Positions 1 through 36,725 of a stretch of DNA of 36,725 bases are shown here, one piece after another. This DNA comes from Oscillospiraceae bacterium (lineage in GTDB: Bacteria > Bacillota > Clostridia > Oscillospirales > Ruminococcaceae). The notes beneath the pieces are model-generated. The model was not told where the DNA came from. It worked only from the letters and a program-made list of their open reading frames with translations, and searched no databases. Numbering within the stretch: the first letter of the stretch is position 1; each line of letters starts with the position of its first letter. The translations under genes and the position numbers were made by a program. The stretch lies in assembly GCA_009782265.1 (NCBI GenBank), contig WRJM01000005.1, positions 1-36,725 on the forward strand, read 5' to 3'.

Positions 1-268
1 GCCCGTGCGTTTCGCCAAAACTTGCGTGCAGGAAATTTTCAGTTACTACGGGCAATTCACTTTTTTCAGCGTCACAGTCTTGGCGGATATTTTATTATGG
101 GCGTTTTTGCCCGCGCCGAGATCGCGTTATTTCGCGTCGAATTGTTTTCGCGTCACGGCGTTTTTTTACGCGTTCGTGACGGTTGTTTTGATTCTCCGAA
201 TTCCGTTCCGCGTTGTCCGCGAATACAAACGCATCTCGTTGGCGGACAAGTCGGATTGATTTTATAAA

Positions 269-505
269 ATGCATAAAACACTTAAAGACATTTCAATCGG
301 GCGGGAGGCGCGGGTGGTCGCCGTCGGGGGGGAGAGCGCGTTGAGACATCGTTTGCTCGATATGGGCATCACACCGAAAACCGTCATCCGCGTCAGAAAA
401 GTCGCGCCGCTGGGTGACCCCATCGAACTCACGCTGCGAGGTTATTCGCTGACGCTCCGAAAGGAAGACGCGGCGAGAATCACGGTCGAGGAGGTGGAGG
501 AATGA
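269..505 (+). CDS. feoA: Ferrous iron transport protein A (FeoA, SH3-like)
   Basis: 78 aa; FeoA-like 'HRLLDMGITPKTVIRVRKVAPLGDPIELTLRGYSLTLRKEDA'; stop overlaps feoB start; no clear SD. Confidence 0.9.
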   Translation: MHKTLKDISIGREARVVAVGGESALRHRLLDMGITPKTVIRVRKVAPLGDPIELTLRGYSLTLRKEDAARITVEEVEE

Positions 506-2508
506 TCATCGCGCTGGTCGGAAATCAAAACTGCGGCAAGACCGCGCTTTTCAATCAGTTGACCGGCGCCAAGCAGCGCGTGGGAAATTTTCCGGGCGTT
601 ACGGTCGAAAAAAAACACGGCGCGGTGCGGCTGGCGTCGAGCGCGAGCGTAGTGGATTTGCCGGGCATTTATTCGATGACCCCATACACGGGCGAGGAAA
701 AAGTAACGCGCGATTTTCTCCTCAACGAAAAGCCCGACGGCATCATCAACATCATCGACGCGACGAACATCGAGCGCAATTTGTACCTCACTCTGCAATT
801 GCTCGAACTGGGGATTCCGGTCGTGCTCGCGCTCAACATGATGGACGAGTTGCAGAACAACGGCGGCTCGATTCGCTTGGCGGAATTGATCGCGGAGTTG
901 GGAGTTCCGGCGGTGCCGATTTGCGCGATTCGCAACGAGGGCGTGGACGAATTGGTGCGCCAGACGATCGCGACGGTCGAGGCGAAAACGCGTCCGCACA
1001 AAGTCGATTTTTGCGAAAGCGGCGCCGTGCACCGTTGCATTCACGGCATCTCGCATTTGATTGAAGACCACGCCCAAAAGCAGGGCGTTCCGGAGCGTTT
1101 CGCGGCGGTGAAGCTTGTTGAAGGCGACGAGCTTATGCTTGAAACTTTGTGCCTTGACGAAAACGAAATTGAACTGCTTGACCACGCCGTCAAGGAAATG
1201 GAAACCGAGCTTGACACCGATAGAGAAGCCGCACTCGTGGACTCACGGTATCAGTTCATCGAGGGCGTCTGCGAAAAGTGCGTAGTGAAAGCAAAGGAAA
1301 GCCGCGAATATAAAAGACGCGTAAAATTTGATTCGGTTTTAACCCATAGAATCTGGGCGGTTCCTTCATTTCTCGGAATCATATTAGTTGTGTTCATGCT
1401 GACTTTCGGCGTTATCGGCGCGCCTTTAAGCGCGTTATTTAAAGAGGGGATTGAAATCTTCAGCGGATTTGCCGGTCACGCTTTGGAGAATTACGGCATG
1501 AATCCGGTAATTCGCTCGTTAATCATAGAAGGCATTTTCACGGGCGTAGGCGCGGTTTTAAGCTTTGTGCCGATTATTGTTACGCTGTTCTTCTTCCTGT
1601 CTGTATTAGAGGATTCAGGTTATATGGCAAGAGTAGCGTTCGTCATGGATAAGCCCTTACGGAAAATCGGGCTGTCCGGACGAAGCTTTGTGCCGATGTT
1701 AATGGGCTTCGGCTGTACTGTTCCGGCGTGCATGGCGACGCGGACGCTCGCCAGCGAACGCGACAGAAAAATGACCATTTTTCTTACCCCGTTTATGAGC
1801 TGCAGCGCAAAGCTCCCGATTTATGCCTTGTTCACTGCCGCTTTCTTCCCGAAATACGCGCCTTTTGTGATGATGAGTTTATATATTACCGGGATTGCGC
1901 TTGGTATTCTTTCGGGTTTTATTATGAAAAAAACGGTTTTTAAAGGCGCGCCCGTCCCTTTTGTCATGGAACTCCCGAATTACCGCTTTCCGTCCGCGAA
2001 AACCGTATTCCGCCTTGTATGGGATAAAGCGGAGGATTTCATTAAAAGAGCGTTTACGGTTATATTAATGGCAACGATTTGCATTTGGTTTCTGCAATCG
2101 TTTGATATTCGTTTGAATCCTGCCGCTGACGGTACAGACAGTATATTAGCCGTAATCGGGCAATCCATCAGCGTATTATTCAAACCGCTCGGTTTTTCGG
2201 ACTGGCGGGCTTCTACCGCTTTAATTACAGGGTTTGCGGCAAAGGAAACAGTCATCAGCACATTAGCGGTTCTGACCGGCGGGAGTATATCAGGACTTGG
2301 GGATATGCTTCACACGCTGTTTTCATCGCTTTCCGCGTTCAGCTATTTAATTTTTATCCTGCTTTATACGCCCTGCGTTGCGGCAATCGCAACGGTGAAG
2401 CGCGAGCTCGGCAGTCTGAAAGGCACGTTTTTGATTATATTATATCAAACCGGTATTGCGTGGGTTGCGGCTTTCATTGTATATCAGGTAGGACGGTTAA
2501 TTATATGA
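502..2508 (+). CDS. feoB: Ferrous iron transport GTPase FeoB
   Basis: 668 aa; G1 'GNQNCGKTALFNQLTG', G3 'DLPGIYSM', C-terminal multi-TM with 'GFGCTVPACMATRTL' and 'TGFAAKETVISTL'. Confidence 0.96.
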   Translation: MIIALVGNQNCGKTALFNQLTGAKQRVGNFPGVTVEKKHGAVRLASSASVVDLPGIYSMTPYTGEEKVTRDFLLNEKPDGIINIIDATNIERNLYLTLQLLELGIPVVLALNMMDELQNNGGSIRLAELIAELGVPAVPICAIRNEGVDELVRQTIATVEAKTRPHKVDFCESGAVHRCIHGISHLIEDHAQKQGVPERFAAVKLVEGDELMLETLCLDENEIELLDHAVKEMETELDTDREAALVDSRYQFIEGVCEKCVVKAKESREYKRRVKFDSVLTHRIWAVPSFLGIILVVFMLTFGVIGAPLSALFKEGIEIFSGFAGHALENYGMNPVIRSLIIEGIFTGVGAVLSFVPIIVTLFFFLSVLEDSGYMARVAFVMDKPLRKIGLSGRSFVPMLMGFGCTVPACMATRTLASERDRKMTIFLTPFMSCSAKLPIYALFTAAFFPKYAPFVMMSLYITGIALGILSGFIMKKTVFKGAPVPFVMELPNYRFPSAKTVFRLVWDKAEDFIKRAFTVILMATICIWFLQSFDIRLNPAADGTDSILAVIGQSISVLFKPLGFSDWRASTALITGFAAKETVISTLAVLTGGSISGLGDMLHTLFSSLSAFSYLIFILLYTPCVAAIATVKRELGSLKGTFLIILYQTGIAWVAAFIVYQVGRLII

Positions 2509-2696
2509 CTAAATTAAAACTGACATCCGAAAGCCGCATTATTCTGCCGGACGGCACAGAAAAACCTTTTTCCTTGCTTTCGGAGGAAGAAAAACAAGAG
2601 CTGTTTACCCGTATGGAAAAGCGTTTAAGCGCAGATTTACGACCGGCGGTTTGCCGGTTATCACAATCCGGAATACGCTCCTCCGTACTGACTTAG
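2505..2696 (+). CDS. Small hypothetical protein overlapping the feoB stop (ATGA)
   Basis: 63 aa starting 'MTKLKLTSESRIILPDGTEKPFSLLSEEEKQELF'; translationally coupled; C-terminus may be frameshifted (see findings). Confidence 0.5.
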   Translation: MTKLKLTSESRIILPDGTEKPFSLLSEEEKQELFTRMEKRLSADLRPAVCRLSQSGIRSSVLT

Positions 2697-2780
2697 TATG
2701 TATCCTGCCAATTTCGGGTTTTTATTATGTATTCTGACAGGCATCTGTGTTCTTTTTTCAAAAATAAACATAAGCCGCAC

Positions 2781-3047
2781 CTATATCCTTTCTGACGGCC
2801 ACGCGCCGCAAAGCCAATCCCATTCGCCGTTACAGCCTGCGCCGCATTCGCGCAGAGGGTAACAACAGCTTTCAAACGCTTCAAAGCAAGCGCAGTATTG
2901 CTTGCACGCTTCCTTGAACATCGCCAGCGCGTCCGCGTCTTCGGGGTGTGTGTCCAAATAAAGTTTGAGGTCGTGTACAAAAAAATGCGCTTCGCATAAA
3001 CTGTCCATCAGCGCGGAACAGTTCGGCGGATAATTTTTATCGTTCAT
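2781..3047 (-). CDS. cotJB: Spore coat protein CotJB-like
   Basis: 88 aa; CotJB-like 'LKLYLDTHPEDADALAMFKE...YCACFEAFE...WDWLCGAWPSE'; start overlaps the upstream cotJA-like stop. Confidence 0.75.
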   Translation of the reverse strand: MNDKNYPPNCSALMDSLCEAHFFVHDLKLYLDTHPEDADALAMFKEACKQYCACFEAFESCCYPLRECGAGCNGEWDWLCGAWPSERI

Positions 3048-3240
3048 GCCGAATCCCCCTTGTATAATCGTGTGCCGGTATATTTAATTCGGGAAAAATC
3101 GTTCCCGCCGCCAGCGCGCGTTTAGGCGGATAAACCTTGCCTAAGTGCTGGGGCTGAACAAACGCATAACCGACCATCGGATACGATGAGAAAGAACCAT
3201 TGCCGCTTCTTGCGCTTCCCGGGTTTCGCATATACTCCAT
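3037..3240 (-). CDS. cotJA: Spore coat associated protein CotJA-like
   Basis: Start trimmed to MEYMRNPG with SD 'AAAGGAG'; CotJA-like 'GYAFVQPQHLGKVYPPKRALAAGTIFPELNIP'. Confidence 0.75.
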   Translation of the reverse strand: MEYMRNPGSARSGNGSFSSYPMVGYAFVQPQHLGKVYPPKRALAAGTIFPELNIPAHDYTRGIRHER

Positions 3241-3373
3241 GATTGTGCTCCTTTCTGAAAGAAATTTATAATATATTATGATAATTGCCCGCAAGCGGTG
3301 TCACATTTATGAAGAATTGCATATGCTGTAATACGACATAAATCGTCAAATATGAACAAGGGAGGAACATAAA

Positions 3374-3475
3374 ATGCGCTTTTTCCCGAATCGCCGCGGT
3401 TTTCCGCTATGGGTTGCAGGCGTCGGCTTCAGAAATTGCAGAAATAATTGCTGCGGACGCCGTTTCTGGTGGTAA
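3374..3475 (+). CDS. 33-aa Cys/Arg-rich small protein (hypothetical)
   Basis: Below ORF-track cut-off; strong SD 'GGGAGGAACATAAAATG'; MRFFPNRRGFPLWVAGVGFRNCRNNCCGRRFWW; followed directly by a terminator hairpin. Confidence 0.6.
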   Translation: MRFFPNRRGFPLWVAGVGFRNCRNNCCGRRFWW

Positions 3476-3481
3476 AAAACA

Positions 3482-3522
3482 AAAAAAACACACAGGTCTA
3501 ACCGGACTTGTGTGTTTTTTAT
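3482..3522 (+). terminator. Rho-independent terminator after the 33-aa ORF
   Basis: AAAACACACAGGTC..GACTTGTGTGTTTTTT stem followed by T-rich tract. Confidence 0.7.
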
Positions 3523-3671
3523 TAAAATTTTTTAAAATTTTTTAAATTTTTATTAAAAAACTATGGAATTTTATGTAATAATATGTTATTATTAAATATA
3601 TGGGTTAATTTGAAGGGCTAATTAATAGAGAAAAATGAAAATATCCGGAAAAGGGAAAGGAGGAGAAGCCA

Positions 3672-5135
3672 ATGAGCGAGAATAACCATCCGGTTTCGGC
3701 AGAAACGCACGACGAACACGAAGCGCATGCAAAACACGCGGCTGTAGACGGTGCGGTTGTCATTGACGTGTCGGATGATAAGCTTACTGCCTATCTCCAT
3801 ATAACCGAAGAAAAATTTGACGGCAACCCCGTGACCTACAAAGATATAACAAGCACGGTTGAAAGCCACGGAATCAATTATAAACCCGATTTGGATAAAG
3901 CAAAAGAGCTTATCGAGCATAAATCGTTCAATAAGAAAATCTACCTCTCCAGAGGCTTTTCAGCCGTAAACGGAGAGGACGGAACGATTGAATACTTTTT
4001 TGAAACCAGCAGTACCTTAGTCCCTAAAAAAGGGGAGCACGGCAATGTTGACTTTAAAGATTTGGGATTAGTCCGCAATATAACGGAAGGCGAGCTAATC
4101 GCAAAAATCACCATGCCGACCGAAGGCACGCCCGGAATGGATGTTTACGGGCAGGAGATTCCTCCCGCTCCCGGGAAAGAACCGAAATTCATTGTCGGGC
4201 AGGGAACAGAATTATTTAACCACGGAACTGAAATCAAAGCCGTAAGGGACGGAAACTTGGTTTGGGGGAAGGGCGGATTCACCGTTGAGGAAACCTTGGT
4301 TATTAAAGAAAGCGTAGACGTTTCAACGGGAAACATCGATTTTATAGGCAACGTCCTGATTAAAGGCAACGTGGCTGAAAACTTTATGGTTAAATCCAAA
4401 AAGAATGTTTCGGTAAACGGCTCTGTAACCAATGCAACCATCATCGCGGACGGCGATATAAATATCGGGCTGGGAAGCGTCAACTCCAATATCGTAGCAC
4501 AGGGGAATGTCAAATTAGGCTTCTGCGAAAGCTCGAAGGTTGAGTGTCAGGGCGATTTTTACAGCAAATCCGTTATTGCCGGAGAGGTATACTGCGGCGG
4601 CTCTTTTAATGCCACGCAGGACAGAGGTGTTGTATTCGGCGGCAAGCATACCGCGCTCGCCGGCTTCAACGCGAACATTATCGGTACGGAAAGCTATACT
4701 AAAACGCAGGTTACATTAGGCAACAGCGCGGTTTTAACCGAAGAAAGGCTTGAACTCTCCAATAAAATCAAAGACCTTGACGAGCGCACCAGAAAGCTTT
4801 TGCAGGTTGCGGAGGTTTTACAGGAACATAAAAAGAATTTCGGTTCGCTTTCCGCTGACCGCGAAGCAATGCTGACGACCGCTATCCGTTCAAGGTTTAC
4901 TTTCCAGAGGGAAGTTAAACAGCTCAACGAAAGAATTAAAGAAATCGACAAAGAACTTGAATTTGTCGGCGAGCAGTTTGTTGTGGTTCATAAGAACCTT
5001 TGGCCCGGCGTAACAGTACGTATCGGTACAGAACTGCTCATTGTAGACCGCAATATGCAGAAAGTAATGATAGGTAAGGATTCTGCGGGGCATCTTGCTT
5101 ACCTGCCCATCAGCTCGGCTAAAAGCAAATCCTGA
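3672..5135 (+). CDS. FapA / DUF342 family protein
   Basis: 487 aa; polymer-forming beta-helix-like 'GNIDFIGNVLIKGNVAENFMVKSKKNVSVNGSVTNATIIADGDINI', C-terminal coiled coil; SD AAAGGAGGAG. Confidence 0.85.
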   Translation: MSENNHPVSAETHDEHEAHAKHAAVDGAVVIDVSDDKLTAYLHITEEKFDGNPVTYKDITSTVESHGINYKPDLDKAKELIEHKSFNKKIYLSRGFSAVNGEDGTIEYFFETSSTLVPKKGEHGNVDFKDLGLVRNITEGELIAKITMPTEGTPGMDVYGQEIPPAPGKEPKFIVGQGTELFNHGTEIKAVRDGNLVWGKGGFTVEETLVIKESVDVSTGNIDFIGNVLIKGNVAENFMVKSKKNVSVNGSVTNATIIADGDINIGLGSVNSNIVAQGNVKLGFCESSKVECQGDFYSKSVIAGEVYCGGSFNATQDRGVVFGGKHTALAGFNANIIGTESYTKTQVTLGNSAVLTEERLELSNKIKDLDERTRKLLQVAEVLQEHKKNFGSLSADREAMLTTAIRSRFTFQREVKQLNERIKEIDKELEFVGEQFVVVHKNLWPGVTVRIGTELLIVDRNMQKVMIGKDSAGHLAYLPISSAKSKS

Positions 5136-5149
5136 GGTTAATTCGGTAT

Positions 5150-6484
5150 ATGAACGTTAAAACGCCCATTTGTGATTTTTTAACAGCGTATACCGGAAAA
5201 AAGCGGACGCGCTGTCATACGCCCGGTTCAAAAGGGCGTGTTTATAAACACGATATAACCGAAATAAACGGCGCGGACAGCCTTTATGAACCCTGTAGCT
5301 GTGCCGCTGACACAACTACCGGTATCATCGCCGAAAGCGAAAATATAGCCGCAAGGCTTTTCGGCGCGGCAAAAACCTTGTATTCCTGCTCAGGAAGCAC
5401 GCTTGCCGTCCAGACCATGCTGAGCCTGATTAAAACATCGGCAGAAGCAAACGGTAAGAACAGAATCGCCGCGTTCCGGTACGCGCACAGAAGCTTTATT
5501 TCGGCGGCGGCACTGTTAGGTTTTGACATTGACTGGATTTATCCGGAGGAATTTCTTTCGGCATGTTTAAAACCCGAAGCGGTTAAAGAGGCTGTAAGAC
5601 CCGACACCGCGGCGGTTTTTGTCAACAGCCTTGATTATTACGGCGGTATGTGCGGGATTCAAGAAATTTCAAGCGTCTGCAAGCAGGCGGATATACCGCT
5701 TCTCGTAGATAACGCCCACGGTGCGTACTTTATACTTACAGGCGGACACCCGATTACGCATGGCGCGTCCATGACCGCAGACAGCGCGCATAAAACGCTT
5801 CCGGTTATGACGGGCGCGGCTTATCTGCATATAAATGATACGCGGTTTACGGAAAACGCAAAATCCGCTATGGCGGTTTTTGGGACTTCAAGCCCGTCGT
5901 ATTTGATTTTAGAAAGCCTTGATACCTGCAATAAGCATATTGCGGAAGCCAAAGACAAGGTAAAACAAGCGGATTTCGCTTTCGCGCTTACCGAAGAATT
6001 AAAACAAAGTCTTAAAGCAAGCGGTTTTGCGTTAAAAGAAAGCGATTTGCTGAGAATCACCGTAAATGCGCGTGAATCAGGCTATACGGGCGTTGAATTC
6101 GCCGCAGAGTTGCGTCAAAACGGCGTTGAGCCGGAATATGCCGATGAAAATTACACGGTTTTGCTTTTTTCAACCGTTACAAACAAAAAAGAAATAACAG
6201 CAGTTAATAAGGCTTTTCAAAAAATAAAAATAAAAAAACCGCTCCCCCCCTTAATTTATCCGGTTATAAAGCCGAAAAGTAATATAAGTGCAAGAGAAGC
6301 ACTTTTTCATTCCAAGCATTACGATATTACGGAACTTAATACGGCGAAAGACAGAATTTGTGCGGAAGTTATCGCGCCCTGCCCCCCCGGAATTCCTTTG
6401 ATTATGCCGGGTGAGCTTATCGGAGCAGATGAAATCGAGCTTCTTAAATCTTTCAGAGTGAAAAGAATCAGGGTTATAAGGTAA
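5150..6484 (+). CDS. Orn/Lys/Arg decarboxylase family (PLP-dependent, fold type I)
   Basis: 444 aa; 'RCHTPGSKG', 'TLYSCSGSTLAVQTML', 'VDNAHGAYF', 'TADSAHKTLPVMTGAAYLH'. Confidence 0.87.
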   Translation: MNVKTPICDFLTAYTGKKRTRCHTPGSKGRVYKHDITEINGADSLYEPCSCAADTTTGIIAESENIAARLFGAAKTLYSCSGSTLAVQTMLSLIKTSAEANGKNRIAAFRYAHRSFISAAALLGFDIDWIYPEEFLSACLKPEAVKEAVRPDTAAVFVNSLDYYGGMCGIQEISSVCKQADIPLLVDNAHGAYFILTGGHPITHGASMTADSAHKTLPVMTGAAYLHINDTRFTENAKSAMAVFGTSSPSYLILESLDTCNKHIAEAKDKVKQADFAFALTEELKQSLKASGFALKESDLLRITVNARESGYTGVEFAAELRQNGVEPEYADENYTVLLFSTVTNKKEITAVNKAFQKIKIKKPLPPLIYPVIKPKSNISAREALFHSKHYDITELNTAKDRICAEVIAPCPPGIPLIMPGELIGADEIELLKSFRVKRIRVIR

Positions 6485-6494
6485 TTATAACCAT

Positions 6495-6523
6495 TTGAAA
6501 AATGAATCATAATATGTTATAAT
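6495..6523 (+). promoter_or_regulatory. Sigma-A-type promoter for BMP-like lipoprotein gene
   Basis: TTGAAA-N17-TATAAT. Confidence 0.7.
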
Positions 6524-6547
6524 AAGGTTAGCACGGAGGTTAAACTT

Positions 6548-7729
6548 ATGAAAATAAAAAAATTTTTAGCGTTGTTTTTGACGGGAATTTTACTTATATC
6601 GGGCTGCGGCGGCGGCGCAACAATAGACCCCGGTATCTTTATTAATGAAGGCGAAGTCAGCCCTTATCCGCTTGACATGAAAGTAGGTTTCATCTACAGC
6701 GGCTCGGTCGGGTCAGACCCGATGATTGCGACTTTTGAATCCTGCCGGTATCAGCTTGAGGTAACGCTGAAAAGCGTTAAAACCAGCTGTATGGAGAATG
6801 TGCTTTTACAGCAGTTTGAACAGGCGGTTGAAGCCTATATCGACAACGGCTACAACGTCATTGTCGCCGCTGACGCCAAATATAACTCTGCTGTTGTCAT
6901 ATCCGCGAAAAAACATCAGGATATAGCTTTTATCAGCTTCGGCGGGCATGATATTGCGCATAACCTTTCTTCCGTTCAGCCCCTGCTGTATCAGGCGGCG
7001 AATGTTTTAGGGTTCGCGGCGGCGTATAACACCGTCAGCAATAAAATAGGCTTAGTGATTGACCCGAATATGTACAACGCTTACGGAATCGCCAACGCTT
7101 TCGCGCTCGGAACAAGAGAGCTTCCGAACTCTCAGACAAACCTTTCCGTTAAATGGGCTTTATCCAATAATTTTGCCGATACAAAAAGAGCTGTGGACGA
7201 ATTTTACGCGCAGGGGTGCGATATTGTTTTTGTTTACCAGTACGAAGAATACGGGATTAAACGCTGTGAGGAACTTGGCATTAATGTTATGGCGTGTGCT
7301 TTTAATCTGCCGGAGATAGCACCGGAGCATTATTTAACCGGCATGTTTTTAAACCTTGACACATATTTAATCAACGAGGTGCGCAAGGTTCAGTACGGTA
7401 ATTTCGTTTTCGGAGAGCTTACCCGCGAAGGGTTGTTTTATCCGTCCGTGAGCATGGTACAGCTTAACGAAAACACGTGCAAGGAAGGCACAAAAGAAAT
7501 CATGGATAAGCTGATGAATCTTATTTATGAAGGGAAAACACCCATTTTCGGCGGCGAAGTTCGTGACCGTAACGGCGATGTCCGGATTGCGAAGGGCGAC
7601 CACTGGAAATCTCCTCAGGTTCTGCAATTAAGGGCATGGCTGACGAATTTAATTACTTCCGAGCAGAATATGTCTGCCCCGCTCACTGAAGACGATTTAA
7701 TTTATTCCGATTTAAAAATGAAAGATTAA
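6548..7729 (+). CDS. BMP-family-like substrate-binding lipoprotein
   Basis: 393 aa; lipobox 'LLISGCGGG'; 'KVGFIYSGSVGSDPMI', 'GYNVIVAADAKYNSAVVISAKKHQDIAFISFGG'; SD GGAGG. Confidence 0.75.
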   Translation: MKIKKFLALFLTGILLISGCGGGATIDPGIFINEGEVSPYPLDMKVGFIYSGSVGSDPMIATFESCRYQLEVTLKSVKTSCMENVLLQQFEQAVEAYIDNGYNVIVAADAKYNSAVVISAKKHQDIAFISFGGHDIAHNLSSVQPLLYQAANVLGFAAAYNTVSNKIGLVIDPNMYNAYGIANAFALGTRELPNSQTNLSVKWALSNNFADTKRAVDEFYAQGCDIVFVYQYEEYGIKRCEELGINVMACAFNLPEIAPEHYLTGMFLNLDTYLINEVRKVQYGNFVFGELTREGLFYPSVSMVQLNENTCKEGTKEIMDKLMNLIYEGKTPIFGGEVRDRNGDVRIAKGDHWKSPQVLQLRAWLTNLITSEQNMSAPLTEDDLIYSDLKMKD

Positions 7730-7752
7730 AAAGGATTCAATAAAATACGCCT

Positions 7753-8337
7753 ATGAACAACATCAAAGCCGAATTCACGGAAATATACAATGCAAACATA
7801 ACCCGTCCAGGCGCGGCACAGTTTTTGGAATTCCTGAACGCCGGCGATTTTTTCACCGCGCCCGCAAGCACGCGCTATCACGGCTCTTACGAAGGCGGTT
7901 TGGCTGTTCACAGCGTCAATGTCTACAAATGCCTTACCGATTATCTTGAGCGCGAGAGAACACGGGAAGTCTACAAAATGGAATATTCTGAAGAAAGCGT
8001 GGCTATAGTCGCGCTTTTACATGATGTGTGCAAAATTGACACCTATAAAAAAAGCACCCGTAACGTTAAAAATGAAGCAACCGGTGTTTGGGAAAAAGTC
8101 CCCTGTTATAACTTTGAGGATAACCTGCCTTACGGGCACGGTGAAAAGTCAGTTTACATGATTAGCGGGTTCATGCGCTTAACAAGGGAGGAAGCCATGG
8201 CAATCCGCTGGCATATGGGTTTTTCGGGAATTGAAGATAAAAATACAATCGGCAGTGCTTTGGAAAAATACCCGCTTGCGTTCGCGCTGACAGTCGCGGA
8301 TATGGAAGCGACGTATTTTTTGGAAGGAGAAAATTAA
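7753..8337 (+). CDS. HD domain-containing hydrolase
   Basis: 194 aa; 'YHGSYEGGLAVHSVNVYKCL...VAIVALLHDVCKIDTYKK' with 'GHGEKSV'. Confidence 0.85.
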   Translation: MNNIKAEFTEIYNANITRPGAAQFLEFLNAGDFFTAPASTRYHGSYEGGLAVHSVNVYKCLTDYLERERTREVYKMEYSEESVAIVALLHDVCKIDTYKKSTRNVKNEATGVWEKVPCYNFEDNLPYGHGEKSVYMISGFMRLTREEAMAIRWHMGFSGIEDKNTIGSALEKYPLAFALTVADMEATYFLEGEN

Positions 8338-9537
8338 ATGTCAAAAATTAACCAAAACTTTTTAAACCTGAAAGAAAACTACTTATTTATTGAAATAGGC
8401 AAGCGAATCCGCGGATACACCGACAAAAACCCTGATAAGTCCATAATCCGCATGGGGATTGGCGACGTAACACAGCCGCTTGCGCCTGTTGTCGTTGAAG
8501 CCATGAAAAAAGCCTGTGATGAAATGGGCGTGAAAGAAACTTTTAAAGGCTATGAAGATTCCGGACGGGGTTATTTGTTCCTGCGCGAAGCCGTCGCAGG
8601 ATATTACAAAGGCTTTGGTGTAACGATAGAACCTGATGAAATCTTCATCAGTGACGGCGCAAAGTCCGACAGCGGTAATATCACCGATATTTTCAGCGAA
8701 AATAACATCGCGCTTGTCAGCGACCCCGCTTATCCCGTGTATGTAGACAGCAGTATTATGAACGGCAAAAACGTGATTTACGCCGACGCTACCGAGCGAA
8801 CAGGGTTCGCACCCATTATCCCGACAAATACAAAGGCAGACATCATTTACTTATGTTCTCCCAATAATCCCACAGGCGCGGTTTTTACAAAAGAACAGAT
8901 TCAAAAATGGGTTGATTATGCTATTTTTAATAAAGCCGTGATTATTTATGACGCGGCTTATGAAGCGTTTATTTCTGATGAATCCTTGCCGCGGAGCATT
9001 TTCTGTATAGAAAGTGCAAGAAAGTGCGCGATTGAAATCGCTTCTTTATCCAAAACCGCCGGCTTCACGGGAACACGCTGCGGGTATACAATTATTCCGA
9101 AAGAGCTTGAATTTTATGACGAAAACGGGAATTCTTATAACGTCTTAAAAATCTGGGCAAGGCGGCAGGGCAGTAAATTCAACGGCGTGCCTTATATCAT
9201 TCAGCGCGGCGCGGAAGCTGTATTCACGCCGGAGGGCTTGAAGCAAACCCGCGAAACAATCGGTTATTACATGCAAAACGCTGAAATTATGTCTGACACT
9301 TTTGACGAGCTGGGAATTAAATATACAGGCGGGAAGAATTCACCGTACATTTGGTTTAAATGCAATATGCCGAGCTGGGAATTTTTCGATAAATTACTTA
9401 CCGAAAAGCAAATTGTCGGGACGCCGGGCGCGGGCTTCGGGAAAAACGGGGACGGCTGGTTTCGCCTGACGGCTTTCGGGACACGGGAGAATACGATAGA
9501 AGCGATGAGAAGGGTTAAAGAATTGCTGAAAAAATAA
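8338..9537 (+). CDS. dapL: LL-diaminopimelate aminotransferase
   Basis: 399 aa; 'IRMGIGDVTQPL', 'ISDGAKSDSGNI', 'YLCSPNNPTGAVF', 'SLSKTAGFTGTRCGYT'. Confidence 0.95.
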   Translation: MSKINQNFLNLKENYLFIEIGKRIRGYTDKNPDKSIIRMGIGDVTQPLAPVVVEAMKKACDEMGVKETFKGYEDSGRGYLFLREAVAGYYKGFGVTIEPDEIFISDGAKSDSGNITDIFSENNIALVSDPAYPVYVDSSIMNGKNVIYADATERTGFAPIIPTNTKADIIYLCSPNNPTGAVFTKEQIQKWVDYAIFNKAVIIYDAAYEAFISDESLPRSIFCIESARKCAIEIASLSKTAGFTGTRCGYTIIPKELEFYDENGNSYNVLKIWARRQGSKFNGVPYIIQRGAEAVFTPEGLKQTRETIGYYMQNAEIMSDTFDELGIKYTGGKNSPYIWFKCNMPSWEFFDKLLTEKQIVGTPGAGFGKNGDGWFRLTAFGTRENTIEAMRRVKELLKK

Positions 9538-9540
9538 AAC

Positions 9541-9565
9541 GTAGGGGCGGATTCCATATCCGCCC
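9541..9565. repeat. GTAGGGGCG-type intergenic palindrome
   Basis: GTAGGGGCGGATTCCATATCCGCCC; GGGCGGAT/ATCCGCCC stem; related to 10937..11016. Confidence 0.6.
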
Positions 9566-9582
9566 TTAAAAAATGATTTGAA

Positions 9583-10251
9583 TTATTTCCTTTTGCGGGT
9601 AATGATTGCCGCGCCTGCTGATACAAAAGCCGGAATGACAGCAAATATTACGCCGGAATTAGGGTTATGTCCTACGCAAGGCGTGCAATCCGCACAATTG
9701 CAATTTTCTTCGCAATCAAGGCATCCGCCGCATTTATCGCAATGTTCGCATATACATGTATTCCCTTCCGGTTCGTCACCTATGGTTGCTATATCCCCTT
9801 GACCGTCCGAAATAACTGTTTCATAAAGTTCAAGGATTTCATCGCTTGAGTAAAAGATTTCAATGCCTTTAAATTCATAGGCGTTTTGTCTGTCTACACT
9901 TGTGAAAGAGATAGAAAGGTCGCCGTCAGCGTCTGCGATTGTAAACACAAAATAAGCAAGAATGTCACCGGAATCAACCCCAACACCCGCGAAAGAGAGA
10001 AGCCCGGAGTCATCGTTGTAAACCCAAAGACTAATTTCGCCGGCACGGCTGTTGCTTTCAAAGAAATCGAAAACAAGTCCGTCGCCGTAATCCACTTCAA
10101 TTAACCCCTCAAGGCTACCGTCTTCGTCCGCGATAAGGAATACTTTTACTGTATCGCCGTCTGCTTCTGTTTCAGTGGTAATCGCGGAAGTGCTGATTGT
10201 AAATATAGCCGCTAAAGCTACGATTACAAAAATTGATAAAATTTTCTTCAT
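9583..10251 (-). CDS. Secreted Cys-rich surface protein with NPxSG-type sortase-like C-terminus
   Basis: 222 aa; signal peptide; 'CICEHCDKCGGCLDCEENCNCADCTPC'; 'GHNPNSGVIFAVIPAFVSAGAAIITRKRK' (sorting-like motif, TM, basic tail). Confidence 0.7.
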   Translation of the reverse strand: MKKILSIFVIVALAAIFTISTSAITTETEADGDTVKVFLIADEDGSLEGLIEVDYGDGLVFDFFESNSRAGEISLWVYNDDSGLLSFAGVGVDSGDILAYFVFTIADADGDLSISFTSVDRQNAYEFKGIEIFYSSDEILELYETVISDGQGDIATIGDEPEGNTCICEHCDKCGGCLDCEENCNCADCTPCVGHNPNSGVIFAVIPAFVSAGAAIITRKRK

Positions 10252-10281
10252 TGTTTAATACCTCTTTATGTTTTAATATTA

Positions 10282-10914
10282 TTACCGGCAATGATAAATC
10301 GGGTTATTTTCTTTTTCATGCCGAATCGTGGTACTGCCGCCGTGCCCGGGGTAAACAACGGTTTCATCAGGCAGAGTAAACAGTTTGTTGATAATCGAAT
10401 CCGCAAGTTTTTCCTGACTTCCGGTCGGAAAATCCGTTCTGCCGAAGCTTTCGTTAAAAAGCGTATCACCGCAGAAAAGCACATTTTCGTTTTCGATATA
10501 ATAGCAAACGCTTCCTGATGTGTGCCCGGGCGTTGCGATTGTTTTGACGAAAAACCCTGCAAGCTCGGTAATTTCGCCGTCTTTCAGCCATTTATCGGTT
10601 TTTACCGTGAGCGGCGTTCTGCCGAGCTTGGCAGAACCGTTGAGCGCGGGGTCGGCTAACAGCTTTTCTTCTTCCGCGCCCGCGTAAACGGGAAGCTTCA
10701 GCAGTTCTTTTAAATCCCCAACCGCGCCGACATGGTCAAAATGCCCGTGCGTCAGCAGAATAGCAACAGGCTTCACTTGCAGTTCCTTGCATTTTTTAAT
10801 TATATAATGAGCGTCCTCCTCAGGGTCAATAATGAATGTTTCATTTATATCTTCATTAATAATAAAGTAGCTGTTGGTTTGAACAGGTCCTAATACGTTT
10901 ATGATGATTTTCAA
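10282..10914 (-). CDS. MBL-fold metallo-hydrolase (glyoxalase II-like)
   Basis: 210 aa; 'LLTHGHFDHVGAV', 'TPGHTSGSVCYY', 'VYPGHGGSTTI'. Confidence 0.92.
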   Translation of the reverse strand: MKIIINVLGPVQTNSYFIINEDINETFIIDPEEDAHYIIKKCKELQVKPVAILLTHGHFDHVGAVGDLKELLKLPVYAGAEEEKLLADPALNGSAKLGRTPLTVKTDKWLKDGEITELAGFFVKTIATPGHTSGSVCYYIENENVLFCGDTLFNESFGRTDFPTGSQEKLADSIINKLFTLPDETVVYPGHGGSTTIRHEKENNPIYHCR

Positions 10915-10936
10915 ATTAATTCTCCTTTGTAATTCT

Positions 10937-11016
10937 GTAGGGGCGCACAGTGTGCGCCCGATTACGCCTGATATTATAATGATTTTTAATTACGGGCGAA
11001 CAATGTTCGCCCCTAC
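10937..11016. repeat. Dispersed palindromic repeat (REP/MITE-like), GTAGGGGCG...CGCCCCTAC
   Basis: 80 bp bounded by GTAGGGGCGCACAGTGTGCGCCCG and CGGGCGAACAATGTTCGCCCCTAC. Confidence 0.75.
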
Positions 11017-12063
11017 ATCTGCCCTTAACTGTCCGCACGCGGCTTTGATTTCGCCGCCGAATTCCCGCCTGACCACCGCCCTGATACCGCCTTGAATCAA
11101 AATCGAATAAAACGCCTTGATTCTGTCAGCGGAAGAGCGTTTAAATCCCAGATTCGTTTCATTGTACGGGATTAGATTTACATAGCAGTAAATACCTTTC
11201 AATAGGGAAACAAGCTCCCGCGCACAGTCATCGCTGTCGTTCACGCCGTCAAGCATAATGTATTCAAGCGTGGTTTTTTTATTTTTAACAGCGGTAATTT
11301 CCCGCACGGCTGCTAACAATTCATTGATTCCGTAAACTTGATTGACCGGCATAAGCCGGCTTCTGATTTCATCATTCGGCGCGTGCAGACTGACGGCAAG
11401 ATTACACGGTATTTTCTCGGATAAAAGCCTTTTCATTTCCGGAACAAGCCCGCAGGTTGAAACCGTGATATGCCGCGGCGCGATTGAAAGCCCGTCCTTA
11501 TGCCCGATGATGTCAATAAAATCTTTAACATTTTCATAGTTATCGAGCGGTTCGCCGATACCCATTAAAGTTAATCGTGAAATTTTTTCGCCGTTAGCTT
11601 CCTGCGCTTTTAAAATTTGCAAAACCATTTCATACGGTTCAAGATTCCGGATTTTCTTCTGCGTACTGCTTTGACAAAAAGCACAGCCCATATTACAGCC
11701 GACCTGCGTAGAAATGCACAAAGCGTTACCGTAATCGTGCCGCATTAACACCGCTTCTACCGCCGCATTGCATGCGGACGCAATTCCCCCTGCGGCGGGA
11801 GTTTCTCCGCTTTTAAGTTCAAAAAGGAATTTTACCGCGTCTTCGCTGTTTCTTTGCTCCGTAATTTCAACAAAATTGAAATTACAATCAAAATCACGTT
11901 CAAGCAAATTTGTGATTCTTTCGCTTAATCCGTGCGGGATATTTCTGTAAAGATAATTATAAATAATCTTTGCTTTTGAAGCGGCTTTGCTGTGATTTTC
12001 ACCGTGTTCGATAAAATAATTTTCAAGAGCGGTGAAGGTTAAATTATAAATATTACTTTTCAT
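10990..12063 (-). CDS. rlmN: 23S rRNA (adenine(2503)-C(2))-methyltransferase RlmN
   Basis: 357 aa; radical SAM 'CNMGCAFCQSS', 'LMGIGEPLDNYENV', 'RHITVSTCGLVPEM', 'NLIPYNE'. Confidence 0.95.
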   Translation of the reverse strand: MKSNIYNLTFTALENYFIEHGENHSKAASKAKIIYNYLYRNIPHGLSERITNLLERDFDCNFNFVEITEQRNSEDAVKFLFELKSGETPAAGGIASACNAAVEAVLMRHDYGNALCISTQVGCNMGCAFCQSSTQKKIRNLEPYEMVLQILKAQEANGEKISRLTLMGIGEPLDNYENVKDFIDIIGHKDGLSIAPRHITVSTCGLVPEMKRLLSEKIPCNLAVSLHAPNDEIRSRLMPVNQVYGINELLAAVREITAVKNKKTTLEYIMLDGVNDSDDCARELVSLLKGIYCYVNLIPYNETNLGFKRSSADRIKAFYSILIQGGIRAVVRREFGGEIKAACGQLRADVGANIVRP

Positions 12064-12064
12064 A

Positions 12065-13678
12065 TTATCTCAGTTGACTTAATGAAATCCCGTTTGAGCC
12101 GAGCGGGATTTGACTGTCAAGCCCGACAAATTTTCCGTCCTGTTGCCATAAAACTTCTTTTACAAACGCATATTTCTGCTCATCCCATGTCTTGAAGTCG
12201 TCAAGCACCAACCCGCCCGTATCGCCGGAATTGGCGTTGAAGCACCAAAATGTATGATGAAGCCTATTATCCTTAATCAGCTTTCTTAAATGCGTCATCC
12301 ACGTTAAATTCGGCTCTGTCATAAACCCGCCCCATTCGCCTATAAGAATCGGGGCAATATTTTCCTTATAAATAAAAAACCAGTTGTCATACCAGCAGTC
12401 CTTCATTAAACTGTCAAAGGTATAACCGCCCTTAAACCACGGCTGTTCATAAACCGCCGGACCGTAATCATGCGGCGAATAAACCAATTTATTCTGAAAC
12501 CCGCCTAAATTTATCGGGTTATCCCGCACGCCGCGCAGATTCCCGCCCCACCAGTTGTAATAATAATCCCCGTCATTTTTAGACGTAAAGTTCGGATTTG
12601 CTTTTATATCGCGGGGGTAAATTTCAATCCCCTCAACCAAAACAAGCGCGTTCGGGTTCGCGTTTAAAACAGCCGTAGCCGCTTTTTCTGCGATATACTT
12701 CCAATTGTCTGCGTCCTTTGAATTGTCCCATTTAGCGCGTGGGAATTCATTCGGTTTACCGTGCGGTTCGTTTTTGAGGTCGTAAGCAATAATTGTATCG
12801 TCATGCGCGTAACGCTTTGCAATCCACGCAAGCGCGTCAAGATAATCCTGCTCTGTTATATCCCCGTCATACCAAACAGGCTTCATGTGCCCCATGGGGT
12901 CTGTTTTCGCGCTGTGAAAGTCAATGATGATTTTCAAGCCGTTCTTTTTACATTGCCCGATTACGTAATCAAAAATTTCAAGGCTGTTTTTACCGTTAAG
13001 GTAAGAATTAACCGCCTGATTATAATTGGCGTTCGGATATTGCCCGTTTGACCATTGCTTAATAAGCTCGGTAGAAATCGGAATCCGCAAAACATTAAAA
13101 CCCCTGTCGGCAATCGCGGCGATTGAATCGTTTAAATCCGCCGTCCAAAGCCCGTCAAAGGTGTTTGTGCCTGTATTATACCCAAACCAGTTGATACCTG
13201 TCAGCCAGACTTCCCTACCGTTTTTATCAACGATTTTATTGCCTTTAGCAAAAAACCAATCCCCTGTATTATCTGCAGGGATATTGTCGTTCTGCGTAAT
13301 TACAGGCACTTCTTCGGTGTTTGATGTTGTTAAATGAGGGTATTTGTGAATCATATAAGAATCCGTGGTATGTGCGGAGGTTTGTTCTGTGTTCATTTGC
13401 GTGTTTTCCTGTGTATTATCGGATTTTTCCGGTTTATTAAAATCAGATTCAGGCAGTTTTGTTTCGGCGGCCGGAGGGGTCACGGTAACAGGGGGGCTTG
13501 CGGGCGGGATAACGGATGTGTTTTCAGGAGGCGTATTTGCTTCAAGCTCATCGTCAGCTGCAACTTGTTGCGGCAAGTCAACTTGTTGCGGTAAATCAGC
13601 CTGTCCATTACAGCTTGTAAAAACAGAAAAAGCAATTAAAACCGCAATCAAAAGCACAAACCTTTTTCCTGCTTTCAT
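12065..13678 (-). CDS. Glycoside hydrolase family 5-type lipoprotein (cellulase-like)
   Basis: Start at [23 protein letters not shown] (lipobox) with SD AGAGGAG; '[10 protein letters not shown]', 'RIPIS', 'IIDFHS', '[10 protein letters not shown]', 'ILIGEWGG'. Confidence 0.9.
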
Positions 13679-13691
13679 AAAAGCACTCCTC

Positions 13692-14951
13692 TTACACATT
13701 CTGCACTTCAGCTTCCGAAACATTTGTATTAAACATGGATACACAGTGCAGTTCAGGTGAAGTCGTGATGATTTCCCCTCCGACTTCTACCATGGGGTAC
13801 ATTAAATTGCGCACATTTACCATTTTAACAACCGCGATTGAACCATCGGACAATACAACCGTCTTTCCGCGCAGTTCCTCCGCCATGCAGTCTATGAACA
13901 GCTTGACATAATTAATATCAAGCTGAGAATAACCCTCTTTGGAAAAATTTTCAAGGATTTCAAAGGGCGAATGGGCTTCTTTGTATACCCGGCGCGCCAC
14001 CATCGCATCATAAATATCCGCAATTGAAGTGATTCTTGCGAACTCTGTAATCTCAACCGAGCTGATAGCGCAGGGATACCCTGTCCCGTTCAGCTTTTCA
14101 TGGTGCTGGAGTATGCCGAGCAGTACGTTTTTTTCTTTATAACCGGATTTCACCATCATATCAAAGGAATGATAGGGGTGCTTTTTAATTTCCGCGAATT
14201 CTTCCTTCGTCAGGCGGGCAGGCTTGTTTAAAATTTCAGGCGGCACTTTTAATTTGCCTATATCGTGAAGAAGCCCGACTTTTACCAATTCGTCGTGCTT
14301 TATTTTATCGAATTTAAGCCATTTTGCCATTAACCCGTTCAGAAAAGCAACATTAAGGCTATGTGTATGCAAATATTCATCAACGGAGCGTATACCGTTT
14401 ATGCTTTGCAGAATCAAGGTAACATCGGTGGTTTCAAGCTTCAGCTTTATTTCCTGTACAAACTCATCGGTTTTATCCTTGCTGATAACGTCCGCTTCGG
14501 CAATATCCGCGAAAAACTGCCTTGTTTCTTCCTTGGCGGTTTCATAAATCTGCTGAACCCGTTCAAATTCAGTTTTCGGCTCACCTTTGGGTTTTGGTTT
14601 TGGCTCGGGCGGCGGTTTTTGCTGCGGCGGTTTTGGCTCAGGTTCGGGTTCGGATATAACAACAGGTTTTGATTTGGGTTTAATTTCTAAAACTTCAAAT
14701 TCCAAAGGCGGCGGGGGCGGGGGCGTCCAGCCTAAATCAATCCCTCTGTCATAGAAGCTTCTCATATAATCGGCAGTTATATAAACAGAGTCTTCGGGGA
14801 AAGCTTTTGTTTTAAAAGTTTCGAGAAGCGCGGGCGTTACAATTACATTTTCGCACAGGAAAGAAATGTCTTCACCCTTTTTTACATAAATCTTACAGTT
14901 GAGATTTAAATCCGGGGGTATATTCGCAATTTTTACGGCTATATGTTCCAA
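13692..14951 (-). CDS. HD-GYP domain protein (paralog 1, Pro-rich linker)
   Basis: 419 aa; '[16 protein letters not shown]', '[18 protein letters not shown]', '[11 protein letters not shown]'. Confidence 0.92.
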
Positions 14952-14963
14952 TATTAAACCTCC

Positions 14964-16157
14964 TTATACCTTTTCTACCTCTTCCAAAGAAACATTGTGA
15001 TTATTCATAGAAACGCAGTAAAGCTCAGGGGAAGTGGAAACCACCTTACCGTTTACCTCTACCACCGGATATTGAAGATTCTGTTCGCTGACAATCAGTA
15101 CCTTTGCCACAGAACCGTCCGACAGCTCCACCATCTTGCCTTTCAGTTCCTCAATCATACAGCTTATAAACAGCTTTACATATTTAATATCAAGCTCGGA
15201 ATACCCCTCATTCGAGAAGTTTTCAAGAATAGTGAAAGGAGAATGTGAATCCTTGTGGACGCGCTGGGTTACGGTCGCGTCGTAAATATCGGAAATCGCC
15301 GTAATTCTTGCAAACTCGGTAATTTCATTGGCTCGTATGCCGCTCGGATAACCCGTGCCGTTCAGCTTTTCATGGTGCTGAATAATACCCATTAAAACGT
15401 CTTCTTCGTTAATACCCGAATTCACCATGATTTCATAGGCATAATAAGAATGTCTTTTGATTTCATCAAATTCGCTTGTGGAAAGGCGGGACGGCTTGCT
15501 TAATATTTTAAGCGGAATCCTCAGCTTGCCTACATCATGCAGAAGCCCTGTTTTCACTAATTTTTTATGTTTAACCTTATCATATTTCAGCCATCTGCCC
15601 ATAAGCCCGTTCAAAAAAGCCACATTCAAGCTGTGCGTATGCAGGGATTCGTCAAAGGTACGGATTCCGGTGATACTCTGCAAAATCAACGCTATATCGT
15701 TGGATTCAAGCTTAAAGCGTATATCGTCAACAAAGTCGTTGGTTTTTTTATCGTCAACCTTGCCGCTTTCGGCGATTTCGGAAAAGAGCTTCTTAGCTTC
15801 CTCCTTGGCTTGGTCATATTGCTTTTTCACTTTTTCAAAATCGGTTTCGGGTCGTTTTCTGCCCGTATTTTGAATTTTTTCGCTTTTTGCGGGCTTTACG
15901 GGTTTTTCCGGCTTCTCATCCTCTGCGGGCAGCGGTGCTAATTCTACCCCTTTGCTTTGAAGTGCTTTTAAATAATCGCGTGAAACATAAACCGAATCGT
16001 CCGGAAAAGCAAGTTTTGTAAAACTTTTTAAAAGCGCGGGCGTTACGGTTTTATTTTCGCACAGAAATGAATAGCTCCTGCCCTTTTTCAGATAGACCTT
16101 GCTGTCAAGGTACAGGTTTTCAGGGATATTGGCAATTTTTACAGCAATATGTTCCAT
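14964..16157 (-). CDS. HD-GYP domain protein (paralog 2)
   Basis: 397 aa; same N-terminus [12 protein letters not shown] and HD-GYP motifs as neighbour. Confidence 0.92.
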   Translation of the reverse strand: MEHIAVKIANIPENLYLDSKVYLKKGRSYSFLCENKTVTPALLKSFTKLAFPDDSVYVSRDYLKALQSKGVELAPLPAEDEKPEKPVKPAKSEKIQNTGRKRPETDFEKVKKQYDQAKEEAKKLFSEIAESGKVDDKKTNDFVDDIRFKLESNDIALILQSITGIRTFDESLHTHSLNVAFLNGLMGRWLKYDKVKHKKLVKTGLLHDVGKLRIPLKILSKPSRLSTSEFDEIKRHSYYAYEIMVNSGINEEDVLMGIIQHHEKLNGTGYPSGIRANEITEFARITAISDIYDATVTQRVHKDSHSPFTILENFSNEGYSELDIKYVKLFISCMIEELKGKMVELSDGSVAKVLIVSEQNLQYPVVEVNGKVVSTSPELYCVSMNNHNVSLEEVEKV

Positions 16158-16255
16158 ATTTATTTTATCCTTTCCGGATTAGATTTATAATATTACAATT
16201 TGGATAATTATCAGATGTTTTTTTGTCTGTTATCAGGTGCAGAATTAATAATAAA

Positions 16256-16867
16256 TTAATCATAACTATCATTGTTTTGCACAAAATGCCTTACGCGGAG
16301 CGGAATTTCCATGCTTGCAGCAAACGCTTCACATTTTTGCAGATTTTCTTCCCCGATGACGTCAACAGCCGTGAAGCCGACAGCGGTCACTTTCTTTGCT
16401 TCAAGCGCGAAATCAAGCATTGCCCGATACGAACCCGCCCCGAAGCGGGGGTTGGTTACACGCAGATAGGCTTCTTCGTCCGGAGCGTTAAGGCTGATTG
16501 AAACAAAATCGAAAACAACGAGCCGTTTCACGTCAAAATCAGGATTTATCAGCTTTACAAGCCCGTTTGTGTTCAAACGTACGGGGAGCGCGCATTTTTT
16601 CTTAATATATTCCGCGGTTTGTATGACTAAATCCGCTCTTTCCATCGGCTCGCCGTACCCGCAGAACGTAATTTCCGCAACACCCTCAAGACTCACCGCG
16701 TCAAACGCTTGCTTAATTTCCGAAAAATCAGGTTCATACTCAAGCCAAAGCGAATCCGCGCTGCCTACGGACGGGCTGTTGTTCCTGATACAAAAAACAC
16801 AGGCGCACGAACAAGCGTTCGTTATATTTACATACAGCTTGTTATAAAGCATATAAAATATAGTCAT
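16256..16867 (-). CDS. Radical SAM protein (TatD-associated radical SAM-like)
   Basis: Start trimmed to MTIFYMLYNKLYVNITNACSCACVFCIRN; CxxxCxxC as 'CSCACVFC', 'EITFCGYGEPMER', 'VRLNTNG'. Confidence 0.82.
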   Translation of the reverse strand: MTIFYMLYNKLYVNITNACSCACVFCIRNNSPSVGSADSLWLEYEPDFSEIKQAFDAVSLEGVAEITFCGYGEPMERADLVIQTAEYIKKKCALPVRLNTNGLVKLINPDFDVKRLVVFDFVSISLNAPDEEAYLRVTNPRFGAGSYRAMLDFALEAKKVTAVGFTAVDVIGEENLQKCEAFAASMEIPLRVRHFVQNNDSYD

Positions 16868-16873
16868 ATTTTT

Positions 16874-16902
16874 ATTATAACATAAAATCGTCGTCATTGC
16901 AA
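16874..16902 (-). promoter_or_regulatory. Promoter for the radical SAM gene
   Basis: Minus strand TTGCAA-N17-TATAAT; expected TSS is at or next to the ATG. Confidence 0.6.
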
Positions 16903-16925
16903 GAATTTTTATATTTTGTTTAATA

Positions 16926-16954
16926 TTGACTTTAAAAAGGATTAAGGGTATAAT
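16926..16954 (+). promoter_or_regulatory. Promoter for the small protein/retropepsin-like operon
   Basis: TTGACT-N17-TATAAT. Confidence 0.7.
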
Positions 16955-16987
16955 AATAAGTGATAAAACGAATGGGAGGCTGCGGTT

Positions 16988-17206
16988 ATGTATAAGACCA
17001 TGGAAGAAATCGAAAGAGAATACGATGGGAATTTTATCTGCATGATAAATTATAAAAAAAATGAATATTACGGCATTATAGGGGGGGAGGTTATTGCCGT
17101 AAGTAAAAATAAAAAAGAAATCCTTGAAATTTGGGGTAAAACCCCGAGAAGTTTTTACCAATGGGTGGGGGAATTTCCGGATGCTCCGGGGGGGTATCTT
17201 CTGTAA
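16988..17206 (+). CDS. Small protein (DUF5678-like) preceding a retropepsin-like protease
   Basis: 72 aa; 'EREYDGNFICMINYKKNEYYGIIGGEVIAVSKNKKEILEIW...YQWVGEFPDAPGGYLL'; stop overlaps next start (TAATG). Confidence 0.65.
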   Translation: MYKTMEEIEREYDGNFICMINYKKNEYYGIIGGEVIAVSKNKKEILEIWGKTPRSFYQWVGEFPDAPGGYLL

Positions 17207-17604
17207 TGATGTATATTGAAATAAAAACAAGAAATGATTTAATTTATGCTAATGTTCCGGTTTGGAGTATAATTGATAACGATTATAAAGAAGCACTTGT
17301 TTTAATTGACACGGGTGCGACTGTAACCGCTTTTTCAGATGCCGCTTTAAAAAGTTTAGGCTGTTACAATGAAGAGAAGAAAGCAAGCGTAAGAACCGCA
17401 AGCGGTTTTGTTGATGTATATGAAGTAAATATTCCTAAAGTTCAATTAGGCTCTTTTGAATTAATCAATATAACGGTTCACGCCCATACATATCTTGACG
17501 ATTTTCATTTTGACGGTATAATCGGTATGAATATATTAAACCAATTTAATTTCGGTGTTAATTTTGACACTCAAATAATGACATTAGAAAAAAGAAAAAT
17601 ATGA
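17206..17604 (+). CDS. Retropepsin-like (clan AA) aspartic protease
   Basis: 132 aa; active-site-like 'ALVLIDTGATVTAFSD', downstream 'FDGIIGMNILNQF'. Confidence 0.82.
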   Translation: MMYIEIKTRNDLIYANVPVWSIIDNDYKEALVLIDTGATVTAFSDAALKSLGCYNEEKKASVRTASGFVDVYEVNIPKVQLGSFELINITVHAHTYLDDFHFDGIIGMNILNQFNFGVNFDTQIMTLEKRKI

Positions 17605-17608
17605 TAAA

Positions 17609-17678
17609 CGGTCGGGCATAGAAGCCAGACCTCACTTAAAATGCGGGTTTGCAGGGTTCGATTTCCTGTGAAACCCCA
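17609..17678 (+). other. tRNA-like / degenerate tRNA hairpin region
   Basis: T-arm-like CAGGG-TTCGATT-TCCTG, preceded by CTTAAAA anticodon-loop-like sequence; no matching 5' acceptor strand. Confidence 0.3.
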
Positions 17679-17739
17679 TTGTTATAATAACCCCGATTCC
17701 TTTTGAATACAATAGTTAAAAAGGACAAGGTGTAATTAT

Positions 17740-19068
17740 ATGCTCGATATTATAAACTTTCTAAACGAAAAAATCATCTGGGGTGTTCCCGCGTTGATTT
17801 TATTTTTAGGAACAGGCATTTATTTAAGCATTAAACTTAATTTTTTCCAGTTCAACCTGCCCCGTATTATCAAAATGACATTTTTCAGCAGCGGTAAAAA
17901 CCCTGATAAAAACTCACCGTCCGAAACTAAAACCTTATCGCCTTTCCAAACACTGACTTCGGCTTTAGCCGTGACGCTCGGCACGGGAAACATTGTCGCG
18001 CTCGGCACGGCAATCGCGCTCGGCGGCGCGGGCGCGGTGTTCTGGATGGTTGTCAGCGCGTTTCTCGGTATGGCGACCGCATATGCGGAAAATTATCTTG
18101 GTATAAAAACCCGCAGGACAAAACCGGACGGAAGCCGCTTCGGGGGTGCGTTCTTCTACATAAAAGAAGTATTGGGGAGTAAATGGGCGAAGTTTTTCGC
18201 GCTCTGCTGTATACTTGCCAGCCTTGGTATGGGCAACATGACGCAAATTAACGCGCTTGCGGTTTCTTTGGAACGCGGCTTCGGCGTTCCTTTATGGACT
18301 TCGGGCGTGATGGCAATGGTTTTAGTGGGTTTGCTTGTTTTCGGCGGAGCTGTGTTCTTCGGGCAGGTGACGGAAAAGGTGATTCCGGTGCTTTCGGTTG
18401 TTTATATTATCGGGTGTTTTATTGTCATTATAATGAATTTTTCAGAACTGCCGACTGCGTTTTCACGAATCATACAGGAAGCCTTTTCTTTGCGCTCCGT
18501 AGGCGGCGGCGTTTTAGGAAGCGCGCTTATGAGGGGTATGAGCTGGGGGTTCAGACGCGGGATTTTTTCGCATGAAGCCGGATTGGGTACAGCGGTCATC
18601 TTCAACAGCATGTCATCGGAAGAATCCGCTATGAAGCAAAGCTTATGGGCGTCTTTAGCAGTGTTCATCGACACTGTAATCATCTGCGTTTTAACCGCGC
18701 TTGCGATTTTGGTGACAGGTGCGGATAAGCTTGGAATTGAGGGCGCGCTGTTCGCGTCAGCCGCGTTCGGAACAGCGTTCGGGAAGTACGCCGATATGTT
18801 CCTGTCCGCCTGTATTGCATTGTTTGCTGTTGCAACCGCTTCCGGCTGGTCATTCTTCGGTACGGTCTGCGTAGAATACCTGTTCGGGAAAAAATTTATC
18901 AAGCTTTTCGCGGTGATTTTCACGCTTTGCTGTTTTATCGGCGCGACGGCAAGATTGGAGCTGATTTGGGGCGCGGCGGATGTGTTCAACGGGCTGATGG
19001 CAGTCCCGAATCTGCTTGCTGTGCTTATTTTTGCATGGAAGTATAATAAAATAAAAATGCAGGATTAA
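17740..19068 (+). CDS. Sodium:alanine symporter family protein (AGCS)
   Basis: 442 aa; 'GTGNIVALGTAIALGGAGAVFWM', 'GMSWGFRRGIFSHEAGLGTA'. Confidence 0.93.
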   Translation: MLDIINFLNEKIIWGVPALILFLGTGIYLSIKLNFFQFNLPRIIKMTFFSSGKNPDKNSPSETKTLSPFQTLTSALAVTLGTGNIVALGTAIALGGAGAVFWMVVSAFLGMATAYAENYLGIKTRRTKPDGSRFGGAFFYIKEVLGSKWAKFFALCCILASLGMGNMTQINALAVSLERGFGVPLWTSGVMAMVLVGLLVFGGAVFFGQVTEKVIPVLSVVYIIGCFIVIIMNFSELPTAFSRIIQEAFSLRSVGGGVLGSALMRGMSWGFRRGIFSHEAGLGTAVIFNSMSSEESAMKQSLWASLAVFIDTVIICVLTALAILVTGADKLGIEGALFASAAFGTAFGKYADMFLSACIALFAVATASGWSFFGTVCVEYLFGKKFIKLFAVIFTLCCFIGATARLELIWGAADVFNGLMAVPNLLAVLIFAWKYNKIKMQD

Positions 19069-19112
19069 AATATAAAACTTGCAAAATTCATATAAAATTT
19101 TCATTTACCCCC

Positions 19113-19141
19113 TTGACCCGCCTTTAAAAAAAGTGTATAAT
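19113..19141 (+). promoter_or_regulatory. Promoter for the PEPCK gene
   Basis: TTGACC-N17-TATAAT. Confidence 0.75.
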
Positions 19142-19161
19142 AATATTAAGCTAAAATATTC

Positions 19162-19198
19162 GTTTGTGTTCCCCCGCCCAAGGCGGGGGAACACAAAC
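19162..19198. repeat. Perfect 17-bp inverted repeat in the PEPCK leader
   Basis: GTTTGTGTTCCCCCGCC-CAA-GGCGGGGGAACACAAAC. Confidence 0.9.
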
Positions 19199-19244
19199 AC
19201 AAATTTCCTGCTGTTAAATTTTTTATTTTGAAAGGGGAATACTT

Positions 19245-21020
19245 ATGGCATTAACAAACAACCAAAACGTATTAAACTGGGTCGAGGAAATGAAGTCCTT
19301 GACAAAACCCGACAATGTCGTCTGGATTGACGGAAGCGAAGGGCAAATCGCAGAGCTTCAGAAACAGGCAATCGACTTGGACATCATCAAACCCTTGAAT
19401 CAGGAAAAACTCCCCGGCTGTTATATTCACCGCACCGCGCTGAACGACGTTGCGCGTGTGGAACACAGAACCTTCATCTGCTCAAAAAAAGAAGAAGACG
19501 CAGGTCCTACCAACAACTGGTGCGCGCCCGACGAAATGTACGGCAAATTAAAAGCCTTGTTCGACGGCGTAATGAAAGGGCGCGTCATGTATGTCATTCC
19601 GTTCTGCATGGGACCTATCGGCTCAAAGCTGAGCAAAGTCGGCGTGGAAATTACCGACTCGATTTACGTTGTGCTGAACATGGTTATTATGGCGAGATGC
19701 GGGCAAGCGGCGGCAGACTTCCTCGGCGACAGCAACGACTTTGTGCGCGGACTGCACTCTACCGGTCAGCTTGACGATGAAAAACGCTACATCTGCCACT
19801 TCCCCGAAGACAATGCGATTTGGTCAATTAACTCCGGCTACGGCGGAAACGTGCTTCTCGGTAAAAAATGCTTTGCACTCCGCATTGCGTCCAATCAGGG
19901 CAAAAACGAAGGTTGGATGGCAGAGCATATGCTCATTCTCGGTATAGAAGACCCCAAAGGTGAGGTTACATATATCGCCGCCGCTTTCCCGTCGGCGTGC
20001 GGAAAAACAAATTTGGCAATGCTGATTCCTCCCGAAGGTTATCAGAAAAAAGGTTATAAAGTATGGTGCGTGGGCGACGACATCGCATGGCTCAGGCAGG
20101 GCGACGACGGGCGTTTATGGGCGATTAACCCCGAAACCGGATTTTTCGGTGTTGCACCGGGTACAAACATGAAGTCCAATCCCAATGCGCTTAAAGCAAC
20201 CCAAAAGAACACAATTTTCGCCAATGTTGTGCATAAATTAAACGATAATACCGTATGGTGGGAGGGGCTTGACAAAGAACCCGTTACCAACGCGCTCAAC
20301 TGGAAAGGTGAACCTTGGACAAGCGAAAGCAAAGAACCCGGCGCGCACCCCAACGGACGCTTCACCTCCCACGTGTCCAACTGCCCCTGCATTTCCAAGG
20401 AATACGATAACCCGACAGGTGTTCCGATTTCCGCGCTTGTTTTCGGCGGCAGACGGGCAAAAACTGCGCCTTTGGTGTATCAGGCGTTTAACTGGGAACA
20501 CGGCGTATTTGTAGGTTCAATTATGGGTTCTGAAACGACTTCTGCGGCTATCGGACTTGCGGCAGGTGTAAGGCGCGACCCGATGGCAATGCTGCCTTTC
20601 TGCGGTTATCACATGGGCGATTATTTTGCTCATTGGCTTGAAACGGGTAAAAAATTAGGGGATAAAGCACCGAAAATTTTCAACGTCAACTGGTTCAGAA
20701 CAGATGACAACGGCAAGTTCATTTGGCCCGGTTACGGCGATAATATGCGGGTGCTTGACTGGATGGTACAGCGTTGTAAAGGCAATGCCGACGCAGTTGA
20801 AACCCCTATCGGCTACGAACCGAAGCCTGAGGATATTAACATTGAGGGGCTTGAAAACGACGGAATTACCGCAAGCGTTGTCGAAAACCTGCTCAGCGTT
20901 GATAAAGACCTTTGGAAAGAAGAGGTTGCGGGAACGAAAGAGTTCTATGCAAAATTCGGCGATAAAATGCCGGCAGAATTAAAAGCACAGCTTGCCGCGC
21001 TTGAAGAAAGATTAGGTTAA
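19245..21020 (+). CDS. pckG: Phosphoenolpyruvate carboxykinase (GTP)
   Basis: 591 aa; 'FPSACGKTNLAML', 'GDDIAWLR', 'FGVAPGTN', 'NWFR'. Confidence 0.95.
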   Translation: MALTNNQNVLNWVEEMKSLTKPDNVVWIDGSEGQIAELQKQAIDLDIIKPLNQEKLPGCYIHRTALNDVARVEHRTFICSKKEEDAGPTNNWCAPDEMYGKLKALFDGVMKGRVMYVIPFCMGPIGSKLSKVGVEITDSIYVVLNMVIMARCGQAAADFLGDSNDFVRGLHSTGQLDDEKRYICHFPEDNAIWSINSGYGGNVLLGKKCFALRIASNQGKNEGWMAEHMLILGIEDPKGEVTYIAAAFPSACGKTNLAMLIPPEGYQKKGYKVWCVGDDIAWLRQGDDGRLWAINPETGFFGVAPGTNMKSNPNALKATQKNTIFANVVHKLNDNTVWWEGLDKEPVTNALNWKGEPWTSESKEPGAHPNGRFTSHVSNCPCISKEYDNPTGVPISALVFGGRRAKTAPLVYQAFNWEHGVFVGSIMGSETTSAAIGLAAGVRRDPMAMLPFCGYHMGDYFAHWLETGKKLGDKAPKIFNVNWFRTDDNGKFIWPGYGDNMRVLDWMVQRCKGNADAVETPIGYEPKPEDINIEGLENDGITASVVENLLSVDKDLWKEEVAGTKEFYAKFGDKMPAELKAQLAALEERLG

Positions 21021-21034
21021 TAGAATAAAATATA

Positions 21035-21068
21035 AAAAATCCCCGCTTCTTGCAAAGCGGGGATTTTT
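21035..21068. terminator. Bidirectional Rho-independent terminator
   Basis: AAAAATCCCCGCTT..AAGCGGGGATTTTT. Confidence 0.9.
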
Positions 21069-21165
21069 GTTTTAGGATAAGAACATCGAAAGCCGCCCGT
21101 AGGCAGCTTTCATTAAAAAAGTATTCCCGAATATATGCCGTAACATATACCCACTATAAATATCT
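21035..21165 (-). ncRNA. Candidate small RNA (or 24-aa peptide mRNA)
   Basis: Minus-strand consensus promoter just upstream, internal hairpin GAAAGC.GCC..GGC.GCTTTC, terminator at the end. Confidence 0.45.
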
Positions 21166-21171
21166 GATAAC

Positions 21172-21200
21172 ATTATAGCATAAATAGTATCGGTTGTCAA
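21172..21200 (-). promoter_or_regulatory. Consensus promoter for the candidate sRNA
   Basis: Minus strand TTGACA-N17-TATAAT. Confidence 0.75.
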
Positions 21201-21860
21201 CTATAAATACATACAAAATATATTTTGCCAATAATTTATTATCTCGGATTTTATTTCATTTAACTTTTTCTTATGGATATTTCCGATTTTATTGTTTAAA
21301 TCAATCCTGTATATGCTTATTGGTTTTATCCTTGTTATGTCGGTATATCTATCTCGTATTTCAAAATCATATACTTTAGACACATCTATCTGACGATTAT
21401 TATTCGGGTCTTTTATACCGGATGTAAGCGGAGCGACAATAAGACATTCACCAAGATTTTTTAATATTACAGCAGGATGGAATCCGCCAAACTCTCGACC
21501 AATATTGAAACCAAAACTAACCCAAACAACGTTACCGGAAATTAAAATCATATTTTTTAATAAATATAGGGCATCAGTATAATTAATATTAATCTTTTTC
21601 TTAATATAAGCAGAACCTTGTTGATAATAATATTTATGTAATATCCCTTTATGTTTATTATATTCAAAAGCAGATATTTTGTTTTTGAATATATTTTGTG
21701 GAATTTCCAAAGGATTGGCTTCCTTACGATAAAAAATATTCTGTTCCTTTTGCCATTCTAAATATTTTATTATTTTATCAATTTTAGCGGTATCAGTAGG
21801 ATTTATACAGTTAATAATATCCATAATTTCTTTGGTAGCTCTAAAATATTCCCTATACAA
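21201..21860 (-). CDS. PemK/MazF-like toxin family protein with N-terminal extension
   Basis: 219 aa; TTG start with SD GAGGTG; C-terminal 'GNVVWVSFGFNIGREFGGFHPAVILKN...LIVAPLTSG...ITRIKPISIYRI'. Confidence 0.82.
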   Translation of the reverse strand: MYREYFRATKEIMDIINCINPTDTAKIDKIIKYLEWQKEQNIFYRKEANPLEIPQNIFKNKISAFEYNKHKGILHKYYYQQGSAYIKKKININYTDALYLLKNMILISGNVVWVSFGFNIGREFGGFHPAVILKNLGECLIVAPLTSGIKDPNNNRQIDVSKVYDFEIRDRYTDITRIKPISIYRIDLNNKIGNIHKKKLNEIKSEIINYWQNIFCMYL

Positions 21861-21897
21861 TATGACACCTCACATCAACTTAAATATAATAAAGTTT

Positions 21898-21926
21898 ATT
21901 ATATCATATTTTATCAAAAATTGCAA
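21898..21926 (-). promoter_or_regulatory. Promoter for the PemK/MazF-like gene
   Basis: Minus strand TTGCAA-N17-TATAAT. Confidence 0.65.
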
Positions 21927-21947
21927 TAATAAAACGTAAAACTTTAT

Positions 21948-21981
21948 AAAAATCCCCGTTTCAACCGAAACGGGGATTTTT
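21948..21981. terminator. Rho-independent terminator downstream of the MCP gene
   Basis: AAAAATCCCCGTTTC-AACC-GAAACGGGGATTTTT. Confidence 0.9.
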
Positions 21982-21996
21982 TATATATATTATACT

Positions 21997-23715
21997 TTAT
22001 TTCAATTTAAACTGCGCAATCAAATCCTGAAGCATACTGGATTGTCCGCTCATTTGCTCGGACGCCGCCGCGCTTTGCTCTGCCGTCGCGCTGTTCTGCT
22101 GAATGATTTGCGCCACTTGGTCTATACCTGTATTGATTTGGCTGATTCCGGTAGACTGCTCGTCGGACGCCCGGGCAATTTCCCTGATATATTCACTGCT
22201 CTCGTTAATGCCCGCTACAATATCCGTAAGGCTTGCCGCGGTTTCACCCGCTATGCGTGTTCCAAGTTCAGCCTTCGCCATGGAGTTCTGAATCATGTCG
22301 CCGGTTTCCTTTGCCGCTTCGGCGGATTTACCTGCAAGGTTACGTACTTCCTCCGCAACCACCGCGAAGCCCTTGCCGTGCGCACCCGCTCTTGCCGCTT
22401 CTACTGCCGCGTTAAGCGCAAGAATGTTGGTTTGGAAAGCAATGTCGTCGATGACTTTAATAACCTTGCTGATGTTTTGGCTTGCTTGGTTAATTTCCTG
22501 AACAGCGGTCATCATTTCGTCCATCTGACGGCTTCCCTTTTCCGCGTTGCTCATAATGGATTCAGCGAGTTTTGCGGTTTTATCCGCTGTAACAGCGTTG
22601 GTTTTGGTTTTTTCGGCGATTTCGGAAATAGAGCTTGAAAGCTCTTCGATTGACGCCGCCTGTGTCGTAGAACCTTGCGCAAGAGACTGCGCGCCGTCTG
22701 CAACTTGCTTTGAGCCGTGGGAAACCTGTTCGGTGGAGCTGTTGATTTCGCTGAACATCTGATTCAAGCTTTTGACCATTCTTGAAAGCGATATGCCCAT
22801 TTCATCTTCGTCTGAAAGCATTGCAATATGGGTGGTTAAATCGCCCTTCGCTATGGATTCGAGTTCCTGCGCCACAACCGATATATGCTGAACAAAAGAA
22901 GCACAGCCTTTAATGGTCTGCCCGATTTCATCCTGCATTATGGAGAATTCGGCTACATTCGCCGCGTCCGCCGGCGACATATGCAGATTACCCGTAGAAC
23001 CCGCCTTGTTCATAAATGCGGCAAGCGGTTTCAGCGGCTTGCTGATAATCGCGGCTATGTAAAGCGCGATGATAACGGATATAACCGCTACGCCGAGCGA
23101 CGCGCCTACTACGATAACTATAGTTGCTCTTGCGGATTCTTCCGCGCTTTTAATATTAGCGTTTGCCGAGGATTCCGAAATTTCCGTTAAGTTTTTGGTA
23201 ATCGCCGCAAGGTCGTTGGCTAAATCCACGCCCGCGCCTATATATCCCATCGCTCCGGCAGAGTCGCCTTCCGCCGCCGCTTTTGCGACAGGGTCGCAAA
23301 CATCTGTTTTATATCTGGCATATTTTCCTTTAATTTCGGTGAGCTGGTCTGCAAAAGACTGCGCTTTTTCGTTCATATTGCCGCTCAGAACCGAATGTTC
23401 CGCCGCCGCAATTGCCTGCAGTCCCAAGTCGTATGCGTCGTTCGCGTCACCGGTATAATTTTTAACACTGTCGGGGTTGGCGAAAGCAAACAAAGCCATT
23501 GTTGTGGTTGCGCGGCGGAGATTCCCCAAATGCGTGTCAAATATGTGCATTTGAGTTTCCGCTTCTATCGGGTGTTCAATCGCGTATGTGTAAGACGACG
23601 AAATGTTGTTCATTTCTACAATCGAAAAAACCGATAAAGCCGCCATAAGGATAATAACGCCTGTAAAAGCTGTAATCATTTTCGCTCTTACTTTTAAATT
23701 TTTAAACCAAGACAT
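21997..23715 (-). CDS. Methyl-accepting chemotaxis protein
   Basis: Start MSWFKNLKVRAKM (SD GAGGT); HAMP region and 'IDDIAFQTNILALNAAVEAARAGAHGKGFAVVAEEVRNLA'. Confidence 0.95.
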   Translation of the reverse strand: MSWFKNLKVRAKMITAFTGVIILMAALSVFSIVEMNNISSSYTYAIEHPIEAETQMHIFDTHLGNLRRATTTMALFAFANPDSVKNYTGDANDAYDLGLQAIAAAEHSVLSGNMNEKAQSFADQLTEIKGKYARYKTDVCDPVAKAAAEGDSAGAMGYIGAGVDLANDLAAITKNLTEISESSANANIKSAEESARATIVIVVGASLGVAVISVIIALYIAAIISKPLKPLAAFMNKAGSTGNLHMSPADAANVAEFSIMQDEIGQTIKGCASFVQHISVVAQELESIAKGDLTTHIAMLSDEDEMGISLSRMVKSLNQMFSEINSSTEQVSHGSKQVADGAQSLAQGSTTQAASIEELSSSISEIAEKTKTNAVTADKTAKLAESIMSNAEKGSRQMDEMMTAVQEINQASQNISKVIKVIDDIAFQTNILALNAAVEAARAGAHGKGFAVVAEEVRNLAGKSAEAAKETGDMIQNSMAKAELGTRIAGETAASLTDIVAGINESSEYIREIARASDEQSTGISQINTGIDQVAQIIQQNSATAEQSAAASEQMSGQSSMLQDLIAQFKLK

Positions 23716-23887
23716 AATGAAATACCTCACATTAAATAATAGTTTTTGCGCCTAAGTTTCATAATAGCACTTATTTCGCCGTTTGTCAACCACAATAAAC
23801 ACCATTTTTCGGGGTTTAATTTGTACAATTCGCTGTATAAATGCAGGAACGTACGATTTTGTCTGCTAAAAACCCAAATAAACCTAT

Positions 23888-23963
23888 GTAGGGGGCGGCG
23901 TCCCCGGCGCCCCGATATAAACGCACAGATTCAACGCGGGACGTCGAGGACGCCGTCCCCTAC
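23888..23963. repeat. Dispersed repeat (GTAGGGGGCG...CGTCCCCTAC) with CCCGATATAAA core
   Basis: Terminal inverted GTAGGGG/CCCCTAC; shares CCCGATATAAA with 34027..34148. Confidence 0.75.
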
Positions 23964-24026
23964 ATTTTAAATTTCCGCAAATGAAATCTTTGTGAAATAT
24001 TTTTAGTAAATTTTTTACAAATTTTA

Positions 24027-24055
24027 TTGACAATTACATTTATTTATAGTATAAT
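24027..24055 (+). promoter_or_regulatory. Consensus promoter for the pilin-like operon
   Basis: TTGACA-N17-TATAAT. Confidence 0.85.
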
Positions 24056-24151
24056 GATTATAAGTATCAGTTGTTGAACCGCATATGCGGGATTTTGACA
24101 GCTGTTAAAACTATCAGATTTGCCGTATTATGCCTTCGGAGGGGTTTGACT

Positions 24152-27100
24152 ATGAAAAAATTTCATCATTTACATAGTGTAAGGAGAAATAAGCAAGCCG
24201 GTTTTACAATGGTTGAAGTGCTTGTTGTTATTGCGATTATCGGTATTCTTGCCGCCATTATTATGCCGATTATGACGGGTATGCTGAACCGTAGCAGACA
24301 GACCAGTCGCGAAAATACGGCAAGAACCCTGTATGTATCGGTGCAGAACCAGCTTACTAAAAGCATGCTGGAAAAAAATATCATGTCAACAGTGACGGGA
24401 TTTTTCTATGAACCTGACCCGTCGAACCCCGGTGAGTTTTTAAAAAATGCTGACGGCACTTATCAATTGAACACTCATAATGTTGTAAAAACCGAATTAG
24501 ACAATAACGGCGGAACTTTTCCTGCGGACGAGGTGCTTAACGGAAACGAGGATAATGTCCGGTACATAAGCAAGCCTGCCGATTACAGACCCGAAAACGA
24601 CCCCGACCCCAACGAAAACGAAACCAAGGCTTTATACAGAATCCTGCTGAACGGTTTTATTGAAAGAGAAGTATTGGACTGCGCGATTCTGATAGAGTTT
24701 AATGTCCGCACCGGATTGGTTATGTCCATCTTTTACGGAAATGCTGACCAAACAGAGTTTATATACGACGACATTGCTGATAACGACATCAATAACGTCA
24801 CCGGCTTGCGCGGCATGGATTATTTAGATACAGCCATTGCCCGCAGGCAGGGTTATTACGGCGCGGAAACCACCGGTGTTCCGCTTCCGCCTTTAAGCAG
24901 GGACGAAAATATTGTTAATATTTATGACGGAGCGGTTTATCCGCTGTTTACCTCTGCCGGCGTTAAGACAAACGTGCTTTATGCTGAGTTTTTATTATTA
25001 GAAGAAGCCGTCATGCCTTCTTATGAATTTAAATTGGTTGAAGCTGACACGGGAATTAATATTCCGGGTACAACACAAATCGTTGACCTCAGTACTGTAC
25101 CGACGAGCTTTACATTAAACGCGTCCGGACCTTCTATTTATCAGGATATTCTTAACCCGATTGAATTAGGCGGAGAAGATGTAAGCGATATATTCAACAG
25201 ATATATCTGGATTATTGATATAGCCGAGGGCGATATGTCCGCCGGAGAGGCTTTTGTGCACAGTATAGGCGATAAATACGGGATTACATGGGCGCAGAAT
25301 GTCCGTGTTTATTCGCTGAGGGACGGAAGCGATGAGGGCAATACTTCTCATACAGAAGCCAACACGCTCTTTTCCCGCGAGTTAGCTACCGATGAGTATG
25401 AAATTATATCGGCAAGGCACTTGAACAATATCCGTTTCCTGCCTGCCGACACATACAGGCAGAGAAAAGACATTGATATGAAACCGGCGTTCCATGAAAT
25501 TACTAATTTCGCACCCATAGAAAATTTCTGCGGAAGCTATTCCGGCATGAAAGGCTTTGCTGACCAGTATGTAATTGAAAACCTTGCAATAAGCGTAACA
25601 TCCGGCGACGGCGGGCTGTTCTCGGATAACAACGGTGTGATTCAGGGGCTTACCGTTTCCGGCGCGGATATAAAAGGTACAAACTGCGGCGTGATTGCCG
25701 CGGCGAATTCAGGTACAATCAGTAAAGTGAACGTCATAGATTCCAAAATCAGCGGACAAAGCGCGAGCGGGAACGCCGGCGGGATTACCGGCATAAATCA
25801 GCCCGGCGCGGAAATCAAGGACGTCTGCGTTATAGAGTTGAGTATATTAAACATGGCTGACAGCGCGGGCGGTATTGCCGGCAGAAACTACGGCGTCATT
25901 TCGTGCGCCGGCGTTGAAGAGTCCGAAATCAAATGCGTAGGTATAAATATAGGCGGTATCGCAGGCTACAACGAAGCCGGTGCGGAAATTAAGGACGTTT
26001 ATTTCCTCTCAACAAATTCTGTGGACTTAGCTTCAATCCCGATTGCGTCCAACGGCGGCGGCATTGTCGGGCAAAACAACGGCTTGATTACGGTTGCGTT
26101 TTACTTAGCGCCCGCGCCTTTTGACCCGGTTTCAGCGAATTATTATCCGATTGTGCGCAGCGGCGACCCCGGCGGGATTTTCGACGGTGCAAAATATACC
26201 GGCTGTTTCTTCTTAGCCGGCTATAAATATTCCACAACTTCGGGAATTTCATGGCCCACAACAAACCTCTATTACAACTGCTCTCCCGATGAATTCCATA
26301 TTTTCAACGGAAACACGGAAAACAACTGCACGTCCATGACTACAGATTTCATGGATAAAGAATGGATAAACTATGTTTACGGGCGCGAGCCTATTCCAAT
26401 CGGCGATGTATGTCCCGACTGCGGTAAAGACCCCTTAGACGAAAATGACCCCTGCGACTGTATCTACGTCAATCTTTCAAACTGGATACATGAGGGCAGT
26501 TATCCTTATCCTGTTTTAAGAACTTTAAAAACACCTGTAAAATGGGCAGAAGCCGCCAGCTCAAGAGACCAGAAAGAGAACGAAAATTTCGGAAAAGAGC
26601 TTAGCGAAGGGAATAAGGTAAAATCCGTAGATTTTAAAAACGGTGCTTTTAATCTGCCTTTCCAATACCCTACCGCTCCGATTTACCGTGATTTTTATAC
26701 GAACACAGATAACGGAAGCGGCAACTGGCTGGTTCAAAAACCCACGCCTTACCCGAGCGTTGACCCCGGCGTAACCGGTGCGGCATGGATGGGCGGAAGA
26801 ACTTTCTGGGTATATTTCAATCAGGATTATATTCAAGGCTGGCAAACCAGACCGGTTGACGGTACTTATACCTGTGTCCGTCCCAGCGGTGTGACTCGAT
26901 GCGCATACTATCCGACCGGCACAATGCCCAGCAATCATACCCATAACTCGTTTGAAAACAAATTCGGGGACAACACGAGGTCTAACGCCCATAACAGCAC
27001 TGACCACGGAATCGGTCAGTTTACATGGGAAGCAATCGAATATCAGCGTCCGAGCAATACCGCCGCTGACAGCCGTGCCCGTATTAATTATAACGGCAAA

Positions 27101-29716
27101 TATAATACAGGGGATACGGCATACGTTGAGCTTAACGCGGAGCTTGAAAGCACGATGTATCAGGTTTGTACAACCAGTCCGGGGCAAAGCTTCTATTACT
27201 CTTTCCACCACCTCACAAGAACCAACGGCACAAATAACCCCGGAGAGAAAATGAGCTTTTATCTCTCCCTCATCCCTACAGACCAAAATGAGCTGGTTAA
27301 AAACCAAGAGCAGCTTGCCGCACGCGACGCCGAGCTTGTGCTTATCAGACCCTGCTGGTCTCCCCGTTCACAGCCGGGCTCTAACCCCTCCGTAACGAAC
27401 GCCGCAAGCTACGCCCAAAACTCCCGTTTTTATAACCCTATCGCGGCAAATACCGTTGCATACGGAAATACTTATGTAGGAAGCCTTTATAAATATTGGA
27501 ACGATAAACCGGAATTTAATCAACTTGAAGGTCAGCCGCTTTCCGCGCAATGCAACTGGGGTACTAACCCTTACATCTATGATGTATGGATAGGGACTGC
27601 CGGAGCAGGAGACACCGGCACAAGAAGCGGTTTCGGCGTTACTTTCTGGTCAAATACGAATATTACGGCATTAAATTCAACCTCACACACCGGATTTGCT
27701 ACTCTTGACGCACTTTATCTTACCGCTCCGCAGGCAAAAACAAATACTTTCGCTTATTGGACGATTAATTACGGCTGGAAGAATTATTACGGTCAATATA
27801 CCGCTCCCACCAACCCCGGCGCGGAATATATCACCGTTGAGGGAACTTCAGTAACTACAAGAACCGAATTTGCTTTCCAGTCAAATACAAACAACCCTAC
27901 ACAGGGTAACTACTTAGCGGGTATAGACTTTAAAGCGCCTTCGTTCTTAACCGTCGGTAAATCCTTTAAGGATGAAAACGGAGATACTGCTTCCTTTGCG
28001 GAAGGCGGCGATTCTATAACCGTTGAACTGACCGTAAAAAACCTCGGTGAAGTGCCTGTTGATAATATTGTTATCACCGATAGGCTTGACCCCTACCATG
28101 AATATTTTGATTATATAGGGAATGTTACTGTAAAAAAAGGTAATTCAACTATACCCTTTACCTTAGGACCTGCGCCCGCCGACGTAAACTTATGGACTTT
28201 AACAGTTGACCTCAAAACTTATGACGAAGAAGGTGACGTAGATGAGAATGAAACGCTGGCTAAAGGCGAAACCATTACCGTTACATTTGAAATTAAAATT
28301 CGCGAGACCTGCCGGAGTGATTACAGTTTACCCACGCTGTTCTTCTATATTAAAAATCAGGGGAAGGTAACTTTTAAAGAAACAGAGTTCCGCAATCAGT
28401 ACCGCGACACAACTGAAGCTCAGCTTTATAACTATTCAAAAGTTGAAAAATTAAGCATATCCCCTGTAGAACTCGTTAAAACAGTGAGCCCGAGCATCAA
28501 CGGTCCGTTTGAGGTTACGCTTACGATTAAAAATGCATCGACAAGCGGCGAAGTCAGAAAAGGCTTTTTCACCGATAACATTCAACCCGGGTTCAGAATA
28601 TCGCAGGTAAAGCGCGACGGGGTATTGCTCGACAGCAGTAGTTTTTCGCGGGACGGCGATTCGCGTATTTCCGTTAAAAATATAGAACTTAATTCCGGAG
28701 AGACCACCACGATTACGTATAGGCTGGAATATTCCGGTCCGGGTTACGGAGCTTCAAATGCTTCCTATGATAAATATCCCGATTTCCGGTTTATCTATAC
28801 CGGCTCGGGTATTACGGAGGATGCAAAAGACTCATTCCCGCCGCAAGCGGTAGGATTTACCGTTAAAGTTCCCGCCGTCCCCGATGATTTCTATATAGAC
28901 GGTAATGATATGTTAAACATTACGCGTAAATCTAATTTCCACGCCGGTAACGCATTAGTTGCCGCCGGTTACACTTTGGAGTCCGAAGTAATGCTGTGCG
29001 ACCCTGCCGGAAATGTTCTTCCGTTCGGCGACAACGGTAAAGACGTAAACGGGCACTATATTGCGGATTATCCGGATTTCTTCGCACGTTTGAATAAAGC
29101 TACCAACTTGGTAGAGTTTGAGCCGAAAACCGCAACCGATTCCACTTTCTTACTGCACTATAGAATAAAACTGACCGCAATTTCAGAAAAAACCACAGAA
29201 GACGACGATTATAATATTGTGCTTAATTCTCCTGTGGCAACGGTAACAATCCACTACGTAACCGACACGCTGGTGTACTACGAGCAGTATGACGACGGAG
29301 AATTCAGTTACGGCTTTTACGCAGGACCGGGCGTTTCTGTTCCGAGAGTTTTACAGAACGAAGAAATCATAGAGAGCGGGTATGCTGTTCTCAGCGCAAG
29401 CGAAATTTCCTTCCCGGGTTACAGTTCGCCTTATGTGAACGGCTTATATGTGAATATTGTCAGCAAAAGCGACGAGCCGGCAGATAATTTAAGCTTAGTC
29501 TCTGTAATGTTTAAAGGCGACCTTATCGGAAAATACCACCCGAACTTTGCTAAAGCGCTGTATTCGCCAACTGCGGACAATGCAGGAAATACCTTTATTA
29601 TCCGTTCATTCCAGCAATTATCGAATATTTTGAAGTTAGAAGAAGGCGGATTAGACACGACTACGCTAACCTTTACACCTGAAAACGGCATGGACCCCTT
29701 TATGCCGCCGCCATAA
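24152..29716 (+). CDS. Giant prepilin-like surface protein (GLUG-like repeats, DUF11-like domains)
   Basis: ~1854 aa; prepilin motif 'KQAGFTMVEVLVVIAIIGILAAIIMPIM'; SD GGAGGGG; GLUG-like repeats ~25.5-26.0 kb; DUF11-like 'ITVELTVKNLGEVPVDNIVITDRLDP'. Confidence 0.9.
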   Translation: MKKFHHLHSVRRNKQAGFTMVEVLVVIAIIGILAAIIMPIMTGMLNRSRQTSRENTARTLYVSVQNQLTKSMLEKNIMSTVTGFFYEPDPSNPGEFLKNADGTYQLNTHNVVKTELDNNGGTFPADEVLNGNEDNVRYISKPADYRPENDPDPNENETKALYRILLNGFIEREVLDCAILIEFNVRTGLVMSIFYGNADQTEFIYDDIADNDINNVTGLRGMDYLDTAIARRQGYYGAETTGVPLPPLSRDENIVNIYDGAVYPLFTSAGVKTNVLYAEFLLLEEAVMPSYEFKLVEADTGINIPGTTQIVDLSTVPTSFTLNASGPSIYQDILNPIELGGEDVSDIFNRYIWIIDIAEGDMSAGEAFVHSIGDKYGITWAQNVRVYSLRDGSDEGNTSHTEANTLFSRELATDEYEIISARHLNNIRFLPADTYRQRKDIDMKPAFHEITNFAPIENFCGSYSGMKGFADQYVIENLAISVTSGDGGLFSDNNGVIQGLTVSGADIKGTNCGVIAAANSGTISKVNVIDSKISGQSASGNAGGITGINQPGAEIKDVCVIELSILNMADSAGGIAGRNYGVISCAGVEESEIKCVGINIGGIAGYNEAGAEIKDVYFLSTNSVDLASIPIASNGGGIVGQNNGLITVAFYLAPAPFDPVSANYYPIVRSGDPGGIFDGAKYTGCFFLAGYKYSTTSGISWPTTNLYYNCSPDEFHIFNGNTENNCTSMTTDFMDKEWINYVYGREPIPIGDVCPDCGKDPLDENDPCDCIYVNLSNWIHEGSYPYPVLRTLKTPVKWAEAASSRDQKENENFGKELSEGNKVKSVDFKNGAFNLPFQYPTAPIYRDFYTNTDNGSGNWLVQKPTPYPSVDPGVTGAAWMGGRTFWVYFNQDYIQGWQTRPVDGTYTCVRPSGVTRCAYYPTGTMPSNHTHNSFENKFGDNTRSNAHNSTDHGIGQFTWEAIEYQRPSNTAADSRARINYNGKYNTGDTAYVELNAELESTMYQVCTTSPGQSFYYSFHHLTRTNGTNNPGEKMSFYLSLIPTDQNELVKNQEQLAARDAELVLIRPCWSPRSQPGSNPSVTNAASYAQNSRFYNPIAANTVAYGNTYVGSLYKYWNDKPEFNQLEGQPLSAQCNWGTNPYIYDVWIGTAGAGDTGTRSGFGVTFWSNTNITALNSTSHTGFATLDALYLTAPQAKTNTFAYWTINYGWKNYYGQYTAPTNPGAEYITVEGTSVTTRTEFAFQSNTNNPTQGNYLAGIDFKAPSFLTVGKSFKDENGDTASFAEGGDSITVELTVKNLGEVPVDNIVITDRLDPYHEYFDYIGNVTVKKGNSTIPFTLGPAPADVNLWTLTVDLKTYDEEGDVDENETLAKGETITVTFEIKIRETCRSDYSLPTLFFYIKNQGKVTFKETEFRNQYRDTTEAQLYNYSKVEKLSISPVELVKTVSPSINGPFEVTLTIKNASTSGEVRKGFFTDNIQPGFRISQVKRDGVLLDSSSFSRDGDSRISVKNIELNSGETTTITYRLEYSGPGYGASNASYDKYPDFRFIYTGSGITEDAKDSFPPQAVGFTVKVPAVPDDFYIDGNDMLNITRKSNFHAGNALVAAGYTLESEVMLCDPAGNVLPFGDNGKDVNGHYIADYPDFFARLNKATNLVEFEPKTATDSTFLLHYRIKLTAISEKTTEDDDYNIVLNSPVATVTIHYVTDTLVYYEQYDDGEFSYGFYAGPGVSVPRVLQNEEIIESGYAVLSASEISFPGYSSPYVNGLYVNIVSKSDEPADNLSLVSVMFKGDLIGKYHPNFAKALYSPTADNAGNTFIIRSFQQLSNILKLEEGGLDTTTLTFTPENGMDPFMPPP

Positions 29717-29724
29717 AAATTGTT

Positions 29725-29761
29725 TTCGTGTTTCTCCTGCCGCAGGCGGGGGAAACACGAA
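29725..29761. repeat. Hairpin related to the PEPCK leader hairpin
   Basis: TTCGTGTTTCTCCTGCCGCAGGCGGGGGAAACACGAA near-perfect inverted repeat. Confidence 0.8.
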
Positions 29762-29791
29762 GTAATGAATTAATAAGGAGGGCAGGAATAA

Positions 29792-30763
29792 GTGAACAAA
29801 CGAAAAAGAACCGGAAGAGCCGCACGGCTTTTAGACAATAAAGGCGAATCGTTAATCTATATATTCTCAATCATGCTTTTTCTTATGATTATCTGTTCGT
29901 CAGTGGTGACAGCCGCTATCGCCAACCACGGTTATCAGGTTAAGCAGTACGAATACAATCAAGCGATTATATTGGATGAATCCATCCATAAGAACATCAT
30001 GTACAGCCTGCAAATCGACCCGTCTGATTCTTCTCTGCTGTCAAGACAGCTTGCTGAAGCATTATATGAAATCAGAGGCGGAAATCCCTTTTCCCCTGCC
30101 CGTTTAGGAACGATTGAACTTAATTTAAGCATGGTTTCCGGTACGCCCATTGATTTATACAATGACGGGAGCATTACGCTTCAAAGCGTAGAGCTTTCCT
30201 TCCCTGAGCAGCATGTTATTATCAATCCTTCATCGCCCGCACAGTACCAATTGAAACAGGTGTTAGACCCCCGTGTTGTTTGCAATAATTGCGACGGGCA
30301 AATATTTCCTGTCCCCGCAGACCCTCTTGATGCATGTAATTGCGGAAGTCCGATTCCCATCCCTGACAACGAAAATATGAAAAAAGTATTGGAGTTTATT
30401 ACTCCCAACGGTGAAAGAAGACCTAAAACAATAAATATTATCTCGTCAATGATTGTTACTGTTGTAATTGATGCAAACGGCAAAACGATTATATCAAGAG
30501 CCTATTATCAATATTCCGGCGGAAAGCTTTCAGACGACCCGATTAATTATTACGAGCGTTGTCATAACGATGAAGATATTTTATCCCCGACACACGGACA
30601 ATGCATTGTTTTAGATGAACATTCCTGTGATGTTTGCAGAGGGGGTACAGATTGCGGTATTTCATGGCATTACATTGATTGCATTGATGAAAATGACGAT
30701 AATATGGTATTTACTCATTTCGGAAGATGGGAGTTGATTAGATATGAAACGATTGAAGCATAG
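29792..30763 (+). CDS. Pseudopilin-like protein (no Glu5; GspK/PilX-like by analogy)
   Basis: 323 aa, GTG start with SD AAGGAGG; 'LLDNKGESLIYIFSIMLFLMIICSSVVTAAIANHGYQVKQYEYNQ'; Cys-rich motifs. Confidence 0.75.
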   Translation: MNKRKRTGRAARLLDNKGESLIYIFSIMLFLMIICSSVVTAAIANHGYQVKQYEYNQAIILDESIHKNIMYSLQIDPSDSSLLSRQLAEALYEIRGGNPFSPARLGTIELNLSMVSGTPIDLYNDGSITLQSVELSFPEQHVIINPSSPAQYQLKQVLDPRVVCNNCDGQIFPVPADPLDACNCGSPIPIPDNENMKKVLEFITPNGERRPKTINIISSMIVTVVIDANGKTIISRAYYQYSGGKLSDDPINYYERCHNDEDILSPTHGQCIVLDEHSCDVCRGGTDCGISWHYIDCIDENDDNMVFTHFGRWELIRYETIEA

Positions 30764-31100
30764 ACACCGCCTGATTTCTAACAAGGGCGAGCTTATCGCG
30801 GAAACCATGGTCAGCTTTATGATTTTGGCTATGCTGTTTGCGGCTGTCCTGATGTGTTTAAATTTCGCGCTGAGAGTAACAGGGCGGTCTATACGCGATT
30901 CAAGGGAATTGCAGGAAGATGTTGTAAACCCTACTTTATTAACGCAATACGGCGGCGATGAAGAAGATGTTATCATCTTTTTTGCTTATGACGACCCTGT
31001 GGGAGCGGGCATAAAGAATGCTTCGCATACAACTTATTTCTACGAAAACGACGACGGCGACTACATCGTAAGGGGTTTTTCTCCTGACTTTGAGTTTTGA
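30744..31100 (+). CDS. Pseudopilin-like minor subunit
   Basis: 118 aa; 'LISNKGELIAETMVSFMILAMLFAAVLMCLNFAL'; overlaps preceding gene. Confidence 0.75.
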   Translation: MKRLKHRHRLISNKGELIAETMVSFMILAMLFAAVLMCLNFALRVTGRSIRDSRELQEDVVNPTLLTQYGGDEEDVIIFFAYDDPVGAGIKNASHTTYFYENDDGDYIVRGFSPDFEF

Positions 31101-31119
31101 GTAAGGAATGGTTATATTT

Positions 31120-31647
31120 ATGAGAAAGTTATCAAATTTAAAAAGTAAAAAAGGCATGACGTTAGTCGAGCTTTTAACGGGCATTGCCATGCTTTCTTTC
31201 TTGATGATTATGATTACATCGATTTTAATGCCGACGTCCAGAGTGCAATCCAGAGTTATTGACCTTGCGGAGATGAACACGCTGCTTGACAATGTTTCCA
31301 ACCCTATTATAAAGGATTTATCAAGTGCAACAAGCGTAGTGCCCGGGTCAATGATATTCGGAGCAGATGATTTAGTCAGGATTCCTATTGGCAATACTTG
31401 GGTTGAGTATACGGTTGACCCGGCAAGCGGTATATTAATGAGAGAAACGAACAGGGACGGGGGCGTTTCCCGCTTTGTGCTTTCGCCGGCTTATTACAGA
31501 AATAAAAGCATCACTTTCGCCGTTACGGACGCCGGTTTAACTTCCGGAACAGGGTTTATTTTAACGGTTATTATTTTATCCGATACCGGAGAGGAATTGG
31601 CAGACAGGAGTTATGCGATTAAACCGCTTGCGGTTAATTCTTATTGA
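31120..31647 (+). CDS. Pseudopilin-like minor subunit with canonical prepilin motif
   Basis: 'SKKGMTLVELLTGIAMLSFLMIMITSILMPTSRVQSR'. Confidence 0.82.
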   Translation: MRKLSNLKSKKGMTLVELLTGIAMLSFLMIMITSILMPTSRVQSRVIDLAEMNTLLDNVSNPIIKDLSSATSVVPGSMIFGADDLVRIPIGNTWVEYTVDPASGILMRETNRDGGVSRFVLSPAYYRNKSITFAVTDAGLTSGTGFILTVIILSDTGEELADRSYAIKPLAVNSY

Positions 31648-31672
31648 TTGTTAAATAATTAAATATAGTTAA

Positions 31673-31760
31673 TTAACTTAGAAAATGCCCAATAAACAGG
31701 CATGAAAAGCTTTGATATATGGGTTTTTATGCCTGTTTATTGGTGCAATTTTCAAGTTAA
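31673..31760. repeat. Long imperfect inverted repeat (~36-nt arms)
   Basis: TTAACTTAGAAAATGCCCAATAAACAGGCATGAAAA ... TTTTATGCCTGTTTATTGGTGCAATTTTCAAGTTAA. Confidence 0.8.
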
Positions 31761-31767
31761 TTTACTA

Positions 31768-31797
31768 TAAAACGCTGATATATTTATCAGCGTTTTT
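31768..31797. terminator. Rho-independent terminator after the pilin-like operon
   Basis: AAAACGCTGATA-TATT-TATCAGCGTTTTTA. Confidence 0.85.
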
Positions 31798-31838
31798 ATT
31801 TTTGACGACTTTCCGCTTTATTTTAATTTTGATGGAAT

Positions 31839-31920
31839 ATCCCCGCTATAACAATTTATCGCCTCTCCGTAAGGGAGAAGCGATATTGCGTGTCGCGGCT
31901 CGCGACCGCCGCACGGGGAT
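31839..31920. other. Predicted three-way-junction structured element
   Basis: Outer ATCCCCG/CGGGGAT; inner TATCGCCTCTCC-GTAA-GGGAGAAGCGATA and GTCGCG-GCT-CGCGAC. Confidence 0.5.
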
Positions 31921-32005
31921 TTATAAAGATAATTAAACCCCTTTTAATGGAATATCCCTGCTACCTTTAGTATAGCAGGGATATTGTCAGCGGCGACCCG
32001 CCGCC

Positions 32006-32091
32006 GGGGAAGAAGGGAATTGAACCCTTGCGCCCTTTTACAGACCTACTCCCTTAGCAGGGGAGCCCCTTCACCGCTTGGGTACTTCCCC
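32006..32091 (-). tRNA. tRNA-Ser(GCT)
   Basis: GGGGAAG acceptor pairs CTTCCCC; CTCCC-CTGCTAA-GGGAG anticodon arm; long variable arm; AAGGG-TTCAATT-CCCTT T-arm. Confidence 0.95.
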
Positions 32092-32127
32092 AATCAAACA
32101 GTGATAAACAATGGTAGCGCAAATTAC

Positions 32128-32156
32128 ATTTTATCACAAAAAACCGTGCTTGTCAA
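32128..32156 (-). promoter_or_regulatory. tRNA-Ser promoter
   Basis: Minus strand TTGACA-N17-TAAAAT. Confidence 0.75.
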
Positions 32157-32207
32157 GCATTAATTTTCACTTTTCACCTAAAATTTAGTTAATACGCCCG
32201 AAAACAC

Positions 32208-32236
32208 TTGACAATGTTAATAATATACTTTAAAAT
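32208..32236 (+). promoter_or_regulatory. rny promoter
   Basis: TTGACA-N17-TAAAAT. Confidence 0.75.
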
Positions 32237-32380
32237 AAAAGGTGATATGCTTGTATAAATTGCCCGTTTAGTTAGCAGGGATAATTTTTAATATAAAGCA
32301 AATCAACATTTTTTCAACGCCGTAATTGCCTATTTTCCGCAGTTGCCGCGTTTAAGGATACAAAAAGGAGGATGCAGCCA

Positions 32381-33979
32381 ATGGAAGCATGGCTGATTAT
32401 CTTGCTGTGCCTTCTCAGCTTTGGCGTCGGAGCCGCCGTTTTCGGCTTCGTTTTATACAAAGCAGGCGAGAAACACCGCATGAAGTTCGCCGAGGCTCAC
32501 ATCGAGTCGGCGGAAAAAGAAGCACTGAGAATCATCAACGAGGCTAACGAAAAAGCCCAAACCAAAAAGAAAACCGCTTTGGTAGAAGCAAAAGACGAGA
32601 TTTACAAGATGCGCGGCGAAGCGGAGAAGGACATCAGCCGCCAAAAGCAGGAAACCGAAAGGGATATGAAAGAACGCAGGTCGGAATTATCCCGCAACGA
32701 GAGAAGATTACAGCAGAAAGAAGAAAGCCTTGAAAAGAAAAACGATAAAATTGAAAAGCTTGAAGAATCTTTAGTTCTCAAAAACAAACAAGCGGAGGAA
32801 AAATTAGAGGAAGCGGACTTAATTAAACGCAGTCAGCACGAAATGCTGACAAAAATATCCGGCTTCTCGACAGAACAGGCGAAAGAACATTTGCTTTCGC
32901 TGTTGGACGACCAGCTCGACCATGAAAAGGCAGTCAGAATTTTAGCGCATGAACAGAAAATCAAAGACGAGTGCGACGCAAAAGCGCGCGGGTACATTTC
33001 CTTAGCGATTTCAAGGCTTGCTTCCGAAACCGTTTCGGAACTGGCGGTATCGGTTGTGCCGCTTCCCAGCGATGAAATGAAAGGACGTATAATCGGACGC
33101 GAAGGGCGTAATATCCGCACTTTAGAACAGCTTACGGGTGTTGACCTCATTATTGACGACACGCCGGAAGCCATTACCCTTTCAAGCCACGACCGCGTAA
33201 GACGCGAAATTGCGCGTATTTCCTTAGAACGGCTCATTCAAGACGGCAGAATCCACCCCACGCGCATTGAAGAAATGGTGGAAAAGGCAAAGCAGGAAAT
33301 CGAACTTAAAATCAAGCAGGAGGGCGAGCGCGCCATTCTTGACACAAATGTCGGCGGCGTGAACTCCGAAATCATAAAACTGCTCGGACGGCTTTATTAC
33401 AGAACTTCCTACAGCCAAAATGTACTGGCGCACTCCATAGAAGTCGCGCACCTTTCGGGTATATTGGCGGCAGAGCTGGGTGTTGACTCCAACTTGGCGA
33501 GAAGAGCCGGCTTACTGCACGATATAGGCAAGGCTTTGAGCCATGAAATTGACGGCTCACACGTGCATATCGGCATTGAAGTCTGCAAGAAGTATAAAGA
33601 AAATCCTGAAGTTATCCATGCGATTGAAGCGCACCACGGCGATGTTGAGGTGAAAACCGTCGTTGCCGCAATCGTACAGGCGGCGGACGCAATCAGCGCG
33701 GCAAGACCCGGGGCGCGCAGTGAAAACTACGAGAATTATATCAAACGTCTGCAAAAGCTTGAAGAAATCTGCGCGGAATACAACGGCGTCGATAAAACCT
33801 ACGCAATTCAGGCGGGACGCGAAATCAGAATTCTGATTAAGCCCGACAGCGTAAACGACGACGGCATGGTGATTTTAGCCCGCGAAATCGCACAGCGCAT
33901 TGAAGGCGAAATGGAATACCCCGGACAAATCAAGGTGCATTTGATTCGGGAAAGCAGGGCAATCGACTTTGCAAAATAA
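32381..33979 (+). CDS. rny: Ribonuclease Y
   Basis: N-terminal TM, coiled coil, KH '[32 protein letters not shown]', HD 'LLHDIGKA'; SD AAGGAGG. Confidence 0.97.
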
Positions 33980-33983
33980 AACC

Positions 33984-34015
33984 AAGCGGGACGATTAATA
34001 AATATCGTCCCGCTT
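33984..34015. terminator. Hairpin terminator after rny
   Basis: AAGCGGGACGAT-TAATAAAT-ATCGTCCCGCTT. Confidence 0.75.
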
Positions 34016-34026
34016 ATTAATAATCT

Positions 34027-34148
34027 GTAGGGGACTGTCCCGATATAAATTATAAAATATTTTTACGGTGCGTCGGGGACGGCGTCCGCAACGTCCCGAT
34101 ATAAATTGTACAATATTTCCACGGGACGCCACGCAGGGCGTCCCCTAC
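34027..34148. repeat. Dispersed repeat, longest copy (two CCCGATATAAATT cores)
   Basis: GTAGGGGACTGTCCCGATATAAATT...ACGTCCCGATATAAATT...GGGCGTCCCCTAC. Confidence 0.8.
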
Positions 34149-34309
34149 AAAAGAATATATTTATAAAAATATTATTTTCCTTGTTTAAAAATCGAACCGA
34201 TTGCTTTTATCGCTTTGGGAGCGGTTTTAGGCGTTGTTTTAGGTGACAATTTGTAAAATAACGAACGAAAAGCTAAAAAAACTTTACACCAAAATGCATA
34301 CTTTTCCAA

Positions 34310-34338
34310 TTGAAATGTGCCGAAAATTGTAATATAAT
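34310..34338 (+). promoter_or_regulatory. Promoter for the phage-regulator-like gene
   Basis: TTGAAA-N17-TATAAT. Confidence 0.7.
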
Positions 34339-34395
34339 GGTATTATTGCATGCAATTATATTCAACCAACGACATTGAAAGGTATGGTTATTAAA

Positions 34396-34833
34396 ATGAC
34401 ATTTAAAGAATTTTTGACACAGGCGAGTAAGCTTAATAAAGCGATTGACAGCGCGATTCTTCAAATTGCGGAATGGAGAGAATTCAGCGTAAAGTCCCGC
34501 AGTTATTTATCTGCGGGCAAGAATCCGAGCCGCGGAAGAAGCAGCAGCATTGAGCAGATTGTTACGAAAATCATGCTTGCCGAGGAACAGCTTAACAAAG
34601 ACATCGACAGATATGTAGACGTTAAAAATGAAATCCGCTCGTTTATAGCACTGCTCAGCGACCCTGAAGAACGCGCAGTTTTAGAACGGCACTATCTGCT
34701 CGGTCAGACATGGGACGTCGTGGCGACGGAAAGCTTCGTCTGCCTCAGAACGATTCATTCCCTGCACAGCAGGGCGCTTAAAAAATTAGAGCCGATTTAT
34801 TACCGGCGGGTTAATGAAAAAACCGCAGTTTAA
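34396..34833 (+). CDS. Phage transcriptional regulator-like (DUF1492/ArpU-type, sigma region 4-like HTH)
   Basis: 'EEQLNKDIDRYVDVKNEIRSFIALLSDPEERAVLERHYLLGQTWDVVATESFVCLRTIHSLHSRALKKLE'. Confidence 0.72.
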   Translation: MTFKEFLTQASKLNKAIDSAILQIAEWREFSVKSRSYLSAGKNPSRGRSSSIEQIVTKIMLAEEQLNKDIDRYVDVKNEIRSFIALLSDPEERAVLERHYLLGQTWDVVATESFVCLRTIHSLHSRALKKLEPIYYRRVNEKTAV

Positions 34834-34848
34834 CTGCAAGGAGTTTTT

Positions 34849-36725
34849 ATGCTGAAACTCATCGTCGCTCCCCCCGGAGCGGGAAAAACAACCTTTATCA
34901 CAGAAAGAATCCGGAAAGCGGCAGTCAATCAAGGCGCAAAGCAAAATCTGCCGCCTTTCCTGATTGTGCCCGAGCAGAGCCATTTTGAAACCGAGCGGAT
35001 GATTTATCAAACGCTCGGCGCGCAAACAGCCTGTAATACTGAGGTTTTGTCTTTCACCAAGCTTGCCGCGAAAATCATAACGGAAAGCCGGAAAGACAAA
35101 GCCTACGCTTCCGATACGGTCAGGGAAATCGGTATGTTCGGCGCAGTCGCCGCAGTTAAGGACAGGCTTGTGTTTTATAAAACCGCTTCCGAAAAGGCGG
35201 ATTTTGCTTCACGTATGCTCGGCGCGGCAAGTGTTTTTCAGCGCGAGGGCATTTCTCCCCAAGACCTTGCGGAATCCGCGGCTGAAATTGAAAGCACCCG
35301 CTTAAAATCAAAAATAGCCGACCTTGCTTTGATTTACGAAAGCTACATGGAGTCTCTGTCAGAAAACTTCTCCGACCGGCAGGATGAAATCAGAACAGCG
35401 GCAAATATCGCGCTTGAAACTGATTTTTTTGAAGGCAGAAAAATTTATATCGACGGCTTTGACGGGTTCACGGGCAGTCAGCTTCTTTTGCTTGAAGCTA
35501 TCATCAGGGGTTCAAAGGAAGCAACCGTTACATTAACCGCGGATAAGCCCGATTCAGCGCATATTCATTACATAACAACCGTAAAACTAACCGAAAAGTT
35601 AAAGGAAACTGCCGTACGATGCCGGATTAACGCAGAAATTGTTGTTTTAAATCCTTTGAACACCTGCGGCAGAACCCCTGAAGAAACCGAAACCTTCCTC
35701 TTTCCCGATACATTCGCCGAAAGCAATTTCGTCGCGGCAAAAATCCGCGAATTAATTACCTGTCATAACTATTTCTTAAACGACATTGCCGTATTAAACG
35801 CGCCGTCGCCGGAAACACTGATGAGCGCGTTTTCGGCATACGGAATCAGCGCGTTCGCCGACCTGCCCGAATCTGTTATTGAAAAACCGATGGTGCGTTT
35901 TATCATTACGGTGTTGGAAGCGGTTTTGGGAATAAAGGGTGCTTTATTAACACTGATTAAAAGCGGATTTATCCGGGTGTCCGGTGAAACCGCGTTCAGA
36001 AACACAGTGAAAGTAAACGCCCTGCGCAAAGTCACGGGTAAAAGAACCTATGATTATGCCCGCCCCGAGAAAAAGTCATACCGTATCGGCAGGGAAATGA
36101 TTAAACGCCTCACCTCTGCCGCGTATGAATGGCAGATGGAGGAAGCTGATTGGTACATGCCTTTTCCCAAAGAATCAAGGTTTGAACCCGCTGAACGAAT
36201 CCGTGCAGAAATTGTCAGCGAAATTTCCGCGCTCTGCGAAAGAATTAAAAACACAACCGGTGATAAAATCACTGAGGAGCTTTCGGATTTTCTGATTAAT
36301 AAAATGGAGCTCGGACGTACGGTGGCAGATATTGTTTACCGCGGCGAAAAAGTCAGCAGTGCTTTAAACGATGAATACCGAAACCTTTGGGAAACGGTTA
36401 TTTCCATATTTGAAGCCATGCACAGCGCATTAAAAAATAAAGAAATAAGTATTGCCGATTATACTGTTATTTTAAAATCCGTTTTCGGCAAAACTAAAAC
36501 AGCCAAACCCCCGCAGGTGCTTGACGCTGTAACTGTCGGTGATTTACGCCGTACAAGAGTCAGCGGGATTAAGGTTGTTTTCCTGATGGGTGCGAATCAG
36601 GGCGAATGTCCGAAAAGCATTTTCAGCGGCGCGGAATTTTCCGCACAGGAAACAGAAAAGCTATGCTTAGCGGGGATTTTCATTGAAGAAAACAAAAGCG
36701 AACGGTATTACCGCGAACGGTTCAT
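34849..36725 (+). CDS. addB: ATP-dependent nuclease subunit B (AddB-like), partial at window end
   Basis: Absent from ORF track (no stop in window); MLKLIVAPPGAGKTTFITERI...FLIVPEQSHFETERMI...IYIDGFDGFTGSQLLLLEAII...VFLMGANQGECPK; SD AAGGAG. Confidence 0.85.
   Translation, partial: MLKLIVAPPGAGKTTFITERIRKAAVNQGAKQNLPPFLIVPEQSHFETERMIYQTLGAQTACNTEVLSFTKLAAKIITESRKDKAYASDTVREIGMFGAVAAVKDRLVFYKTASEKADFASRMLGAASVFQREGISPQDLAESAAEIESTRLKSKIADLALIYESYMESLSENFSDRQDEIRTAANIALETDFFEGRKIYIDGFDGFTGSQLLLLEAIIRGSKEATVTLTADKPDSAHIHYITTVKLTEKLKETAVRCRINAEIVVLNPLNTCGRTPEETETFLFPDTFAESNFVAAKIRELITCHNYFLNDIAVLNAPSPETLMSAFSAYGISAFADLPESVIEKPMVRFIITVLEAVLGIKGALLTLIKSGFIRVSGETAFRNTVKVNALRKVTGKRTYDYARPEKKSYRIGREMIKRLTSAAYEWQMEEADWYMPFPKESRFEPAERIRAEIVSEISALCERIKNTTGDKITEELSDFLINKMELGRTVADIVYRGEKVSSALNDEYRNLWETVISIFEAMHSALKNKEISIADYTVILKSVFGKTKTAKPPQVLDAVTVGDLRRTRVSGIKVVFLMGANQGECPKSIFSGAEFSAQETEKLCLAGIFIEENKSERYYRERF

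Follow-up and report, generated by a model that had tools for sequence, protein, structure and literature searches.

The window, the whole 36,725-nucleotide stretch analysed here, is contig C5 of a 1.84-Mb metagenome-assembled genome (155 contigs, 88.5% complete) from an Oscillospiraceae bacterium. It includes four consecutive forward-strand genes, flanked by a promoter-like site and an intrinsic terminator (Table 1). The first gene encodes a giant prepilin-like protein; the other three encode much smaller ones.

The promoter-like site is perfect: dinucleotide shuffling of the 421-nt intergenic region produced such a match in only 2 of 5,000 sequences. Ahead of the giant's start codon (ATG 24152), the sequence GGAGGGG makes a good ribosome-binding site. 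Genes 2 and 3 overlap, and therefore probably are translationally coupled. Gene 4 may begin at ATG 31120, yielding 175 residues, or at the in-frame ATG 31108.

Most of this layout had been proposed in an earlier note, made from the letters of the window. The consensus promoter, the giant open reading frame with its type III signal, three further prepilin-like frames and the terminator all are borne out. The note also had joined them into one transcription unit. Promoter, genes and terminator indeed follow one another in that order, which is consistent with a single unit; a strong hairpin that has no U tract lies between genes 1 and 2. Its position is not conserved at the homologous loci compared.

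Table 1. Positions of features in the window. A slash marks the predicted prepilin cleavage site.
Feature	Position	Strand	Basis
Promoter-like site, TTGACA-17-TATAAT	24027..24055	+	12/12 consensus match, sigma-70-type
Gene 1, giant modular prepilin, 1,854 aa, 204 kDa	24152..29716	+	Open frame of 1,854 codons; homologues
Class III leader (aa 1-17, KQAG/FTMVE) and pilin alpha-1 helix (aa 18-84)	24152..24403	+	N_methyl; AF2 helix 20-84
Conserved region, aa 85-420 (ISKP..., EYNxxTGxVxSIFYG)	24404..25411	+	Conserved columns of alignment A2; low-confidence strands
GLUG-type beta-helix, aa 421-660	25412..26131	+	AF2; Foldseek; Pfam Glug in homologues
NGDF...GWxxRP...ELN...LYQ module, aa 826-1262	26627..27937	+	Conserved in alignment A3; recurs in G202 protein
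DUF11 domain, aa 1263-1425	27938..28426	+	Pfam 25.2 bits (cut-off 24.6); TIGR01451 25.3 bits (cut-off 24)
Second DUF11-like Ig-type domain, aa 1426-1562	28427..28837	+	hhalign probability 41, P 2.7e-4
C-terminal tail, aa 1705-1854 (IIRSFQQLSNI)	29264..29713	+	Alignment A1
Hairpin between genes 1 and 2	29724..29762	+	18-bp stem, 3-nt loop, z -5.6
Gene 2, K-like minor prepilin, 323 aa, NKG/ESLIY, no Glu5	29792..30763	+	Alignment A4; co-occurrence with the giant
Gene 3, I-like minor prepilin, 118 aa, NKG/ELIAE	30744..31100	+	Alignment A5: Glu5 invariant
Gene 4, J-like minor prepilin, 175 aa, KKG/MTLVE	31120..31647	+	N_methyl; alignment A6: Glu5 invariant
Intrinsic terminator	31769..31796	+	12-bp stem and U tract

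Prepilin signals

The giant begins MKKFHHLHSVRRNKQAG/FTMVEVLVVIAIIGILAA. This N-terminus matches both the Pfam N_methyl family (E 1.2e-8, above cut-off) and the NCBIfam model IV_pilin_GFxxxE (TIGR02532; 28.4 bits, cut-off 16.3). Residues 15 to 84 are 44% identical to the corresponding part of the genome's own 218-residue pilin, encoded on contig C100. Residues F18 and E22 are invariant in alignments A1 and A2. The N-terminus can be read in 15 giants. All of them retain Glu5 and 14 retain Phe1; cleavage would follow Gly in 13 and Ala in the other 2. The motif is therefore conserved in homologues, a point on which the earlier note had let its reading stand or fall.

The small genes are less easily classified. 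Gene 4 is borderline for N_methyl (20.7 bits versus 21.2), passing the cut-off in a six-frame search, and is the only small frame with a library match. Genes 2 and 3 have none; they are counted as prepilins because 13 and 9 homologues, respectively, retain their motif. Gene 2 lacks Glu5 in all 13 of its homologues (alignment A4). The result is an operon of four prepilins: the giant and the products of genes 3 and 4, which keep Glu5; and the product of gene 2, without it. Only four N_methyl prepilins were found in the source genome, and two ordinary ones are encoded on contigs C100 and C27. Profile searches of the PDB that compared genes 2, 3 and 4 with the minor pilins K, I and J gave weak matches, none decisive. 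Homology to K, I and J, respectively, is proposed from position, gene order and the pattern of Glu5 retention.

Relatives and habitat

Full-length homologues of the giant were found among 60 relatives in four congeners (G012, G019, G022 and G026) and in G040, a member of another family. A GTDB genome scan with a six-row alignment as query then identified ten loci, of which five were new, with giants of up to 3,300 residues; the same locus search with the single giant protein as query had found no match. An order-level search of 396 genomes added giants of 2,832 to 3,405 residues in G080, G113, G127 and G203, and a fragment in G243. In total, giants are present at 15 loci and range from 1,659 to 3,405 residues; one more is cut by a contig end. 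Three matches from the order search (in G083, G202 and G283) were through modules only, and were set aside because the proteins are not prepilins.

All ten loci from the GTDB scan belong to Oscillospiraceae metagenome-assembled genomes. Eight of these ten come from gut samples of Termes hospes, Embiratermes neotenicus or Labiotermes labralis, according to published sample codes (PMC7024585). Termite guts are thus the origin of all 8 named relatives, out of 10, that have a traceable host; the other two are the Pal332 genomes. The source organism appears to be an uncultured gut bacterium, from termites if its nearest relatives are a guide.

Association with type IV pilus genes

The earlier note had seen no pilB, pilC or pilD in the window and had placed any assembly machinery elsewhere. 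Both statements hold for the genome. Contig C5 in its entirety is devoid of these genes; contig C14 encodes PilC, PilM, a PilN/O-like protein, PilD (on the opposite strand) and PilB. Contig C2 carries a gene that, in place and likeness, corresponds to the pilT flanking the giant in G012, which NCBIfam identifies as PilT (442 versus 319 bits). The genome thus holds a complete type IV pilus machinery, and the note's reading, which would have fallen in its absence, stands on this point as well.

In relatives, the connection is more direct. The same four genes stand in the same order at all five homologous loci found first (G012, G019, G022, G026 and G040), and again at L043, L047, L050 and L052. 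In seven relatives, the giant or a partner gene lies within or beside a type IV pilus operon. G040 has a single operon, pilB-pilA-pilD-pilC-pilM-pilO-giant-gene 2-gene 3-gene 4, in which the cassette forms the 3' part. The cassette adjoins pilM and pilO at L047, L050 and L052 and in G080 (L066), and pilB and pilT in G127 (L065); in G012, pilT immediately precedes the giant.

Gene 2 occurs in exactly those genomes that have a giant: 6 of the 60 relatives and 7 of the 396 genomes searched in the order. The remaining genomes of a class-level sample of 388 do not have gene 2. The profile used was built from giant-bearing loci, but it also recovered G203 and G243, which had not contributed to it; more distant K-like proteins in other genomes are not part of this count. 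Adjacency alone does not explain the co-occurrence, since the G203 giant is on one contig whereas genes 2 and 3 head a type IV pilus operon on another.

Probable replacement of the usual K-I-J minor pilins

Two faint matches to gene 2 in congeners without a giant led to the pil operons of those congeners. That of G021 reads pilC-pilM-pilO-K-I-J-pilD-pilB-pilT. Its K protein (886 residues, KKG/AVLFA) lacks Glu5; the I and J proteins both carry GFTLVE.

The region from pilO to pilD was then read in 20 congeners besides G021. A K-I-J set, with a K-like member that lacks Glu5, lies between pilO and pilD in 17 of 17 informative congeners without a giant (two of them cut upstream of K). The pilO-pilD interval is empty in all three informative giant-bearing genomes: 185 nt in G000, 46 nt in G022 and 60 nt in G012. 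In G019 and G010, contig ends cut the region. PilB is present in 24 of the 24 congeners searched, and in a PilB tree the four giant-bearing congeners included form one clade (100/100). As the replacement reflects a single event in a single clade, the three empty intervals do not count as independent evidence.

Read most simply, these data indicate that the pil operon of this clade lost its K-I-J genes, whose role passed to the four-gene cassette. At 88.5% completeness, the source assembly may be missing a second minor-pilin set; the pilO-pilD interval itself, however, is contiguous in G000, G022 and G012. The four-gene set thus appears to be the minor-pilin set of the type IV pilus, not an addition to it.

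Other explanations for the association deserve attention. The prepilin helix could serve solely to hold the giant, as a surface protein, in the membrane and outside any filament, with the small prepilins forming an accessory complex. Its extreme size (up to 3,405 residues in homologues) and the unlinked giant of G203 fit this explanation. So do the C-termini of some large homologues, which consist of a short hydrophobic stretch followed by a basic tail, and which might serve wall or membrane retention instead. A mere anchor, however, would hardly account for retention of Glu5 and the cleavage residue in 15 of 15 giants, for the exact co-occurrence with the K-like gene, for the location of most loci in or beside type IV pilus genes, or for a cassette that occurs where the standard minor pilins are missing. 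We regard the anchor as improbable, although worth keeping in mind.

Alternatively, the operon might serve an enzyme-secreting pseudopilus like that of type II secretion, the giant being a component for secretion and not an adhesin. PilB and PilC do score highly with the GspE and GspF models as well, and the K-I-J set resembles GspI, GspJ and GspK. Yet PilT is present, and is linked to the giant in G012; PilM and PilN/O are of the type IV pilus type; and the homologues adjoin pilM, pilO and pilT. Moreover, long adhesin-like chains are not known from pseudopilins. Together these points make a secretion role very unlikely.

Modules of the giant

The preferred reading, then, is a type IV pilus whose minor-pilin complex includes the giant, and the question becomes what the giant carries. 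An AF2 model of residues 1 to 828 has a mean pLDDT of 63 and recovers the pilin helix (residues 20 to 84). Beyond the helix, some strands are predicted over residues 85 to 250, with pLDDT mostly below 60; the conserved region up to residue 420 probably comprises the pilin beta-sheet and an extra beta domain.

The next module is modelled with much higher confidence: pLDDT is mostly 80 to 96 over residues 430 to 620, and lower from there to 660. It is a beta-helix, matched by Foldseek to that of the GLUG domain in IgA1 proteases (3n6z, E 7e-7; 7uvk, E 2e-5). Four GG[IV]xGxN repeats are observed, against 0.03 expected in shuffles. The Pfam Glug family (PF07581) does not reach its cut-off in the giant (P0001), but does so in four homologues (L063, L065, L047 and L052). 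Thus the GLUG-like repeats seen in the earlier note stand as repeats and as a fold, although not as a family match in the giant itself.

An IgA1 protease (M26) function was considered and rejected, as the giant has no HExxH motif; the scaffold is therefore all that the giant and the IgA1 proteases have in common. More broadly, it is very unlikely that the giant is an enzyme that uses its beta-helix on polysaccharides of plants or microbes, or on proteins in the manner of IgA1 proteases: IgA1 proteases are the best Foldseek matches, but the matched part is their non-catalytic GLUG beta-helix, the far weaker glycosidase and lyase matches all have E above 0.01 and a probability of at most 0.4, HExxH is absent, and the Pfam search returned no catalytic family.

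The stretch between 26.7 and 27.9 kb had been singled out as aromatic-rich. Its content of F, W and Y is 15%, which is not exceptional in comparison with the best window of the shuffled protein (p=0.13), so "aromatic-rich" was rejected as a compositional signal. What remains is a conserved module, here called NGDF/ELN. This module recurs, together with DUF11, in a 994-residue signal-peptide protein from a sortase/FctA pilus cluster of G202. One guess at its nature, as a candidate only, is a carbohydrate-binding jelly roll similar to DUF642.

Of the two or more DUF11-like domains claimed for the giant, one (PF01345, residues 1284 to 1356) exceeds the Pfam gathering score. The second, at residues 1426 to 1562, has no Pfam match above cut-off and is weakly supported by hhalign comparison with the first. 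The C-terminal tail apparently is the cut-off beginning of a further GLUG module, which is complete in the G019 homologue (P0008; alignment A1), so the family gains and loses modules. AF2 gives a pLDDT of 41 for residues 815 to 1854, and a PDB sequence search with the giant's C-terminal profile found no match.

In short, the giant has the make-up of a modular pilin: a predicted pilin module is fused to domains not specific to type IV pili, among them DUF11 and the GLUG beta-helix.

A model for the giant pilin

These results suggest, with reasonable confidence, that the operon encodes the minor-pilin (tip or priming) complex of a type IVa pilus, in which the giant is a modular pilin that displays a multi-domain adhesin. 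The parts of this model are not equally firm. Synteny, co-occurrence and the exchange of the standard minor-pilin genes give good support to the predicted display on a type IV pilus, within the minor-pilin complex. Kinship of the modules, namely the GLUG beta-helix and the module shared with a sortase-pilus protein, points to adhesion. A position at the tip is suggested by analogy, and cleavage and incorporation into the filament are predicted from the conserved signal. The earlier note had envisaged a modular adhesin at the tip of a pilus or pseudopilus: display on a type IV pilus stands, whereas its adhesin is argued from module kinship and its tip from analogy. That plant fibre is the ligand is a guess from habitat. 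The note's comparison with the cellulose-binding pilin CbpC gains no support from this analysis, in which nothing connects the giant with that small protein.

The model draws on PilA, PilB and PilC of Streptococcus sanguinis (PMC9934059) and on complexes of four pilins that sit at the tip of other type IV filaments (PMC12153270). PilD would cleave the four prepilins after Gly or Ala. The products of genes 2 (K-like), 3 (I-like) and 4 (J-like) would replace the three minor pilins encoded in the pil operon of congeners, and the giant (about 200 kDa, with Glu5) would join them through its pilin helix. The K-, I- and J-like proteins and the giant then would prime the filament, with the C100-type pilin forming the shaft. 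The modules of the giant would be exported ahead of its helix, so that the beta-rich GLUG beta-helix, NGDF/ELN and DUF11/Ig-like modules would be exposed as a long adhesive fibre at or near the tip. Presumably, PilB, PilC, PilM and PilN/O extend the pilus and PilT retracts it.

If this is true, a subunit 10 to 20 times as large as an ordinary pilin can both prime a type IV pilus and be carried by it, and puts the handling of such a load by the assembly platform to the test. Furthermore, the tip complex, usually seen as a fixed core, could be swapped as a cassette. As all traced named carriers are termite-gut genomes, the finding would suggest how Oscillospiraceae attach in the hindgut. More tentatively, and with some doubt on our part, this lineage (as far as traced, of termite guts) may have exchanged the standard tip complex for one centred on a module-shuffling fibre of 180 to 370 kDa, far larger than the characterised pilins considered here. 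The result would be a retractable hybrid, part type IV pilus and part fibrillar adhesin, adapted to gut particles, for example lignocellulose or humus.

Comparison with known systems

Large adhesins presented by a minor-pilin complex are familiar from PilC/PilY1 of diderm type IV pili. PilY1, however, is no pilin; its C-terminal domain is a beta-propeller, for which the giant, itself a prepilin, gave no match.

A close precedent is in S. sanguinis, a monoderm, where PilA, PilB and PilC make up a tip complex of the modular-pilin kind, in which one member is without Glu5 (PMC8179133, PMC9934059). PilB and PilC likewise join a small N-terminal pilin module to large functional modules, and likewise are encoded in an operon with other minor pilins. 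Size and content differ: PilB and PilC have about 450 to 490 residues and one vWA or Ig-plus-lectin module, compared with 1,854 residues in the giant (up to 3,405 in homologues) and its GLUG beta-helix, NGDF/ELN and DUF11 modules. A 2021 InterPro survey counted more than 1,200 modular pilins, the many-domain extreme being 860 residues (PMC8179133). Pilin prediction of the PilFind type sets an upper limit of 350 residues (PMC3244431), and would therefore miss the class to which the giant belongs.

Four-minor-pilin operons with a K-like member that lacks Glu5 also are known: HIJK of type IV pili and type II secretion, and ComGD-F-E-G of the Com pilus (PMC9934059, PMC12153270). In the present operon, a giant modular pilin takes the H position; likeness to K, I and J is proposed from the genes. 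The adhesin-like sortase-pilus protein of G202 (L068) has the NGDF/ELN module in common with the giant, again with DUF11 behind it (E 3.7e-15). It is encoded in a sortase/FctA cluster, however, and has a signal peptide and a C-terminal anchor but no pilin helix.

Our search of a limited literature collection found no paper tying giant pilins to termite gut Oscillospiraceae. What looks new is the giant family of 1,659 to 3,405 residues, along with a four-gene cassette of constant composition that stands in for the usual minor pilins. Modular pilins as such already are known; the giant is about ten times normal pilin size. Within the Oscillospirales, type IV pilin-like proteins linked to plant fibre include the cellulose-binding pilins CbpC of Ruminococcus albus and Pil3 of R. 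flavefaciens 007 (PMC3672088). Unlike the giant, both are small pilins, Pil3 having a mass of 14 kDa.

Large subunits and shared modules

Bulky tip subunits seem to be habitual in the genus of the source bacterium. In congeners without the giant prepilin, whose K-I-J minor pilins lie within the pil operon, the K-like proteins are 720-1,252 aa long, and the J-like minor pilin of one (G006) is a 1,436-aa protein with Cys-rich stretches. GLUG modules resembling those of the giant are also present in other very large surface-type proteins of the source genome (G000) and of a giant-bearing congener (G022), with open frames of 2,597 and 4,401 aa, respectively. Neither gave a prepilin match. This distribution points to shuffling of modules inside one genome. 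A 109-aa frame in a second giant-bearing congener (G026) is possibly a truncated second copy of the giant. The source genome also carries a second type IV filament-like cluster, in which an ATPase of the PilT family and a PilC-like protein are accompanied by four small ORFs that resemble pilins, one of them a DUF4860 protein.

Elements in and near the operon

The hairpin between genes 1 and 2 is very stable (z -5.6); a check of the homologues found no conservation. It may set different levels of the giant and the minor pilins, or it may be a mobile palindrome. The MITE-like element downstream has about 21 other full copies genome-wide, at 92-98% identity. The window holds a second perfect consensus promoter, a sequence expected about 0.03 times per window from shuffles.

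Features in the window and in related loci
Feature	Location	Strand	Remarks
Type IV filament-like cluster	L012 (G000:C24) 6676-12156
pil operons with large minor pilins, giant-less congeners	L142 (G006) 891-10398; L143 (G003) 556-4278
Surface-type proteins with giant-like GLUG modules	G000:C8 30944-31405; G022:C17 (L079)
109-aa ORF	G026:C75:4611-4919		close match to giant's first 106 aa
Hairpin	window 29724-29762		18-bp stem, 3-nt loop, no U tract
MITE-like palindromic element	window 31664-31769		~106 bp; termini TATAGTTAATTAACT...AGTTAATTTACTATA; lies after gene 4 and before the terminator
TTGACA-17-TATAAT, second	window 21200-21172	-	near 21.2 kb
Large homologues with hydrophobic-plus-basic end	L050 432-10298; L064 4595-13174; L065 6125-15085; L066 6382-14880; L063 2880-13097; L047, L052		C-termini

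C-termini of the large homologues

The large homologues of the giant (L047, L050, L052, and L063-L066) end in a short hydrophobic stretch followed by a basic tail, which the window's giant lacks. This stretch and tail are preceded by a Cys-rich repeat region in L050 and L064, and by an LPDAG-like motif in L065. These C-terminal ends resemble wall-sorting tails.
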